Notes under the pieces: model-generated | Database searches by the model: none | What the model was told of the DNA's origin: nothing | Seen by the model: only the letters and a program-made list of their open reading frames with translations | Part shown: positions 1 to 64,000 of the stretch, piece by piece | Layout of the letters: every line of letters starts with the position of its first letter | Position numbering within the stretch: the first letter of the stretch is position 1 | NCBI RefSeq assembly: GCF_000612545.2 | Contig: NZ_CP097800.1 | Coordinates: forward strand, 1,984,001 to 2,048,000 | From: Streptomyces sp. PCS3-D2 | GTDB taxonomy: Bacteria > Actinomycetota > Actinomycetes > Streptomycetales > Streptomycetaceae | Reading direction: 5' to 3' | Length of the DNA: 64,000 nucleotides | Translations under genes and position numbers: made by a program

Positions 1-265
1 CGCCGGCGCCCTGGACCAGCTCGAAGTGGCCGTTGCCCGGTACGCTCGCCGAGCCCTGGAACATCAGGTGCTCGAAGAGGTGAGCCAGACCGGTACGCCC
101 CTTGACTTCGTGGCGCGAGCCGACGTCGTACCAGAGGCAGACCGCGGCGACCGGGGTCAGGTGGTCCTCGGACAGCACCACGCGCAGGCCGTTGGCCAGC
201 CGGTGCTCGGTCGCTGTCAGGCCGCCGGAGCCGGCCTGGGCTGTGGCCGTGTGACCCATGGGCAT
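1..265 (-). CDS. M16 family zinc metallopeptidase, N-terminal fragment
   Basis: Start of an M16 (pitrilysin-type) peptidase; the body runs off the left edge and only about 88 residues are visible. After a short lead the frame shows the M16 N-terminal pattern LANGLRVVLSEDH, then CLWYDVGSRHE and HLFEHLMFQG. The last carries the inverted HxxEH motif (His62, Glu65, His66), whose histidines bind zinc and whose Glu is catalytic in this family. Two start codons, at 265 and 259, are both possible; an AAGGGA stretch on the minus strand lies just upstream. The gene diverges from parC, and the two share 266-501. In actinobacteria such peptidases usually occur as pairs, so a partner would be expected beyond the edge. 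The family is clear; the substrate is unknown. Confidence 0.85.
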   Translation of the reverse strand, partial: MPMGHTATAQAGSGGLTATEHRLANGLRVVLSEDHLTPVAAVCLWYDVGSRHEVKGRTGLAHLFEHLMFQGSASVPGNGHFELVQGAG

Positions 266-501
266 GTGGTCCCTTCGATCGCGATGCAGAGATTTCCGTC
301 AGACCTGCCACTGTATGCAAGCGCGTCGGCCACCGGATAAGTTCCCGGGCCAGACCTGGGTCGGAGTCGGCGTTGTCGGTCGCTCGGGACACAATGGTCC
401 GCGTCGTACGTCCCGCCGGACCTCGGCAGGACCCAGCCAGACCCCGCCAGACCAGCCAGACACCCAGCACATCCCATTCTTGGTTAAGGAGCCGCGCAGC
501 G

Positions 502-2958
502 ATGGCCCGCCGCAGCACGAAGACCCCGCCGCCGGAGGATTTCGAGGAGAAGATCCTCGACATCGACGTCGTCGACGAAATGCAGGGCTCCTTCCTCGAG
601 TACGCGTACTCGGTGATCTACTCCCGTGCCCTGCCCGACGCGCGGGACGGCATGAAGCCGGTGCACCGGCGCATCGTGTACCAGATGAACGAGATGGGCC
701 TGCGCCCCGACCGCGGGTACGTCAAGTGCGCCCGTGTCGTCGGCGAGGTGATGGGCAAGCTCCACCCCCACGGCGACGCCTCGATCTACGACGCCCTCGT
801 ACGCATGGCCCAGCCGTTCTCGATGCGGCTGCCGCTGGTCGACGGCCACGGCAACTTCGGCTCGCTCGGCAACGACGACCCGCCGGCCGCGATGCGCTAC
901 ACCGAGTGCCGCATGGCCGATGCCACGTCGCTGATGACGGAGTCGATCGACGAGGACACCGTCGACTTCACCGCCAACTACGACGGCCAGGAACAGGAGC
1001 CGGTCGCGCTCCCCGCCGCCTACCCAAACCTGCTGGTCAACGGCGCGTCCGGGATCGCAGTCGGCATGGCGACCAACATGCCCCCGCACAACCTCGGCGA
1101 GGTCGTCGCGGCGGCCCGCCACCTGATCCGGTACCCGCACGCCGACCTGGACGCGCTGATGCGCTTCGTACCGGGTCCCGACCTGCCCACCGGCGGCCGG
1201 ATCGTCGGCCTCTCGGGCATCAAGGACGCCTACGAGAACGGCCGCGGCTCCTTCAAGATCCGCGCGACGGTGGCCGTGGAGAACGTCACGGCGCGCCGCA
1301 AGGGCCTGGTCGTCACCGAACTGCCCTTCACGGTGGGTCCCGAGAAGGTCATCGCGAAGATCAAGGACCTGGTCGGCTCCAAGAAGCTCCAGGGCATCGC
1401 CGACGTCAAGGACCTCACCGACCGCGCCCACGGCCTGCGCCTGGTCATCGAGATCAAGAACGGTTTCCACCCGGAGGCCGTGCTGGAACAGCTCTACAAG
1501 CTGACGCCGATGGAGGAGTCCTTCGGCATCAACAACGTCGCGCTGGTGGACGGGCAGCCGCTCACCCTCGGCCTCAAAGAGCTGCTGGAGGTCTACCTCG
1601 ACCATCGCTTCGAGGTCGTCCGGCGGCGCAGCGAGTTCCGCCGCACCAAGCGCCGGGACCGGCTGCACCTCGTCGAGGGCCTGCTGGTGGCCCTCATCGA
1701 CATCGACGAGGTCATCCGGCTCATCCGCGACAGCGAGAACTCCGCCCAGGCCAAGGCGCGGCTCATGGAGCGGTTCTCGCTCAGCGAGACGCAGACCCAG
1801 TACATCCTCGACACCCCGCTGCGCCGGCTCACCAAGTTCGACCGCCTGGAGCTGGAGTCCGAGCGCGACCGCCTGACGGGCGAGATCGACGAGCTGACCG
1901 GCATCCTGGAGTCCGACAACGAGCTGCGCAAGCTGGTCTCCGCGGAACTGGCCGTCGTCGCGAAGAAGTTCGGCACCGAGCGGCGCACCGTCCTGCTGGA
2001 GTCGGCGGGCACCGCGGTGGCCGCCGTACCGCTGGAGGTCGCGGACGACCCGTGCCGGGTGCTGCTGTCCTCGACGGGCCTGCTGGCCCGTACGGCGAAC
2101 GGCGACCCGCTACCCCAGGACGAGGGCGGCGCCCGGGCCAAGCACGACCTGATCGTCTCGCAGGTGGCGGCGACCGCGCGGGCGGATGTCGGCGTGGTCA
2201 CCTCCGCCGGCCGGCTGCTGCGGCTCTCGGTGATCGACCTGCCGCAGCTGCCGGACACGCACGCCGCACCCAACCTGGCGGGGGGCGCGCCGGTCTCGGA
2301 GTTCCTCTCCGGACTGGAGGCGGACGAGAAGGTGGTCTGCCTGACCTCACTGGACGAGTCCTCGCAGGGCCTGGCGCTGGGCACGGAGCAGGGCGTGGTC
2401 AAGCGGGTCGTGCCGGACTACCCGGCCAACAAGGACGAGCTGGAGGTCATCACCCTCAAGGAGGGCGACCGGATCGTGGGCGGGGTCGAGCTGCGCACGG
2501 GTGAGGAGGACCTGGTCTTCATCACCGACGACGCCCAGCTGCTGCGCTACCCCGCCGGCCAGGTGCGCCCGCAGGGCCGCCCGGCGGGCGGTATGGCGGG
2601 CATCAAGCTCTCCCAGAACGCCAAGGTGATCCACTTCTCGGCCGTCGACCCGGGCCGGGACGCCGTGGTGTTCACGGTGGCCGGCTCGCACGGGACCCTG
2701 GACGACTCGGTGCTGTCCGGGAAGCTCACCCCGTTCGACCAGTACCCGCGCAAGGGTCGGGCCACCGGCGGCGTGCGCTGCCAGCGGTTCCTGAAGGGCG
2801 AGGACCTGCTGGTCCTCGCCTGGGCGGGCGGCGCACCCGCCCGCGCGGCCGCGGCGAACGGCGCTCCGGCCGAGCTGCCGACCCCGGACCCGCGCCGGGA
2901 CGGTTCGGGGGCGGCCCTGCCGGCCGCCGTGGCGACGCTGGCGGGACCCGCGTTGTAG
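502..2958 (+). CDS. parC: DNA topoisomerase IV subunit A
   Basis: Subunit A of a type IIA topoisomerase (818 aa), which cuts and rejoins DNA to decatenate daughter chromosomes with ParE. The breakage-reunion domain fills about residues 20-490: ALPDARDGMKPVHRR near the start and the active tyrosine Tyr133 in AAMRYTECRM. A C-terminal beta-pinwheel region follows from about 510. No GyrA box (QRRGGKG-like) is present, which fits ParC rather than GyrA, as does the separate ParE gene at 12.5 kb. The ATG at 502 has AAGGAG at 486-491; open frame upstream of it lacks a comparable site. The tail is Ala/Pro-rich. A perfect hairpin follows the stop. Divergent from the M16 peptidase. Confidence 0.95.
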   Translation: MARRSTKTPPPEDFEEKILDIDVVDEMQGSFLEYAYSVIYSRALPDARDGMKPVHRRIVYQMNEMGLRPDRGYVKCARVVGEVMGKLHPHGDASIYDALVRMAQPFSMRLPLVDGHGNFGSLGNDDPPAAMRYTECRMADATSLMTESIDEDTVDFTANYDGQEQEPVALPAAYPNLLVNGASGIAVGMATNMPPHNLGEVVAAARHLIRYPHADLDALMRFVPGPDLPTGGRIVGLSGIKDAYENGRGSFKIRATVAVENVTARRKGLVVTELPFTVGPEKVIAKIKDLVGSKKLQGIADVKDLTDRAHGLRLVIEIKNGFHPEAVLEQLYKLTPMEESFGINNVALVDGQPLTLGLKELLEVYLDHRFEVVRRRSEFRRTKRRDRLHLVEGLLVALIDIDEVIRLIRDSENSAQAKARLMERFSLSETQTQYILDTPLRRLTKFDRLELESERDRLTGEIDELTGILESDNELRKLVSAELAVVAKKFGTERRTVLLESAGTAVAAVPLEVADDPCRVLLSSTGLLARTANGDPLPQDEGGARAKHDLIVSQVAATARADVGVVTSAGRLLRLSVIDLPQLPDTHAAPNLAGGAPVSEFLSGLEADEKVVCLTSLDESSQGLALGTEQGVVKRVVPDYPANKDELEVITLKEGDRIVGGVELRTGEEDLVFITDDAQLLRYPAGQVRPQGRPAGGMAGIKLSQNAKVIHFSAVDPGRDAVVFTVAGSHGTLDDSVLSGKLTPFDQYPRKGRATGGVRCQRFLKGEDLLVLAWAGGAPARAAAANGAPAELPTPDPRRDGSGAALPAAVATLAGPAL

Positions 2959-2967
2959 GGATTGCGG

Positions 2968-3010
2968 GCCGTTCGGGTGGTACGTCGGGGGGACGTACCA
3001 CCCGAACGGC
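2968..3010 (+). terminator. Terminator hairpin after parC
   Basis: Perfect 19-bp inverted repeat (2968-2986 with 2992-3010) around a 5-nt G loop, ten bases past the parC stop. There is no U tract, as is usual in Streptomyces. Confidence 0.85.
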
Positions 3011-3064
3011 GACTAGTGTCTTCCCTCTTGGCACTGTCGGGTGGGGCGGGAGAACACAGAGCTG

Positions 3065-5155
3065 ATGAGTCGTCGGTCGGGCAGGTTGATCGGGGACTGG
3101 GCCGAGGCCCAGCGCCGGATGCAGCAGACACAGCTGATCCAGCACCGCGAGGCGGAACGCCGGCAACGGGCGTACGAGCGCGAGGCGGCCCGGGGACAGC
3201 GCGAGCAGCAGGCCGCCTACCGCCAGCACCGCGAGGCCGAGGCACGACGGCGCACCGAGCGCATCGAGGCGGAGGTCGCCGCCCTGCAGGGGCTGCTGGC
3301 GGCAGGCTGCCGGGCTCCGGCGTTCCGTACGGCCGCGCTGGTCAGACCGGAGCGATTGGAGCCCTTCGCCCCGGGGAACCTCGCGCATCCGCTGCCGATG
3401 CCGCGCCTGGAGCAGTTCCAGCAGCAGAACACCGGTTGGACGCTCGGCTCACACCGCCGGGCACAGGCGGAGCGCGAGGCGCACGCCCGCTACACCCAGG
3501 CCTGGCAGGCGGCGCATGCCGCGGAGATGCAGCGGCAGCAGCAACTGGCCGCGTACCGACAGCAGTACGACCAGTGGGCGGCGCAGCAGCTCGCGGGGAT
3601 CCGGGAGCACAACGACGGCCTCGCCGAACTGGCCCGGTCGCTGCGCGCGGGCGACCCGGATGCGGCCGTGGAGTACTTCTCGGCAGCCCTCTACGCGTCC
3701 ACCGCCTGGCCCGAGGCACTGCCGAGGCAGTTGGCGGCCGCGTACGACCCGGGCACGCGCGAGCTGGTGCTGGACTGGCAGCTGCCGGGCTTCCGGGTGG
3801 TGCCCGAGGCCAAGTCGGTGCGGTACATGCCCAGCACGGACCAGGACCGGGAGACGGCCCGCCCGGTGACTCAGCGACGCGCGCTCTACCGCGACCTGCT
3901 GGCACAGTGCCTGCTGCTGGTGGTGCGCGAGCTGTACGCGGCGGACGAGTTCGGCGCGCTGGAGTCCGTCGTGGTCAACGGGTTCGTGGACGACCACGAT
4001 CCGGTGACGGGGCAGGAGGCGCGGATCGTACTCGCCTCGGTGTCGACCGCCCGCACCGCCTTCGCGGGGCTCAGGCTGGAACAGGTCAGCGCGGTGGACT
4101 GCCTGCTGGAGGGGCTGCGCGGGCAGCTGTCGGCGCGGCCCGACCAGTTGACGGCCGTACGCCCGGGGCGCAGGCCCGACGAGGTCGGCGGCGGAGTCGT
4201 CAGCCACGGCGGGGACGCGGCCGAGGACGAGGAGGAGCCCGACCTCTTCGTCATGGACCCGATCGCCTTCGAGAACCTGGTGGCGGAGCTCTTCCGGGCG
4301 ATGGGCATGGAGGCGCTGACCACGCAGCGGTCCGGCGACGGAGGTGTGGACATCGAGGCGAACGACCCCTCCCCGATCACGGGCGGACGGATCGTGGTCC
4401 AGGTCAAGCGCTACCGCAACACCGTGCCGCCCACGGCGGTACGGGACCTGTACGGCACGGTCCAGGACAAGGGCGCGAACAAGGGGGTGCTGGTCACCAC
4501 CTCGTCCTTCGGACCGACGTCGTACACCTTCTCCAACGGCAAGCCGCTGGAGCTGGTTCCCGGCGACCGGCTGGTGGAACTCCTGCACCAGTACGGGCTG
4601 CGCGGGCGCCTCGGCGGCGGTCCGGCGGCCCCGGTACCGGCACAGCGCGCTGCCGAGCCCGCCCCGCCGGCCGACCACAACGTGCTGGGCATGACCTGGT
4701 CGGGGCGGGTCGCGCTGGACGTGTGCGCCCTCGTCTGCGCCGGCAGCCGGGTGCTGAGCGAGGACCACTTCGTGTTCTTCAACAACCCGTGCACGCCCGA
4801 CGGTTCGGTACGGACGCGGGCACACGCGGCGCCGGACAAGGCGGCACTTGAGGTCTCCTTCGACGCCTTGCCATCCGGGGCCGACCGGCTGGTGCTCGTG
4901 GCCGCCATCGACCCGGAGGCCGATCCGCACGCCGACCTGGCCGGATTCACCGACGCCCGGATCCGGCTCCTGGACGCGTCGGGCGCCGAGGCGGGTCGGC
5001 TGGAGGTCTCCGACGGCCGGGCCGGAGAGACCGCGCTGGTGCTCGGCTCCTTCCGGCGCCGGTCCAACGGCGACTGGGACTTCGTGATCGGCGGCAAGGG
5101 CTACCGGGGCGGCCTGGAGGACCTGCTGCGCGACTACGGCGTCGAGGTCGCGTAG
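3065..5155 (+). CDS. Coiled-coil / Mrr-type nuclease / TerD-domain fusion protein
   Basis: A 696-aa cytoplasmic protein of three parts. Residues 1 to about 200 are rich in Gln, Arg, Glu and Ala with heptad character, so probably coiled coil. Around 398-500 lies an Mrr-like PD-(D/E)xK endonuclease domain: FENLVAELFRAMGMEA, then GDGGVDIEA (catalytic Asp) and VVQVKRY (QxK), followed by the typical GVLVTTSSFG. From about 540 to the end is a TerD-like domain beginning LGMTWSGRVALDVCALV; this fold binds calcium in tellurite/stress operons. All key nuclease residues look intact. The start at 3065 is preceded by GGGAG at 3048-3052; a GTG at 3041 in frame is the alternative. No methylase is nearby, so a classical restriction-modification role is unlikely. 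A DNA-damage or phage-response role is inference only. Confidence 0.85.
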   Translation: MSRRSGRLIGDWAEAQRRMQQTQLIQHREAERRQRAYEREAARGQREQQAAYRQHREAEARRRTERIEAEVAALQGLLAAGCRAPAFRTAALVRPERLEPFAPGNLAHPLPMPRLEQFQQQNTGWTLGSHRRAQAEREAHARYTQAWQAAHAAEMQRQQQLAAYRQQYDQWAAQQLAGIREHNDGLAELARSLRAGDPDAAVEYFSAALYASTAWPEALPRQLAAAYDPGTRELVLDWQLPGFRVVPEAKSVRYMPSTDQDRETARPVTQRRALYRDLLAQCLLLVVRELYAADEFGALESVVVNGFVDDHDPVTGQEARIVLASVSTARTAFAGLRLEQVSAVDCLLEGLRGQLSARPDQLTAVRPGRRPDEVGGGVVSHGGDAAEDEEEPDLFVMDPIAFENLVAELFRAMGMEALTTQRSGDGGVDIEANDPSPITGGRIVVQVKRYRNTVPPTAVRDLYGTVQDKGANKGVLVTTSSFGPTSYTFSNGKPLELVPGDRLVELLHQYGLRGRLGGGPAAPVPAQRAAEPAPPADHNVLGMTWSGRVALDVCALVCAGSRVLSEDHFVFFNNPCTPDGSVRTRAHAAPDKAALEVSFDALPSGADRLVLVAAIDPEADPHADLAGFTDARIRLLDASGAEAGRLEVSDGRAGETALVLGSFRRRSNGDWDFVIGGKGYRGGLEDLLRDYGVEVA

Positions 5156-5263
5156 GGGCGGACCGGGACCGCGGCCCGCATGCCCCGCCCGCCCCACCGG
5201 CGAGGCGGCGTACCCGGACGGCTCCGACGGGGCCGACGCAGCCGGGTCGGCGCGGATCCGGCC

Positions 5264-5288
5264 GGATCACGCGGATCACACGGATCAC
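5264..5288. repeat. Three GGATCAC repeats, 9-bp period
   Basis: GGATCAC occurs at 5264, 5273 and 5282 in the 217-bp leader before the CAP-domain gene, about 85-110 bp upstream of its start. Such helically spaced repeats can be activator sites, but nothing else supports that here. Confidence 0.5.
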
Positions 5289-5372
5289 ACGGAGAAAGTG
5301 TTATCGCCGCCCGCCCCGCAGGTCTCCTCATGTGTCAGGCCGAGTGGGCCGTCACCCCTCTGAGGAGATGCG

Positions 5373-6290
5373 ATGCAATTGCGCGACGACGAATTCGGAC
5401 AGGACAGGGACCGGGCGACGGTCGACACGGCGGGGACGGGCCTGCCTTCCGGGCCTCGCCACGCGGGCCGGGTGACCGGTGGCCGCCGCCGGGCCCGCAG
5501 GAAGATGCCCGTGCCGGCAGCGGTCGCCACTGTGGTCCTGCTGACCGGGGCCGGGAGTGCGTACACCCTCATATCGGCCGATGCCCCTGCCCGCACCGCG
5601 GCGACGGCGTCGTCCTCGACCCCGTCCTCCGACGCCGTCGGCCCGGGCCCCCTGGGTGAGCCGTCGGCCGACCCGGCCTCGCCCACCGCCGATGCGGCGG
5701 AGGGGACCCCCACGGCCTCGGCGACGCCGAGCGCGAGTGCCACCACCGCCGCGTCCCCTTCGCGTGCCGCGTCGGCCGAACCGTCGTCCGGGCGGTCCGC
5801 GAAGCAGGAGCGGTCCGCGCAGCCGACCCGCGCCCCTTCGGGGACCGGTCCGGTGGGGCCGGACCCGAAGATTGCGGGCGCCCGCACCTCGACCCAGGAC
5901 GTCCAGGTGGCCGAGTCGCTGTCCCTGCGCTTGCTGAACGGCGAACGGGCCACCGTCGGGAGGCCTCCGCTCGCGCTCAAACAGGACCTCAGCACCTTCG
6001 CCCGCACGTGGGCCGAGCACATGAGCAAGAACGGGTTCGGCCACTCCTCCGACCGGGACCGCGCGCACCTGAAGACCGGCTCGCGCACCTGGACGGGCGA
6101 GAACATCGTCTGGTGGAGCGATGCCTCGATGACCGCCCAGGAAGCCGCCGAGAAGTTCCAGTCGATGTGGCGGCACAGCCCCGGCCACTACAAGGGCCAG
6201 GTCAATCCGGAGTTCACCGAGGTCGGTGTGGGCATGTACCGGGACGCCTCCGGCTGGTGGGGCGTCCACGTCTTCTCGGACGGCGCGTAG
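5373..6290 (+). CDS. CAP/SCP-domain extracytoplasmic protein
   Basis: A 305-aa protein with a basic cytoplasmic N-terminus (to about residue 47), one hydrophobic segment PVPAAVATVVLLTGAGSAYT acting as signal or anchor, then about 110 residues of Ala/Ser/Pro/Thr-rich linker. A C-terminal CAP (cysteine-rich secretory/PR-1) domain spans about 175-305. The CAP cleft residues are visible: AEHMSKNGFGH, GENIVWW and HSPGHYKGQ, then GVGMYRDASGWWGVHVF. Bacterial CAP proteins are secreted, and their activity is generally unknown. ATG 5373 has GAGGAG at 5362-5367. It converges on the COG0523 GTPase gene only 27 bp away. Function in sporulation or envelope cannot be inferred from context. Confidence 0.88.
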   Translation: MQLRDDEFGQDRDRATVDTAGTGLPSGPRHAGRVTGGRRRARRKMPVPAAVATVVLLTGAGSAYTLISADAPARTAATASSSTPSSDAVGPGPLGEPSADPASPTADAAEGTPTASATPSASATTAASPSRAASAEPSSGRSAKQERSAQPTRAPSGTGPVGPDPKIAGARTSTQDVQVAESLSLRLLNGERATVGRPPLALKQDLSTFARTWAEHMSKNGFGHSSDRDRAHLKTGSRTWTGENIVWWSDASMTAQEAAEKFQSMWRHSPGHYKGQVNPEFTEVGVGMYRDASGWWGVHVFSDGA

Positions 6291-6317
6291 GGGAAGGACC
6301 GGGGCCGGCGCCGGGGG

Positions 6318-7460
6318 TCAATACGTCCGGGTTGTCCTGGGCGAGTCCGGCCCGGGGACGTCGCTCCCGTCCGCCCCGGGGGCGTCGCCCTCCTCCGGGC
6401 CGGGGGTGTCCTCCCCTTCCGGCCCGGGCCGGTCGACGTACCGCAGCACGCCCCACATGGTCTCGGGGTTCACGTCCTGGGGGCTCTGCTCACGGCAGGC
6501 CGCCAACTCCCTCACCAGACCTTGGCCGTCGGTGCCCGAGCCGATCAGGACCAGCTGCGTCAGGCGTGCTTCGCCCCGCCCCCAGGGCCGCGGGGCGAAG
6601 CGGAGGAAGCGACCGACCGCCTGGATCTCGTAGCACTCCCCGTGACCCGGGACCCCGAACCACACGAAACCCTTGATCCGGTAGAGCCCGGCCGGGCGGC
6701 GGTCGAGGAAGTCCATGAACCGGCGCGGGGAGAGGGCCTGTTCCGAGGTGAACTCCGTGCTCTCGTAGGCGGCGTGCGCGTGGGTGCGGTGGTCGTGGCC
6801 CTCGGCCTCCGCGATCAGGTCCTCAAAGGACAGCTGTCCCCGGGTCTCGGTCCAGGGCCTGCGGTCGAAGAGCAGCTCCGGGTCGATGCGGCCGTGGGCG
6901 GCGCCCACCACCGGGGTACCCGGCGCGCAGAGCGTGGCGAGTGCGCTCTCGATCCGGGCCCGTTCGTCCGCGCCGACCCGGTCGGTCTTGTTGAGCACGA
7001 CCAGGTCCGCGACGGCGAGATGGCGGTCGGTCTCCGGGTGCCGGACCCGGGTCGCGTCGAACTCCGCGGCGTCCACGACCTGCACCATGCCGCCGTACCG
7101 GACGGCCGGGTTCTCGTTGGCCACCAGCATGCGGATCATCTCCTGGGGCTCGGCCAGCCCGCTCGCCTCGATGACGATCACGTCGATCCTGTGGACGGGT
7201 GCGGAGAGCTTCTCCAGGTACGCGTCCAGCTCGCTGCCGTCCACCGCGCAGCACAGGCAGCCGCCGCCGAGGGAGACCATCGAGTCTCCGACCTGGCCGG
7301 CCACCGACATCGCGTCGACCTCGATGGATCCGAAGTCGTTGACGACGACGCCGACGCGGGTGCCTCCACGGCTGGCGAGGAGGTGGTTCAGCATGGTGGT
7401 CTTCCCGGATCCGAGGAATCCGGCGAGGACGACGACGGGGATGGGCTGCCTGCTGTTCAC
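6318..7460 (-). CDS. CobW/COG0523-family metal-chaperone GTPase
   Basis: A 380-aa P-loop GTPase of the CobW/ZigA/YeiR group, which insert or traffic metals such as zinc or cobalt. The Walker A is GFLGSGKTT (about residues 14-22), followed by the family CxCC metal motif in GGGCLCCAV, a switch/Walker B region IVIEASGLAEP and the base-recognition NKTD. The CobW C-terminal domain follows from about 250 (GLYRIKGFVWF). The last 40 residues are Pro/Gly/Glu-rich and probably disordered. The GTG start at 7460 lies 24 nt after the stop of citrate synthase, so the two are probably co-transcribed. No Zur-like site was recognised upstream. The metal is not determinable from sequence. Confidence 0.88.
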   Translation of the reverse strand: MNSRQPIPVVVLAGFLGSGKTTMLNHLLASRGGTRVGVVVNDFGSIEVDAMSVAGQVGDSMVSLGGGCLCCAVDGSELDAYLEKLSAPVHRIDVIVIEASGLAEPQEMIRMLVANENPAVRYGGMVQVVDAAEFDATRVRHPETDRHLAVADLVVLNKTDRVGADERARIESALATLCAPGTPVVGAAHGRIDPELLFDRRPWTETRGQLSFEDLIAEAEGHDHRTHAHAAYESTEFTSEQALSPRRFMDFLDRRPAGLYRIKGFVWFGVPGHGECYEIQAVGRFLRFAPRPWGRGEARLTQLVLIGSGTDGQGLVRELAACREQSPQDVNPETMWGVLRYVDRPGPEGEDTPGPEEGDAPGADGSDVPGPDSPRTTRTY

Positions 7461-7484
7461 CCGGTCGATCGTATCCAGGCCCGG

Positions 7485-8645
7485 TCAGCGCGGCGGCGGA
7501 ACGGGCTGCGGCGGGGTGGGTCCCGTGTACCGGGCGGCCGGACGGATGATCTTGGAGTCGGTGGCCTGCTCCAGGATGTTCGCGCTCCAGCCGACGACCC
7601 GGGCGGCGCAGAAGGTCGGGGTGAACATCTCGCGCGGCAGCCCGCACAGCTCCATGACCACACCCGCGTAGAACTCCACATTGGTGTGCAGTTCACGGCC
7701 CGGCTTGAGTTCGGCGAGGATCTCCTCCACCTGGCGTTCGACCTCTACGGCGAAGTCCACGAGGGGCCCGCCGAAGCCGAGGGCGATCTCGCGCAGCATG
7801 CGTGAACGGGGGTCCTCGGTGCGGTAGACGGGGTGCCCGAACCCCATGATCCGCTCGCCCGCGAGGACGCGCCCGCGGATCCAGGGTCTGATGCGGTCCA
7901 CGGTCCCGATCGCGTCGAGGGTGTCCAGGGCGCGGCTGGGGGCGCCCCCGTGCAGCGGGCCGGAGAGCGCGCCGATGGCCCCGGTCAGGCAGGCGGCGAC
8001 GTCGGCGCCGGTGGAGGCGATCACCCGTGCGGTGAACGTCGAGGCGTTGAAGCCGTGGTCGACGGTGGATATCAAGTACCGCTCGACGGCACGGGCCCGA
8101 GCGGGGTCGGGCTCCTCGCCGGTCAGCATGTAGAGGTAGTTGGCGGCGTACGGAAGGTCCTCGCGCGGCTCGACCGGCTCCAGCCCCCGGCCCAGCCGGT
8201 ACAGGGCGGTCAGGAGGGTCGGCACCGCGGCACATGCGGCCAGCGCGTCCGCCGCGCGGCGCTCGGGGGTGAGGTCGTACACCGGCCGGAAGCCGGCGGA
8301 CGCACCGAGCAGCGAGAGCGCGGTGCGCAGTCCGGAGAGCGGGCCGGACAGCCGGGTGGCGCGGGCCAGGTCCGGCAGGGCCGCCCGCACCTCCTCGCGG
8401 ACCGGGCGCAGCGCGGCGGTCTCGGCGGCGAAGGCGACCCGTTCGGCGGGGTCCGCCGGGAGCTCGCCGCGGAACATCAGGTGCCACACGTCCTCGAAGC
8501 TGCGGCAGGAGGCGAGCTCTACGGCCGAGTACTGGCGGTAGTGGTAGAAGCCCTCGCGGCCCCGGACGTCGCCCAGCACGGTGTCGGTGACCACGACTCC
8601 CGCGAGGCCCCGCGGTCCTTCGACGGTGCTTTCGGTGGTGTTCAT
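7485..8645 (-). CDS. Citrate synthase-family protein (citrate synthase 2 type)
   Basis: A 386-aa member of the citrate/2-methylcitrate synthase family, which condenses acetyl- or propionyl-CoA with oxaloacetate. It keeps GPLHGGAP (His232) and GFGHPVYRTEDPR (His271). At the usual catalytic Asp the motif reads HTNVEFYAGV, so Glu324 replaces Asp. The start at 8645 is chosen because a longer frame would overlap the intergenic dyads; no strong ribosome site is seen, so it is uncertain. It is divergent from a second citrate-synthase paralogue with a DNA-binding head, sharing 8646-8725. It probably forms an operon with the COG0523 GTPase downstream. It could be a citrate, methylcitrate or other Claisen synthase. 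Confidence 0.88.
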   Translation of the reverse strand: MNTTESTVEGPRGLAGVVVTDTVLGDVRGREGFYHYRQYSAVELASCRSFEDVWHLMFRGELPADPAERVAFAAETAALRPVREEVRAALPDLARATRLSGPLSGLRTALSLLGASAGFRPVYDLTPERRAADALAACAAVPTLLTALYRLGRGLEPVEPREDLPYAANYLYMLTGEEPDPARARAVERYLISTVDHGFNASTFTARVIASTGADVAACLTGAIGALSGPLHGGAPSRALDTLDAIGTVDRIRPWIRGRVLAGERIMGFGHPVYRTEDPRSRMLREIALGFGGPLVDFAVEVERQVEEILAELKPGRELHTNVEFYAGVVMELCGLPREMFTPTFCAARVVGWSANILEQATDSKIIRPAARYTGPTPPQPVPPPR

Positions 8646-8660
8646 GCATCGAACATCTAC

Positions 8661-8673
8661 GATGGATTCCATC
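8661..8673. promoter_or_regulatory. Dyad 1 between divergent citrate-synthase genes
   Basis: GATGGA-T-TCCATC, a perfect 6-bp dyad with a one-base centre, 16 bp upstream of the leftward gene start. It is a candidate operator, possibly for the helix-turn-helix head of the neighbouring synthase. Confidence 0.5.
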
Positions 8674-8681
8674 ACTGTCAA

Positions 8682-8698
8682 TATTGATTGAATCAATA
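8682..8698. promoter_or_regulatory. Dyad 2 between divergent citrate-synthase genes
   Basis: TATTGATT-G-AATCAATA, a perfect 8-bp dyad with a one-base centre, strikingly A+T-rich for this genome. It lies 28 bp before the rightward start and 8 bp from dyad 1. Candidate operator overlapping both promoters. Confidence 0.6.
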
Positions 8699-8725
8699 CA
8701 AGGATGCATCTGTAGGGTGGGCGGC

Positions 8726-9961
8726 ATGAGTGACCAGACGGACGGCGGACGCCGGCTCAGCACGCAGGAGGCGGCCCGGGTGCTCGGCGTGAAGCCGGCC
8801 ACCGTGTACGCCTACGTCAGCCGGGGCCAGCTCACCAGCCGACGCGATCCGGCGGGGCGCGGCAGCAGCTTCGACCCTGCGGAGGTGACGGCGCTGGCCC
8901 GGCGGAGCCGGCGCGAGGCGGCCCCTCCGCCGGCCGGCGAACTGTCCGTCCGCACGTCGCTGACGCTCATCGAACCCGACCGGTACTACTTCCGCGGGGT
9001 CGACGCCGTGGCCCTGGCCTCGCAGTACCGCTACGAGGAGGTCGCCGAGTGGCTCTGGACGGGAACCGTCACCCCCGGGGCACGGTTCACCGCTCCCCCG
9101 GAGGTGCTGGAAGCCGCCCGCCGGACGGTGGACGCCCTGCCGGCGCACAGCGGCCCCATCGACCGGCTGCGGGTGGCGGTCGCCGCCGCCGCGGTGGCCG
9201 ATCCACTGCGCTTCGACCTGTCCGAGGAGGCCGTTCTCGGCTCCGCGCGCTGCCTGATCCCGACCCTGGTCGGCGCTCTGCCGACGGTGGGCACCGGGTG
9301 GGCCGGTGACGGCCGGATCGCCCGGCAGCTGTGGTCCCGGCTGACGCCGCGGGAGCCCGATCCGGATGCCCTCGCCGCCCTGGACCTGGCCCTGACACTG
9401 CTGGTCGACCACGACCTGGCCGCCTCCACGCTGGCCGTACGGGTGGCGGCGTCGGCGCGCGCGCATCCCTACGCGGCGGTGTCCGCCGGACTCGGCGCGC
9501 TCGAAGGCCCCCTGCACGGGGCGGCCGGGCGGCTCGCGCACCGGATGCTGGGGGAGGTGCTGGAACGGGGCGGCGCTGCGCCGGTCGTCGCTGAGTACCT
9601 GCGCGCGGGACGCCGGGTTCCAGGCCTGGGCCACCGCCTCTACCAGGGTGAGGATCCCCGCGCGGCGGCGCTGTTCGCCCGGCTGGAGGGGCTGGAACAG
9701 GCCGCCCCCGCACTGGCGGCGGCCCGTGAGGTGGTTGCCGTGATGGCCCGTCAGGGCGGTCTGCATGCCAATGTGGACCTGGCACTGGCCGTGCTGACAT
9801 TGGCCTGCGGGATGGCCGCCGAGGCCGGGGAGACCGTGTTCGCAGTGGCCCGCACGGCGGGCTGGATCGCCCACGCGCTGGAGGAGTACCAGGAGCGCCC
9901 GCTGCGCATGCGCCCGAGCGGCGACTACCGGGGCCCCCGTCCGCCCCGCCCGATTCCCTAG
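8726..9961 (+). CDS. Citrate synthase-like protein with N-terminal helix-turn-helix
   Basis: A 411-aa protein. Residues about 10-60 form an excisionase/MerR-like DNA-binding head (STQEAARVLGVKPATVYAYV, then RGQLTSRRDPAGRGSSFDPAEV). Residues about 75-411 form a citrate-synthase fold with GPLHGAAG (His264), GLGHRLYQGEDPR (His303) and LHANVDLALA (Asp351), so all three catalytic positions are kept. The ATG at 8726 follows AGGGTGGG. It diverges from the other paralogue over a region with two perfect dyads, which makes self- or cross-regulation plausible. Whether it acts as enzyme, metabolite-sensing regulator or both cannot be told from sequence. Similar HTH-fused synthases exist in other Streptomyces to my knowledge. 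Confidence 0.85.
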   Translation: MSDQTDGGRRLSTQEAARVLGVKPATVYAYVSRGQLTSRRDPAGRGSSFDPAEVTALARRSRREAAPPPAGELSVRTSLTLIEPDRYYFRGVDAVALASQYRYEEVAEWLWTGTVTPGARFTAPPEVLEAARRTVDALPAHSGPIDRLRVAVAAAAVADPLRFDLSEEAVLGSARCLIPTLVGALPTVGTGWAGDGRIARQLWSRLTPREPDPDALAALDLALTLLVDHDLAASTLAVRVAASARAHPYAAVSAGLGALEGPLHGAAGRLAHRMLGEVLERGGAAPVVAEYLRAGRRVPGLGHRLYQGEDPRAAALFARLEGLEQAAPALAAAREVVAVMARQGGLHANVDLALAVLTLACGMAAEAGETVFAVARTAGWIAHALEEYQERPLRMRPSGDYRGPRPPRPIP

Positions 9962-10269
9962 TGCTGTGGCCGGAGAGGTGTGCCGGCTCGCAGCGTCCGG
10001 TGCGGCGCACGGCGGAGGGCCGCAGCTCGCCCCCGGCGTCCTCCCGCGGTCCGACAACGCGGCGAGGTGCCGTGCCGGGGCCCGCGAGGCGGTGAACCTT
10101 TCTGGCCAGAGCACGAGGCGCCGCCGCCGACCGCCACGACACCCGTGTCGTCCGCGTCACCCGCAAGGGGCCACGGCCCGGGCACGGAACGGGGTGCCCG
10201 ACGAACGGCGCCCGGACATTCCGCTCGCACCGGGGCCGACCTACCGTTGCTGTCCATGCCGGTCGCGGC
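9962..10269. other. Intergenic region between convergent genes
   Basis: No convincing gene. It holds one hairpin (CGGGCAC at 10179-10185 with GTGCCCG at 10194-10200) that may end the leftward symporter transcript or the rightward synthase transcript. Otherwise I see nothing. Confidence 0.6.
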
Positions 10270-11862
10270 TCAGACCGCTCCCGCGCCGGTCAGCGAGCGA
10301 ACCTCGATCTCCGCATGCTTCGCCTCGTCCGGTTCCTCGCCCGAGGTGACCGTACCCGCCCAGCCGGCCAGGAAGCCCAGCGGGATCGAGACGATCCCCG
10401 GGTTCTGCAGCGGGAAGATCTGGAAGTCCACCCCCGGGAACAGCGACTCCGCGCTGCCCGACACCACCGGCGAGACCAGCACCAGCAGCACCGCCGGAAC
10501 CAGGCCCCCGTACACCGACCAGACAGCCCCCCGGGTGGTGAAACCGCGCCAGAAGAGCGAGTACAGCAGCACCGGAAGGTTGGCCGAGGCCGCCACCGCG
10601 AAGGCCAGCCCCACCAGGAACGCCACGTTGAGGTTCTGCGCGAGCAGCCCGAGGGCGATGGCCACCGCGCCGATCCCCACGGCCGCGGCCCTGGCCACCG
10701 AGACCTCGCTGCGCTGCCTGGCGTGCCTGCGCTTGAGCGAGGCGTACAGATCGTGGGCGACGGAGGCGGACGAGGCCAGGGTGATCCCGGCCACCACGGC
10801 CAGGATGGTCGCGAAGGCGATGGCGGCGACGAAGGCGAACAGCACCGCACCCCCGGTGGTATCGGCGCCGCCGCCGAGGAAGGCCGCCAGCAGGGGGACG
10901 GCCGTGTTCCCCGAGGCGTTGGAGGCCCGTACCTCGTCGGGTCCGACGAGGGCCGCCGCCCCGAAGCCGAGCACGATGGTCATCAGGTAGAAGCCGCCGA
11001 TCAGCCCGATCGCCCAGACCACCGAGCGGCGGGCCGCCCGGGCGGTGGGCACGGTGTAGAAGCGCGACAGGATGTGGGGCAGGCCCGCGGTCCCCAGGAC
11101 CAGGGCGAGACCCAGGCTGATGAAGTCGGCGCGGGCCGTCCAGTCCCCGCCGTACTTCAGGCCGGGGCTCAGGAACGCGAGCCCGTGCCCGCTGCGTTCG
11201 GCGGCGCCGGTGAGCAGCCGGCCGAAATCGCCGTGGAAGCGCAGCAGCACGAGCACGGTCAGGGTGATCGCCCCGCCCATCAGCAGCACGGCCTTCACGA
11301 TCTGGATCCAGGTGGTGGCCCGCATACCGCCGAAGGAGACGTAGACCACCATCAGGGCGCCCACCCCGATCACCGTCAGGGTCCGTGCCGCGGCGCTCGA
11401 GTTGCCGAGCAGCAGCCCGACCAGGCTGCCCGCGCCGACCATCTGCGCGACGAGGTAGAGCACGGAGACGACGACCGAGGAGGTGCCGGCGGCGATCCGT
11501 ACCGGGCGCTCGCTCATCCGGGCGGCGACCACGTCGGCGAGGGTGAAGCGCCCGCAGTTGCGCACCAGTTCGGCCACGAGGAAGAGCACGACCAGCCAGG
11601 CGACCAGGAACCCCACCGAGTAGAGCAGGCCGTCGTAGCCGAAGAGGGCGATCAGCCCGGAGATGCCGAGGAAGGACGCGGCGGACATGTAGTCGCCCGC
11701 GATGGCGAAGCCGTTCTCCATCGGGGAGAAGAGCCTCCCGCCGACGTAGAACTCCTCGGCGGAACCGTGCCGGTTGCGGCTGACCCAGGTGGTGATGCCC
11801 AGGGTCACCGCGATGAAGAGGCTGAACAGCATCAGCGCGAGGGTCTGGTGCTCACTGGTCAC
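10270..11862 (-). CDS. Sodium/solute symporter (cation-acetate symporter type)
   Basis: A 530-aa integral membrane protein of the sodium:solute symporter family, closest in pattern to ActP acetate/monocarboxylate permeases. About 13 hydrophobic helices are visible. Family signatures are RLFSPMENGFAIAGDYMSAA near residue 45 and GLALVLGTAGLPHILSRFYT in the middle. The GTG start at 11862 overlaps the TGA of the DUF485 gene (GTGA), so the two are translationally coupled, as in yjcH-actP pairs. The coupled DUF485 partner supports acetate or another short carboxylate as substrate, which is inference. Two citrate-synthase genes sit nearby but converge on this operon rather than belonging to it. Confidence 0.9.
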   Translation of the reverse strand: MTSEHQTLALMLFSLFIAVTLGITTWVSRNRHGSAEEFYVGGRLFSPMENGFAIAGDYMSAASFLGISGLIALFGYDGLLYSVGFLVAWLVVLFLVAELVRNCGRFTLADVVAARMSERPVRIAAGTSSVVVSVLYLVAQMVGAGSLVGLLLGNSSAAARTLTVIGVGALMVVYVSFGGMRATTWIQIVKAVLLMGGAITLTVLVLLRFHGDFGRLLTGAAERSGHGLAFLSPGLKYGGDWTARADFISLGLALVLGTAGLPHILSRFYTVPTARAARRSVVWAIGLIGGFYLMTIVLGFGAAALVGPDEVRASNASGNTAVPLLAAFLGGGADTTGGAVLFAFVAAIAFATILAVVAGITLASSASVAHDLYASLKRRHARQRSEVSVARAAAVGIGAVAIALGLLAQNLNVAFLVGLAFAVAASANLPVLLYSLFWRGFTTRGAVWSVYGGLVPAVLLVLVSPVVSGSAESLFPGVDFQIFPLQNPGIVSIPLGFLAGWAGTVTSGEEPDEAKHAEIEVRSLTGAGAV

Positions 11863-12344
11863 CGGCCTGCCCTCCTCGCCCGGCTCCGCTCCCGGCCGCG
11901 TTCCTGCTCGAAGACGGTCCAGCGCAGGTCGAGTGCGGCCCGGTCCCGGCGCAGCCGTGCGTGCCGGGCGTAGGCCCAGGTGAGCAGGAAGGTGCTGAGG
12001 AACTGCCCCAGCCCCGCCAGCATGGCCACGTTCACCGCGCCCAGGACGGGCCGTGCCATCAGGCCGGGCGCGGCCGTGGCGGCCACCACGTAGGCGACGT
12101 ACCAGAGGAAGAACCCGGCGGTCGCGGGGACGACGAAGCGGCGATACCGGCTGCGGACCTCTTGGAAGGCGGCGCTGCGCTGCACTTCCCGGTAGATGTC
12201 GGATGCGCCGGGCGTCGGGCGGCCGACCTGGGCCGGCCGGGGCGGGTACGGTTCCGCGCCCTCGCCCCAGCCGACGGCCAGCGCGTCGTACCAGGGGTCG
12301 TCCAGCCGGATCGTTCCGGCATCGCGGCCTTCGTGCTTGTCCAC
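11859..12344 (-). CDS. DUF485-family small membrane protein
   Basis: A 161-aa protein. Residues about 1-75 are soluble; two transmembrane helices follow (RFVVPATAGFFLWYVAYVVA and GAVNVAMLAGLGQFLSTFLL), then a basic Arg-rich tail. This is the DUF485 layout that accompanies ActP-type symporters. The start at 12344 (GTG) is preferred because AAGGAG (minus strand, 12351-12356) sits 6 nt upstream; an in-frame ATG at 12386 would give 14 more residues but has no comparable site. It is first gene of the symporter operon, ending in a GTGA overlap with it. Its role, probably assisting or modulating the transporter, is inferred from the constant pairing. Confidence 0.85.
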   Translation of the reverse strand: MDKHEGRDAGTIRLDDPWYDALAVGWGEGAEPYPPRPAQVGRPTPGASDIYREVQRSAAFQEVRSRYRRFVVPATAGFFLWYVAYVVAATAAPGLMARPVLGAVNVAMLAGLGQFLSTFLLTWAYARHARLRRDRAALDLRWTVFEQERGRERSRARRAGR

Positions 12345-12420
12345 CGAACTCTCCTTGTCCGCTGCCGCATTGGCCGCGTGCCCCAAGGATGTGCGGAATG
12401 GACGGTTTCCGGACTGGTGT

Positions 12421-12466
12421 ACCGGTGCTCTTCACTCCAACAGGTGATGCAGCGAAGAGCACCGGT
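12421..12466 (-). terminator. Terminator hairpin after parE
   Basis: Perfect 13-bp repeat ACCGGTGCTCTTC / GAAGAGCACCGGT with a 20-nt loop, between the parE stop (12521) and the DUF485 start. It suits the end of parE; an operator for the symporter operon is the alternative. Confidence 0.7.
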
Positions 12467-12520
12467 GTGCCGTGGCGCCCGCCCCGTGTCAGATGCCGCC
12501 GGCCGCCGGCGGCGTTCCGC

Positions 12521-14641
<2,121 letters not shown>

Positions 14642-15088
14642 GCAGTTCGCTCCTCGCTGAATTTCTTTTCTGGCCCTGTCGTGCGCAGGGGTGGCTCGGG
14701 TGCCCGTCGAAGGGTACCGAGGCCAGGTAGAGCCGATGCAACGCCACCCTCGCGCTTTCCTCAGCCTAGTCCAGATCCGTACGGATGTTCGATCCCCCGG
14801 GCAGGTGAAGGAAACATCACGTTCCCTTCCGCGCATGAACCATTTAGGGTTCGGGCACGTCCTCATGAACAACCTGGCACTCACGCCGGGGAGGATGGAA
14901 CTGCAACAAGCGCACGAGTGACAACGCGAAACCGTAAAGCAACGCAATACGGCTCCTTCGCCGCCAACCGGCAACAGCCGGCCAGCTTCGGAAGGAAGTT
15001 TCGAGGAAAAGCCGAGAGCGGGAACGTTTTCGGCCTGGTTGGATGTTGACCCTGGTACGACAGCTCGTCGAGCTAGAGAAGAGGCGAC
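14642..15088. other. Divergent regulatory region of parE and the small Cys protein
   Basis: No gene is supported in these 447 bp. The stretch from about 14800 to 15050 is less G+C-rich than its neighbours. A TTGACC at 15046-15051 may be a -35 element for the rightward gene, but no convincing -10 lies at the right distance. Confidence 0.5.
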
Positions 15089-15322
15089 GTGACTACTGTT
15101 CTGACACCCGCGACCCCGCTGACGGCCGCTGACCGATGCGACCGTTGCGGCGCCCAGGCATATCTGCGCGTCGTCCTGCTGAGCGGCGGTGAACTGCTCT
15201 TCTGCGCCCACCACGGTCGCAAGTTCGAGCCGGAACTCAAGAAGATCGCCGCGGAAATACAGGATGAGACCGAGCGGCTCACGTCCGCTCCGGCTGCCCA
15301 CGCCGAACCCGAGGACCGCTGA
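15089..15322 (+). CDS. Small conserved Cys-containing protein (DUF7455-like)
   Basis: A 77-aa protein with CDRCGAQAYLRVVL near residue 17 and LLFCAHHGRKFEPEL near residue 37. Three Cys and two His in CxxC...CxHH spacing suggest a small metal (zinc) site. The rest is an amphipathic helix and an acidic tail. The GTG start follows AAGAGG. I recall a protein of this kind next to hrdB/parE in Streptomyces genomes; its function is unknown. A strong hairpin follows the gene, suggesting its own transcript. No catalytic motif is seen. Redox or RNA-polymerase-related roles are possible but unsupported. Confidence 0.8.
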   Translation: MTTVLTPATPLTAADRCDRCGAQAYLRVVLLSGGELLFCAHHGRKFEPELKKIAAEIQDETERLTSAPAAHAEPEDR

Positions 15323-15368
15323 CACAGGCCACCTCGCATCCGACGAGCCAGGACCGGCCAGGCCGGTC

Positions 15369-15407
15369 GACGGGCGGCACTCCTGAGACCCAGGGGTGCC
15401 GCCCGTC
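15369..15407 (+). terminator. Terminator hairpin after small Cys protein
   Basis: Perfect 12-bp stem GACGGGCGGCAC / GTGCCGCCCGTC (15369-15380 with 15396-15407), extendable inward to 15 pairs with one wobble. Confidence 0.75.
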
Positions 15408-15569
15408 CTCACGTCCGCAGGCCGCCCGCACCGGGAAAGTCGGCGGTACCGAGCCGTCCCGGGCCGGTGTCACAGGACGGCGGCAACGGGCCGGCCGCCC
15501 CTGGTCCGCTCGTTGCCCCTGTGCGGACGCTGCACGCGGCCAGGGCGCCGGCGGGGCCCCCGGCCGACC

Positions 15570-16427
15570 TTATTGGACCCCGTCTTGCTGCGAGGCCCTC
15601 TCCGGGCCCGTCACGAAGCCGGCCAGCGGGGCGATACGCGTGTACACACCCGGACTGTCGGCGCGTCCGCAGCCCCGGCCCCACGAGACCAGCCCGATGA
15701 GCCGGCCCTGCGCCACCAGCGGCCCGCCGCTGTCGCCCTGGCAGGCGTCCTTGCCGCCCCCGCCGTCTCCCGCGCACACCATGGATTCGGCCCGGTACTG
15801 TCCGTCCATGTCCCCGGGATAGGCGCGCCCGCACACCTCGTCCGCGAGGACCCTCACGCGTGCGGCCCGCAGGGCGTAGGCGTAGTCGCCGAAGCCGCTG
15901 GTGTCGCCCCAGCCGTACACGTCCGCCTCGGTGCCCGCCCGGTAGGCGGGGTGCCCCGTCTCCGCCATGGGCAGGACGTGGTGTGCCGGAACGGCTTCCG
16001 CCAGCTCCAGGACGGCGAGGTCGCCCGCATTGCTCCGCGGGTCGTAGTCGGGATTCACCCGTGCCCCGCGCACCGCGATCTCCCGGCCGTCAGCCGCCCG
16101 GAGCTCCGTACGGCCGGCGATCACCCGGAAATCGGACACGGACTCGACGGGTCCGCCGAGCACCTGCCGGCCCAGGCAGTGCGCCGCGGTGACCACTTTG
16201 GTCGGCGCGACCACGACACCCCCGCAGAACTGCCCGTCCCGCGTACCTCCGAACCGGTCACGGCTGGCCAGGGCCACGACCCAGGGGCTGTCGGCCACCT
16301 TCACCGGCTTCCCGCCGATCACCACGCTGTCCGCGGCCGCCCGGGGCATCTGGGCGAGCGGCACCGCGGCCGTTCCCGCCGCCAGGGTCAGCGCGCCCGC
16401 CAGGACACGGGCAAAGGGACGACGCAT
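15570..16427 (-). CDS. Secreted trypsin-like serine protease
   Basis: A 285-aa S1-family protease. Residues 1-32 are a signal peptide (RR, then AGALTLAAGTAAVPLAQ, cleavage near AAADS). The mature enzyme starts near VIGGKPV. The catalytic triad is visible: His83 in VTAAHCLG, Asp in AGDLAVLEL and Ser233 in CQGDSGGP. Paired Cys residues fit the usual disulfides. The DACQGDSGGP context gives an Asp at the base of the S1 pocket, predicting cleavage after Arg or Lys. The start at 16427 matches the signal peptide. It lies downstream of hrdB on the same strand, but a hairpin separates them. Extracellular. Confidence 0.93.
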   Translation of the reverse strand: MRRPFARVLAGALTLAAGTAAVPLAQMPRAAADSVVIGGKPVKVADSPWVVALASRDRFGGTRDGQFCGGVVVAPTKVVTAAHCLGRQVLGGPVESVSDFRVIAGRTELRAADGREIAVRGARVNPDYDPRSNAGDLAVLELAEAVPAHHVLPMAETGHPAYRAGTEADVYGWGDTSGFGDYAYALRAARVRVLADEVCGRAYPGDMDGQYRAESMVCAGDGGGGKDACQGDSGGPLVAQGRLIGLVSWGRGCGRADSPGVYTRIAPLAGFVTGPERASQQDGVQ

Positions 16428-16522
16428 GGGGCCTCCTGACTCCGAGTGTGCATGACTCCACCCAGAGTGGGTTGCCCGGTGGCCGAGCGCACCCGCGCGG
16501 ACACCGTCGGCGCCTCCGTCGC

Positions 16523-16556
16523 GCGGGCCTCAGCGGCATCCGCCGCCGAGGCCCGC
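16523..16556 (-). terminator. Terminator hairpin after hrdB
   Basis: GCGGGCCTC / GAGGCCCGC, one mismatch, then five more pairs around an ATCC loop, 9 bp past the hrdB stop. Confidence 0.75.
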
Positions 16557-16564
16557 CGACCGGC

Positions 16565-18145
16565 TCAGTCCAGGTAGTCGCGCAGCACCTGGGAGCGCGA
16601 CGGGTGGCGCAGCTTCGACATGGTCTTCGACTCGATCTGGCGGATCCGCTCGCGGGTGACGCCGTAGACCTTGCCGATCTCGTCGAGGGTCTTGGGCTGT
16701 CCGTCGGTGAGGCCGAAGCGCATGGAGACCACGCCGGCCTCGCGCTCGCTCAGAGTGTCGAGCACCGAGTGCAGCTGCTCCTGCAGCAGCGTGAAGCTCA
16801 CGGCGTCCGCCGGGACGACGGCCTCGGAGTCCTCGATGAGGTCACCGAACTCGCTGTCGCCGTCCTCGCCGAGGGGCGTGTGCAGGGAGATCGGCTCGCG
16901 GCCGTACTTCTGGACCTCGATGACCTTCTCGGGGGTCATGTCGAGTTCCTTGGCCAGCTCCTCCGGGGTGGGCTCGCGGCCCAGGTCCTGGAGCATCTGG
17001 CGCTGCACGCGGGCGAGCTTGTTGATGACCTCGACCATGTGGACGGGGATGCGGATGGTGCGGGCCTGGTCGGCCATGGCACGCGTGATCGCCTGCCGGA
17101 TCCACCAGGTCGCGTAGGTGGAGAACTTGTAGCCCTTGGTGTAGTCGAACTTCTCGACCGCACGGATGAGGCCCAGGTTGCCTTCCTGGATCAGGTCCAG
17201 GAAGAGCATGCCTCGGCCGGTGTAACGCTTGGCCAGCGAGACCACGAGACGGAGGTTGGCCTCCAGCAGGTGGTTCTTGGCGCGGCGGCCGTCCTCGGCG
17301 ATGATCTCCAGCTCGCGCTTGAGCTTCGGCGCCAGCTTGTCGGCGTTCGCCAGCTTGTCCTCGGCGAACAGACCGGCCTCGATCCGCTTGGCGAGCTCGA
17401 CCTCCTGCTCGGCGTTGAGGAGCGGCACCTTGCCGATCTGCTTGAGGTAGTCCTTGACCGGGTCGGCGGTCGCGCCGGCCACCACGACCTGCTGGGCCGG
17501 GGCGTCGTCCTCGTCGTCCGAGATGACGAAGCCCTTGTTCTCCCCGCCCTCGTCCTCTTCGTCGCCCTCGGCCTTGACCGCGTCGGGCCCCTCGTCCGGG
17601 GTCTCGTCCTCGCCGGCCTCGTCCGCGTCCTTCTTGGCCGCGGTCTTCTTCGCGGCGGCCTTCTTCGCGGCGGCCTTCTTGGCGGGCGCGGCCTTCTTCG
17701 CGGCCGTCTTCTTCGCGGCCACCTTCTTGGCGACGGGCTCCGCCGCGGCCTGCTCGACGGCGGCGTCCGGTTCCTGCTCCTGCGGGTCCACCGCGGCAGG
17801 TGCCGCGGCCACGGGCTGGGCCGCCGTCGTCCTGGCCGCCGTCTTCCTGACGGGCTCGGTGGCCGTCCGCTTGGCCGGGCTCTTCGCTGCGACGCTCTTG
17901 CGGGTGGTGCGCTTGGGCGACTCCGCGGCACTGACCATCAGCGTCACACCCTCTTCCTCGAGGATCTGGTTGAGGCTGCGCAGAACATTCTTCCACTGGG
18001 TCGCAGGAATCTGGTCAGCCTCGAAGGCCCGACGCACGTCATCGCCGGCGATCTGCCCCTCGGCCTTGCCCCGCTCGATGAGCGCCATCACAGACTCGGA
18101 ATCGGCGATCTCCGGCGGGAGCGTACGGGATGTGCTGGCCGACAC
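16565..18145 (-). CDS. hrdB: Principal RNA polymerase sigma factor HrdB
   Basis: The essential housekeeping sigma-70 factor (526 aa). Residues 1-75 are the conserved head ([19 protein letters not shown]). About 75-210 is a low-complexity linker of Lys/Ala runs and acidic stretches. Then come region 1.2 ([16 protein letters not shown]), region 2 ([39 protein letters not shown]), region 3 and region 4.2 ([20 protein letters not shown]). The GTG at 18145 with GAGAGG 7 nt upstream matches the known HrdB start [13 protein letters not shown]. The leader holds a possible ECF-sigma promoter (18267-18291). A hairpin follows the stop. Confidence 0.98.
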
Positions 18146-18266
18146 GAACAACCTCTCGGAACGATGGGAACGGCTTCCGACCCCGGGCCTGGTGGTGCTG
18201 GACCGGAGCCGACGACCACCGACCGGGGATGGGCCGGCGGCGCGGGCAGGGGCCGGGGAGCTGCAC

Positions 18267-18291
18267 AACAACCCCAAGGGCTGCTGTTCCC
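18267..18291 (-). promoter_or_regulatory. Candidate SigR-type promoter of hrdB
   Basis: On the minus strand GGGAAC (18291-18286) is followed after 16 nt by GTT (18269-18267), close to the SigR/ECF pattern GGGAAT-N16/18-GTT. In S. coelicolor one hrdB promoter is known to be SigR-dependent, which supports this reading. The transcript would have a leader of over 100 nt. Confidence 0.5.
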
Positions 18292-18472
18292 TCCGTCGGC
18301 CATCACCTCTTAAGTCATCGCGCGACCTCGCGGAGCGTTACGCCCAATCTTCGTGGCCCGAGTCACACCCTGTATGCGCGGATGCCGGTCATACGGTCGC
18401 ACCCCGCGGCCCCGGAAGCTTCGCGGCAGCCCCGGAGGGGCTCCGAAAGAGGGACGAAGCCCACACGCCGGT

Positions 18473-18500
18473 GTCGCCGGGCCCGGCCGGGCCCGGCGAC
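18473..18500 (-). terminator. Terminator hairpin after whiH
   Basis: GTCGCCGGGCCC / GGGCCCGGCGAC, 12 perfect pairs around a GGCC loop, 28 bp past the whiH stop. Confidence 0.75.
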
Positions 18501-18528
18501 GTGTCGTACACCCCCGCGCGCCCGCCCG

Positions 18529-19416
18529 TCAGTGCTCGCGCGGGGCAGGAACCACGCGCTCGACCTCCGGATGAACCGTCAGGAGCTGGCGCATCGCGCT
18601 CTCGGCACCCGCTGCGTCGCCCGCAGCGAGGGCCTCGACCATCCGGGCGTGGTGCGCTACGCACGCCTCGCTCGGGCGGTCGCAGGAGGTCATCGGGCTG
18701 CCGGAGACCTGGAGGGCGGCGGAGACGATGCCGGAGAGGTGTTCCAGCATGCGGTTGCCCGCCACCTGGATGAGGAGTGCGTGGAACTCGTTGTCGGCGC
18801 GCGCGAAGGTGATCGAGTCACCCTGACCGAGGGCGTGGCCCATGATCTCGACCATGTCGGCTAGGCGCTGCTGGACGTCCGGGCGGCCGTGGCCGGCGGC
18901 CAGGCGGGCGGCGAGGGGCTCGATCGTCCAGCGGAGCTCGCCGAGCTCGCGGCGCTGGTCGTCGCGCTGGGGCCCGAAGGCACGCCACTCGATGATGTCG
19001 GGGTCGAGCAGGTTCCAGTCGGCGACGGGGCGCACCCGGGTGCCGACGTTGGGACGGGCGCTGACGAGGCCCTTGGCCTCGAGGACCCGCAGCGATTCGC
19101 GGACGACCGTGCGGGAGACCTCGAAGCGCTGGCCGATCTCCTCGGGGACCAAGGGGCGGTCCGCGCCGAGATCGCCGGAAACGATCATCTGGCCGAGCTG
19201 CTGGACGAGTTGGCCGTGCAGTCCGCGGCCGCGGCTGCCTGCCGCCCGGCGGCCCACGCGGCTCAACTCGACGTCGGCGCCGTCCCAGTGGGGTGCTCCG
19301 ACGCGGTCGGACCCGGGGGTCTCCGCGTAGGGGTAGCGGTCGAGTTCGCCCGCGCCGGCGAGGCCGGAGTCGGCATGGCGGGCGGCGGTCATCATGGTGT
19401 GCGCAAGGGTACTCAC
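18529..19416 (-). CDS. whiH: GntR-family sporulation regulator WhiH
   Basis: A 295-aa GntR/FadR-type repressor. After about 65 residues of variable head comes the winged helix (LGQMIVSGDLGADRPLVPEE, then FEVSRTVVRESLRVLEAKGL, near 70-135) and then an FCD ligand-binding domain to the end. Position directly beside hrdB and the head STLAHTMMTAARHADSG agree with WhiH, which acts in aerial-hypha septation under WhiG control. GTG 19416 is taken as start, with AAAGGA only 3 nt before it; the ATGs at residues 8-9 are alternatives. A CGATAA at 19514-19509 on the minus strand resembles a WhiG -10, but no TAAA lies at the right distance. The ligand is unknown. Confidence 0.9.
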   Translation of the reverse strand: MSTLAHTMMTAARHADSGLAGAGELDRYPYAETPGSDRVGAPHWDGADVELSRVGRRAAGSRGRGLHGQLVQQLGQMIVSGDLGADRPLVPEEIGQRFEVSRTVVRESLRVLEAKGLVSARPNVGTRVRPVADWNLLDPDIIEWRAFGPQRDDQRRELGELRWTIEPLAARLAAGHGRPDVQQRLADMVEIMGHALGQGDSITFARADNEFHALLIQVAGNRMLEHLSGIVSAALQVSGSPMTSCDRPSEACVAHHARMVEALAAGDAAGAESAMRQLLTVHPEVERVVPAPREH

Positions 19417-19607
19417 GAATCCTTTGTCGGCCGTGCCTCCGCGGCCCTTGAGGTCTTTGGTGAAAAGCACACGAAAGGGTGATCGGTGCCACCTACGCAA
19501 TTGACGACTTATCGTAAAGAACCGGGCCTATTGCGCGGAGTTGCGGTCCCCTTGACGCGACATGGACTGCATCGGTCCCGTCCGCGACCGCTCCGGCACC
19601 GGAACGA

Positions 19608-21389
19608 TCACCAACGAACCCTGCTGCGCAGTCCGGTGAACCCATAGGCGCACAACAGGACCATCAGCGACAACAGCAGTGCAGTGGCGACGGGCTGGGT
19701 CACCACCCGCAGGGCACCGACCAGCAGCCGGTCCGCCTCGGGCGGCCACTGCACCCAGGACAGACCGCGCAGCCTGGGGCCCAGTCCGGTCATCGGGTAC
19801 GCGGACGAGCCTTCCAGCGCCCTGCGCACCAGCGGAACCACTCCCACGGGTACGGCGAGCACGGCCGCCAGCCCCGCGGCGGCGGATCGGAAGACGCCGG
19901 AGGCCAGCACGCCGGCCCAGGCGCAGCCGATCAGCAGTCCGGCCCAACTCGCGGCCGGGGAAAGCCAGTGCGCGGGGGCGCGCAGCGGGCCGCTGCCGAA
20001 GGCGAGCGCCAGGGCGGCTGCGTCGGCCGTCACCACCAGAGCGCCCAGCAGCAGGGCGAGGGCGGCGCTGACGCCGAGCTTCGCGGTGAGCAGCCCGAGC
20101 CGGCGGGGCACGGTGCCCCGGTCGGCAGCCAGCGCCGGGTAGCGGTACTCCTCGCCGAAGGCGAGCGCGCCGAGCAACCCCGCGCCGAGGGCGGCAGGCG
20201 GCAGCGGCAGCAACTCGGGCCAGGCGGCCAGCAGTCGACCCTGCGGGATCCGACCGGACCGGGCGAGCACGAGGGCGGCGAGAACCGAGACCGCGACCAC
20301 GGGGGCGGTGGTGAGGATGGGGGTGGCGGTCCCGAAGACCCGGAGCAGCTCGTAGCGCAGCGGCCTCAGGGGCCCACCCAGGCGCCGCACGGCCGAGGCT
20401 GGACCCTGGGGGTGACCCTGCCGAGCGCGCCCGGCGGTGTCCTCGCCGGGGCCGGGTGCAGCACCGGCGGCCGTCGCGTCCGCGACCCGCGCGTGCGGGA
20501 CCTGGGTCGCCGGCGTTCCAGCGTCGCCGGTCTCGTCGGCGAGCTGGTGGACCAGCACGCCGTGACGGAACGCCGCCTCGCCGACCTCGGCGCAGTTGCT
20601 CCCGTACACCGACAAACGGCTGCCGCTCTCCTCGACGATCTCCACCGCCCGCTGGGCCGCCCGGGCTTCCCGGCCCAGGACGTCGGCCAGGCGGGCGGCA
20701 TGCGGGGTACGTACGGCGACCCGAGGCCTCAGCCGGGTCCGCGCGAACTCCGCGGCCTCCTGATCGGCGACGAGGCGGCCCGCCTCGATGCTGACGACCC
20801 GATCGGCGCTCCTGGCCGCTTCCCTGGCATCGGCAGTAGTGAAGAGGACGGCGCCGCCGAGGGCGGCGTGGCCGCGCAGCAGCCCGTACAGCCAGCCACG
20901 TTCTCGGGGCGAGAGCCCCGCGGCAGGCTCGTCGAGGAGCAGGGTGCAGGGATCACCAAGCAGCGCCGAGGCCAAGGCGACCCTGCGCTCCATGCCGACC
21001 GACAGCGAACCGAGACGCTGGTCCCTCAGACCCGCGATGCCGACGACCTCAAGCATGGTGTCGGCCCGGGAGGCTGGCACCCCGGCGGCGGCGCAGAGCA
21101 TCCTCAGTTGGTTTCGGACGGTCCGCGCCGGGTTGCCGGGGACGTCTCCGAGCACCACTCCGACCTCACGGCAGGGGTGCGGGATCCGGTGCAGCGGGCG
21201 GCCACGGAAGTACGTGACGCCGCGCCCGGGTTCGAGTTCGAGCATGAGCCGCAGGGCGGTCGTCTTGCCCGAGCCCGCCCCTCCGAACAGGGCGGTTACA
21301 CGCCCCGGGCGGGCCTCGAGGGTGAGGTCGTCCACAAGGGGAGGAGTGTCGGATCGTGGTGTGCTGGTGAGTCCGATGGCCTGGAGCAT
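19608..21389 (-). CDS. ABC transporter, fused ATPase and permease
   Basis: A 593-aa fused half-transporter. The ATPase comes first (about 1-220): Walker A FGGAGSGKTTAL, signature LSVGMERRVALASAL and Walker B CTLLLDEPAAGLSP. A linker of about 110 residues rich in Ala, Gly and Pro follows. Then six or so hydrophobic helices run from about 345 to the end (TTAPVVAVSVLAALVLA, ALALLLGALVVTADAAALAL, VATALLLSLMVLLCAYGF). ATPase-before-membrane order is ABCG-like, though the domains look like those of ABC-2 exporters. ATG 21389 has GAGAGAAG just upstream. It is transcribed towards whiH with a 190-bp gap. Substrate unknown; export is inferred. Confidence 0.85.
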   Translation of the reverse strand: MLQAIGLTSTPRSDTPPLVDDLTLEARPGRVTALFGGAGSGKTTALRLMLELEPGRGVTYFRGRPLHRIPHPCREVGVVLGDVPGNPARTVRNQLRMLCAAAGVPASRADTMLEVVGIAGLRDQRLGSLSVGMERRVALASALLGDPCTLLLDEPAAGLSPRERGWLYGLLRGHAALGGAVLFTTADAREAARSADRVVSIEAGRLVADQEAAEFARTRLRPRVAVRTPHAARLADVLGREARAAQRAVEIVEESGSRLSVYGSNCAEVGEAAFRHGVLVHQLADETGDAGTPATQVPHARVADATAAGAAPGPGEDTAGRARQGHPQGPASAVRRLGGPLRPLRYELLRVFGTATPILTTAPVVAVSVLAALVLARSGRIPQGRLLAAWPELLPLPPAALGAGLLGALAFGEEYRYPALAADRGTVPRRLGLLTAKLGVSAALALLLGALVVTADAAALALAFGSGPLRAPAHWLSPAASWAGLLIGCAWAGVLASGVFRSAAAGLAAVLAVPVGVVPLVRRALEGSSAYPMTGLGPRLRGLSWVQWPPEADRLLVGALRVVTQPVATALLLSLMVLLCAYGFTGLRSRVRW

Positions 21390-21577
21390 CGCTTCTCTCG
21401 CGGGGTGTGAGACCGCTCTGCGGCAGCGTGAGTACCGCAAGCAAGATAACGCGATATGTCCGATTTTCGGCGCAACCGGTCCGATCGAATGCCGATCGTT
21501 CCGCCGGATCTTCCCCCGGCCGGGGCCCTGGTGCGGCCATCGCCGGACGCGGCACCCGTGGCGCGGGCTCCCCCGGG

Positions 21578-22324
21578 TCAGACCTCCGGGCGCAGCATCG
21601 GCGGATTGAGCAGGGTCGCCCCGCCCGCGCGGAACAGCTGGGCGGGACGGCCGCCCTGACGGGTCGTCGTTCCGCCGGCCGGCACCAGGAAACCCGGAGT
21701 GCCGGTGACCTTGCGGTGGAAGTTGCGCGGGTCCAGTGCCACCCCCCACACCGCCTCGTACACCCGGCGCAGTTCCCCGACGGTGAATTCGGGCGGGCAG
21801 AAGGCGGTGGCCAGCGAGGAGTACTCAATCTTCGAGCGGGCCCGCTCCACACCGTCGGCGAGGATCTGCGCATGGTCGAAGGCGAGCCCCGCGGCGCCCT
21901 CGTCCCCGACGGCCAGCACCTCGTCGACGGGTGCCCAGCGCGCACTGTTGGCATCGCCTCCGGCCCGGGGCGCGGGGAGGTCCGGAGCCAGCACCAGGTG
22001 CGCCACGCTGACGACGCGCATCCTGGGATCACGCTTCGGATCGCCATAGGTGGCCAGCTGTTCGAGGTGGGCCCCGTTGCCCGCACCCGGCATGGCCGGA
22101 TCGTGGGCACACAGGCCGGTTTCCTCGGAGAGCTCTCTCGCAGCGGCGGCCGCGAGGTCCTCGTCCCCGCGGACGAATCCGCCGGGCAGCGCCCAGCGCC
22201 CCTGGAACGGCTGCTCACCCCGCCGGACGACCAGCGCGCAGAGCGCGTGGCGCCGCACGGTGAGCACGACCAGGTCGACGGTGACTGCGAAGGGCGGATA
22301 GGCCGACGGGTCGTAGGGCGACAT
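21578..22324 (-). CDS. Nudix hydrolase / NrtR-like regulator
   Basis: A 248-aa protein with an N-terminal Nudix domain and a C-terminal winged-helix region, the NrtR architecture known for regulators of NAD metabolism. The Nudix box is complete: GGFVRGDE, seven residues, then RELSEETGL. Many NrtR proteins have lost this box, so this one may still hydrolyse ADP-ribose-like substrates. The C-terminal part (PPEFTVGELRRVYEAVWG, then DPRNFHRKV) is the NrtR-type DNA-binding wing. A short dyad, TCGTC-N5-GACGA, lies 14 bp upstream of the start and may be its operator. No NAD genes adjoin, so its target is open; a plain ADP-ribose pyrophosphatase is the alternative. Confidence 0.85.
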   Translation of the reverse strand: MSPYDPSAYPPFAVTVDLVVLTVRRHALCALVVRRGEQPFQGRWALPGGFVRGDEDLAAAAARELSEETGLCAHDPAMPGAGNGAHLEQLATYGDPKRDPRMRVVSVAHLVLAPDLPAPRAGGDANSARWAPVDEVLAVGDEGAAGLAFDHAQILADGVERARSKIEYSSLATAFCPPEFTVGELRRVYEAVWGVALDPRNFHRKVTGTPGFLVPAGGTTTRQGGRPAQLFRAGGATLLNPPMLRPEV

Positions 22325-22337
22325 GCCGCGATCATAG

Positions 22338-22352
22338 TCGTCTGCTTGACGA
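22338..22352. promoter_or_regulatory. Possible operator upstream of the Nudix/NrtR-like gene
   Basis: TCGTC-TGCTT-GACGA, a 5-bp dyad just upstream of the start codon. Autoregulation would be usual for NrtR proteins, but the arms are short. Confidence 0.35.
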
Positions 22353-22516
22353 TAAACAGCGCTTTGGTGACCTTGAAGACGATGGCCCGCGGGCCGGCGA
22401 GGGTGCCTGGCGCACCCGACCTGTGACGTGCTCCGCCCAGACGCCCGGCTCGAAGCATCACCGCTCGCACGAGGCGGGGCATCACCACTCGTACGGGGCT
22501 CGGGCCGCCGGCCCCC

Positions 22517-24505
22517 TCAGCCTCCCAGTTGGAGCGCATCCGCGGCCTCCTCCACCATGCCGAGGCCGAGCCGGCCGACCCGGACGGCAAAGGGCTCGCC
22601 CGCCACCCGCAGGCCCGCGAGCCGGATCGCTCCCAGGGGCGCGCCGGGAAGGGGGGCGAGGGTGACGGTGCCCGCGGGGGCGTCGGGACGGATGCCCGCG
22701 AGGGCGGTCAGCACGTGGACTCCCGCGGCCGCGGCCACTGCGGCAGGGCGGCAGGCCGCCGGGTGCGGGACCGGGGCGCTGCCCGCGGTGCGCTGCTCGG
22801 CGGCGAACATCTCCGGAAGCCGGTACCCGAAGGCCTCCGCCGCGTCCAGGAGCCCTCTGAGCAGGCCCGCTGCCTCCTTCTCGAAGCCCGCAGCGGCCAG
22901 GCCGGACACGGCGACGGCGCTCTCGTACGCCCGCACGGCGCCCGAGCGGTGGCCGAACGGGTTGAATCCCGGCTCCTTGAGGGCCATGCTCCGCAGCCCC
23001 CATCCGCAGTCCATGGCCGGGGCTCCGAACAGCCGGGCGAGCTGCTCGGTGCGGATCCGGTCGAGAAGCCCGGGGGCGAGCCGCCCGCCGCCGAGGAGCC
23101 CGGTGTCGAGCAGGTGGGCGGCAGCGCCGGTCAGCCGCGGCAGCGGCCGCCCGTCGGGATGCAGGGCCGAAGCCGGCCGGCCGCCGTCCGGGCCATCGAT
23201 CCAGAACCGCTCCCGGAACCGCTCCCGCAGTGCCGCTGCCCGCTCCCGCCACTCCTCAGCGCCGGGGCGCCCGCATCCGGCGAGGAGTTCGGCGCCGAGC
23301 ACGGCGGCCCGGTGGGCGTGGGCCTGGGTCTCGCAGCGTCGGGGACCGGGGTCGGGATCGGCTAGGAAGCCGTCATCCCCGAGGGCTCCGCGCAGCCAGT
23401 CCAGGCACCGTTCGGCAGCGGGGAGCAGCCGGACGAGGTCCTCCTCCGGCATACCCCAGAGCCGGGCTTCGGCGAGCACCGAAGGGAAGGCGAGGGTCGC
23501 CTCGGTGCCGGTGCAGGCGGGCGGCAACTGCGGGCCGGCCCCCCGCAGGGGACCCGGAATCCTCCCGGCGTCGGCCCCGTGCCCCCCGGTCTGCGTCCGG
23601 GCGAGCACGCGCAGGGTGGCGGTGGCAAGGCCGGTCCCCAACGGCAGCGCCATGCGGGCGGCCCAGAGCGACTCCGCCGGCGCCAGGCCCAGCCGCCAGG
23701 GCACCCCGGCCGCGGCGAAGGCGTCGCCCGGTTCCGCGGGGTCCCGCGAAAGCAGCGCGCCCAGGTCCTGGACGCTGCTGCGGAACCATGCCCCGACCCT
23801 CGGGTCGTCCCCCTCCGCGCGGGCGTCGGCCAGGGGGTTCGCCACCCGGCCGACGGGGGCCCGCACCACCTGGTCGTGCGTGGTCCGCAGCTCGATGGTG
23901 CGCGATTCGCCGGGGCCCAGTTCGAGCTGCCAGCGCAGCAGTCCGGCCGAGGCCACGGCGTCGTCGGGCGCGGGGTCGGCCGCGGTGACGGCCTGGGCCT
24001 CGCCGGTGCTCCAGCGCAGACCGGCAGCGTGCACCCCGGCGGGCAGCTCCGGGCCGGCCCGGCCGGCGGCCACGGCGGCCAGCTCCGCCAGGTCGGTCCC
24101 GAGGTGGACCTCCACCGGGAGCCGTACCGGCCGGGCCGCGAAGCTGCGCAGGGTGATCCGTTCGGTGCCGTCGGCGTGGCGGACGCGTTCCACCCCGATG
24201 TCCGGGTCGGGTCCGGGGTCGGCGCCGGTCCGCACGGTCGCGGTGAAGGCGGCCCGGTCGGCACCGAGGCTGCGCCCCTGGACGGCGACCGGGTCCCGGC
24301 CGCCGACGCGCAGCATGCAGCGGGAAAGCAGCCTGCGCCCGGAGCGGTAGATCCCGTCGACCCCCCTCCCGGTCAACTGGCCGTGCTCCGGCGAAATGAC
24401 CAGACAGGGCGCGGCGACGCAGATGACGGCGCCGTGCACGGGTGGCAGCTCGGGCCTGCGGGCAGCGGGCACGCCGGGCGGGCGGGCGGGTGCGGGGTGA
24501 GACAT
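22517..24505 (-). CDS. Glycogen debranching-like (six-hairpin glycosidase) protein
   Basis: A 662-aa protein resembling actinobacterial glycogen-debranching N-terminal-domain proteins. Residues about 20-200 form the beta-rich head (LVISPEHGQLTGRGVDGIYR, GRRLLSRCMLRVGG). From about 260 comes an alpha/alpha-barrel region (GLAPAESLWAARMALPLGTG, GFNPFGHRSGAVRAYESAVA) typical of amylo-alpha-1,6-glucosidase-like enzymes. No signal peptide is visible, so it should be cytoplasmic. ATG 24505 follows AAGGCGAC. The usual debranching acidic residues cannot be assigned with certainty by eye, so activity is unproved. Neighbours give no pathway clue. Confidence 0.8.
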   Translation of the reverse strand: MSHPAPARPPGVPAARRPELPPVHGAVICVAAPCLVISPEHGQLTGRGVDGIYRSGRRLLSRCMLRVGGRDPVAVQGRSLGADRAAFTATVRTGADPGPDPDIGVERVRHADGTERITLRSFAARPVRLPVEVHLGTDLAELAAVAAGRAGPELPAGVHAAGLRWSTGEAQAVTAADPAPDDAVASAGLLRWQLELGPGESRTIELRTTHDQVVRAPVGRVANPLADARAEGDDPRVGAWFRSSVQDLGALLSRDPAEPGDAFAAAGVPWRLGLAPAESLWAARMALPLGTGLATATLRVLARTQTGGHGADAGRIPGPLRGAGPQLPPACTGTEATLAFPSVLAEARLWGMPEEDLVRLLPAAERCLDWLRGALGDDGFLADPDPGPRRCETQAHAHRAAVLGAELLAGCGRPGAEEWRERAAALRERFRERFWIDGPDGGRPASALHPDGRPLPRLTGAAAHLLDTGLLGGGRLAPGLLDRIRTEQLARLFGAPAMDCGWGLRSMALKEPGFNPFGHRSGAVRAYESAVAVSGLAAAGFEKEAAGLLRGLLDAAEAFGYRLPEMFAAEQRTAGSAPVPHPAACRPAAVAAAAGVHVLTALAGIRPDAPAGTVTLAPLPGAPLGAIRLAGLRVAGEPFAVRVGRLGLGMVEEAADALQLGG

Positions 24506-24531
24506 GTGTCGCCTTGTCTGCGCTCCGGTGG

Positions 24532-24581
24532 GTTCAGCTGGGCGGCGGCGCGGCCGGGGCCGGACCTCCCCCCAGCTGAAC
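24532..24581 (-). terminator. Hairpin after the DUF4192 gene
   Basis: GTTCAGCTGGG / CCCAGCTGAAC, 11 perfect pairs around a 28-nt G+C-rich loop, downstream of the DUF4192 stop and just before the next leftward gene. Confidence 0.65.
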
Positions 24582-24714
24582 GTCCCCGGCCCCGCCCGGG
24601 TCACGGGCCGCGGCTCCGGCCGGGTGCTCCGTGGGCGCGGCCCGTTCGGCCGGGCGGGTGCCGGGACACCGCGGTGCATCCGTACGGGACGGCCGGACGA
24701 CGGCCGGTGCGCGC

Positions 24715-25980
24715 TCACTGCCCGGTCCCCGCAGTGCGGCGGGATCCGCGGCGCGGGGCCGTGCGGCCCCGCCGGCCGGGCGGCCGAGTGGCGGCCGAGG
24801 ACCGGCTGCGCCTGGGTTGCCTGCGGCGTCGTTCCTCCCTGAGGCACTGCCGCAGCCCCTCGGGGTCGAGCCCCTCGTTGCAGGCGTGGTGGAGCAGCTG
24901 TGCGAAGCGGTATTCGGAGTCGGCGCGCAGGGCCAGGCCGAGGGCGATCCGGGCCGTGGGCTCGTCGCCGGTCGACCAGGAGACCCACCCCGCCAGGGTG
25001 AGCGGGGCTGCGGCGTGCTCTGCGTAGGCGCCGACGCAGCGGCGGGCCAGGGCCCGCCAGAGCCGCAGGGCGGGGGCCGCTTCCTCTCCCTCCATCCACT
25101 CGGCCGCGATGTCGCGGACTTCCCGGTCCTGGAGGCCGAGGATCAGCGAGGCCGCCTCGTCGTGCCCGAGGAGCGCGTCGTCCCAGTCGTCACCCTGGGC
25201 ACCGCCCTCGACGGGCGGGGCCAGCACCATGCGCCGCATCAGGGCCTGCGCCAGCGTGATGGTCTCGGCACCGACCTCCTCCCGGGTGGCGCCGTGCAGG
25301 ATCCGGGGCATCAGAGCCGCGGCGGCCCGGTCCAGAGCCCGCTCGGCCTCCTCCGCCACAGCCCCGCGCAGCGGCGCCAGCCTGCGCTCGATCTCTTCGA
25401 GGGAGCCGCGGATCTGGATCCCGGCGAAGGTCGCGGCAGCGGCCGTCACCGAGGTGCCCACCGGGGTCAGCGGGCTGCCTTCGGCCGGGCAGCACCGCTC
25501 GTCAGGGCAGACATAGGACCAGAAGCGGCCCGCCGACAGGCACAGCGCCTCCAGCACCGGCACGTCCAGCGCGCCACAGGCCAGCCGGATCCGCTGGGCG
25601 AACGGCCGCAGCCGGGTCATCACAGCCCGGCCGTCCTCCTCCCCACGCGGCTCCTGACAGAGGTAGACGACGATGCCGTCGGGCTTGCCGCCGCGGCGTT
25701 CGCTGCCCCGGACGAGGCAGTCCGCGACCTGCCGGGCGGTGTCCTCCCATTCCGCGGGGGCGGTGGGGATGCCGACACGGAGCCGACCGCCGAAGCGCCC
25801 GCCCTCGCCGTGCACGGCGACCATGACGAGAGAGTCGGACGGGTGGAAGCCGAGCATGTAGGGCAGCGCGTCGGCCAGTTCGGCCGGGCTGCGCAGAGTG
25901 ATCTGGGGTACGCCGGTGGTTCCGGCCGGGCCGATCAGGGACCGGCCGGACGGGCGACGGGCTTCGTTGCTGTTCGTCAT
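24715..25980 (-). CDS. DUF4192 domain-containing protein
   Basis: A 421-aa cytoplasmic protein of the actinobacterial DUF4192 family, recognised by the head ITLRSPAELADALPYMLGFH followed by PSDSLVMVAVHGEG. The central part carries CPDERCCPAEGSPL, a short Cys cluster usual in the family. The last 40 residues are strongly basic (Arg/Ser/Pro), which suggests nucleic-acid contact or disorder. The ATG at 25980 is the first residue of the conserved part; a longer frame extends into the divergent promoter. It diverges from recQ across 122 bp, a pairing I recall from other Streptomyces, hinting at a shared DNA-metabolism setting. Biochemical function unknown. Confidence 0.82.
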   Translation of the reverse strand: MTNSNEARRPSGRSLIGPAGTTGVPQITLRSPAELADALPYMLGFHPSDSLVMVAVHGEGGRFGGRLRVGIPTAPAEWEDTARQVADCLVRGSERRGGKPDGIVVYLCQEPRGEEDGRAVMTRLRPFAQRIRLACGALDVPVLEALCLSAGRFWSYVCPDERCCPAEGSPLTPVGTSVTAAAATFAGIQIRGSLEEIERRLAPLRGAVAEEAERALDRAAAALMPRILHGATREEVGAETITLAQALMRRMVLAPPVEGGAQGDDWDDALLGHDEAASLILGLQDREVRDIAAEWMEGEEAAPALRLWRALARRCVGAYAEHAAAPLTLAGWVSWSTGDEPTARIALGLALRADSEYRFAQLLHHACNEGLDPEGLRQCLREERRRRQPRRSRSSAATRPPGRRGRTAPRRGSRRTAGTGQ

Positions 25981-26102
25981 GCCACGAAGGTCCCGTGCGT
26001 GATCCGATACCGAAAGCCCTGTGGATAAGTGTTGACGGTTCAACTTCCACCGGGATGGGGCGGCATTGGCGCGATGTCAGACACATCGGGTTGCATGGAG
26101 GC

Positions 26103-28262
26103 ATGAACGCAGACCTGAGGTCATCGGCTGACTCCGTACTCGCCCGCCTCGTGGGCGACCCCACGGGCACGGCCCGGCTGCGCGAGGACCAGTGGCTCGC
26201 GATCGAGGCCCTCGTCGCGCACAAACGGCGTGCGCTCGTGGTTCAGCGCACGGGCTGGGGCAAGTCCGCCGTGTACTTCGTCGCGACCTCGCTGCTGCGG
26301 GCGGCGGGCTCCGGCCCGACCGTGATCGTCTCCCCCCTCCTCGCGCTGATGCGCAATCAGGTCGAGGCTGCGGCCCGGGCCGGGATTCGCGCCCGCACCA
26401 TCAACTCCGCCAACCCCGAGGAGTGGGAGGGGATCCAGGCCGAGGTTGCGGCGGGCGAGGTCGACGTCCTGCTGGTCAGCCCGGAGCGGCTCAACAACCC
26501 GGACTTCCGCGACCAGGTCCTGCCCAAGCTCTCGGCGGCCACCGGTCTGCTCGTGGTGGACGAGGCGCACTGCATCTCCGACTGGGGACACGACTTCCGC
26601 CCCGACTATCGCCGGCTGCGCACCATGCTGGCCGACCTCCCGCCCGGCGTACCGGTGCTTGCCACGACCGCTACGGCCAACGCCCGCGTGACCGCCGACG
26701 TCGCCGAGCAGCTCGGCACCGGAGCCGGGACGGACGCCCTGGTGCTGCGCGGCCCGCTGGAACGCGAGAGTCTCAGCCTGGCGGTCCTGTCCCTGCCCGA
26801 CGCGGCGCACCGGCTCGCCTGGCTCGCGGACCACCTCGGCGAGCTGCCCGGGTCCGGGATCGTCTACACGCTGACGGTCGCGGCGGCCGAGGAGGTCACG
26901 GCGTACCTGCGCCACCGCGGGCACACGGTGGCCTCGTACACCGGCAAGACGGAGAACGCGGACCGCCAGCAGGCCGAGGACGACCTGCAGGCGAACCGGG
27001 TCAAGGCACTGGTGGCCACCTCCGCCCTGGGGATGGGCTTCGACAAACCGGACCTGGGCTTCGTAGTGCACCTGGGGTCGCCGTCCTCGCCGATCGCCTA
27101 CTACCAGCAGGTGGGACGTGCGGGCCGCGGAGTGGAACACGCGGAGGTGCTGCTGCTGCCCGGCCGGGAGGACGAGGCGATCTGGCAGTACTTCGCGTCG
27201 GTCGCCTTTCCGCCAGAGGAGCAGGTCCGCCGCACCCTCGACGTGCTGGCCCAGGCCGGGCGCCCCCTGTCGCTGCCCGCCCTGGAACCGCTGGTCGACC
27301 TGCGCCGCACCCGGCTGGAGACCATGCTCAAGGTCCTCGACGTCGACGGCGCCGTGCACCGGGTCAAGGGCGGCTGGACCTCGACGGGGGAACCGTGGTC
27401 CTACGACGCCGAGCGCTACGCCTGGGTGGCGCGTCAGCGGGCGGCCGAGCAGCAGGCCATGCGTGACTACGCGGCGACCACGGGGTGCCGGATGGAGTTC
27501 CTGCGCCGGCAGCTCGATGACGACGAGGCCGGGCCCTGCGGCCGCTGTGACAACTGCGCCGGCGCCCGGTTCGCGGCCGAGGTGTCGACAGCCGCGCTCG
27601 ACACCGCACGCGGCGAGCTGGGCCGCCCCGGTGTGGAGTTGGAGCCGCGCAAGATGTGGCCCACCGGGCTCGCCGCCGTCGGTGTCGACCTCAAGGGACG
27701 CATCCCCGCCGGGGAACAGGCCTCGACGGGCCGAGCCCTGGGCCGTCTGTCCGACATCGGCTGGGGCAACAGGCTGCGCCCGATGCTGGCCCCGCAGGCT
27801 CCCGACCAGCCCGTTCCGGACGATGTCGCACAAGCCGTGGTCGCGGTGCTCGCCGACTGGGCGCGCGGCCCCGGGGGGTGGGCCTCCGGCGCCCCCGACG
27901 CACCAGCGCGTCCGGTGGGCGTGGTCTCGCTGCCCTCGCGCAGCCGCCCCCAGCTGGTCGGCTCGCTGGCAGCGCGGATCGCCGAAGTCGGCCGAATGCC
28001 CTTGCTCGGCGCGGTCGCCTACACCGACCAGGTCCCCGAGTCCGGGCCGGCGTCCTCCAACAGCGCCCAGCGGGTCCGCGGCCTCCACCAGGCCCTGACG
28101 GTCCCGCAGGAGCTGGCGGCGGCGCTGGCGCAGACCCCCGGCCCGGTGCTCCTCGTGGACGACCGCGCGGAGAGCGGATGGACTCTCGCGGTGGGGGCCC
28201 GGCTCCTGCGACGCGCAGGCGCAAAGGAGGTGTTCCCGCTGGTGCTGGCGCTCCAGGGGTGA
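26103..28262 (+). CDS. recQ: RecQ-family ATP-dependent DNA helicase with PRTase-like tail
   Basis: A 719-aa superfamily 2 helicase. Helicase motifs run in order: TGWGKSAVYF (I, near 50), DEAHCISDWGHDFRPDY (II, near 152), ATTATAN (III), and GMGFDKPDLGFVVH with YYQQVGRAGRG (V-VI). A RecQ zinc site follows near 479 (CGRCDNC). Beyond a linker, residues about 600-719 look like a phosphoribosyltransferase fold, with the PRPP-loop-like VLLVDDRAESGWTLAVG near 682. That tail is absent from E. coli RecQ, which instead has an HRDC domain. ATG 26103 is chosen, although GGAGG is almost touching it. Divergent from DUF4192. Expected to unwind DNA during repair. Confidence 0.9.
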   Translation: MNADLRSSADSVLARLVGDPTGTARLREDQWLAIEALVAHKRRALVVQRTGWGKSAVYFVATSLLRAAGSGPTVIVSPLLALMRNQVEAAARAGIRARTINSANPEEWEGIQAEVAAGEVDVLLVSPERLNNPDFRDQVLPKLSAATGLLVVDEAHCISDWGHDFRPDYRRLRTMLADLPPGVPVLATTATANARVTADVAEQLGTGAGTDALVLRGPLERESLSLAVLSLPDAAHRLAWLADHLGELPGSGIVYTLTVAAAEEVTAYLRHRGHTVASYTGKTENADRQQAEDDLQANRVKALVATSALGMGFDKPDLGFVVHLGSPSSPIAYYQQVGRAGRGVEHAEVLLLPGREDEAIWQYFASVAFPPEEQVRRTLDVLAQAGRPLSLPALEPLVDLRRTRLETMLKVLDVDGAVHRVKGGWTSTGEPWSYDAERYAWVARQRAAEQQAMRDYAATTGCRMEFLRRQLDDDEAGPCGRCDNCAGARFAAEVSTAALDTARGELGRPGVELEPRKMWPTGLAAVGVDLKGRIPAGEQASTGRALGRLSDIGWGNRLRPMLAPQAPDQPVPDDVAQAVVAVLADWARGPGGWASGAPDAPARPVGVVSLPSRSRPQLVGSLAARIAEVGRMPLLGAVAYTDQVPESGPASSNSAQRVRGLHQALTVPQELAAALAQTPGPVLLVDDRAESGWTLAVGARLLRRAGAKEVFPLVLALQG

Positions 28263-28477
28263 CCCCGTGCGTCTTCCTCGGCGTGGCGGGGCAAGGATAT
28301 GAACGGCATACCGGCGAATTCCGGTCGGCGTCGTCAATTGCTCGTTGCCGCATGCTCGGAAGCCACGCGAGAATTGGAGTGCTCCCGCTCGGCTCCTCGG
28401 CACCCTCCTGGGCCGCGCTGCGGCGCGCCCTGACTCCAGCCGTGCCCGTCCGCGGGCGTGTACCCGAAGGGAGGAAC

Positions 28478-29107
28478 GTGACCTTCGGATTCACGCCGCC
28501 TTCGACTTCGTCCCTGGCAACAGCCACCGGCGGCGCGAGCCGGCACGGCAGACTGCTGGAACCGTCCGAGTGGATGTCGGCGGGCATTCCCCTGTTGCGC
28601 AATCCGCGCGACGTCGTCAGCGGCCTGCACTCCCGGCACAGTCCGGTTCCCTCGACCGCGGTGATCGCCGTCCTGGGCCCGGAGGAACAGCTCGTGGCGA
28701 GCGCTTCCTTCGTACAGCGCTCGGTGTCGGCCGACGGCTGGGAGTACCGCAACGCCCTGCTGTCCCGGCTGCGCCGGGTGCTCCCGCACGACCTGCGTCG
28801 GCGGACCCCGGTACGGACAGCCGTGCTCCTCTACTGCCGCGAGGGCGACGAGCGGTGGACCCCTGAGGACGGGGCCTGGATGTGGGGCCTTCGGGACGCC
28901 TGCACCCTGCACGGGCTGCGCTGCGGCGCGTACATCACGCTCACCCGTGACGGCTGGCAGGTGCTGGGCGAAGGGCGCGGTGGCCGGCGACCCAGCTCGG
29001 ACTCGCGGCCGCAGCGGCTCGGCGACACCGTGGCCGAGTTCGCGCCGCTCGCCCTGCACACCGGTGGCGGTGCGGTCGAGGCCCTGCGCCGGACCGCCGC
29101 GCGCTGA
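28478..29107 (+). CDS. Conserved hypothetical protein
   Basis: A 209-aa soluble protein I do not recognise. After a Ser/Thr-rich start it shows GRLLEPSEWMSAGIPLLRNP, STAVIAVLGPEEQLVASASF and a tail with CTLHGLRCGAYITLTRDGW and VAEFAPLALHTGGGA. The alternation of strands and helices suggests a compact alpha/beta domain; no catalytic motif, membrane helix or signal peptide is seen. GTG 28478 has a good GGGAGG site. It is 215 bp downstream of recQ on the same strand and converges on another hypothetical gene, so co-expression with recQ is possible. Codon use is normal for the window, so it is a real gene. Confidence 0.75.
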   Translation: MTFGFTPPSTSSLATATGGASRHGRLLEPSEWMSAGIPLLRNPRDVVSGLHSRHSPVPSTAVIAVLGPEEQLVASASFVQRSVSADGWEYRNALLSRLRRVLPHDLRRRTPVRTAVLLYCREGDERWTPEDGAWMWGLRDACTLHGLRCGAYITLTRDGWQVLGEGRGGRRPSSDSRPQRLGDTVAEFAPLALHTGGGAVEALRRTAAR

Positions 29108-29314
29108 GGTCATACCCGTCGCCGGGCCCGCCCGTCTCCGGTTCACGGCGCGGAGCCCGCTCGTGGGCAGGCCTCACGGCCGTACACGCGGAACGGACGT
29201 ACGGCGGATCAGGCCCCGGCCGCCCACGCGGCCACGCCACGGACCCCGGCCGGGGCTTCAGCGGGGCCGGCTCAACGCCCGCCCCGCCCCTCGCCCATGC
29301 CGGGGTACAGGGCG

Positions 29315-29947
29315 TCAGACGCCCGCACCCAGAACGGAGTTGATCTGCTGCGGGTCACCGCACACGATCAGCAGCGCACCCGCCCGGGTGAGAGCGACCG
29401 GCAAGGAACCCGCTACGGTGTCAACCGGACCGCCATTGGCCGCGAAGACCACGACGGGACGACCGGCGGCACGCTTGACCTGGGCCGCGTCCGCGTAGAA
29501 GACGTCGTCCCCGGCATCGTGCAGGGCCCAGTAGGCGGGCTCGCCGAAAGACAGCTCGTGAGCGGCCCACGGGTGCGGGTCGCCGGTGGTGAGCACCAGG
29601 ATGTCGCCGGGCGCGCGCCCGGTGTCGAGCAGCAGGTCCACGGCTTCTTCGGCCGCGTCCAGCGCACCATCGGCGGACGCCGGGATCAGCTGGATCTGCG
29701 GCACCGCCGCAGAGACGGACGGTGCGGTGGGGGCTGCGGGAACGGGTCCGGGGGTGGCCTGCGCCGCACGCTGCGCGGGGGGTGCGGGCCGGGCGGGACC
29801 GGGGCGGCCGGGCCGCGGGGCGGCGGCGGGACGCGGACCAGGTACGGGGCGGGGGGTCTGCGCGTTGCGGCTCGCGGCCGGCGTGACGCGGGGACCCTGG
29901 GCACTCTCGTGAATCTGAGGCTCCTCGATGGCGGGGGTGAGAGGCAT
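29315..29947 (-). CDS. Hypothetical protein with SF1-helicase-like C-terminus
   Basis: A 210-aa protein. Residues about 10-85 are a Pro/Ala/Arg-rich disordered stretch. The C-terminal 125 residues read DILVLTTGDPHPWAAHELSF, VFYADAAQVKRAAGRPVVVF and LPVALTRAGALLIVCGDP. The ALTRA...LLIVCGD pattern resembles motif VI of UvrD-type helicases, yet there is no Walker A or DExx motif, so it cannot be a helicase by itself. The ATG at 29947 lacks a clear ribosome site; an upstream frame exists. It follows rnhB by 59 bp on the same strand and may share its transcript. Function unknown. Confidence 0.72.
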   Translation of the reverse strand: MPLTPAIEEPQIHESAQGPRVTPAASRNAQTPRPVPGPRPAAAPRPGRPGPARPAPPAQRAAQATPGPVPAAPTAPSVSAAVPQIQLIPASADGALDAAEEAVDLLLDTGRAPGDILVLTTGDPHPWAAHELSFGEPAYWALHDAGDDVFYADAAQVKRAAGRPVVVFAANGGPVDTVAGSLPVALTRAGALLIVCGDPQQINSVLGAGV

Positions 29948-30006
29948 GAGTTGACGTACTTCAAACGCCAGTACGAAACGTACCGGCCGGTGGCACATGT
30001 GTGCGA

Positions 30007-30717
30007 TCAGAAATCGAAGCCGAGTTGGCCTCCGTTTTCCAGCTCCATCGAGTCTTCGCTGCGGCGCACCTTCTTCAGGTGGCGCCATCTGGGCAGCGCG
30101 TCGAGGTACGACCACGAGAGCCGGTGGTAGGGGGTGGGCCCCCGCTCCTCCAGGACCGCCCGGTGCACGGGCGAGGGGTATCCGGCGTTGGCGGCGAAAG
30201 CGAAGTCTTCGATTCCACCGCCCTGTTCACCGATTTCGGCCATCATGCGGTCGCGGCGGACCTTGGCGATGACCGATGCCGCGGCGACGGCGATACAGGA
30301 CTGGTCGCCCTTGATCACCGTCCGAACCCGCCAGGGCGGGCCGAGATAGTCGTGCTTGCCGTCGAGTATCACCGCGTCGGGCCGCACCGGTAGGGCTCCC
30401 AGCGCACGCTGCGCCGCGAGCCGCAGGGCGGCCGTCATGCCCAGTTCGTCGATCTCCTCGGGTGTGGCGTGCCCGAGCGCGTACGCGGTGACCCAGGCCT
30501 CCAGGACGTCCAGCAGGGCATCGCGCCGCTTGGGGGTGAGCAGTTTGGAGTCCGTGAGTCCGGCGGGCGGCCGACGCAGGCCCGTGATCGCCGCGCACAC
30601 GGTGACGGGACCGGCCCAGGCCCCTCGTCCGACTTCGTCGACCCCGGCGATGACCTTGGCGCCGGTGGTTGCACGGAGGGAGCGCTCGACGGTGTGGGTG
30701 GGTGCTTCGTACGGCAT
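30007..30717 (-). CDS. rnhB: Ribonuclease HII
   Basis: A 236-aa enzyme that cuts the RNA strand of RNA-DNA hybrids and single ribonucleotides in DNA. The N-terminal signature [15 protein letters not shown] supplies the first acidic residues. [21 protein letters not shown] (Asp) and [15 protein letters not shown] follow, with [15 protein letters not shown] near the end. The length is typical. ATG 30717 fits the family start; the ribosome site is weak. It lies upstream of the helicase-like hypothetical gene and 116 bp after the TetR gene on the same strand. Confidence 0.95.
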
Positions 30718-30833
30718 GGCGCCAGCAAGGGTACGCCGCCCCGGGCCTGCTGCACACCCCCGCCCCGGTCGGAGCGGCATGCGACCGACCTCGGACCCCA
30801 CCGGACCGTCCCCCTCCGCCGCCCCTCCCCGTC

Positions 30834-31436
30834 TCAGACTCTGAGCAGCGGCACCATCACCTCGTCGATCAGTTCGGCCAGGTCGACGTCCCCCCATTCG
30901 CTCCCGCACACCTTGGCCCGATACATCAGCATCGCCGGAATGACGTCCACGACGAACGGACCCGTAGCGTCCGGCCGCACGTCCCCCCGCACGATCCCAC
31001 GCAGCACAAGCTCCCTGATCAGACGCTGGGCAGGTTCCTGCAACCCGGACCAGATGACCCCATGAAACCGCTCCGCCGTCGCGTGATCGCATTCGTGAAG
31101 TACCGACCAGAGGGCCTGCCCGGCCTGGGAGTACATGACCTCCCTCGTACGGACACACAGCAGATAGAGGTCCTCACGGATCGATCCCGAGTCGGGAATC
31201 TCACCGATCCCAGGCAGGCCGGTGCGCAGCGCGTCGGCCACGAGGTCCACCTTCGAGGGCCAGCGCCGGTAGAGCGCAGCCTTCCCGGTCTGCGCGCCGG
31301 CCGCGACACCCTCCATGGTCAACGCGTTCCAGCCGACCGTACTCAGCTGCTCCAACGCCGCGTCGAGAATCGCCCGTTCGAGTTCGGGGCCCCTCCTGCG
31401 CCCCGGCGACGCCGATGACCAGCGCGAACCCACCAT
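30834..31436 (-). CDS. TetR-family transcriptional repressor
   Basis: A 200-aa regulator. The TetR N-terminal domain is clear: [49 protein letters not shown]. The rest is the helical ligand-binding domain with a hydrophobic tail ([16 protein letters not shown]). ATG 31436 has GGAGG 7 nt upstream. It is divergent from a DHA2 drug exporter, and the 144 bp between them hold two copies of a TAGTGAACG-N4-CGTTCACTA operator. Repression of both genes with release by an exported compound is the usual arrangement and is inferred here. The ligand is unknown. Confidence 0.92.
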
Positions 31437-31480
31437 CTCCCCACCTCCGACCGGCCCGAGCCACCGACGCCGCATAGATT

Positions 31481-31518
31481 TCCAGCCTTAGTGAACGCTT
31501 GCGTTCACTAAGGCTGGA
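31481..31518. promoter_or_regulatory. TetR operator O1
   Basis: Perfect 18-bp inverted repeat (31481-31498 with 31501-31518) whose core is TTAGTGAACG-CTTG-CGTTCACTAA. It matches O2 in sequence and spacing. Confidence 0.85.
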
Positions 31519-31536
31519 CTCCTACCGTGGACCCCG

Positions 31537-31558
31537 TAGTGAACGACAGCGTTCACTA
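31537..31558. promoter_or_regulatory. TetR operator O2
   Basis: TAGTGAACG-ACAG-CGTTCACTA, the same 9-bp arms and 4-bp gap as O1, centred 48 bp further on and 23 bp before the exporter start. Confidence 0.85.
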
Positions 31559-31580
31559 TTTCACTTTGGGGGGATCCTCA

Positions 31581-33134
31581 GTGACAAGCTCTCAACTCGC
31601 CGCGCCCCGGATACCGGGGGCGGCACGCCGGGAGGGACGCCCCGGCGTGGCGCTCACCGTCATCGCCGCTTGCCAGCTCATGGTCGTCCTCGACGCGACC
31701 ATCGTGAACATCGCGCTCCCGCACATCCAGACCGCGCTCGACTTCAGCACCACCGGCCTGTCCTGGGTGCTCAGCGCCTACACCCTCACGTTCGGCGGGC
31801 TGCTCCTGCTCGGCGGCCGGGCCGGCGACATCCTGGGCCGGCGCAGGGTGTTCCTGGCCGGAATCCTGCTCTTCACCCTGGCCTCGCTCCTCGGTGGCTT
31901 CGCCCAGGAACCGTGGCAGCTGCTCGCCGCCCGGGCCCTCCAGGGCGTCGGCGGGGCGATCGCCTCCCCGACCTCGCTCGCCCTGATCACGACGACCTTC
32001 CCCGAAGGCCCCGAGCGGAACCGGGCGTTCGGCGTGTTCGCCGCCGTTTCCGCAGGCGGTGGCGCGATCGGCCTGCTGGCAGGCGGCATGCTGACCGAGT
32101 GGCTCGACTGGCGCTGGGTGCTCTTCGTCAACGTGCCGATCGGCCTTCTGATCGCCGTGCTCACCCCGCTCTACATCAGCGAGTCCGAGCGCCACCCCGG
32201 CCGGTTCGACATCGCCGGAGCCCTCACCTCGACCATCGGCATGGCCTCGCTCGTCTACGGCTTCATCCGCGCCTCGGAGGAGGGCTGGCGCGACCCGCTC
32301 ACCCTCGGGTCGTTCGCCGCCGCCCTGGTCCTGTTGACCCTCTTCGTCGTCATCGAGTCTCGGGCCCGTGAGCCGATCATCCCGCTGCGCATGTTCGCCG
32401 ACCGCAACCGCACCGGAACCTACGTGATCATGCTCGGCCTCGCCGCGGCGATGTTCGGCATGTTCTTCTTCATCGTCCAGTTCGTGCAAAACGTGCTGGG
32501 CTTCTCACCGATCCGGTCGGGACTGGGCTTCCTGCCCGTCACGATCGCCATCGTCACCGCCGCCGGCCTCTCCCAGCGCTTCCTGCCGCGCTTCGGGCCC
32601 AAGCCCTTCATGGTCATCGGATCCGCGCTCACCGGCACCGGGCTGGCATGGCTGACCCTCCTGAGGACCGACAGCTCGTACCTCTCCGGCGTGCTGGGGC
32701 CGATGCTCCTGTTCGGCTTCGGCATGGGCCTGAACTTCGTGACGCTGACCCTCACCGCCGTCTCCGGGGTGGACCCGAAGGAGGCCGGCGCGGCCTCCGG
32801 ACTGTTGAACGCGAGCCAGCAGGTCGGCGGCTCGCTCGGCCTGTCCATCCTCGTCACCGTCTTCGGCACGGCCAGCCGCGAGGAGGCCGCGAAGCAGGTC
32901 CCGGCCTTCCTGTCCCAGGCGGATCCCCAGGCCGCGGCCGCCTTCCGGGAGACCGGGCGGCTGCCCGACCCCTGGGGGGACCTCGTCCTCGCCCAGGGGA
33001 TCTCCACCTCGTTCATGGCCGCCGTGGCGATGGCCGGCCTCGCCCTGGCCACCGCCCTGCTGGTGATCCGGGTGCGCAAGAGCGACCTGGAGGCCCTGGC
33101 CGGGACCGCCGCGAAGGCCGGTCCGGCGGCCTGA
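31581..33134 (+). CDS. MFS drug:proton antiporter (DHA2, 14-helix)
   Basis: A 517-aa membrane exporter of the EmrB/QacA type. The motif after helix 1, LDATIVNIALPHIQ, and motif A, GGRAGDILGRRRVFLAG, define DHA2. Motif C-like glycines occur in FAAVSAGGGAIGLLAGG. About 14 hydrophobic helices are visible, and the tail is short and soluble. The GTG at 31581 is preferred (G-rich ribosome site just upstream); a GTG at 31527 would put 18 more residues across operator O2. Controlled by the divergent TetR gene through two operators. A 36-bp palindrome follows the stop. Substrate unknown. Confidence 0.92.
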   Translation: MTSSQLAAPRIPGAARREGRPGVALTVIAACQLMVVLDATIVNIALPHIQTALDFSTTGLSWVLSAYTLTFGGLLLLGGRAGDILGRRRVFLAGILLFTLASLLGGFAQEPWQLLAARALQGVGGAIASPTSLALITTTFPEGPERNRAFGVFAAVSAGGGAIGLLAGGMLTEWLDWRWVLFVNVPIGLLIAVLTPLYISESERHPGRFDIAGALTSTIGMASLVYGFIRASEEGWRDPLTLGSFAAALVLLTLFVVIESRAREPIIPLRMFADRNRTGTYVIMLGLAAAMFGMFFFIVQFVQNVLGFSPIRSGLGFLPVTIAIVTAAGLSQRFLPRFGPKPFMVIGSALTGTGLAWLTLLRTDSSYLSGVLGPMLLFGFGMGLNFVTLTLTAVSGVDPKEAGAASGLLNASQQVGGSLGLSILVTVFGTASREEAAKQVPAFLSQADPQAAAAFRETGRLPDPWGDLVLAQGISTSFMAAVAMAGLALATALLVIRVRKSDLEALAGTAAKAGPAA

Positions 33135-33150
33135 ATGTTCCTCGCCCACG

Positions 33151-33186
33151 CGGGTCGGGCTCGGGGAGCTCCCCGAGCCCGACCCG
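33151..33186. terminator. 36-bp perfect palindrome, bidirectional terminator
   Basis: CGGGTCGGGCTCGGGGAG followed directly by its reverse complement, with no spacer, between the convergent exporter and DUF4173 genes. Confidence 0.85.
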
Positions 33187-33221
33187 ATCGGCGGGAGTCC
33201 TGCTACTCGCCCCGTGACCGC

Positions 33222-34934
33222 CTAGTGCTCGACCCGGCTGCCGAAGGCGCCCAGGCGCGAGCAGACCTCGTACGAAGCGGTCACCGGACGCTCGCGCAGG
33301 ATCTGCCGGGCCCGGTACTCCCCCAGGCTCATCGCGTACCAGGGCACGTCGCCGGCCCTGGACAGGTCGTCGTTGATCCCGCGCAGGGCGCAGGACCGAC
33401 GGGGCTCGGGCAGCCGGTCCAGGGCGGGGACGGCATCCGCGGACAGGGACTGGAAGTAGGCCAGGTCGATCTTCTGGTCCGTCTCGAAGCGGGCCACGTT
33501 CCGCTCGGCGACCATTCCATCCGGGGACAGCAGGCCGAAGACCATGACCGCCGCGGCGGCGCCGGCCGCGACCGCACGGGGCAGCCAGCGCGCACCGAAC
33601 AGCCCGGCCGCCATGATCAGCACGATGACCAGCCCGAGCCAAAGCTCCATCGCAGCCACCGAGACGCGCAGCCTGGTCAGCCCGTAGGCGTCCACGTAGA
33701 GGTCCATGCGGCGCAGCGCGGCCGCGACCACGACGAGGGTCAGCGCGCACAGGATTCCGAGGACGACCCGGACCGTGCGCCGGTCGCCTGCCCCGGAGCG
33801 CGGGGCCCAGCGCAGGGCGAGGGCGATCACCGCGAGGGTGAGCAGGGTGGCCCAGAGCAACTGCCAGAATCCCTGGCGGGCGTATTCCGCGTAGGTGAGG
33901 CCGGTGCTCTCCAGGACCTGGTCGTAGCCGCCGAAGAGCACGGCCAGCTGGACCGCGTTGAACCCGGCGAAGAGCAGGTTGAGCACGACGAGCGGAAGAG
34001 CCCACTCGACCCGGGAACGCGGCCTGCCGGGGGCCACCCTGATCCGGTCCCAGCGCAGCGGGGCTGCCGCGGTACGGGCAGCCGCGATCGCGGTCACCGC
34101 GCCGAGGACGAAGAGCATGAGCCGGATGGGCCCGTCCTCGACCGACACGTCGGGTATCAGGCCGCCCAGGAGATCGGCGAAGGCCGCGTCGGCGGAGGCG
34201 AACAGGGCACCGAAGAGCACGAGCAGGGCCACGGCCACGGCGGCCGCCTTGGCGACCGGCAGCCAGCGGTCCTTGCCGATCCCTCCGCGCGAGCGCAGCC
34301 CCTTCGCGACCCAGGCGATGCCGGACACGGTGGAGTCGGCGAAGCCGAGCGGGCTGAGGAAGACCCCGGGCCAGGTGCGGCTGCCGTGCAGGGCGAGTGC
34401 ACCCAGCAGCAGGGCGGCCAGGATCGCGAGCGTGGACGGCCAGGCGGAATCGCGCAGCGCGGGTACCGCCAGGAGCGCGAGACAGCCGATCACCCAGGCC
34501 AGCGTCCAGGGCCGGGCCCTACGACCGGCCACCCGGGCGGCGGTGTATGCGGCAACGGCGGCGGGCACCACCGCGAGCAGCAGACCGGGGCCCATGCCGT
34601 CGCCCAGGAGGATCGCGGCGGCGAGGCCGCCGACGAGGACGCAGGCCAAGGTCGCGGTCCGGACGGGGGCGGCGTCGGCGGGGCGCACCACCGTGGCCCA
34701 GGACGGCTTCGCGGGCGGATTCGGGGGCGGCGGCCCCCAGGGCCGCGGCTGCTGCTGGTGCCGGTGCGGCTGCCAGCCCGGCAGGACGGCGGGTGCGCCC
34801 GGCCGGGACCCGGCCGGGCCGGCGGGCGGATTGCCCTCCGGAGCCGGCTGCGCGGGCGAATCCCCTTTCGGGAGCTCCGCGTTGGCCGCCGCCTCGGGCC
34901 GAGCTTCGTCAGCCCCGCCGGTGTTCTCTGACAT
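33222..34934 (-). CDS. DUF4173/DUF4153-type multispanning membrane protein
   Basis: A 570-aa protein. The first 85 residues are Pro/Ala/Gln-rich and soluble; about 12 hydrophobic helices then run to about residue 470 (ACVLVGGLAAAILLGDGMGP, LVIVLIMAAGLFGARWL). A C-terminal soluble stretch of about 100 residues follows (RNVARFETDQKIDLAYFQSL, SLGEYRARQIL). The pattern VEWALPLVVLNLLFAGFNAV and GLTYAEYARQGFWQLL identifies the DUF4173 group, often near sensors or regulators and of unknown function. ATG 34934 has GGAGGGG. It appears monocistronic. No enzymatic motif. Confidence 0.85.
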   Translation of the reverse strand: MSENTGGADEARPEAAANAELPKGDSPAQPAPEGNPPAGPAGSRPGAPAVLPGWQPHRHQQQPRPWGPPPPNPPAKPSWATVVRPADAAPVRTATLACVLVGGLAAAILLGDGMGPGLLLAVVPAAVAAYTAARVAGRRARPWTLAWVIGCLALLAVPALRDSAWPSTLAILAALLLGALALHGSRTWPGVFLSPLGFADSTVSGIAWVAKGLRSRGGIGKDRWLPVAKAAAVAVALLVLFGALFASADAAFADLLGGLIPDVSVEDGPIRLMLFVLGAVTAIAAARTAAAPLRWDRIRVAPGRPRSRVEWALPLVVLNLLFAGFNAVQLAVLFGGYDQVLESTGLTYAEYARQGFWQLLWATLLTLAVIALALRWAPRSGAGDRRTVRVVLGILCALTLVVVAAALRRMDLYVDAYGLTRLRVSVAAMELWLGLVIVLIMAAGLFGARWLPRAVAAGAAAAVMVFGLLSPDGMVAERNVARFETDQKIDLAYFQSLSADAVPALDRLPEPRRSCALRGINDDLSRAGDVPWYAMSLGEYRARQILRERPVTASYEVCSRLGAFGSRVEH

Positions 34935-35120
34935 CGGGTCCCCTCCCCGGTCGGCCGCCCGGGCGTTCAGGTCGGGGCGGCGGTGTCGACAGGGTAGGCA
35001 GCCCGCCAGCAGTTTTGAACAGGATCAAAAGTATGCTGTGGCAGGACCGTGACAATCAGAAGGGGGCCTTCACCCCGGCCCGGAAGCCCGCGGCCACCTG
35101 CCGCCCGGCAGGGGCCACCC

Positions 35121-35162
35121 GCCGTGAGCGGCCCGCCGTGAGCCGCCCGACGTGAGCGGCCC
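35121..35162. repeat. 14-bp tandem repeat, three full units
   Basis: GCCGTGAGCGGCCC, GCCGTGAGCCGCCC and GACGTGAGCGGCCC follow each other, with a decayed fourth unit. It lies 24 bp past the ADP-ribosylglycohydrolase stop, within the 251-bp gap to the DUF4173 start. Possibly a terminator-like structure or replication slippage. Confidence 0.7.
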
Positions 35163-35185
35163 GACACGAGCGCGTATCCGAGCGG

Positions 35186-36100
35186 CTACGCCGCCGTCTG
35201 CGGCAGCCAGGCCGGCAGCACTTCGGTGCGCGCCAGCCAGTCGGCCGGCAGCACCGCGTCCCCGCGCGCACCCAGCACCCCGCCCACGATCGCGCAGGTC
35301 GTGTCGACGTCCCCGCCCACCTGCGCAGTGGTCCAGAAGGCCCGCTCGTAGTCGTCCAGCGCCCGCGCCGCCGACCACAGGGCGAAGGGCACGGTGTCGT
35401 GGGCGCTGGTCCGCCGTCCGCAGCCCAGCACGGCGGCGACGGTGGTCGCGTCGCCGTAGTCCAGCATGTCCCGGGCGCGCCGCAGCCCGGCACCGACCGC
35501 GCTGCGCGGCACGAGGGCGATCACCCCGTCGAGCAGATCGGCAGCCTTCGGCGGGGCATCCGTACCGGCGGCCAGCGCGGCCGCCGCGGCGACGGCCATC
35601 GCCCCGCACACGGCCTCACGGTGCTGATGCGTCGTGTAGGCGGAGATCTCCGCCTGATGGGTCGCCTGCTCCGGGTCGTCGGCGTACCAGGCGCCCAGCG
35701 GAGCGATCCGCATGGCGGCGCCGTTCCCCCACGAACCCTGCCCGTTGAACAGTTCGGCGGCCAGCGTGCGCCAGTCCTCGCCCTCCCTCACCAGCCGAAG
35801 CATCCGGTTCACCGCCGGCCCGTAGCCGCGGTCGAAGTCGTGGTGGTGCGCGAAGGAACTCGCGAGCGCGTCCTGGTCGACCCGCCCGTGCGCGGCCAGC
35901 ACGGCCACCACCGAGCAGGCCATCTCGGTGTCGTCGGTCCACTGCCACGTCTCCGTGCCGGAGGGCAGCTCGCGCCGCTTGAGCAGCGGGTAGTTCACGG
36001 GGACGAAGTACTGGGAGCCGAGGGCGTCACCCAGCGCCAGCCCGCGGAGGCTGGCCATGGCGCGTGCGTAGCGCCGTTCGGGAGTGGAGTCAGGCGTCAT
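35186..36100 (-). CDS. ADP-ribosylglycohydrolase-family protein
   Basis: A 304-aa DraG/ARH-type hydrolase that would remove ADP-ribose from proteins, nucleic acids or small molecules using two magnesium ions. Metal-binding motifs are intact: GDALGSQ near residue 24, WTDDTEM near 53, SWGNGAAMR in the middle and GGDVDTTCAIVGG near 265. ATG 36100 lies 11 nt after the histidine phosphatase stop, so the two genes form one operon. No ADP-ribosyltransferase gene is nearby. A Nudix/NrtR-like protein about 13 kb away uses related substrates but need not be linked. The substrate cannot be told. Confidence 0.9.
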   Translation of the reverse strand: MTPDSTPERRYARAMASLRGLALGDALGSQYFVPVNYPLLKRRELPSGTETWQWTDDTEMACSVVAVLAAHGRVDQDALASSFAHHHDFDRGYGPAVNRMLRLVREGEDWRTLAAELFNGQGSWGNGAAMRIAPLGAWYADDPEQATHQAEISAYTTHQHREAVCGAMAVAAAAALAAGTDAPPKAADLLDGVIALVPRSAVGAGLRRARDMLDYGDATTVAAVLGCGRRTSAHDTVPFALWSAARALDDYERAFWTTAQVGGDVDTTCAIVGGVLGARGDAVLPADWLARTEVLPAWLPQTAA

Positions 36101-36111
36101 CGCGGGTCACT

Positions 36112-36771
36112 CTAGCCGTCCAGGTCATAAGGCTCCGGTGTGGTCCACCGCTCAAACGGGCGGTCCATCCGGTACCGGCCGTCGGGCCCCAGCAGGAGCA
36201 TCCGGAAATCGCCGTTCCCCGGATTGGACAGGGCCTCGAATTCGGCCACCGACCAGTGGAACCAGCGCATGCAAAACAGCCGCATCGTCAGCCCGTGCGT
36301 CACCAGCAGCACGTTCTGGGGATGGTCGGGGGCCTCGAAGCTGCGGTAGAGGCTCTCCAGGAAGGACCCGACCCGGTCGTACACGTCCGCACCCGACTCG
36401 CCCTGCGCGAAGCGGTAGAAGAAGTGCCCGTACGCGTCCCGGTACGCCTTCTGGAGCCGTACGTCCTCCCGGTCCTGCCAGTTGCCCCAGTCCTGCTCGC
36501 GCAGCCTCGGCTCCTCCCGCACCCGGACCCGTGTGGGGTCGAGCCCGAGTTCCCGGAAGGTCTGCAGGGTCCGCCGGTAGGGGGAGACGTACGCGCTGAT
36601 GGTCTCGTCACCGAAGATCTCGCGCAGCCGGACGCCGGCCACCGCGGCCTGCTCACGGCCCGTACGGGTGAGCCTCAGGGCGTGGTCGGGTTCCCTCTCG
36701 TACACCGTGTCGTCGGCGTTCCCCTCCGATTCCCCGTGCCGGACAAGGACGATGCGCCGTGGTCGAACCAT
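36112..36771 (-). CDS. Histidine phosphatase (phosphoglycerate mutase-like)
   Basis: A 219-aa member of the histidine phosphatase superfamily. The catalytic LVRHGESEGNAD sits at about residues 9-20, with the second Arg in YVSPYRRTLQTF, the acid residue region in EQDWGNWQD and the second His in LLVTHGLTMRLF. This set suits a small-molecule or protein phosphatase rather than glycolytic mutase. ATG 36771 is the natural start. It is the first gene of a two-gene operon with the ADP-ribosylglycohydrolase, which suggests a phospho-nucleotide or ADP-ribose phosphate substrate; that is inference. Confidence 0.9.
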   Translation of the reverse strand: MVRPRRIVLVRHGESEGNADDTVYEREPDHALRLTRTGREQAAVAGVRLREIFGDETISAYVSPYRRTLQTFRELGLDPTRVRVREEPRLREQDWGNWQDREDVRLQKAYRDAYGHFFYRFAQGESGADVYDRVGSFLESLYRSFEAPDHPQNVLLVTHGLTMRLFCMRWFHWSVAEFEALSNPGNGDFRMLLLGPDGRYRMDRPFERWTTPEPYDLDG

Positions 36772-36793
36772 CTCATGACCCTATTCGGCCACG

Positions 36794-36830
36794 GCCGGGC
36801 CGTCCGACCGGGCACGCCGGTCGGCCCGGC
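36794..36830 (-). terminator. Hairpin after the DUF4937 gene
   Basis: CCGACCGG / CCGGTCGG with a 5-nt loop, extended outward by GCCGGGC / CCCGGC past a 3-nt bulge. Confidence 0.6.
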
Positions 36831-36843
36831 GCTCGTCATACGG

Positions 36844-37449
36844 TCACACCGTCCAGGACGGCTCGAGGTCGACGACATCACCGGTGAGGGCTTCGACATC
36901 GGCCTGGATCTGGGCACGCAGGGACAGCCTCTCCACCCGCTCCTGCCGGTACTTTCCGTGTTCGGCAGCGGCGTGCCACATGGAGAGCACCAGGAACTCC
37001 CGGCCGGGAGCCTCACCGAAGAGGCCTCGGACCATGCCGGGCGAGCCCGCCATGGCCGGATTCCACACCTTCTCCTGCATGAGGGCGAAGTGGTCGACCC
37101 GGCCCTCGCGGACCCGGGTGTGCGCCACCCGGACGACGTCGGCATCGGTGAAGCGCGGCTCGAAGCCGGTCTTCACGTCGAAGCGGTGGTCGAAGAGGGT
37201 GACCCGCAGATCGGTGTAGGTGCCGTGCTGCGCGGCGGCCAGCCTGTCGTGCGAGCGCGCCATAAAGGAGTCGTAGAAGGAACGGCTCTCCCAGAACGCG
37301 AAGACATGCGCCACCCCCTGCCGGCCCCTGCTCCAGCCGCCGCCCTGCCCCCGGAATCCCGGCTCGCCCGGCAGCCCCGCCCATTTTCGCTGCCCCCGCT
37401 CGAACCCGCGTCGGTCCGTCACCGTGCAGCGAATCCACTTGACCAGCAC
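36844..37449 (-). CDS. DUF4937 (YdbC-like) domain protein
   Basis: A 201-aa soluble protein starting MLVKWIRCTVTD and containing QGVAHVFAFWESRSFYDSFM and GREFLVLSMWHAAAEHGKY. The two halves look like repeats of a dimeric alpha/beta-barrel (ferredoxin-like) unit, as in YdbC-type DUF4937 proteins. These are often heme-, flavin- or small-molecule-binding; function is not established. The GTG start at 37449 puts the conserved WIRCTV at the N-terminus. No signal peptide. It is downstream of a small gene on the same strand by 33 bp. Confidence 0.8.
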   Translation of the reverse strand: MLVKWIRCTVTDRRGFERGQRKWAGLPGEPGFRGQGGGWSRGRQGVAHVFAFWESRSFYDSFMARSHDRLAAAQHGTYTDLRVTLFDHRFDVKTGFEPRFTDADVVRVAHTRVREGRVDHFALMQEKVWNPAMAGSPGMVRGLFGEAPGREFLVLSMWHAAAEHGKYRQERVERLSLRAQIQADVEALTGDVVDLEPSWTV

Positions 37450-37482
37450 TGCGCCATCGTACGGGCCGGGCCCGGGCCTCGG

Positions 37483-37734
37483 TCAGTCCCCGGCGAAGTA
37501 CATCCCCGACAGTTCCTCCGCATCCCCGACCAGGCACTCGATATCCGAACTCCTGGTCGAGCACGGTGTGCTCCACGGGACGGCTGTGCTGCGCGGGGTC
37601 GGGTCGCGCAGCAGGCACGGCCGGGGGCGGGTCGCCACCTGGTGCACTGCGGGCAACGCGGTGACGTCCGGCCGGGGTTCCCCCGCCGCCGCGGGATCCT
37701 CCGGAAGCCGGGCCCCAGCCGGAGGGGCGCGCAC
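37483..37734 (-). CDS. Small hypothetical protein
   Basis: A possible 83-aa protein. The first 55 residues are Pro/Arg-rich and could be non-coding. The last 25, with STRSSDIECLVGDAEELSGM followed by YFAGD, look like a conserved acidic domain with plausible codon use. The start codon (GTG at 37734) has no good ribosome site, so a shorter gene is possible. It ends 33 bp before the DUF4937 gene and starts 113 bp after nrdJ, beyond the nrdJ hairpin. I cannot assign a function. Confidence 0.5.
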   Translation of the reverse strand: MRAPPAGARLPEDPAAAGEPRPDVTALPAVHQVATRPRPCLLRDPTPRSTAVPWSTPCSTRSSDIECLVGDAEELSGMYFAGD

Positions 37735-37746
37735 ACGGCCGACGTG

Positions 37747-37779
37747 CGAAGGGGACCGGCCGATGGCCGGCCCCCTTCG
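37747..37779 (-). terminator. Terminator hairpin after nrdJ
   Basis: CGAAGGGG / CCCCTTCG, one mismatch, then six more pairs around a GAT loop, 69 bp past the nrdJ stop. Confidence 0.75.
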
Positions 37780-37847
37780 TGGACCGCGGGCGGCTACGGG
37801 CGCGGACTACGTCCGGCGCCGCCTGCGGGCCGCCGCCGCGCCCGGTG

Positions 37848-40739
37848 TCAGCTGCAGCCGCTGGTGGAGCCGCAGCCCTCGCAGATGTAGCAGGAGCCGG
37901 CCCGCTGCATCTTCGTACCGCAGGAGAAGCAGAGCGGGGCGTCCGCCGAGACACCGAGCTGCATCTCGACCAGTTCGGCGCTGCTGTGGGCGGCCTTGCG
38001 CTCCGGGGCCGGGACGGCGACGGGGGCGGGCTTCGGGGCCGAGGGCACAGCGGCGAGCGGGGCCGACTGGGCCAGCGACTCGGTGTCCAGCTCCTCCTCC
38101 AGCGGCTCGTAGGAGCCGGTCTCCAGGTGGCGCTGGCGCTCGTCGGCCGTGTGGATGCCGAGCGCGGAGCGGGTTTCGAAGGGCAGGAAGTCCAGTGCCA
38201 GACGACGGAAGATGTAGTCGACGATCGACTGCGCCATCCGCACGTCCGGGTCGTCCGTCATGCCGGCCGGCTCGAAGCGCATGTTGGTGAACTTCGAGAC
38301 GTAGGTCTCCAGCGGCACGCCGTACTGGAGGCCGACGGAGACGGCGATCGAGAAGGCGTCCATCATGCCCGCGAGGGTCGAGCCCTGCTTGGACATCTTC
38401 AGGAAGACCTCGCCCAGGCCGTCGTCCGGGTAGGAGTTCGCGGTCATGTAGCCCTCGGCGCCGCCGACCGTGAAGGAGGTGGTGATGCCGGGGCGGCCCT
38501 TCGGAAGGCGCTTGCGGACGGGACGGTACTCGATGACCTTCTCGACGGCGGCGCGGATGGTCTCCTCCGTCTTGGCGGTGACCTCCTCCTTCTCCTCTTC
38601 CTTCTTCTTGGCGGAGAGGGGCTGGCCGACCTTGCAGTTGTCGCGGTAGATCGCGAGCGCCTTGACGCCGAGCTTCCACGCCTCGAAGTAGATCTCCTCG
38701 ATCTCCTCGACGGTCGCCGACTCCGGCATGTTGACCGTCTTCGAGATCGCGCCGGAGATCCAGGGCTGGATCGCGGCCATCATGCGGACGTGGCCCATCG
38801 GGGAGATGGCCCGCTCGCCCATCGCGCAGTCGAAGACCTCGTAGTGCTCGGTCTTCAGGCCCGGGGCGTCGACGACGTTGCCGTGCTCGGCGATGTGGGC
38901 GACGATCGCCTCGATCTGCTCCTCCTGGTAGCCCAGGCGGCGCAGGGCCTGCGGGACGGTGCCGTTGACGATCTGCATCGAGCCGCCGCCGACGAGCTTC
39001 TTGAACTTGACCAGGGCCAGGTCCGGCTCGACACCGGTGGTGTCACAGGACATCGCGAGGCCGATGGTGCCGGTCGGCGCGAGGACGGAGGCCTGGGAGT
39101 TGCGGAAGCCGTTCTTCTCGCCGAGGCGCAGGACGTCCTGCCAGGCCTCGGTGGCCGCGGCCCAGATCGAGTTGTCCAGGTCCTCGGTGCGCGGCGCGAC
39201 GGCGTTGGCGTCGGCGTGCTGCTTCATGACGCGCTTGTGCGCCTCGGCGTTGCGGGCGTAGCCGTCGTACGGGCCGACGATGGCGGCCAGCTCGGCGGAG
39301 CGCTTGTAGGCGGTGCCGGTCATCAGCGAGGTGATCGACGCGGCCAGGGTGCGGCCGCCGTTCGAGTCGTACGCGTGGCCGGTGGCCATCAGCAGGGCGC
39401 CGAGGTTGGCGTAGCCGATGCCCAGCTGGCGGAAGGCGCGGGTGTTCTCGCCGATCTTCTGCGTCGGGAAGTCCGCGAAGCAGATGGAGATGTCCATCGC
39501 GGTGATGACGAGCTCGACGACCCTGGCGAAGCGCTCGGCGTCGAAGGACTGGCTGCCCTTGCCGTCGTCGTTAAGGAACTTCATCAGGTTGAGGGAGGCG
39601 AGGTTGCAGGACGTGTTGTCCAGGTGCATGTACTCGCTGCAGGGGTTGGACGCGGTGATCCGGCCGGACTCGGGGCAGGTGTGCCAGTTGTTGATCACAC
39701 CGTCGTACTGGATGCCCGGGTCGGCGCAGGCCCATGCGGCCTCGGCGAGCTTGCGGAAGAGCGCCTTGGCGTCGACCTTTTCGATGACCTCACCGGTCAT
39801 ACGGGCCCGCAGGCCGAACTCGGTGCCGTTCTCGACGGCCGTCATGAACTCGTCGTTCACACGGACGGAGTTGTTGGCGTTCTGGTACTGGACGGACGTG
39901 ATGTCGTCGCCGCCCAGGTCCATGTCGAAGCCCGCGTCGCGCAGGGCGCGGATCTTCTCCTCCTCCTTCACCTTGGTCTCGATGAAGGCCTCGACGTCCG
40001 GGTGGTCCACGTCCAGGACGACCATCTTGGCCGCGCGGCGAGTGGCGCCGCCCGACTTGATCGTTCCCGCGGACGCGTCGGCGCCGCGCATGAAGGAGAC
40101 CGGGCCGGAGGCGTTGCCGCCGGAAGAGAGGAGCTCCTTGGAGGAGCGGATGCGGGAGAGGTTCAGGCCGGCGCCGGAGCCGCCCTTGAAGATCATGCCC
40201 TCTTCCTTGTACCAGTCGAGGATCGACTCCATGGAGTCGTCGACGGCCAGGATGAAGCAGGCGGAGACCTGCTGGGGCTGGGGCGTTCCGACGTTGAACC
40301 ACACCGGGGAGTTGAAGCTGAAGATCTGGTGCAGCAGGGCGTAGGTCAGCTCGTGCTCGAAGATCTCCACGTCGGCGGGCGACGAGAAGTAGCCGTGGTC
40401 CTCGCCGGCCTTCGTGTACGTCTTCACGATCCGGTCGATCAGCTGCTTCAGACCGGTTTCGCGCTGCGGGGTGCCCACCGCGCCGCGGAAGTACTTGCTG
40501 GTGACGATGTTGACCGCGTTCACCGACCAGAAGTCGGGGAACTCGACGCCGCGCTGCTCGAAGTTGACCGAGCCGTCGCGCCAGTTGGTCATGACGACGT
40601 CACGGCGCTCCCAGTTCACCTCGTCGTAAGGGTGCACGCCCGGGGTGGTGTGGATGCGCTCGATACGCAGGCCGCCCTTGGCAGCCTTGGTTCCCTTGGC
40701 GCGGGAACCACGTGCCGAGCTGCTCGCCGTCTCTGTCAT
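37848..40739 (-). CDS. nrdJ: Vitamin B12-dependent ribonucleotide reductase
   Basis: Class II ribonucleotide reductase (963 aa), making deoxyribonucleotides with adenosylcobalamin. The head is YDEVNWERRD. VSACFILAVDD carries the first redox Cys, SGGATRRAAKMVVLDVDHPD the substrate-loop region, and NPCSEYMHLDNTSCNLAS the Asn-Cys-Glu radical site. The C-terminal tail has CFSCGTKMQRAGSCYICEGC, a zinc-type Cys cluster seen in large actinobacterial NrdJ. ATG 40739 has GGAGG 7 nt upstream. It is the second gene of nrdR-nrdJ (145-bp gap). No cobalamin riboswitch is visible. Confidence 0.97.
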   Translation of the reverse strand: MTETASSSARGSRAKGTKAAKGGLRIERIHTTPGVHPYDEVNWERRDVVMTNWRDGSVNFEQRGVEFPDFWSVNAVNIVTSKYFRGAVGTPQRETGLKQLIDRIVKTYTKAGEDHGYFSSPADVEIFEHELTYALLHQIFSFNSPVWFNVGTPQPQQVSACFILAVDDSMESILDWYKEEGMIFKGGSGAGLNLSRIRSSKELLSSGGNASGPVSFMRGADASAGTIKSGGATRRAAKMVVLDVDHPDVEAFIETKVKEEEKIRALRDAGFDMDLGGDDITSVQYQNANNSVRVNDEFMTAVENGTEFGLRARMTGEVIEKVDAKALFRKLAEAAWACADPGIQYDGVINNWHTCPESGRITASNPCSEYMHLDNTSCNLASLNLMKFLNDDGKGSQSFDAERFARVVELVITAMDISICFADFPTQKIGENTRAFRQLGIGYANLGALLMATGHAYDSNGGRTLAASITSLMTGTAYKRSAELAAIVGPYDGYARNAEAHKRVMKQHADANAVAPRTEDLDNSIWAAATEAWQDVLRLGEKNGFRNSQASVLAPTGTIGLAMSCDTTGVEPDLALVKFKKLVGGGSMQIVNGTVPQALRRLGYQEEQIEAIVAHIAEHGNVVDAPGLKTEHYEVFDCAMGERAISPMGHVRMMAAIQPWISGAISKTVNMPESATVEEIEEIYFEAWKLGVKALAIYRDNCKVGQPLSAKKKEEEKEEVTAKTEETIRAAVEKVIEYRPVRKRLPKGRPGITTSFTVGGAEGYMTANSYPDDGLGEVFLKMSKQGSTLAGMMDAFSIAVSVGLQYGVPLETYVSKFTNMRFEPAGMTDDPDVRMAQSIVDYIFRRLALDFLPFETRSALGIHTADERQRHLETGSYEPLEEELDTESLAQSAPLAAVPSAPKPAPVAVPAPERKAAHSSAELVEMQLGVSADAPLCFSCGTKMQRAGSCYICEGCGSTSGCS

Positions 40740-40884
40740 GCCGCTGCCTCCCATATGCGGGCAAAAACGCCCTAAAGTGCCAGCGATATTCCGCGGCACA
40801 ATGCTGTGTCTGTGTGTCTACGTCTCTTGGCACGGCCGACCGGCCGCGACCCGGTGTACGAGCACCGCGTCGCGGGCAGCCCGG

Positions 40885-41397
40885 TCAGTCGGCGGCGGAG
40901 GCGGGCACGGGGACCGGAGCGGTCCCCCCGTGCTCGCACTCTTCGGGGTGAGGCCGCGGCTCGCGCAGTTCCGCGATGGCGGTCTCGAAGTCTTCGAGGG
41001 TGTCGAACGCTTTGTAGACGGACGCGAACCGAAGGTACGCGACCAGGTCGAGCTCCTGCAGCGGGCCGAGTATGGCCAGACCCACGTCATGGGTGGTCAG
41101 CTCGGCACTGCCGGTGGCGCGCACCGCCTCCTCGACCCGCTGGCCGAGCTTGGCGAGGGCGTCTTCGGTGACCGGTCGCCCCTGGCACGCCTTGCGCACG
41201 CCGGAGATGACCTTGGTACGACTGAAGGGTTCGGTCACCCCGCTGCGCTTGATCACCATCAGCGAGGCCGTCTCCACCGTCGTGAAGCGACGGGAGCAGT
41301 CGGGGCACTGACGGCGCCGGCGAATCGACGTGCCGTCGTCCGTGGTGCGGCTGTCGACGACGCGGCTGTCGGGGTGCCTGCAGAAGGGGCAGTGCAT
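40885..41397 (-). CDS. nrdR: Transcriptional repressor NrdR
   Basis: A 170-aa regulator of ribonucleotide reductase genes. The N-terminal zinc ribbon is [17 protein letters not shown] with [15 protein letters not shown]; the ATP-cone follows ([20 protein letters not shown]) and senses ATP/dATP. The C-terminal 25 residues are acidic. The ATG at 41397 follows GGAGGG. It is upstream of nrdJ and divergent from lexA. Two NrdR-like boxes 31 bp apart lie 135-180 bp upstream of its start, fitting autoregulation of the nrdRJ operon as known in S. coelicolor. Confidence 0.97.
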
Positions 41398-41530
41398 GGT
41401 TCCCTCACCCTCCTTCTCGGCACGACTGAATCACCCCATGGAGCCCCAGACCGACGGAGACGGACTCTGCCGGGGGCTCGCGGAGCAGGCACCAGCATAT
41501 GCGATCCCAGGAGCCTCAGCGGAACCAGGG

Positions 41531-41548
41531 ACCACAACTTCTGGGTGG
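41531..41548. promoter_or_regulatory. NrdR-like box 1
   Basis: ACCACAACTTCTGGGTGG resembles box 2 and sits 31 bp from it, about three helical turns, the pairing expected for NrdR. Confidence 0.5.
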
Positions 41549-41560
41549 CCGCGCCCATCC

Positions 41561-41579
41561 AACCACTAGATCTTGGGTT
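41561..41579. promoter_or_regulatory. NrdR-like box 2
   Basis: AACCACTAGATCTTGGGTT is an imperfect palindrome centred on AGATCT, close to the NrdR consensus acaCwAtATaTwGwgt. Confidence 0.55.
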
Positions 41580-41712
41580 GCGACGGATTTAGACACCCCT
41601 GCGTGTCGCGACGTCCGATAGCCGGATACGAGGCCCCCCGGTGCCACACTGGGCACACGACCGAACGGCGGCGACCCGACCGGGAAGGGTACCGTAAGCA
41701 GCGGATCCCGAG

Positions 41713-41728
41713 TCGAACCCGCGTTCGT
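41713..41728. promoter_or_regulatory. LexA-like box, distal
   Basis: TCGAAC-CCGC-GTTCGT matches 11 of 12 arm positions of the actinobacterial SOS box TCGAAC-N4-GTTCGA. It lies about 140 bp before lexA and 316 bp before nrdR. Confidence 0.6.
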
Positions 41729-41788
41729 CGATCCGATCGCCTATACACCTCACCATGTGCCCACGCAGGCCGATCTGCGATTTTTCAC

Positions 41789-41804
41789 TCGAACGTGTGT
41801 TTGG
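41789..41804. promoter_or_regulatory. LexA box at lexA promoter
   Basis: TCGAAC-GTGT-GTTTGG, one perfect and one partial half-site, overlapping a likely -35 (TTGGCG at 41801). Fits LexA autorepression. Confidence 0.6.
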
Positions 41805-41866
41805 CGCAACCTTTCGAAAGCAACTACCGTTGTCCAGCTAGGGAGAACATTTCGAGAGGGGCCGAC

Positions 41867-42661
41867 GTGACCACCACCGCAGACAGTGCCGCCATCACTG
41901 CCCAGAACCGCTCCCAGAACCGACTCGAGCCGGTGCATGCCATGAACGACGCAAACCTGAACCCGGAGACGGACGCCGCGGTGCGCCCCGCGCGCTCGCT
42001 GCCAGGTCGACCTCCAGGCATTCGCGCCGACAGCTCCGGGCTCACGGACCGGCAGCGGCGGGTCATCGAAGTCATTCGCGACTCCGTGCAGCGCCGTGGT
42101 TACCCGCCGTCGATGCGGGAGATCGGCCAGGCGGTCGGCCTGTCCAGCACGTCGTCGGTGGCCCACCAGCTGATGGCCCTGGAGCGCAAGGGCTTCCTGC
42201 GCCGCGACCCGCACCGGCCCCGGGCCTACGAGGTGCGCGGCTCCGACCAGCCCAGCTCGCAGCCCACGGACACCACCGGCAAGCCCGCCGCCTCCTATGT
42301 TCCCCTGGTCGGCCGGATCGCGGCCGGCGGCCCGATCCTCGCCGAGGAGTCGGTCGAGGACGTGTTCCCGCTCCCCCGCCAGCTCGTCGGTGACGGGGAG
42401 CTCTTCGTCCTCAAGGTCGTCGGCGACTCGATGATCGAGGCAGCCATCTGTGACGGCGACTGGGTCACGGTCCGCCGACAGCCCGTCGCGGAGAACGGCG
42501 ACATCGTCGCCGCGATGCTGGACGGCGAGGCCACCGTCAAGCGCTTCAAGCGCGAGGACGGCCACGTGTGGCTCCTCCCGCACAACGCCGCCTACCAGCC
42601 GATTCCCGGCGACGAGGCGACCATCCTCGGCAAGGTCGTCGCGGTTCTGCGCCGGGTCTGA
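41867..42661 (+). CDS. lexA: SOS repressor LexA
   Basis: A 264-aa repressor of the DNA-damage response. About 55 variable residues precede the winged helix ([40 protein letters not shown]). The peptidase domain has the Ala153-Gly154 cleavage site in GRIAAGGPI, Ser188 in [11 protein letters not shown] and Lys225 in ATVKRFKR, so RecA-stimulated self-cleavage should work. GTG 41867 has GAGGGG 5-6 nt upstream; ATG at residue 26 (MNDANLN) is the alternative. Two LexA-like boxes lie upstream. It converges on the helicase gene with a strong hairpin between. Confidence 0.97.
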
Positions 42662-42678
42662 CCCCGCCGCTCCCTAGC

Positions 42679-42715
42679 CAGCCCCCGGGACCCACTGCGC
42701 CGGTCCCGGGGGCTG
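42679..42715. terminator. Bidirectional terminator, lexA / helicase
   Basis: Perfect 14-bp stem CAGCCCCCGGGACC / GGTCCCGGGGGCTG with a 9-nt loop between convergent genes. Confidence 0.85.
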
Positions 42716-42764
42716 TCCGTGTCTTCGGCGCCTCCCCGCGGGTGCTCTTCCCCGCGGGCCTTCC

Positions 42765-44735
42765 CTACGCGCCGTCGGCCTGCGCCGACGCGTCGATCGC
42801 CGCCAGCGAGCGGCGGACCTGGTTGCGGTCCGTGGTGTACCAGAAGTCCGGCAGCGTGGCCCGCAGGAAGCTTCCGTACCGGGCCGTGGCCAGGCGGGGG
42901 TCCAGGACCGCGACGACACCCCGGTCTCCCGAAGCCCGGACGAGCCGGCCCGCACCCTGGGCCATCAGAAGGGCGGCGTGCGTGGCGGCGACGGCCATGA
43001 AGCCGTTGCCCCCGTGCTCCTCCACCGACTTCTGGCGGGCGCTCATCAGCGGGTCGTCGGGACGCGGGAAGGGAATCCGGTCCATGACCACCAGCTGGCA
43101 GCTGGGGCCGGGCACGTCCACGCCCTGCCACAGGGACAGCGTCCCGAACAGGCAGGTCTTCGGGTCGGCGGCGAAGGTCTTGATCAGCTCGCCCAGCGTC
43201 TCCTCGCCCTGGAGCAGAATCGGGTTGTCGAGTCGACCGCGGAGCTCCTCGGCGGCCGCCTTGGCGCCGCGCATGGAGGAGAACAGCCCGAGGGTCCGGC
43301 CGCCCGCCGCCTCAATCAGCTCGGCGAGCTCGTCCATCATGTCGCCGCGGGTGCCCTCACGGCCCGGCGTGGCCAGGTGCTTGGCGACGTAGAGGATGCC
43401 CTGTTTCGGGTAGTCGAAGGGCGAGCCGACGTCCAGGCCCTTCCACAGGGGCACGTCGTCTCCCTCGACCCCCTCCGGCGAAAGCCCCAGGGACGCGGCC
43501 ACACCGTTGAAGTCGCCGCCGATCTTCAAAGTGGCGGAGGTCAGCACCACCGAACGGTCCTCGAAGAGCTTCTCCCGCAGCAGCCCGGACACCGACAGCG
43601 GGGCGACGCGGAGGGTGGCGCCGAAGCGGTCGTGCCGCTCGTACCAGACGACGTCGTACTCGGATCCGTTCGTGATCCGCTCCGCCACGGCGTGAATGTT
43701 CTCCACCGCCGCCAGGGCCTGCTTGCGGACCGCATCCTCGTCGTGGACGGACTTGTCACGGGTGGCGCCCATGGCCGAGATCACGTTGCGCGCGGCATCC
43801 CGCAGGGACATCAGGGCGTAGCCGAGGTCCTCGGGGATCTCTTCCAGTCGGCCCGGGAGCGCCAGCTCCATGACGCGCTCGAAGGTTTCGGAGGCGGTCT
43901 GCAGACCGTCCGCGATCTTCTCGTCGACCAGCTTCGCGGAGCGCTTCACGGCACGGTTGACCTGGCCGGGGGTAAGCTCGCCGGTGGCGACTCCGGTCAC
44001 CCGGGAAACCAGCTCGTGCGCCTCGTCGACGATCAGCACCTCATGCTGCGGCAGCACCGGAGCGCCCTCGATGGCATCGATGGCGAGCAGCGCGTGGTTG
44101 GTGACGACCACATCCGCGAGCTTGGCCCGCTCGCGCGCGGCCTCGGCGAAACACTCGGCCCCGTAGGCGCATTTCGTCGCGCCCAGGCACTCGCGGGAGG
44201 AGACGGAGATCTGCGACCAGGCCTTGTCCGAGACACCCGGTGTCAGGTCGTCGCGGTCGCCGGTCTCCGTCTCGTCGGCCCAGTCCCGCAGCCGCAGCAG
44301 GTCCTTGCCGAGCTTGCTCGTGGGAGCGGCGGCCTCGAACTGGTCGAAGAGCCCCTCCTCCTCGTCCTGCGGGGCACCTTCGTGCAGGCGGTGCAGGCAC
44401 AGGTAGTTCGACCGGCCCTTGAGCATGGCGAACTGGGGTCGGCGGCGCAGCTGCGGATGCAGTGCGTCCACCGTCCGGGGCAGGTCACGCTCGACGAGCT
44501 GCCGCTGGAGGGCCAGGGTCGCGGTGGCCACGACCACACGCTCGCCGTGGGCCAAGGCCGGCACCAGGTAGCCGAGCGACTTACCGGTGCCGGTACCCGC
44601 CTGGATGAGCCGGTGGGAGTTGTCGTCGATCGCTTCGGCGACGGCTTCGGCCATGGCCACCTGGCCGGGGCGCTCCGTACCGCCGACGGCGGAGACGGCG
44701 GCGTGCAGCAGGTCGGGGAGAGAGGGCTTCGTCAT
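42765..44735 (-). CDS. DinG/XPD-type ATP-dependent DNA helicase
   Basis: A 656-aa superfamily 2 helicase. Walker A is AGTGTGKSLGYLVPA near 48, the DEAH box is VLIVDEAHELVSR, and motifs V-VI are GTLSLWQGVDVPGPSC and GAGRLVRASGDRGVV. Cys residues in NYLCLHRLH, SRECLGATKCAYGAECF fit the iron-sulfur cluster of XPD/DinG enzymes. It would unwind DNA or R-loops in repair. Next to lexA, it is a plausible SOS-linked gene, yet no LexA box was found just upstream. Its start is 53 bp after the last siderophore gene on the same strand, so read-through is possible. Confidence 0.92.
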   Translation of the reverse strand: MTKPSLPDLLHAAVSAVGGTERPGQVAMAEAVAEAIDDNSHRLIQAGTGTGKSLGYLVPALAHGERVVVATATLALQRQLVERDLPRTVDALHPQLRRRPQFAMLKGRSNYLCLHRLHEGAPQDEEEGLFDQFEAAAPTSKLGKDLLRLRDWADETETGDRDDLTPGVSDKAWSQISVSSRECLGATKCAYGAECFAEAARERAKLADVVVTNHALLAIDAIEGAPVLPQHEVLIVDEAHELVSRVTGVATGELTPGQVNRAVKRSAKLVDEKIADGLQTASETFERVMELALPGRLEEIPEDLGYALMSLRDAARNVISAMGATRDKSVHDEDAVRKQALAAVENIHAVAERITNGSEYDVVWYERHDRFGATLRVAPLSVSGLLREKLFEDRSVVLTSATLKIGGDFNGVAASLGLSPEGVEGDDVPLWKGLDVGSPFDYPKQGILYVAKHLATPGREGTRGDMMDELAELIEAAGGRTLGLFSSMRGAKAAAEELRGRLDNPILLQGEETLGELIKTFAADPKTCLFGTLSLWQGVDVPGPSCQLVVMDRIPFPRPDDPLMSARQKSVEEHGGNGFMAVAATHAALLMAQGAGRLVRASGDRGVVAVLDPRLATARYGSFLRATLPDFWYTTDRNQVRRSLAAIDASAQADGA

Positions 44736-44788
44736 AGCACTGCCACCCTACGGGGCCCCGCTGACAGCATGCGCACACCGGCGGGGAT

Positions 44789-46663
44789 TCACGGCCCGTG
44801 GAGGGGGTTGGGCACGGTGCCGTATTGCACGGCGTGCGGGCGGTCGGGGCGGTCCCGGTAGCCGTCCTCGTACAGCCGGTTCCTGTTCAGGCACAGCCTG
44901 GCGATGCGCTCGCCGAGCAGGTCGAAGAGCTCGAAGCGGTCCTTGAGCTCGGGGAAACGGGCCTGATGGCGCAGAATCTCGGCCCGTGCGAGCGACCAGA
45001 AATCGTCCTCGGGGACGCCGAGGCGGTCCTCGCAGAGCGCAGACAGGTAGCGGAAGACTCCGATGAACAGCCCGGAGTGGATGAACTGCGGCAGGAAGTC
45101 GGCGGGCTCGGTGAGCAGGACGGCCCGGACCTCGTCGGGTACGGAGGCCAGCTCGGGCAGCGGCTCGTCGCTGATGTTGACGTCGTCCACGAAGTCCTTC
45201 ACGGCGAGCCGGACCGGGACATCGTGCTCATCGAAGATCACGACGGCGTTCTCGCCGTGCGGGGAGAAGACCGTGCCGTAGCGGTAGAGGAAGTGGAGCA
45301 GCGGCGGCAGGACGGCCGCGAAGAGCCGCTGCAGCCATGCGGCGGGCGTCAGACCGGAGCGGGCGACGAGCTCGGCGGTGAACGACCGGCCGCAGGGGTC
45401 GGTGTGCAGCAGTGACGCGAGCGTACGGGCGCGCTCCCCGGCCGCGAGGAGACCGGTCAGGGGCTCGCGCCAGATCGCGCCGAGGAGTTCCTTGTACTGG
45501 TACGGCACCTCGGGGAGCAGTTCGTACACGGGGTGGCGGACGGTGACCGAGGCGACTTCACCGAGCAGGATCACGCGGCACTCGTCGCGCAGGAAGGGGT
45601 CGGCGTCGCGGAGGGAGTGGATCCAGGCGGTGACGGCGGGGGCCGCGAGGGCGAGGTCCGAGGGCAGTCCGCGCCAGACCATGGTGTTGAAAACGGACAG
45701 CGGCAGCTTCACGCTGTGCCGATCGGGGCGGGTGAGGTTGAGGAAGGTGCGGATCGACTGCTGGGGCAGGCGGACGTCCGGGTCGGCGGGGAGGGGGACG
45801 AGATCCCCGGAGGCGAGTGCCGGGGCGAAGAGGGGAACGACCACCTCGTCCCACTGCCAGGGGTGCACGGGGAAGTAGAGGTAGCGCAGCGGGTCGAGGC
45901 CGCGGTCGCGGAGGGCCTGGTCGAAGGCCGCTCGGGTGGCCGGGTCGAGCTCTGCGGAGTAGAGGCGCGCGGGGTCCTCCAAGCCGCCGGTTCCGCGGTA
46001 GGCGGCAAGCGAGGTGTGGGCGGCGAGCCAGGGCAGGCGCTGGTGGCTGCGTGCCTCGGGGGCCCAGGCTGCGGTGTCGGAGGCGGACAGCCCGATCCGG
46101 CCCTTGTTGAGGACGAGCCAGGGGTGGCCGGTCTGGTGGCCTTCGAGGGCCGCGTAGTCGAGGTCGGCGAGGACGTCGGCGGTGAGGGCGGTGTGGTCGA
46201 TCCGTGCGTCCGCGGCGAGGGTGGCGCTGAGTTCGCGGACGAGGTGGCCGAGGGTGGCTCCGTCGAGTCCGAGGAGGGTGCGGGCGCGGACGAGGAAGGC
46301 GTACGGGTCCCCGAAGGAGACCGGCGCGGGCGGGGCGGGCGGAGGTGCTCCGAGGGTGATGGTGTCCGGATCGACGTGCCAACTGCCGTACGAGCGGCGG
46401 CGGGCCCGGAAGCCGAGACTGCTGCCGTCGTCGAGGGTCACGGTCCAGGCGTCACCGGCGACGGCCGGGACGGGGACGGGGGCGGGGACGGGGACGGGGA
46501 CGATGATCTCCTCGTAGGCGAATTCGGCGAGCATCTTGGCGAGGAGCCTGCGGGCGGCGGACTCCCAGGTCGGGCTGGTGAGTTCAGGTGGTGTGCAGGG
46601 GTGCTGGGGCGACGGTGGCAGGATCTTTTCCGTCGGGCCGGGGGCTGCTGGGAAGTTCGGCAC
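44789..46663 (-). CDS. NIS siderophore synthetase (IucA/IucC family), second copy
   Basis: A 624-aa NRPS-independent siderophore synthetase that would use ATP to join a carboxylic acid (citrate-type) to an amine. Core motifs: EGHQTGHPWLVLNKGRIGLS near residue 180 (the ATP-binding His-Pro/Lys/Arg loop), YFPVHPWQWDEVV, QQSIRTFLNLT, SVKLPLSVFNTMVWRGLPS and HGENAVVIFDEHDVPVRL. The C-terminal FhuF-like helical region ends in NPLHGP. A Val-Pro repeat (residues about 54-66) sits in the head. Last gene of the four-gene operon, 101 bp after the acyltransferase. Substrate class (A, B or C) cannot be fixed by eye. Confidence 0.92.
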   Translation of the reverse strand: MPNFPAAPGPTEKILPPSPQHPCTPPELTSPTWESAARRLLAKMLAEFAYEEIIVPVPVPAPVPVPAVAGDAWTVTLDDGSSLGFRARRRSYGSWHVDPDTITLGAPPPAPPAPVSFGDPYAFLVRARTLLGLDGATLGHLVRELSATLAADARIDHTALTADVLADLDYAALEGHQTGHPWLVLNKGRIGLSASDTAAWAPEARSHQRLPWLAAHTSLAAYRGTGGLEDPARLYSAELDPATRAAFDQALRDRGLDPLRYLYFPVHPWQWDEVVVPLFAPALASGDLVPLPADPDVRLPQQSIRTFLNLTRPDRHSVKLPLSVFNTMVWRGLPSDLALAAPAVTAWIHSLRDADPFLRDECRVILLGEVASVTVRHPVYELLPEVPYQYKELLGAIWREPLTGLLAAGERARTLASLLHTDPCGRSFTAELVARSGLTPAAWLQRLFAAVLPPLLHFLYRYGTVFSPHGENAVVIFDEHDVPVRLAVKDFVDDVNISDEPLPELASVPDEVRAVLLTEPADFLPQFIHSGLFIGVFRYLSALCEDRLGVPEDDFWSLARAEILRHQARFPELKDRFELFDLLGERIARLCLNRNRLYEDGYRDRPDRPHAVQYGTVPNPLHGP

Positions 46664-46764
46664 GTGACTCCTCGCAGATCGGGAACTTTGCTGCGCGACG
46701 CGGAGTTTTCGAAGGGAGAGGTGCGGAGCGACGACGACGGCGGTCGCGGCGTGCGGGGCGGTGA

Positions 46765-47472
46765 TCAGAGGAGATTGCGCAGCGCCCGCTCCCGGATCAT
46801 CAGGGCGGCGCGCTTCTCGGGGAGGTCGATTTCCGCGTGGCAGCGGAAGCCCGAGCCGAGGAAGGCCGATACGGAGGGGGTGTTGCGGATGTCCGGTTCC
46901 GCGACGACGCGTGTGCAGCGGGGACGGTTGCCGAGGACCAGGTCGGCGACGCCTCGCAGCAGTGCCGTGCCCAGCCCGCGGCCGCGGTTCGTACCGTCTC
47001 CGATGAGCAGGTGGATACCCGTGTCGTGGGGGCGCGCCGGATAATGGCGGGAGAGCGGGTCGAGGTCGGCCCGGTAGATCTCCCAGTAGCTCATCGGCAC
47101 GCCGTCGAGAACGCCGAGGCAGGGGATGCTCCGGCCGTCGCCGTCGAGCTGGGCCCGCAGGTGGGCCGCGGTGACCGCGGCGGGGCCGGCGAGCTCCCAG
47201 TAGGCGTTCACCTCAGGGTCGTTCATCCAGCCGGTGAGGAGTTCCAGGTCTCGTCCCGGCCGTACGGGTTCCAGGCGGAAGGTCCCGGCCCGGGTGGTGA
47301 CGCTGCCCCAGGTGGCGGGTGAATCGAGCAGGTCGGCCTCGGCGAGCAGGGGCAGCAGGCCTGCGTTGCGGCACGGTACGGCGGTGTGCTGGACGGCGCC
47401 GAGGGCGTAGACGGCGTCAGGGGCGTCGAGACCGGGTCCGGCGTAATCGGCGGCGGTGTCCGTGAGGCTCAT
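46765..47472 (-). CDS. GNAT acyltransferase, siderophore type (IucB-like)
   Basis: A 235-aa GNAT enzyme of the aerobactin-acetylase class. The family motif LLTGWMNDPEVNAYWELAGP appears near residue 78, and the CoA loop GDGTNRGRGLGTALLRGVAD follows. The tail (DIRNTPSVSAFLGSGFRCHA) is normal. Known relatives acylate N-hydroxylated lysine, ornithine or diaminopropane arms; here no hydroxylase gene is nearby, so it may acylate a plain amine or alcohol. ATG 47472 lies 33 bp after the upstream NIS synthetase. Third gene of the operon. Confidence 0.88.
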   Translation of the reverse strand: MSLTDTAADYAGPGLDAPDAVYALGAVQHTAVPCRNAGLLPLLAEADLLDSPATWGSVTTRAGTFRLEPVRPGRDLELLTGWMNDPEVNAYWELAGPAAVTAAHLRAQLDGDGRSIPCLGVLDGVPMSYWEIYRADLDPLSRHYPARPHDTGIHLLIGDGTNRGRGLGTALLRGVADLVLGNRPRCTRVVAEPDIRNTPSVSAFLGSGFRCHAEIDLPEKRAALMIRERALRNLL

Positions 47473-47505
47473 CGGGGGCTCTCCTCCGCGTCGGGCGCCG
47501 ACGCG

Positions 47506-49842
47506 TCAAGGGTGAAGGGGGTTGGTGATGGTGACGTAGACGGACTGGGTGTCGACGGGGCCGACGAGCTCGTCGAGGCCACCCAGGCGGGTGAGCAGGT
47601 TCGCCTTGCAGCGCAGGGTGGGCGAGTCGAGCAGCCGGGTGGGGAGCGGGCCGAGGCCCGCGGCCTTGGCGAGGAAACGGCGGAAGGCGGCGAGGAGGAC
47701 GCGTTCGTCGGCGAGGCGCTGGGAGCCGAAGGCGCCGATCAGGCCCAGCACGTTGTTGATGCCGAGGTAGTAGGCGAAGCGTTCGTCGGTGACGGGGTCC
47801 GGGACAAAGGTGTCGCTGCGGGTGCCGATTCCGGGGAGCCGTTGCTCCAGTTCGGTCCGGCGGGACTCGCGGAAGTAGTAGCCCTGGTTGTCCCGGTAGC
47901 GGCCACCGGTCGGCCATCCTGCCGGGTCGAGAAGGACCAGGGTGTTCTGCTGGTGCGCTTCGAGGGCGATGCCGGCGAGGGCGTCGAAGGCGAGGACCGG
48001 CAGGACCACGTGGTCGAGGTAGCGCAGGAACCACTCGGCGGCGACGGCCGTGGTGGTGTGTCCGGTGGCGGAGGCGAGACCGGAGACGATCTCGGCGAGC
48101 CGGGAGCGCATGGTGGTCCGGCCGGGCCGCGGTCGGGGAGAGGTGAGTGCGGCGACGCAGGCGGCGTCGTCGCCCGGGCGGAAGGGGTTGTGGCGCAGCA
48201 AGGCGTCGAGACCGGGGACGGGGGTGCCGTCCGGGGCGTCCACGGCCACCCAGGCCGGGTCGCGGACGATGTCGAAGCCCGGGTGGGCGGCCTGCCACTG
48301 CTCGGCGAGGCCGGTGCGGAGCAGCCGGTGTACCTCGACGCCCCGGTGGAGTTCCTTGCGGAGGTTCTCGCGGCGGGAGTTGGTGATGCGCAGGCCCAGG
48401 GAGAGCTTGAGCATCGCGGGGGCGCCGGGCCGGTGGACGGTGCGGACGGAGGAGGTCGGGTACCAGGCCTCCCCCTGGGGACCCAGGTCGTGCAGGAGTC
48501 CGGCGTCACGCAGGGCGGTGACGGATGGGCGTTGGAGGAGGTCGCGGGCCTGCCAGGGGTGCAGGGGAAGGGGGGTGGTGCCGTCGGGCAGCGACAGTCC
48601 GGGGGCGAGCCGGCCGATGAGCTGCGGAGCGGAGACGGGGCGGCCGCGCTCGGTCCAGGCTGATTCGGTGGCGAGGGCGGAGTGCTCGACCGCGAACCAG
48701 TGCAGGGGGAAGGAGCCGTGGAGTTCGGGTGAGTAGCGGGGAGCCTCGTTCTCGGAGAGTCCTTCGCGGCTCTTGGGGTCGGGCTGGAGGGGGTGGCCAA
48801 GGAGGAGTGACTGTTCGGCGGTGAGGAAGCGGTCCGCGCCGGCGGGGGCCGGGGCGGTGGGGCGTTCTCGCCGGTCGGCGATGAACTCGGCGGTACGGCG
48901 CACCGAGTCGGCGACCCGGCCGACGAGGTCGGCGCTGCCTCGGCCGTCGACCGCACCCTCGCGGGCGATGAGCGCGGCCAGGGTGACGGCGTCCAGGCAC
49001 GGCGCGGTGATGGGTGTGCCTTCGAGACGGGCCGGGCCGAAGCGGTGCCAGCCGGTGTGGGACCAGTGGCGGACAGCGACCAGCACGGCGGTGCCGGATG
49101 CGGGAAGGGGGATGCGCAGGGGGCTCCCGGCGGGTGCGTCAGGGCGGCGCAGGCCGGACTCTCGGATCCAGCAGCGGAGCAGGTTCTCCACCGCCGCGGC
49201 CTCGGCGGCGAGGGCCGGTTCGGGGTGGTCCAGGGGGTCGGGTCCGGCGGTGGGCTCCGGCCGGACGAAGCCCGGCCGGCCGGTGCGGGCGCGGGGCGTG
49301 CCGTCCTTCTGCCGGGGCACCGTGGTCGCCGCCCCGGCGTCGGCTGCGCCCGGCTCCGGGGGCGGCCCGCCCGGAGCGGCCTCCCGCGCCAGGGCGTACC
49401 CGGCCGTGCTCCCGCCGGCGTGGGCCCCGGTGGCGGAGCGGTGTGCGGGGGACGGCTCGACCGAGGAGATGTGCGGTTCGGCCCTGCCCGGCACCGCGTC
49501 GGGAGTTGGGGCGTTCCCGGTGCTGATGCGGGGCCCGGTGTCGGCGGGCGCGGCCTGCGCGCTGGTGGCCGGTGGACGCGCGGCCGGCGTGGCGGGCAGC
49601 TGCGGCAGCGCGGGGTCCCGTACGGCTTCGGCGTCCGCCGCGGGCGCGGGGTCGACCACCGGCGAGGGCTGTGCCGGGGCGTCGGCTCCGCCTCCGGGGA
49701 GCGACGACGCCGTGCGGGCTCGGTCGGGCAGCGGCTGCGGGTGGTCCGGCTCGCCCACGGCGGCGGGCACGGAGGCGGCGGGAGCCGGGTCTTGCGGATG
49801 GGGGCCGGACTGCATCGGGGTGGACTGGTACGGCTCTGGCAT
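47506..49842 (-). CDS. NIS siderophore synthetase (IucA/IucC family) with long N-terminal extension
   Basis: A 778-aa protein. The first 215 residues or so are Pro/Ala/Gly/Ser-rich and presumably disordered. The synthetase follows with LLLGHPLQPDPKSREGL (His about 350), LPLHPWQARDLL, SSVRTVHRPGAPAMLKLSLG, ALEAHQQNTLVLLD and GYYFRES, then a helical C-terminus. The family is usually about 580-620 residues, so the extension is extra. ATG 49842 with GAGGA 6 nt upstream is preferred over the adjoining GTG. Its KSREG loop is closer to IucC/RhbF-type enzymes than that of the other copy. Second gene of the operon, 21 bp after the aminotransferase. Confidence 0.9.
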   Translation of the reverse strand: MPEPYQSTPMQSGPHPQDPAPAASVPAAVGEPDHPQPLPDRARTASSLPGGGADAPAQPSPVVDPAPAADAEAVRDPALPQLPATPAARPPATSAQAAPADTGPRISTGNAPTPDAVPGRAEPHISSVEPSPAHRSATGAHAGGSTAGYALAREAAPGGPPPEPGAADAGAATTVPRQKDGTPRARTGRPGFVRPEPTAGPDPLDHPEPALAAEAAAVENLLRCWIRESGLRRPDAPAGSPLRIPLPASGTAVLVAVRHWSHTGWHRFGPARLEGTPITAPCLDAVTLAALIAREGAVDGRGSADLVGRVADSVRRTAEFIADRRERPTAPAPAGADRFLTAEQSLLLGHPLQPDPKSREGLSENEAPRYSPELHGSFPLHWFAVEHSALATESAWTERGRPVSAPQLIGRLAPGLSLPDGTTPLPLHPWQARDLLQRPSVTALRDAGLLHDLGPQGEAWYPTSSVRTVHRPGAPAMLKLSLGLRITNSRRENLRKELHRGVEVHRLLRTGLAEQWQAAHPGFDIVRDPAWVAVDAPDGTPVPGLDALLRHNPFRPGDDAACVAALTSPRPRPGRTTMRSRLAEIVSGLASATGHTTTAVAAEWFLRYLDHVVLPVLAFDALAGIALEAHQQNTLVLLDPAGWPTGGRYRDNQGYYFRESRRTELEQRLPGIGTRSDTFVPDPVTDERFAYYLGINNVLGLIGAFGSQRLADERVLLAAFRRFLAKAAGLGPLPTRLLDSPTLRCKANLLTRLGGLDELVGPVDTQSVYVTITNPLHP

Positions 49843-49863
49843 CACGGATCCTCGGGGTGCGGG

Positions 49864-51246
49864 TCAGCGGGGCCGGCGGGCGGCGGCCGGGATGGCGTCG
49901 GCGAGGCGATCGAGGACCGCCGCGGCCTGCTCGTCGGTCAGGGTCAGCGGCGGGAGCAGCCGGACCACGGCCCCGTGGCGGCCTCCGAGTTCGACGATCA
50001 GACCGCGTTCCAGGCACTCCTGGCGGACGGCCGCTGCGAGGGCCGGTGCGGCGGCTCCGGTGTCGGGGTCGACCAGTTCGAGGCCGATCATGAGGCCCCG
50101 GCCCCGGACGTCCCCGATGCAGGGGTGCCCGGAGGCCAGACCGCGCAGGGCCGCCAGCATCCGGTCGCCGAGAGCGGCGGCGCGTTCGGCGAGCCGGTTC
50201 TCGCGGACGAAGGCGAGCGTGGCCGTACCGGCGGCCATGGCGAGCTGGTTGCCGCGGAAGGTGCCGGCGTGGGCACCCGGGGTCCAGATGTCCAGGCCTG
50301 ATCGGTACACGATCACCGCGAGGGGCAGGCTGCCACCGATCGCCTTGGACAGGACCATCACGTCGGGCACCACCCCTGCGTGGTCCACGCCCCAGAAGGC
50401 GCCGGTGCGGCCGACGCCGGTCTGGACCTCGTCGGCGATGAGGGGGATCCCCCGCGATGCGGTGATCTCGCGCATGCGGCGCAGCCAGCCGTCCGGGGCC
50501 GGGTTGACTCCACCCTCGCCCTGCACGGGTTCGACGATCAGGCCCGCGGGCAGCGGGACGCCGCCCTTGGGGTCGTCGAGCAGGTTCTCCGTCCAGCGCG
50601 CGGCCAGTTCGGCTCCCTCGGCGCCTCCGACGCCGAACGGGCAGCGGAAGTCCTGCGGGTAGGGAAGCCTGGTCACCCGGGGCTCGGAAGCGCCTCCCGA
50701 GGCGTCCAGGGCGCCGGCGGTCATGCCGTGGTAGGCACCGGTGAAGGCGAGGAGTCCGGAGCGCCCGGTCGCGGTGCGCACCAGTTTGAGGGCGGCTTCC
50801 ACCGCGTCCGTACCGGCGGGCCCGCAGAACTGGATGCGTGCGTCGGCCGCCAGTTCGGGCGGCAGGTTGGCGAACAGCTCCGTGGTGAAGGCGTCCTTGA
50901 CCGGTGTCGCGAGGTCCAGCACGTGAAGTGGCGCGCCCGAGTCGAGGACTGCGCGGACCGCTTCGAGCACCACCGGGTGGTTGTGTCCGAGCGCAAGGGT
51001 GCCGGCACCGGAGAGGCAGTCCAGGTAGCGGCGGCCGTCGGCGCCCTCGATGGTCAGACCGCGGGCCCGCACCGGGACGATCGGCAGAGACCGGGCGTAG
51101 GTCCGGGCGGCTGACTCGCGCTGCGCCTGCCTGCGCAGAATGCCGTCCTGACCTGCTGCGCGGCTGCCCTGCGGCGGCACTTCGGAGCTCCCCTGCGGCG
51201 GGGTCCGTGTCGCTGCCGCCGCCCCGGCCTGCTCGGTGAAAGCCAC
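49864..51246 (-). CDS. Class III PLP aminotransferase (diaminobutyrate aminotransferase-like)
   Basis: A 460-aa aminotransferase, first gene of the siderophore operon. Residues from about 40 on show the class III pattern: YLDCLSGAGTLALGHNHPVV, FCGPAGTDAVEAALKLVRTA, GAYHGMTAGALDASGG, IVEPVQGEGG, LIADEVQTGVGRTG and the PLP lysine Lys301 in VLSKAIGGSLPLAV. The pattern resembles diaminobutyrate-2-oxoglutarate transaminases (RhbA/EctB-like), which supply 2,4-diaminobutyrate for siderophores. The GTG start at 51246 has GGAGGAG 8 nt upstream. No decarboxylase to make diaminopropane accompanies it. The first 40 residues are Gln/Gly-rich. Confidence 0.9.
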   Translation of the reverse strand: MAFTEQAGAAAATRTPPQGSSEVPPQGSRAAGQDGILRRQAQRESAARTYARSLPIVPVRARGLTIEGADGRRYLDCLSGAGTLALGHNHPVVLEAVRAVLDSGAPLHVLDLATPVKDAFTTELFANLPPELAADARIQFCGPAGTDAVEAALKLVRTATGRSGLLAFTGAYHGMTAGALDASGGASEPRVTRLPYPQDFRCPFGVGGAEGAELAARWTENLLDDPKGGVPLPAGLIVEPVQGEGGVNPAPDGWLRRMREITASRGIPLIADEVQTGVGRTGAFWGVDHAGVVPDVMVLSKAIGGSLPLAVIVYRSGLDIWTPGAHAGTFRGNQLAMAAGTATLAFVRENRLAERAAALGDRMLAALRGLASGHPCIGDVRGRGLMIGLELVDPDTGAAAPALAAAVRQECLERGLIVELGGRHGAVVRLLPPLTLTDEQAAAVLDRLADAIPAAARRPR

Positions 51247-51480
51247 GCGTACCGCTCCTCCCGCACTGACTGCACTTTCGGATTGCCCTTCGAACACCAA
51301 CGCTCCCCCCGTCCCCCGTACGTACCAACGACGGTGACGGCGACGGATCACGGGTGGACTCAAGATCCTTGTCATGAAGTGAGCATCAGGAACCATCGAC
51401 CCGGGCTGGGTCGTCCAAGGCGGCAGCGGCATAGTGGGGGGCTCCACTCCACGCCTCGAACCTCCAGGGGGACGAACGAC
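51247..51480. promoter_or_regulatory. Divergent promoter region, siderophore operon / lipoprotein protease
   Basis: The 234-bp region must carry the siderophore operon promoter. I found no 19-bp iron box (TTAGGTTAGGCTAACCTAA-like) on either strand, and no clear -10/-35 pair. Confidence 0.5.
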
Positions 51481-52650
51481 ATGCGACCGAACCGACCGGT
51501 CACCGCGACACTGTGCGCGGCCGCCCTCGTGCTGACCGCCGCAGCCTGCGGTCCCGGCGACGGGGAGGCCGGCGGCGACGCCAAGCCGACCGTGGCGGCG
51601 AGCCTTCCGGCCGCGGACGGGATCAAGATCCCGGACCAGCTCAAGGAGAAGCTCAGGGAGCGCGGCATCGACGTGGAGAAGTGGAAGGGGGGTGAGTGGA
51701 AGAACTGGAAGAAGGACGACTGGCTTCGCGAGGCGGGCGACTACATCAACCCGATCATCGAGGACCTCTGGGACCCGGACCGGATGCGCGACGCCGAGCA
51801 GCCGCAGCGTCCGTCCGTCGACCCGGACGCGGGCAAGGACCAGGGCGTCACCGACCCGACCCCGGCGCCGGTGGCGGCCAAGCCGGCCAGCGCGCCCTAC
51901 CACGCCAGCGTTCCGGAGTCCGGCAAGGTCTTCTTCGACGGACCCGAGGGCTCGATGGTGTGCTCGGCGACCGTGGTCAAGGATCCGGCGCACCCCGGCA
52001 AGTCGAACCTGGTCTGGACGGCGGGCCACTGCGTGCACGCGGGCAAGGCGGGCGGCTGGTACCGCAACATCGCGTTCGTCCCGTCCTACAACAACGCGGG
52101 CAAGCCGTCGGCGCAGCTCAAGGGCGCGCCGCGTGAGCAGGTGGCCCCGTACGGCGTGTGGTGGAGCGACTGGGCCCAGACCTCCGACCAGTGGATCGCC
52201 ACGGGCGGCCCGACCGGCGGCGCGGGGGCTCCGTACGACTTCGCCGTACTGCACGTGACGCCCGAGAAGGGAAGCGGCAAGTCCCTGGAGGAGACTGTCG
52301 GTTCGGCGCTCCCGGTCGAGTTCGCCGCGCCCGCCGTGCCGAAGGTCGTGGGCATCACGGCGACGGGTTACCCGGCGGCGGCCCCGTTCGACGGCCAGAA
52401 GGCCTTCCAGTGCACGGACAGGCCAGGCCGGCTGACCCTGAAGGCGAACGAGCCGGTGATGTACCGCATCGGCTGCACGATGACCGGCGGCGCCTCCGGC
52501 GGCGGTTGGGTCGCGGCGGGCGCGGACGGGCGGCCGGCGCTGGTGTCGAACACCTCGATCGGCCCGGCCAAGGCGGGCTGGCTGGCCGGACCGCGGCTCG
52601 GCCCGGAGGCGAAGGGCATCTTCGACGCGGTGAGCCGCAAGTTCAAGTAG
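51481..52650 (+). CDS. Secreted lipoprotein, trypsin-like serine protease
   Basis: A 389-aa protein with a lipoprotein signal (ATLCAAALVLTAAACG; Cys23 in the lipobox). About 110 residues rich in Lys, Trp, Asp and Pro follow (EKWKGGEWKNWKKDDWLREA), then a chymotrypsin-fold protease. Triad residues: His in VWTAGHCVHAG, Asp in YDFAVLHVTP, Ser in TMTGGASGGGWV. The serine context GASGGG is glutamyl-endopeptidase/V8-like rather than the trypsin GDSGGP. ATG 51481 has GGGGGACG upstream. It should be anchored on the outer face of the membrane. Divergent from the siderophore operon; no functional link is shown. A long hairpin follows. Confidence 0.88.
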   Translation: MRPNRPVTATLCAAALVLTAAACGPGDGEAGGDAKPTVAASLPAADGIKIPDQLKEKLRERGIDVEKWKGGEWKNWKKDDWLREAGDYINPIIEDLWDPDRMRDAEQPQRPSVDPDAGKDQGVTDPTPAPVAAKPASAPYHASVPESGKVFFDGPEGSMVCSATVVKDPAHPGKSNLVWTAGHCVHAGKAGGWYRNIAFVPSYNNAGKPSAQLKGAPREQVAPYGVWWSDWAQTSDQWIATGGPTGGAGAPYDFAVLHVTPEKGSGKSLEETVGSALPVEFAAPAVPKVVGITATGYPAAAPFDGQKAFQCTDRPGRLTLKANEPVMYRIGCTMTGGASGGGWVAAGADGRPALVSNTSIGPAKAGWLAGPRLGPEAKGIFDAVSRKFK

Positions 52651-52687
52651 CCCCTACCCGGGAGCACCGGCCCCGGAGCGGGAACGA

Positions 52688-52729
52688 ACGGGTGAGGGCC
52701 CCCTGCGCGTGCAGGGGGCCCTCACCCGT
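52688..52729. terminator. Bidirectional terminator, protease / hflX
   Basis: Perfect 19-bp stem (52688-52706 with 52711-52729) with a GCGT loop between convergent genes. Confidence 0.9.
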
Positions 52730-52810
52730 GAGAAGGTCTCGGCGACGCCGTCGTGCCGGCGCTCCCGGCACGCGGCAGCAGTCAGCCGTAGGGTGCCGGC
52801 AGCGGCCCGG

Positions 52811-54316
52811 CTACTGCTTGGCCGGCGTGTACGGTGCCAGGTCCGCCGCAAGCTCCTGGTGGACGCGTGCCTTGAGCAGAGTGCCCTCCGGGGTGTGCTC
52901 CTCGGAGATCACCTCGCCCTCGGCGTGCGCCTTGGCAACCAGCGAACCGCGGGTGTACGGCACCAGGGCCTCCACCTCGACCTCGGGCCGAGGCAGCTCG
53001 GAGTCGATGAGCGCGAGGAGTTCCTCGATGCCCATGCCCGTGCGGGCCGAGACGGCGATGGAATGGCGCTCGATCCGCAGCAGCCGCTGCAGGACGAGCG
53101 GGTCCGCGGCGTCGGCCTTGTTGATCACCACGATCTCGGGCACGTTCACCGCGCCGACCTCGCGGATCACCTCGCGCACCGCCGCCAGCTGCTCCTCCGG
53201 AGCCGGGTGCGAACCGTCGACGATGTGCAGGATGAGGTCGGAGTCGCCGACCTCCTCCATCGTGGAGCGGAACGCCTCGACGAGGTGGTGGGGCAGGTGC
53301 CGGACGAATCCGACGGTGTCGGCGAGGGTGTAGATCCGGCCGCTGGGTGTCTCGGCCCGGCGCACGGTCGGGTCGAGGGTGGCGAACAGCGCGTTCTCCA
53401 CCAGTACGCCCGCGCCCGTGAGGCGGTTGAGCAGTGAGGACTTGCCCGCGTTGGTGTAACCGGCGATGGCGACCGAGGGCACCTTGTTGCGGCGCCGTTC
53501 CTGCCGCTTGATGTCACGGCCGGTCTTCATCTCCGCGATCTCCCGGCGCATCTTCGCCATCTTCTCGCGGATGCGTCGCCGGTCGGTCTCGATCTTGGTC
53601 TCACCGGGGCCTCGGGTGGCCATGCCGCCACCGCCGCCGCCGCCCATCTGCCGCGACAGCGACTGACCCCAGCCGCGCAGCCGGGGCAGCATGTACTGCA
53701 TCTGCGCGAGTGCGACCTGCGCCTTGCCCTCTCGGGACTTGGCATGCTGGGCGAAGATGTCGAGGATCAGGGCGGTCCGGTCGACCACCTTGACCTTGAC
53801 GACGTCTTCGAGGGCAATGAGCTGGCCGGGGCTGAGCTCACCGTCGCAGACGACGGTGTCGGCGCCGCTCTCCATGACGATGTCGCGCAGCTCGCGGGCC
53901 TTGCCGGAACCGATGAAGGTGGCCGGGTCCGGCTTGTCACGGCGCTGGATCACGCCGTCCAGTACGAGAGCGCCCGCCGTCTCGGCGAGGGCGGCGAGCT
54001 CCGCGAGGGAGTTCTCCGCGTCCTGCACGGTGCCCGAGGTCCAGACGCCGACGAGGACCACGCGCTCCAGGCGGAGCTGTCGGTACTCGACCTCGGTGAC
54101 GTCTTCGAGCTCGGTGGAGAGACCGGCGACGCGGCGCAGGGCCGCGCGCTCGGAGCGGTCGAACTGGTCGCCGTCCCGGTCTCCGTCGATCTCGTGGCTC
54201 CAGGCGACGTCCTCTTCCATCAGGGCATCGGCCCGAAGGCTCTCGGTGAAGCTCTGCGGTTCACGCGCGTCGGTCGCGTCCCGCTCGTCCTGGGAAGCGG
54301 AAGAAGAGGAGGTCAT
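52811..54316 (-). CDS. hflX: GTPase HflX
   Basis: A 501-aa ribosome-associated GTPase that splits stalled ribosomes under stress. The N-terminal HflX domain includes VLVGVWTSGTVQDAENSLAE and FIGSGKARELRD; the linker has the Gly run RQMGGGGGGGMATRGPGETK. G motifs follow: GYTNAGKSSLLN (G1), DTVGFVRHLP (G3), NKAD (G4). About 65 acidic residues precede the HflX domain, an extension usual in actinobacteria. ATG 54316 is the start. It is downstream of the M1 peptidase gene by 133 bp on the same strand and converges on the lipoprotein protease. Confidence 0.95.
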   Translation of the reverse strand: MTSSSSASQDERDATDAREPQSFTESLRADALMEEDVAWSHEIDGDRDGDQFDRSERAALRRVAGLSTELEDVTEVEYRQLRLERVVLVGVWTSGTVQDAENSLAELAALAETAGALVLDGVIQRRDKPDPATFIGSGKARELRDIVMESGADTVVCDGELSPGQLIALEDVVKVKVVDRTALILDIFAQHAKSREGKAQVALAQMQYMLPRLRGWGQSLSRQMGGGGGGGMATRGPGETKIETDRRRIREKMAKMRREIAEMKTGRDIKRQERRRNKVPSVAIAGYTNAGKSSLLNRLTGAGVLVENALFATLDPTVRRAETPSGRIYTLADTVGFVRHLPHHLVEAFRSTMEEVGDSDLILHIVDGSHPAPEEQLAAVREVIREVGAVNVPEIVVINKADAADPLVLQRLLRIERHSIAVSARTGMGIEELLALIDSELPRPEVEVEALVPYTRGSLVAKAHAEGEVISEEHTPEGTLLKARVHQELAADLAPYTPAKQ

Positions 54317-54449
54317 TGGATCCTTACGTCGATTCGAATAGCAGTGTCACGCCTGGCGGGGACACGGTGGATGTCACGTCCAACGTGTCACACCGCCCGG
54401 GGATTCCCCGAACGGACCCGTCGATGGTGACATGCCCGTTCGTAGGCGG

Positions 54450-56051
54450 TCACACCCTTTTCCCGCCGGGCGCAGCCCCGCCCGGTGCGGCCATGCCCGG
54501 TGCGGCCATGCTCGGTGCGGCCAGGCTCGGTGCCTGCTTGCCCCGCGCGGCCCGGTCCGCCGCCGGGGCGCTCCACTCCGGGTGCCCCGGCATCGGCGGG
54601 GTCTTCGTCCCGTACAGCCACGGCTCCAGGAAGGCTCCGAGGTCGCGACCCGCCTCCTGCGAGGCCAGGCGGACGAAGTCGGCCGTGCCCGCGACCCCGT
54701 CCCGGTACCGCGTGACCCAGCGGCGTTCGATCCGCTCGAAGGCGGGGGCGCCGATCTCCTGTCGCAGTGCGTAGAGGATCAGCGCGGCGCCGTCGTAGAC
54801 CACCGGCCGGAACAGCCCGATCTTCTCGCCGGGCGCCGCGGCCTTCGGGGCGGCCGGGGGGCCGCCCGCCGCCCGCCACTGGTCGGAGCGCTGGTACGCC
54901 TCGCGCATGCGCCGCTCCAGGGAGTACGTGCCCAGGCCGTCCGCGTACAGGGCCTCGTACCAGGTGGCGTGTCCCTCGTTGAGCCACAGGTCGGACCAGG
55001 TCCGGGGGCTGACGCTGTCGCCGAACCACTGATGGGCGAGCTCGTGGACCATCACCGCCTCGACGTACCACTCGGGGTAGCCCTCGCCGGAGAACAGGCT
55101 GCTCTCGAAGAGCGAGAGGGTCTGCGTCTCCAGCTCGAAGCCGGTCGTCGCCCGCGCGATCAGCACCCCGTAGTTCTCGAACGGGTAGCGGCCGACGCGC
55201 TCCTCCATCCACTCGATGTGGCCGGCGGTCTTCTTCAGCCAGGGGTCGAGCCGCTGCCGGTCGGCGGCGGGCACCACGTCGCGCAGCGGCAGCCCGTGCG
55301 GTCCGGTCCCGTGGACGACGGCGGAGCGGCCCACGGAGACCTGGGCCAGCTCGGTGGCCATGGGGTGGCGGGTCCGGTACGTCCACGTCGTGGTGGGGCC
55401 CGTGCGCCGGGCAGGGCCTGCCTGGAGGCCGTTGGCGACGGCTGTGAGCCCGGTGGGTGCGCTGATCCGGAAGGTGAAGAGGGCCTTGTCGGCGGGGTGG
55501 TCGTTGCAGGGGAACACGCGGTGGGCGGCGTCGGCCTGGTTGGCCATGGCCAGACCGTCCTCGGTGGGCACCCAGCCGCCGTCCCCGCGACCGCGCGGGT
55601 CGCTGGTGTGCCGGACCGTGATCCGCAGCGCGCCGCCCTCCGCCACCGCCCGCGGTGGGGTCAGTACGAGGTCCTCCCCGACGCTCTCGAAGCGTGCGGG
55701 CTCCCCGTTCACCTCGGCGGACGCCACAGTGCCGTGGGTGAAGTCCAGGTTGACGCGCTCCAGCGGCTCCAGTGCCCGGGCCTCGATGACGGTGACCGCG
55801 TCGAGCGGGGTCAGGTTGTCCTTGTACGTGAAGGACAGGTCGTACGCGAGCACGTCGTAGCCGGGGTTCCCCAGCTCGGGGAAGAGGCGGTCCCCGATGC
55901 CCAGGGGCTTCGGCGGGGGCAGTACCGCGGCGACGAGGGTGAGGGAGGCCGCGGCGAGCAGGGCGGCGCGCAGGCGGGGCGAGGAGAGCTGCATCCACCA
56001 CCGCTTACCAGCGCCCGCCACGGGACGGCGTACGGCGCGCGACGGGGCCAC
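54450..56051 (-). CDS. M1-family aminopeptidase-like zinc metallopeptidase, secreted
   Basis: A 533-aa peptidase. A signal/anchor segment lies near residues 20-45 (LRAALLAAASLTLVAAVLPP). The beta-sandwich head and then the gluzincin domain follow, with MVHELAHQWFGDSVS (His336 and the catalytic Glu) and LWLNEGHATWYEA (third ligand Glu). The usual GAMEN substrate motif is not seen; RYPFENYGVLI occupies that region. The last 25 residues are an Ala/Pro/Gly/Met repeat coded by a 15-bp tandem array. The GTG at 56051 (AAGG upstream) is taken; ATG 55994, just before the signal core, is a good alternative. Confidence 0.88.
   Translation of the reverse strand: MAPSRAVRRPVAGAGKRWWMQLSSPRLRAALLAAASLTLVAAVLPPPKPLGIGDRLFPELGNPGYDVLAYDLSFTYKDNLTPLDAVTVIEARALEPLERVNLDFTHGTVASAEVNGEPARFESVGEDLVLTPPRAVAEGGALRITVRHTSDPRGRGDGGWVPTEDGLAMANQADAAHRVFPCNDHPADKALFTFRISAPTGLTAVANGLQAGPARRTGPTTTWTYRTRHPMATELAQVSVGRSAVVHGTGPHGLPLRDVVPAADRQRLDPWLKKTAGHIEWMEERVGRYPFENYGVLIARATTGFELETQTLSLFESSLFSGEGYPEWYVEAVMVHELAHQWFGDSVSPRTWSDLWLNEGHATWYEALYADGLGTYSLERRMREAYQRSDQWRAAGGPPAAPKAAAPGEKIGLFRPVVYDGAALILYALRQEIGAPAFERIERRWVTRYRDGVAGTADFVRLASQEAGRDLGAFLEPWLYGTKTPPMPGHPEWSAPAADRAARGKQAPSLAAPSMAAPGMAAPGGAAPGGKRV
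54481..54540. repeat. 15-bp tandem repeat in the M1 peptidase tail
   Basis: CCCGGTGCGGCCATG twice, then CTCGGTGCGGCCAGG and a decayed fourth unit; codes Ala-Pro-Gly/Ser-Met-Ala type repeats at the C-terminus. Confidence 0.85.
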
Positions 56052-56105
56052 CCGAACGGGACCTTCCGGCGCCGTACCGGCCTACGCCCGGCCGGCGCCG
56101 TCGCC

Positions 56106-58202
56106 CTACGCGCGGCCGACGTCGTACACGCCCGGCACGTCACGCATGGCGCGCATCAGTGCGGGCAGGCCGGCCGCGTCGGGCAGCTGGAGGGTGTAGG
56201 TGTGCCGGACCCGGCCCTCGACCGGGGGTTCGACGGTCGCGGAGACCACCTCGACGCCCTCGTGGGCAATGGCCTCGGTCAGGTCCGCCAGCAGATGCGG
56301 GCGGCCGAACGATTCAGCGAGCAGGGTGACCCGGCAGTCCGCGGTGGCCCGCCAGTGCACGGCGACGGAGGTGCGGCCCACGGCGCGCATCCGGGCCACG
56401 GCCGCGCACTGGACCCGGTGCACGGTGACGGCTCCGCCGCGGACGACGAATCCGGCGACGGCGTCCGGCGGGACCGGGGTGCAGCACCCGGCCATCCGGA
56501 CGGTGGCGTCCGGCAGGTCGGCCACGGCGTTGGCCCCGCCGCCCCGGGCTCCGACCACCGACAGCGGCGCCCGCGCGGCCGAGGTGGTGGCCATGGCCCG
56601 GTCGGGATGGGATTCGAGCCAGCTGCTGATGGCGATGCGGGCGGCGGGCGTCCGGGCGTGGTCCAGCCACTCGGCGGCGGGTCCGGAGGAGGCGTCCTGC
56701 GCGAGCAGCAGCTGGACGGTGTCACCGTCGGACAGCGGTGAGGACAGTGAGGCGAGGCGCCCGTTGACGCGGGCGCCGATGCAGCCGTGGGCCGCCTCTC
56801 CGTGCTGCGCGTAGGCGGCGTCGATGCAGCTGGCTCCGGCGGGCAGGCCCAGGGTGCCCCCGTCGGCCCGGAAGACGGTGATCTCCCGGTCCTGCGCGAG
56901 CTCGGCGCGGAGCACGCTCCAGAAGGTGTCCGGGTCGGGTGCGGACTGCTGCCAGTCGAGCAGCCGGGACAGCCAGCCGGGCCGGGTCGGGTCCACCCGC
57001 TCCTCGTACGGGTCGGCGGCATCGGGCGTCGCGGTGGCGTCGGGCGCCGCGGTGGCGTACGGGTTGCCGAGCGCCACCACGCCGGCCTCGGCGACCCGGT
57101 GCATCTGTCGGGTCCGCACGATGACCTCGGCCACGTACCCCTCGGGGGTGGCCACGGCGGTGTGGAGGGACTGGTAGAGGTTGAACTTCGGGGTGGCGAT
57201 GAAGTCCTTGAACTCCGAGACCACCGGGGTGAAACAGGTGTGGAGCTCCCCCAGTGCCGCGTAGCAGTCGGCGTTCTCGCCGACCAGGATGAGGATGCGC
57301 CCGAAGTCGGAGCCGCGCAGCTCGCCGCGGGTGCGGGTGATCCGGTGGACGGAGACGAAGTGCCGCGGCCGTACCTGTACTTCGGCGCCGATGCCCGCCT
57401 CCCGCAGGACGGTCCGTACGGAGTCGGCGATGCCGGGCAGCGGGTCGCGCTCGCCGGCGTGGGCGGCGATGAGGGCGCGAGTGCTCTCGTACTCCTCGGG
57501 GTGCAGGATCGCGAAGACGAGGTCTTCCAGTTCGGTCTTGAGGGCCTGCACGCCGAGCCGTTCGGCAAGCGGGATCAGGACGTCACGGGTGACCTTGGCG
57601 ATCCGGGCCTGTTTCTCCGGCCGCATCACGCCCAGGGTGCGCATGTTGTGCAGCCGGTCGGCGAGCTTGATGGACATCACGCGGACGTCGTTGCCGGTGG
57701 CGACGAGCATCTTGCGGAAGGTCTCCGGTTCCGCCGCGGCACCGTAGTCGATCTTCTCGACCTTGGTGACGCCGTCGACGATGAAGCAGACCTCGTCGCC
57801 GAACTCGGCGCGGACCTGATCCAGGGTCACGTCGGTGTCCTCGACGGTGTCGTGGAGCAGAGAGGCCGTCAAGGTGGTGGTTTCGGCGCCCAGTTCGGCG
57901 AGGATCAGGGTGACGGCGAGTGGATGTGTGATGTACGGCTCACCACTTTTTCGCATCTGGCCGCGGTGGGAGCTCTCCGCGAGCAGATAGGCGCGCCGCA
58001 GAATGGACATATCGGCGTCCGGATGGTGGGCGCGGTGGGCCTCGGCGACATGGCCGATTGCGTCCGGGAGCCGGTCCCGGGACGTCGGCCCGAGCAGCGC
58101 CGCGCGCCCGAGGCGGCGCAGATCGAGCCTGCTCCGGCCCCGTCTGCGGAGCTCAGGGCGCACTTCGGGGTGTGCTTCGGGGTTCGTGGCCTCTGCACTC
58201 AT
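56106..58202 (-). CDS. rshA: RelA/SpoT-family (p)ppGpp enzyme RshA
   Basis: A 698-aa RelA/SpoT homologue. The HD hydrolase domain is intact: HRGQMRKSGEPYITHPLAV, LLHDTVEDTDV and SIKLADRLHNMRTL. The synthetase domain keeps FKDFIATPKFNLYQSLHTA but departs elsewhere: SDFGRILILVG replaces the usual D-L-x-G-x-R segment, and EVIVRTRQMHRVAEAGVVAL lacks the EIQIRT and AAHW residues. TGS, a CC-containing zinc-finger-like segment (GCCTPVPPDAVAG) and an ACT-like domain follow. ATG 58202 has GGAGG 5-6 nt upstream. It is probably the second Rsh of this organism, with relA elsewhere. Confidence 0.93.
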   Translation of the reverse strand: MSAEATNPEAHPEVRPELRRRGRSRLDLRRLGRAALLGPTSRDRLPDAIGHVAEAHRAHHPDADMSILRRAYLLAESSHRGQMRKSGEPYITHPLAVTLILAELGAETTTLTASLLHDTVEDTDVTLDQVRAEFGDEVCFIVDGVTKVEKIDYGAAAEPETFRKMLVATGNDVRVMSIKLADRLHNMRTLGVMRPEKQARIAKVTRDVLIPLAERLGVQALKTELEDLVFAILHPEEYESTRALIAAHAGERDPLPGIADSVRTVLREAGIGAEVQVRPRHFVSVHRITRTRGELRGSDFGRILILVGENADCYAALGELHTCFTPVVSEFKDFIATPKFNLYQSLHTAVATPEGYVAEVIVRTRQMHRVAEAGVVALGNPYATAAPDATATPDAADPYEERVDPTRPGWLSRLLDWQQSAPDPDTFWSVLRAELAQDREITVFRADGGTLGLPAGASCIDAAYAQHGEAAHGCIGARVNGRLASLSSPLSDGDTVQLLLAQDASSGPAAEWLDHARTPAARIAISSWLESHPDRAMATTSAARAPLSVVGARGGGANAVADLPDATVRMAGCCTPVPPDAVAGFVVRGGAVTVHRVQCAAVARMRAVGRTSVAVHWRATADCRVTLLAESFGRPHLLADLTEAIAHEGVEVVSATVEPPVEGRVRHTYTLQLPDAAGLPALMRAMRDVPGVYDVGRA

Positions 58203-58342
58203 GGGCACCTCCGGCGGCTTCGACCGGCGGTGGTGGGCATGGGGTGAGCCCTCAGGGCCGGTGCCTGATGTTACCGACCCCACCACGTGGCGCAGTCCAC
58301 CTCTCGCACAGCGTGAAACGGATCACCCATTAGAGGGAGGCT

Positions 58343-59218
58343 TCAGGAGAAAGCCGTTTCGGTGAGCCAGGCTTCGTCGAACTCACCGGCGGCCACGATG
58401 ACGGCCGGTCCGGTCATGTCGATCTGCCCGTCGGGGTGTTCGGTGATGACGAGCGTCCCGCCGGGGAGGTCGACGGTGTACGTGGCCGGCTCACCGGTGG
58501 CGGCGGGGTCCACGCCGTCGCGGCGGATGGCGGCGACGGCGACGGCGCAGGCGCCGGTGCCGCAGGAGCGGGTCTCGCCGGAGCCGCGCTCGTGGACGCG
58601 CATGGCGACGTGGCGGGGGCCGCGGTCGACGACGAACTCGACGTTGACACCCGTCGGGTAGGCGGACGCCGGGCTGAACGGCGGGGCGGTCAGGAGGTTC
58701 CCGGCGTCGTCGAGGCTGTCGACGAACGCGACCGCGTGCGGGTTGCCCATGTTCACGTTGCGGGCGGGCCAGCTGCGCGGTCCGACGCTGACGGTGACCT
58801 CGCCCTCGGGGAACGCGGCACGGCCCATCGAGACGGTGACGTCGCCCCCCTTGTCGAGGTGCACCCGCTTGACGCCGCCGCGCGTGGCGACCGTCAGGTC
58901 ACCGGGCTCGACGTGGCCGGCGTACTGGAGGTAGCGGGCGAAGACGCGCACGCCGTTGCCGCACATCTCGGCGACGGAGCCGTCGCTGTTGCGGTAGTCC
59001 ATGAACCACTCCGCCTCGTCGGCCAGGTGCGCCGCCTCGGGGTGCGCTGCGGACCGGACGACGTGCAGGACCCCGTCGCCCCCGATGCCGGCGCGCCGGT
59101 CGCAGAGCTTCGCGACGGCGGAAGCGGGCAGCTCGACGGCGTTGTCCGGGTCCGGGACGATCACGAAGTCGTTCTCGGTGCCGTGGCCCTTGAGGAAGGA
59201 GAGGGTGGTCTGCGTCAC
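58343..59218 (-). CDS. dapF: Diaminopimelate epimerase
   Basis: A 291-aa cofactor-free epimerase converting LL- to meso-diaminopimelate for lysine; Streptomyces peptidoglycan uses the LL form, so here it mainly feeds lysine synthesis. Both catalytic cysteines are present, Cys86 in AEMCGNGVR and Cys219 in TRSCGTGACA. GHGTENDFVIVPD opens the first half, and ARNVNMGNPHAVAF marks the middle. The GTG start at 59218 is weakly supported by a GGGCGG sequence. It lies between rshA (140-bp gap) and a small membrane protein gene, all on the minus strand. Confidence 0.96.
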   Translation of the reverse strand: MTQTTLSFLKGHGTENDFVIVPDPDNAVELPASAVAKLCDRRAGIGGDGVLHVVRSAAHPEAAHLADEAEWFMDYRNSDGSVAEMCGNGVRVFARYLQYAGHVEPGDLTVATRGGVKRVHLDKGGDVTVSMGRAAFPEGEVTVSVGPRSWPARNVNMGNPHAVAFVDSLDDAGNLLTAPPFSPASAYPTGVNVEFVVDRGPRHVAMRVHERGSGETRSCGTGACAVAVAAIRRDGVDPAATGEPATYTVDLPGGTLVITEHPDGQIDMTGPAVIVAAGEFDEAWLTETAFS

Positions 59219-59289
59219 CCGCCCATGGTACCGAGCCCCTGCTCACGGGCGCCGGGCGGCCCGTCGGGGGTCACCGGGGCCCCGGAGCC

Positions 59290-59349
59290 GGTCACGGGAG
59301 GTCCGGGACGGTCACGGGAGGTCCGGGACGGTCGCCGGAAGCCTGGAAC
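59290..59349. repeat. 20-bp tandem repeat upstream of dapF
   Basis: GGTCACGGGAGGTCCGGGAC twice and a diverged third copy GGTCGCCGGAAGCCTGGAAC, in the 152-bp gap between two leftward genes. Confidence 0.85.
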
Positions 59350-59370
59350 GGTCACCGCCGCCGGCGGCGG

Positions 59371-59883
59371 TCAGCGGAGCCGGGCGACCCGGTACACGGC
59401 GAGGCCTACGACGACCAGCGCGACCACGGCGTACAGCGCGGCCATGCGCCAGTCGGGGCGGCGGCCGCTCCCCCGGGCCGGGAGACCGGGCCATGTGTAG
59501 CCGACCCGTCGGGCGGCCATCATCCCCCAGCCTCCGGCGCAGCAGCTGATGAGGAAGCCGAGCATGGCGACCACGGCTCCGCCGTCGCCGAACTCGAAGG
59601 CCAGGGGGAAGGCGAACATCAACGAGCCGGCGGCGGCGAGCATGACGATGGGGGCGATCTGCCACACGCGCAGGCGGCGCCGCGGCCGCAGTTCGACCTC
59701 GAACTCGGCTCCGGCGGCCGCCTCGGCCTCGGCGGTGTCCGGGGCGTCCGGGCCGTCCGAGGTCAGCCGCGCGGGGTCCGCGGGCAGCCCGAGGCCCGCG
59801 GTCCCGTCCGTCCCGCCGAGAAGCATCGGGTCCGCTTCCCTTCGGGTGTCGTCCCGCCCGGTGTCGCGAGGGCCGGCCTCCAT
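59371..59883 (-). CDS. Small conserved membrane protein
   Basis: A 170-aa protein. The first 70 residues are acidic and Ala/Gly/Asp-rich. Three or four membrane helices follow: IAPIVMLAAAGSLMFAFPLA, GGAVVAMLGFLISCCAGGWG and a final AALYAVVALVVVGLAVYRVA before a short basic end. ATG 59883 with GGGAGGG 7-8 nt upstream is preferred; GTGs 6 and 18 nt further up are possible. It sits between miaA and dapF on the same strand. No family is recognised and no catalytic residue is visible. A role in the envelope is possible only by location in the membrane. Confidence 0.78.
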   Translation of the reverse strand: MEAGPRDTGRDDTRREADPMLLGGTDGTAGLGLPADPARLTSDGPDAPDTAEAEAAAGAEFEVELRPRRRLRVWQIAPIVMLAAAGSLMFAFPLAFEFGDGGAVVAMLGFLISCCAGGWGMMAARRVGYTWPGLPARGSGRRPDWRMAALYAVVALVVVGLAVYRVARLR

Positions 59884-60014
59884 CGCCACGCGCCCTCCCA
59901 CTCGGACTCAGTACGCCGCCATGCAGTGCAGGTGATCGCACCTGCTGGAGTTTGATGATGGCACGCCCCCGACCCCGCTACGGGCGCCCGGGGCTTCCCG
60001 ATGCCATCACGTGA

Positions 60015-60953
60015 TCAGGCTGTAACCGCTCGTTCGACCAACGACTCGGCGAGCTGGGGGAGTTCCGCCCGGTCTGCGGCAGCTCCGCTGAGCCAGTGGA
60101 CGCGCGGATCGCGGCGGAACCAGGAGTCCTGGCGGCGGGCGAAGCGCTTGGTCGCCCGGATGGTCTCCGCCCGTGCCTCGTCCTCGGTGCACTCACCCGC
60201 GAGCGCGGCCAGCACCTGCTGGTAGCCCAGCGCCCGGGAGGCAGTGATGCCGTCGCGCAGTCCGCGGGCCTCCAGCGCCCGGACCTCGTCCACCAGGCCG
60301 TCCTGCCACATCCGGTCGACGCGCCGCGCGATCCGCTCGTCGAGCTCGGGCCGGGCGACGTCGACGCCGATCTGGACCGTGTCGTAGACGGACTCGTGGC
60401 CGGGCAGGTTCGCGGTGAACGGCTTGCCGGTGATCTCGATGACCTCCAGCGCGCGGACGATGCGCCGGCCGTTGCTGGGCAGGATGGCCCGGGCGGCCTC
60501 CGGGTCGGCGGCGGCCAGGCGGGCGTGCAGGGCGCCGGGCCCGCGCAGCGCGACCTCCTCCTCCAGCCGGGCGCGGACTTCGGGGTCGGTGCCGGGGAAC
60601 TCCATGACGTCCAGGGCGCCCCGGACGTACAGGCCGGATCCGCCGACGAGGACGGGGGTGCGGCCCTCGGCGAGCAGCTTGTCGATCTCCCCGCGGGCCA
60701 GCCGTTGGTACTCCGCGACATTGGCGGTGTCGGTGACGTCCCAGATGTCGAGGAGGTGGTGCGGGACGCCGCCGCGCTCCTCGGTCGTCAGCTTGGCGGT
60801 GCCGATGTCCATCCCCCGGTACAGCTGCATGGAGTCGGCGTTGACGACTTCTCCGTCGAACCGGCGGGCCAGGGCTACGCCCAGGTCGGACTTTCCTGCC
60901 GCGGTGGGACCGACGACGGCGATGACCCGCGGGGCGGGGGCTGCTTTCCTCAC
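60015..60953 (-). CDS. miaA: tRNA dimethylallyltransferase
   Basis: A 312-aa enzyme adding a dimethylallyl group to adenosine 37 of tRNAs that read UNN codons. Walker A is VVGPTAAGKSDLGVALA near residue 12, then VNADSMQLYRGMDIGTAKLT, GGVPHHLLDIWD, PVLVGGSGLYVRGAL and GRRIVRALEVIEITG, with the C-terminal TKRFARRQDSWFRRD. The product is the substrate for MiaB, whose gene lies 1.6 kb away on the same strand, with other genes between. The GTG at 60953 gives the short usual N-terminus; the ribosome site is weak. Confidence 0.96.
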   Translation of the reverse strand: MRKAAPAPRVIAVVGPTAAGKSDLGVALARRFDGEVVNADSMQLYRGMDIGTAKLTTEERGGVPHHLLDIWDVTDTANVAEYQRLARGEIDKLLAEGRTPVLVGGSGLYVRGALDVMEFPGTDPEVRARLEEEVALRGPGALHARLAAADPEAARAILPSNGRRIVRALEVIEITGKPFTANLPGHESVYDTVQIGVDVARPELDERIARRVDRMWQDGLVDEVRALEARGLRDGITASRALGYQQVLAALAGECTEDEARAETIRATKRFARRQDSWFRRDPRVHWLSGAAADRAELPQLAESLVERAVTA

Positions 60954-61102
60954 GGCCCCAGTCTCGCAAACCCTGGGGGATGTACCCGATCGAGCTACGT
61001 GACGGGGTGGTGCCGGGGTCGTTGCCCTGGCGGGGTTCCGGCCGGGGGATGCGCCGTGCGCACGCCCGGCGCGGACCGGTCGCGGACCGGTTCGGTCGAC
61101 GC

Positions 61103-61128
61103 GGAACTTCACTCGCACGCGTAACGTT
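61103..61128 (+). promoter_or_regulatory. Possible ECF-type promoter of the small-protein pair
   Basis: GGAAC at 61103-61107 and GTT at 61126-61128, separated by 18 nt, ending 12 bp before the start codon. The pattern resembles SigR/SigE-type promoters, but the short leader is a concern. Confidence 0.35.
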
Positions 61129-61140
61129 ACGGGAGTAGAC

Positions 61141-61350
61141 ATGGGCGTTTTTGATCGGTTTTTCCGTCGCAGGAACGAGGCCGTGACCGAAGGGGTCGCG
61201 ACCGCGGCTCCGGCGGCGGAGTCCGGTGCGGCCGGCGAGAGCGAGCCTGCTGCTGCACAGAGCGAGCCGGCGGAAGCCGTGGAGATTCCGAAGCAGCAGT
61301 CGGCGGAGGTGGCCGCGGACAGCGAAGCCGGCGAGGGCGCCCGTACGTAG
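61141..61350 (+). CDS. Small hypothetical protein
   Basis: A 69-aa protein: a basic amphipathic start MGVFDRFFRRRNEAV, then an acidic Ala/Glu/Ser-rich tail. A good GGGAG lies 5 nt before ATG 61141. It is 23 bp upstream of an antitoxin-like gene on the same strand, so the two form an operon. The MGxFDxFFRR head resembles the MGLLDNLK head of its neighbour, suggesting membrane-edge or partner binding; this is only an observation. No known domain. Confidence 0.68.
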   Translation: MGVFDRFFRRRNEAVTEGVATAAPAAESGAAGESEPAAAQSEPAEAVEIPKQQSAEVAADSEAGEGART

Positions 61351-61373
61351 CGCACGCCAACGGAAGGTGACCC

Positions 61374-61619
61374 ATGGGCCTGCTGGACAATCTGAAGGCC
61401 AAGCTCGCTCCGGCGAAGGACAAGGTCGGCGATCTCGCGCAGCAGCACGAAGGCAAGATCAGCGAGGGTCTGGACAAGGTCGCCAAGGCCGTGGACTCCA
61501 AGACCAAGGGCAAGTACAGCGGCCAGATCACGAGTGGGACGGGCAAGGCGAAGGACGCCCTGGGGAAGATCGCGCACAAGGACACCCCCGGCGGGCCGAC
61601 GCCTCCGACCGCCTCCTGA
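61374..61619 (+). CDS. Antitoxin-like small protein (MT0933/Rv0909 family type)
   Basis: An 81-aa Lys/Ala-rich protein starting MGLLDNLKAKLAPAKDKVGD, with helical repeats (DLAQQHEGKISEGLDKVAKA) and a Thr/Pro tail. It resembles actinobacterial proteins annotated as MT0933-like antitoxins, also related in pattern to general stress CsbD-like helices. GGAAGG lies 6 nt before ATG 61374. No toxin gene follows; the next gene is on the other strand behind a strong hairpin. An antitoxin role is therefore doubtful. Confidence 0.75.
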   Translation: MGLLDNLKAKLAPAKDKVGDLAQQHEGKISEGLDKVAKAVDSKTKGKYSGQITSGTGKAKDALGKIAHKDTPGGPTPPTAS

Positions 61620-61629
61620 CGCGGTCACG

Positions 61630-61671
61630 GAAGGGGCCTGGAACCGGCTGGTGCCGGTTCCAGGCCCCTTC
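61630..61671. terminator. Bidirectional terminator, small-protein pair / LigB-like gene
   Basis: Perfect 19-bp stem GAAGGGGCCTGGAACCGGC / GCCGGTTCCAGGCCCCTTC with a TGGT loop. Confidence 0.9.
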
Positions 61672-61744
61672 GGCGCTGAGGGCCCGGTGGAGACCTGCTG
61701 CGGGTGCCGGCGGGCCCGCCACCGCTGCGGCCGGGTGGCGTCGG

Positions 61745-62467
61745 CTACGACCAGGTGGCAACCATGTACCCCACGCCGTACGGGGCGTCCTCGTACAGCA
61801 GCCGCCCGACGAGGTCCGCACCCTGCGCGGCGCCGGCCAGCACCTGCCACGGCGCCCGACCCGAGGCCTGGAGCTCGGCCGCGAGCCCGGCGTCGATCGC
61901 GGCGAGCGCAGCCGCATCGGCGGCGCCCAGCGCACGGGCGGCGGCGGCGTCGAATCCCGCGGCGCGCTCGTCCAGGTATCCGGGGGCCTTGAGGGTGCGG
62001 CAGGCGCTGCCGTCCCCGAGGACCAGCATCGCCACGCGTGCGGCGGAACGCCCCAGATCCGCACCGAGGAGGCCGCAACCGCTCGGGGGCAGGTCCTCGG
62101 CGACGGCCACGCCGGCGACCGGGGCGGCCGCCCACCGGGCCCGGCCGAGCAGCCATCCGGCCACCGCGAGGGACGCGGGGAGGGTTCCCGTGGAGGCGTG
62201 CCGGCTCGGCGCCTCGCCCAGGTCCGGGCCCAGGGTGACGGTCAGGTCCACGCCGAAGCCGGCGAAGCTGCCGGGGGTGCCCTGGTCGTATCCACCGCCC
62301 TCGGCGGCGGCCCCGACCACGACCAGCAGGTCGGGCCGGGAGGCGGCGAGCACCGCGAGCGCGTCGGAGCAGGCGGTGCGGGCGTCGCCGAGTTCGGCGG
62401 CGGCGCCCGCGGCGACCTCCGGTACGAGCAGCGGCGGGGCGGGGCAGACGGCGGCGGCTACGAGCAT
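61745..62467 (-). CDS. Class III extradiol dioxygenase (LigB)-like protein, metal ligands absent
   Basis: A 240-aa protein following miaB. The fold pattern (LVAAAVCPAPPLLVPEVAAG, RPDLLVVVGAAAEGGG, ARVAMLVLGDGSACR, APWQVLAGAAQGADL) matches the LigB-like proteins that accompany miaB in Streptomyces. Catalytic LigB enzymes need two His and one Glu for iron; this sequence has a single His (in SRHASTG), so it cannot form that site. It is probably a non-catalytic or differently acting relative. ATG 62467 lies 55 bp after the miaB stop, so the two are likely co-transcribed. Role unknown, perhaps linked to tRNA thiomethylation. Confidence 0.8.
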   Translation of the reverse strand: MLVAAAVCPAPPLLVPEVAAGAAAELGDARTACSDALAVLAASRPDLLVVVGAAAEGGGYDQGTPGSFAGFGVDLTVTLGPDLGEAPSRHASTGTLPASLAVAGWLLGRARWAAAPVAGVAVAEDLPPSGCGLLGADLGRSAARVAMLVLGDGSACRTLKAPGYLDERAAGFDAAAARALGAADAAALAAIDAGLAAELQASGRAPWQVLAGAAQGADLVGRLLYEDAPYGVGYMVATWS

Positions 62468-62522
62468 GATCCGCAGCCTAGCCGCACCGCCCCGCAGCCC
62501 GGGCCGAAGGCGGGCCCGTCCC

Positions 62523-64000
62523 TCAGGAGGAGGCGGGCACCGAGCAGCCGGAGACGGCGGCCGGGAGCGGCGCGGGGACGCCGAGCGTGGGGATGCCGAG
62601 CATGACGCCCGCAGGCTGGGCCGGGGCGGCGTTGCGCTTCTCCCAGGCGTCGCCGGCGCGGGTGCGGCGCACGGTCCGCGTCGGGCCCTCGGCCAGCAGG
62701 TGGTGCGGGGCGGCGTAGGTGATGTCGACGGTGACCACGTCGCCGGGGCGGACGTCCTGCTCCGGCTTCGTGAAGTGGACCAGGCGGTTGTCGGGGGCGC
62801 GGCCGGACAGGCGGTGCGTCGCACCGTCCTTGCGGCCCTCGCCCTCCGCGACCATGACCTCCAGCGTGCGGCCGACCTGCTTCTTGTTCTCCTCCCAGGA
62901 GATTTCCTCCTGGAGGGCGACCAGGCGCATGTAGCGGTCCTGCACGACCTCCTTGGGGATCTGCCCGTCCATGTCGGCGGCGGGGGTGCCGGGCCGCTTG
63001 GAGTACTGGAAGGTGAAGGCGTTCGCGAAGCGGGCCTCGCGCACCACGTGCATCGTCTGCTGGAAGTCCTCCTCCGTCTCACCGGGGAAGCCCACGATGA
63101 TGTCGGTGGAGATCGCGGCGTGCGGGATCGCGGCGCGCACCTTCTCGATGATGCCGAGGAAGCGCTCCTGGCGGTACGAGCGGCGCATCGCCTTCAGGAT
63201 CGGGTCGGAGCCGGACTGCAGCGGCATGTGCAGCTGCGGCATCACGTTCGGGGTCTCGGCCATCGCGGCGATCACGTCGTCGGTGAAGTCGCGGGGGTGC
63301 GGGGAGGTGAAGCGGACCCGCTCCAGGCCTTCGATCTGGCCGCAGGCGCGCAGCAGCTTGCTGAACGCCTCGCGGTCGCCCAGGTCGGAGCCGTAGGCGT
63401 TCACGTTCTGGCCGAGCAGGGTGATCTCCGAGACGCCCTCGGCGACCAGGGCCTCCACCTCGGCGAGGATGTCGCCGGGGCGGCGGTCCTCCTCCTTGCC
63501 GCGCAGCGCCGGGACGATGCAGAAGGTGCAGGTGTTGTTGCAGCCGACGGAGATCGAGACCCATGCGGCGTACGCGGACTCGCGGCGGGTCGGGAGCGTG
63601 GAGGGGAAGGCCTCCAGAGACTCGGCGATCTCGATCTGCGCCTCCTCCTGGATGCGGGCGCGCTCCAGCAGCACGGGCAGCTTGCCGATGTTGTGCGTAC
63701 CGAAGACGACGTCGACCCAGGGGGCCTTCCTGACGATCGTGTCGCGGTCCTTCTGGGCGAGGCAGCCGCCGACGGCGATCTGCATGCCGGGGCGCTTGGT
63801 CTTCATCGGGGCGAGCCGGCCGAGGTTGCCGTACAGCTTGTTGTCGGCGTTCTCGCGGACCGCGCAGGTGTTGAAGACCACGACGTCGGCGTCGCCGTCG
63901 GAGCCCTCGGGCGCCCGGACGTAGCCGGCGTCCTCCAGCAGACCGGAGAGCCGCTCCGAGTCGTGCACGTTCATCTGGCACCCGTAGGTGCGCACCTCGT
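62523..64000 (-). CDS. miaB: tRNA-2-methylthio-N6-dimethylallyladenosine synthase, 5' truncated by window
   Basis: The methylthiotransferase acting after MiaA on adenosine 37. About 492 residues are visible; the first residues lie beyond the right edge, the frame reading on through [17 protein letters not shown]. The N-terminal UPF0004 domain supplies three cluster Cys ([22 protein letters not shown]). The radical-SAM site is [18 protein letters not shown]. The TRAM domain near the end is recognisable ([33 protein letters not shown]). An extra Pro/Ala-rich C-terminus of about 45 residues follows. First visible gene of an operon with the LigB-like gene. Confidence 0.96.

Follow-up and report, generated by a model that had tools for sequence, protein, structure and literature searches.

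Our analysis suggests that the four-gene csb operon of Streptomyces sp. PCS3-D2 is probably one half of a six-step citrate hydroxamate pathway of the rhizobactin 1021/schizokinen family, and that a distant decarboxylase/N-hydroxylase gene pair is the other half. It is likely that both loci contribute to a single product, because relatives of both genes missing from the operon lie adjacent to each other in the same genome. We favour this two-locus pathway since the pair groups with the corresponding in-operon genes of related clusters and co-occurs with csb. The operon lies in a window of 64,000 nt, the whole stretch of DNA that was analysed.

The csb cluster, its gene order, its flank and the activity of a CsbC homolog are already known from PMC9600172. 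There, Streptomyces sp. YIM 121038 carries the four csb genes in identical order with dinG, lexA and nrdR alongside, and judged by the gene table this cluster is the same locus as the one described here, where csbABCD is likewise followed by dinG, lexA and nrdR. The YIM 121038 CsbC is an N-succinyltransferase in vitro, which transfers the succinyl group from CoA to primary amines and takes plain, non-hydroxylated ones including putrescine and ornithine. The authors sought the csb product without success, compared the cluster with aerobactin and remarked on the absent iucD-like gene; the available parts of the paper do not mention a distant decarboxylase/hydroxylase pair, six-gene relatives or a loss of the iron box. 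New here are the orthology to rhb genes, the distant pair, the six-gene relative in Catenulispora, the iron-box loss and the repeated loss of csbD. A csbB match is present in 143 of 151 Streptomyces genomes (counting matches that may include a fragment, in G190, or a second cluster in a few genomes), yet no report of a csb product was found in the literature searched. The initial annotation had pointed to a similar locus in S. coelicolor, SCO5799-5801, which fits: PMC7324645 describes it as a putative siderophore locus.

Gene content and site of the csb operon

Four minus-strand genes at 44789-51246, recognized from their open reading frames and Pfam domains, encode an aminotransferase, a NIS synthetase, an IucB-like acyltransferase and another NIS synthetase. 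The intergenic gaps are 18, 33 and 101 bases, and the region is arranged as follows:

49864..51246, minus strand: csbA, predicted 2,4-diaminobutyrate (DABA) transaminase, RhbA counterpart (460 aa; PF00202)
47506..49845, minus strand: csbB, predicted NIS synthetase, IucA/RhbC-like (779 aa; PF04183 and PF06276)
46765..47472, minus strand: csbC, predicted GNAT N-acyltransferase, RhbD/IucB counterpart (235 aa; PF13523)
44789..46663, minus strand: csbD, predicted NIS synthetase, DesD/IucC/RhbF-like (624 aa; PF04183 and PF06276)
42765..44735, minus strand: flanking DinG/YoaA-type helicase gene
41573-42661, plus strand: flanking lexA
40885-41397, minus strand: flanking nrdR
51481-52650, plus strand: flanking divergent gene, no Pfam match
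52811-54316, minus strand: flanking hflX (HflX model, over cut-off)

As the initial annotation had described, the four csb genes have neither a decarboxylase nor an N-hydroxylase gene among them, and the scanned neighbours include no siderophore transporter gene. The nearest transporter-like neighbour, about 12 kb from csb, belongs to the MFS (31527-33134).

The parallel to rhbA-C-D-F drawn earlier holds up: orthologs of all four genes are present in csb. In S. meliloti 1021, rhbA, rhbC, rhbD and rhbF are the one-to-one best matches of csbA, csbB, csbC and csbD, with identities of 55% (CsbA-RhbA), 38% (CsbB-RhbC), 38% (CsbC-RhbD) and 39% (CsbD-RhbF), and the corresponding genes of a six-gene Natronorubrum operon are also the best matches of csbA-D. 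CsbA scores 479.8 bits against TIGR00709, the DABA transaminase family (curated cut-off 401.6), and its closest solved structure is 6rl5, a DABA transaminase. Among solved structures CsbB matches IucA best (178 bits) and retains the motifs in an alignment with IucA and AcsD; by likeness it is a type A synthetase with citrate as substrate. Its start codon is uncertain because the N-terminal ~200 residues, Pro/Ala-rich and of low complexity, are missing or different in most aligned relatives. CsbC matches the MbtK structure with 119 bits, and CsbD, by likeness a type C synthetase, matches DesD best (347 bits). Another NIS pair occurs in this genome at 352-354 kb (L020).

The divergent gene and hflX are visible on the same side in most Streptomyces csb loci. 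For 77 Streptomyces loci both hflX and dinG are in view, and these contain csbABCD in 45 cases, csbABC in 28, csbBC in two and csbBCD in two; the recurrence of this gene content at the hflX-dinG site is more than chance. None of the 77 holds a decarboxylase or hydroxylase gene in place. This count supports an alternative explanation, in which the pair serves something else and csb alone makes a compound without hydroxamates, such as a citrate that carries either one N-succinyl-2,4-diaminobutyrate or two (predicted [M+H]+ 593.1937 with two arms). The activity of the CsbC homolog on plain amines points the same way and argues against a pathway with a distant hydroxylase, because a hydroxylase-free pathway requires such substrates; the failed product search (both from PMC9600172) also counts against the two-locus pathway.

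The distant decarboxylase/N-hydroxylase pair

A search of the genome for an N-monooxygenase, proposed in the initial annotation, yielded one that adjoins an RhbB-like decarboxylase gene (G000:C1:5743581-5746456), 3.7 Mb from csb and near pyruvate kinase. Papers on S. coelicolor, searched under presumed locus tags, had nothing relevant on the pair. The decarboxylase is 47-51% identical to the in-operon decarboxylases of Catenulispora and of the loci L068 and L117 (DesA: 37%), and the hydroxylase 48-55% identical to the in-operon hydroxylases of the same three (DesB: 39%). The best NCBIfam model for the decarboxylase is the RhbB DABA decarboxylase. Substrates of both enzymes remain predicted because the scores, 285 of 900 and 382 of 700 bits, are far under the equivalog cut-offs. 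In the trees, the pair hydroxylases (28 rows) and the pair decarboxylases (26 rows) form one clade each, and starred branches join these clades to the in-operon actinobacterial relatives, with DesB/DesA, rhb and archaeal genes outside. By these trees, the pair is orthologous to the in-operon decarboxylase and hydroxylase genes of relatives.

Earlier, a carboxylate or amide compound built on diaminobutyrate had been weighed against missing steps supplied from elsewhere; the pair and its trees favour the latter and make the former less likely. The same note would have given way to a known hydroxamate made with decarboxylase and hydroxylase genes from elsewhere: both genes do lie elsewhere in the genome, and a known hydroxamate as product is so far a prediction.

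On this two-locus reading, CsbA would form L-2,4-diaminobutyrate, which the distant decarboxylase would convert to 1,3-diaminopropane and the distant hydroxylase to the N-hydroxy amine. CsbC would then acylate the N-hydroxy amine, probably with succinate, CsbB would couple the free amine to citrate and CsbD would attach the second arm. The predicted product is citrate bis(N-hydroxy-N-succinyl-diaminopropane) with [M+H]+ 537.2039, or schizokinen with [M+H]+ 421.1929 if acetyl is used instead. With these exact masses, the prediction is testable.

We determined the co-occurrence of both loci in two sets of genomes. Of 60 csb-bearing genomes (48 of the 80 named csb loci, which are the best 80 of at least 512 relatives, plus G000-G011; called by score and frame, with 26 loci read), 58 have a pair-type hydroxylase among the matches listed. 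None of the 60 is without any N-hydroxylase among these matches, so other hydroxylases could also serve csb. In the 151 Streptomyces genomes, five of the eight without csbB also lack the pair, and the final table (137, 3; 6, 5) gives a Fisher p of 3.8e-5 with kinship ignored; alternative classings of the genomes gave 1e-5 and 3e-4. The pair was scored as present in G152, where a piece of it lies at the end of a contig, and in the partial cases G097 and G125. It was scored as absent in G012 (broken), in G008 and G135, and in three genomes whose hydroxylase belongs to a second cluster (G099, G172 and, assigned by coordinates only, G166). These six are the genomes with csbB and no intact pair, a point against the two-locus pathway; in G135, a draft of 700 contigs, no hydroxylase of the pair kind was found at E 1e-60. 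Both loci are broken in G012. G070, without csbB, has the hydroxylase and lacks its decarboxylase, and the drafts G084 and G088 lack csbB and keep the hydroxylase, the latter a further point against the two-locus pathway. Co-occurrence by itself is weak evidence because csb and the pair are both so common in the genus.

Genomes with csb and no pair favour the hydroxylase-free alternative. Against it speak the orthology of the pair to in-operon genes by tree, the adjacency of its two genes, the retention of the pair in nearly all csb genomes examined, and the five genomes without either locus along with two that show joint decay. We consider it unlikely that csb acts alone. Such joint absence and decay, together with purifying selection on csb and pair, supports the two-locus pathway, as do the match of csb to rhbA, C, D and F and the six-gene Catenulispora operon at the same site.

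DesA and DesB could in principle provide an N-hydroxy diamine from which csb builds a citrate compound, as csb-bearing genomes commonly have DesB-type genes too and CsbD is nearest to DesD among solved structures. However, G002 and G010 have both csb synthetases without desD, and G002 has a single hydroxylase, of the pair type, among the matches listed. In addition, a DABA transaminase would have no point in such a scheme, and the pair is nearer to the in-operon genes than DesA and DesB are. This makes a supply by desferrioxamine enzymes extremely improbable.

Gene loss, selection and iron control

At the csb site, csbD is missing in many Streptomyces and was lost at least three times (three changes on the tree, with four for csbA). 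In L069 only csbB remains, and csbB is the most persistent csb gene overall. Lineages that lost csbD retain the pair, which counts against the two-locus pathway; they might make a one-armed compound, with a predicted m/z of 365.1191, or complete the last step with DesD. Stepwise reduction of the operon was our initial reading and was abandoned as the main one after the distant pair had turned up.

These stepwise losses would also fit a decaying siderophore operon that is partly kept since N-succinylation by CsbC protects against antibiotics, and the abstract of PMC9600172 can be counted in its support. Yet csbA-D show no internal stops where they were aligned, and all four genes are under purifying selection, with a median dN/dS of 0.22-0.33 in ABCD and ABC lineages alike (Nei-Gojobori, pairs with dS of 0.05-0.8, aligned stretches only). 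Moreover, the most persistent gene would be useless for resistance, and such erosion appears very unlikely. The pair genes are under purifying selection as well, the decarboxylase with a rather high dN/dS of 0.52, a point against the two-locus pathway.

Of 12 clusters in which both the decarboxylase and the hydroxylase gene are retained, 10 have a DmdR-type iron box; L056, L063, L117, L193 and L197 among the 12 show fewer than all six genes. The scores at ten of these loci are 18, 18, five of 16, 15, 13 and 12, where the 12 belongs to L071, without its upstream part, and L065 and L070 are one sequence. L193 and L197 score 15 and 18 in scans of their whole 16-18 kb, with boxes about 1.5 kb upstream and none within about 1 kb. 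Shuffles scored 11-14 at best (20 single-base shuffles of one 7.3-kb stretch), and the genome's own des locus, the positive control, 19 of 19. No iron box was detected at 92 reduced csb loci (at least three of which, L075, L108 and L109, end before the csbA upstream region), at the distant pair, or within three mismatches in the 64-kb window; the best score at csb is at shuffle level. An iron box at loci with both genes in place, and not at reduced loci or the pair, supports the two-locus pathway, although its loss can also be read in favour of a csb that acts alone. Since both halves lack the iron box of their relatives, iron starvation probably does not induce the csb pathway in the usual manner.

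Upstream of csbA we found a different conserved element:

51314..51371, minus strand: promoter-like block with CAAGGATCTT, CCGTGATCC and GTCGTTGGTACGTACGGGG

Upstream of csbA/B, its last element occurs with at most four substitutions in 48 of 49 ABCD, 7 of 33 ABC and 2 of 6 BCD loci, and in none of 10 loci keeping decarboxylase and hydroxylase. Patterns of LexA, Zur, NrdR, ArgR, NuR and SigR gave nothing consistent upstream of csbA, with one SigR-like match in 88. The block was not found upstream of the pair within four substitutions, two matches at five and six being chance-like. Joint control of csb and pair stays hypothetical because no common promoter block or regulator site is visible.

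It is possible, though rather doubtful, that nearly all Streptomyces carry a two-locus schizokinen-family pathway without iron control, which would yield a new N-succinylated citrate hydroxamate with a role outside ordinary iron scavenging, and a one-armed product in the large three-gene clade. If the pathway is split, a core biosynthetic operon can come apart and shed its metal control, yet survive. Screening only iron-repressed compounds would then miss the product, as would expression of the four-gene cluster alone if both loci are needed.

Comparison with known siderophore systems

Achromobactin illustrates that a DABA-citrate chelator is possible without hydroxamates; as regards this hydroxylase-free carboxylate type, which includes staphyloferrin, the present genome has a matching hydroxylase gene that csb may or may not use. 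Aerobactin (iucABCD) is built from lysine with IucD. CsbB is nearest to IucA and CsbC is IucB-like; the differences are the DABA transaminase of csb and a CsbD closer to DesD than to IucC. DesA and DesB of the desferrioxamine system (desABCD) catalyse steps analogous to those predicted for the pair and lie on other tree branches; the des locus has a perfect iron box and csb none. To our knowledge, desABCD includes neither a type A citrate synthetase nor a DABA transaminase.

With rhizobactin 1021 (rhbABCDEF on pSymA of S. meliloti), csb has the order of A, C, D and F in common, while the counterparts of B and E, the predicted DABA decarboxylase and diaminopropane N-hydroxylase genes, lie outside the operon elsewhere in this genome. 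Further differences from the rhizobactin 1021/schizokinen type are the missing iron box and adjacent transporter, the preference of the homologous csb acyltransferase for succinyl-CoA and the frequent loss of csbD. The complete six-gene operon of Catenulispora occupies the same dinG-lexA-nrdR site in the same gene order, and the four genes common to both are 49-65% identical. Unlike csb, it includes the decarboxylase and hydroxylase genes, and an iron box precedes its csbA by about 150 bp.

The csb cluster and a distant gene pair

The csb cluster of Streptomyces sp. PCS3-D2 lacks a decarboxylase and an N-hydroxylase, and an adjacent pair of such genes lies 3.7 Mb away in the same 7.6 Mb genome (G000).

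51246 down to 44789, minus strand (window): csb cluster of four genes in the order DABA transaminase (csbA), IucA-like synthetase (csbB), IucB-like acyltransferase (csbC), DesD/IucC-like synthetase (csbD)
G000:C1:5743581-5746456: the pair (PF00282 decarboxylase, then PF13434 N-hydroxylase)

By sequence comparison, the closest solved relatives of the csb products are, in gene order, 6rl5 (DABA transaminase), IucA, MbtK and DesD. Each csb gene has its own partner in the rhizobactin 1021 (rhb) operon on S. meliloti pSymA, with 55% identity to rhbA, 38% each to rhbC and rhbD and 39% to rhbF, and a six-gene operon of Natronorubrum aibiense, whose second gene is a PF00282 decarboxylase, matches them at 57, 36, 41 and 44%, again in gene order. 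csbB (window 47506-49845) begins with a long Pro/Ala-rich N-terminal extension of very variable length among relatives, which occupies the place of the decarboxylase gene in six-gene operons.

The pair decarboxylase carries the PLP-lysine motif and the hydroxylase the nucleotide-binding motifs. The decarboxylase is 47-51% identical to three in-operon relatives, 42% to RhbB and 37% to DesA; the hydroxylase shares 48-55% identity with in-operon relatives, against 40% with RhbE and 39% with DesB. Pair hydroxylases (28 rows) and pair decarboxylases (26 rows) each formed one clade joined to the in-operon relatives and separate from DesB and DesA, the hydroxylase tree being a quick search with SH-aLRT support only and long branches for some rows, including DesB. 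In G000 the pair is surrounded by genes for an M1 peptidase, a 5′-nucleotidase, a SIMPL protein and pyruvate kinase. Among 26 pair loci read (that of G000, L150-L169 and L185-L189), the decarboxylase adjoins the hydroxylase in 24, and pyruvate kinase lies within the stretch in 21. An M1 peptidase gene occurs near both loci (window 54450-56051; L022 4485-7250), perhaps by coincidence. Two genomes, G005 (L183) and G024 (L184), hold a second, more distant decarboxylase/hydroxylase copy, 58-59% and 63-65% identical to that of G000.

The csb site across relatives

Gene maps were drawn for 101 loci, namely the best 80 of 512 relatives (named loci), 20 stretches from G001-G020, and L028. These comprised 48 ABCD, 33 ABC, 6 BCD and 3 BC loci, 6 full six-gene loci and one with csbB alone; the remaining 4 retain decarboxylase and hydroxylase in a cut or rearranged locus. 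The flanking genes hflX and dinG are both visible in 78 loci, 77 of them from Streptomyces (ABCD 45, ABC 28, BC 2, BCD 2), and none of these 77 has a decarboxylase or hydroxylase between the two flanks. A six-gene operon occupies the corresponding dinG-lexA-nrdR site in Catenulispora. A FastTree phylogeny built from dinG, hflX and lexA (78 rows, 26 of 75 inner branches starred) required 3 changes for csbD and 4 for csbA, and one clade of 26 rows fell within the three-gene state, one of them being BC. In several three-gene loci (L050, L052, L057, L134), the csbA alignment is broken at about residue 395 by 240-390 additional bases. A genome of the same order (L069, G016:C412) has a csbB-like synthetase alone left between hflX and dinG.

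Of the 12 loci retaining decarboxylase and hydroxylase, 10 have a DmdR-type iron box nearby (15-18 of 19 matches), and the desferrioxamine (des) locus of G000 has a perfect one. All 92 reduced csb loci, without these two genes, score 10-13, comparable to shuffled sequence (11-14). A conserved promoter-like block precedes csbA in 48/49 ABCD and 7/33 ABC loci. Upstream of the pair, 21 loci (one shortened) showed neither an iron box (best 12) nor the csb block.

Other NIS clusters were noticed. G006, which also has a csb locus, carries an additional cluster (L056, G006:C7:338000-357900) in which csbD, a decarboxylase, csbB, csbC and a hydroxylase are present, with an 18/19 iron box upstream and, judging from sequence starts, adjoining ABC-transporter- and MFS-like genes. 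Clusters of csbA, decarboxylase, csbB, hydroxylase and csbD occur in L063 (G013), L193 (G099) and L197 (G172), where tblastn found no csbC-like acyltransferase. Two more divergent NIS synthetase genes lie at G000:C1:352487-354687 (L004, L005, L020), with comparable divergent pairs in several relatives.

Co-occurrence and selection

Among the matches listed, a pair-type hydroxylase is present in 58 of 60 csb-bearing genomes; it is missing from G008, and in G010 it lies in two frames with no decarboxylase. In a genus survey of 151 genomes at least 95% complete, csbB was matched in 143 and the hydroxylase (E 1e-150 or better) in 142. The pair is absent from five of the eight genomes without csbB (G083, G145, G181, G183, G193), four of which have very similar DesB-type matches. 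The other three retain the hydroxylase: G070, where no decarboxylase was found beside it, and the drafts G084 and G088. The csb stretch of G012 lacks csbA and dinG and holds csbB, csbC and part of csbD; the pair of this genome is split over two places 4.6 Mb apart. Counting against a link are two drafts with csbB and no pair (G008, G135), G099 and G172, in which csbB is accompanied by a second cluster's hydroxylase instead of the pair, and G166, which resembles them as judged from coordinates. With our own classes and kinship ignored, the association gave p = 3.8e-5.

Median dN/dS was 0.22, 0.33, 0.26 and 0.32 for csbA to csbD, 0.38 for the pair hydroxylase and 0.52 for the decarboxylase, the values for dinG, hflX and the divergent neighbour being 0.11, 0.16 and 0.48. 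Neither csbA-D nor the pair showed an internal stop within the aligned parts. Judging from sequence, both the cluster and the pair appear to be retained in function.

A proposed divided pathway and the published cluster

The most economical reading is that six steps of a rhizobactin/schizokinen-family pathway are split between two loci. The decarboxylase and hydroxylase genes may have arrived separately or have departed from the csb operon. Since csbB, csbD, the decarboxylase and the hydroxylase are each nearer to the cluster of L117, a relative with both genes in the operon, than to Catenulispora (csbC is the exception), which is consistent with a common source, we infer that both genes probably departed from the operon.

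The csb cluster itself is already known (PMC9600172): that paper describes and names it in Streptomyces sp. YIM 121038, adjoined by dinG, lexA and nrdR, and notes that an iucD-like monooxygenase is missing. It also states that the product was not found and that attempts to disrupt csbC were unsuccessful. The literature excerpts retrieved for csb or its S. coelicolor locus tags mention expression and no product. A 2025 paper on the DmdR1 regulon of S. coelicolor (PMC12161575) contains no SCO57 tag in its main text as retrieved, and SCO5826 and SCO5830 are the only SCO58 tags there. According to PMC9600172, YIM 121038 CsbC succinylated many amines in vitro, including putrescine and ornithine, acetyl-CoA being a generally much poorer donor.
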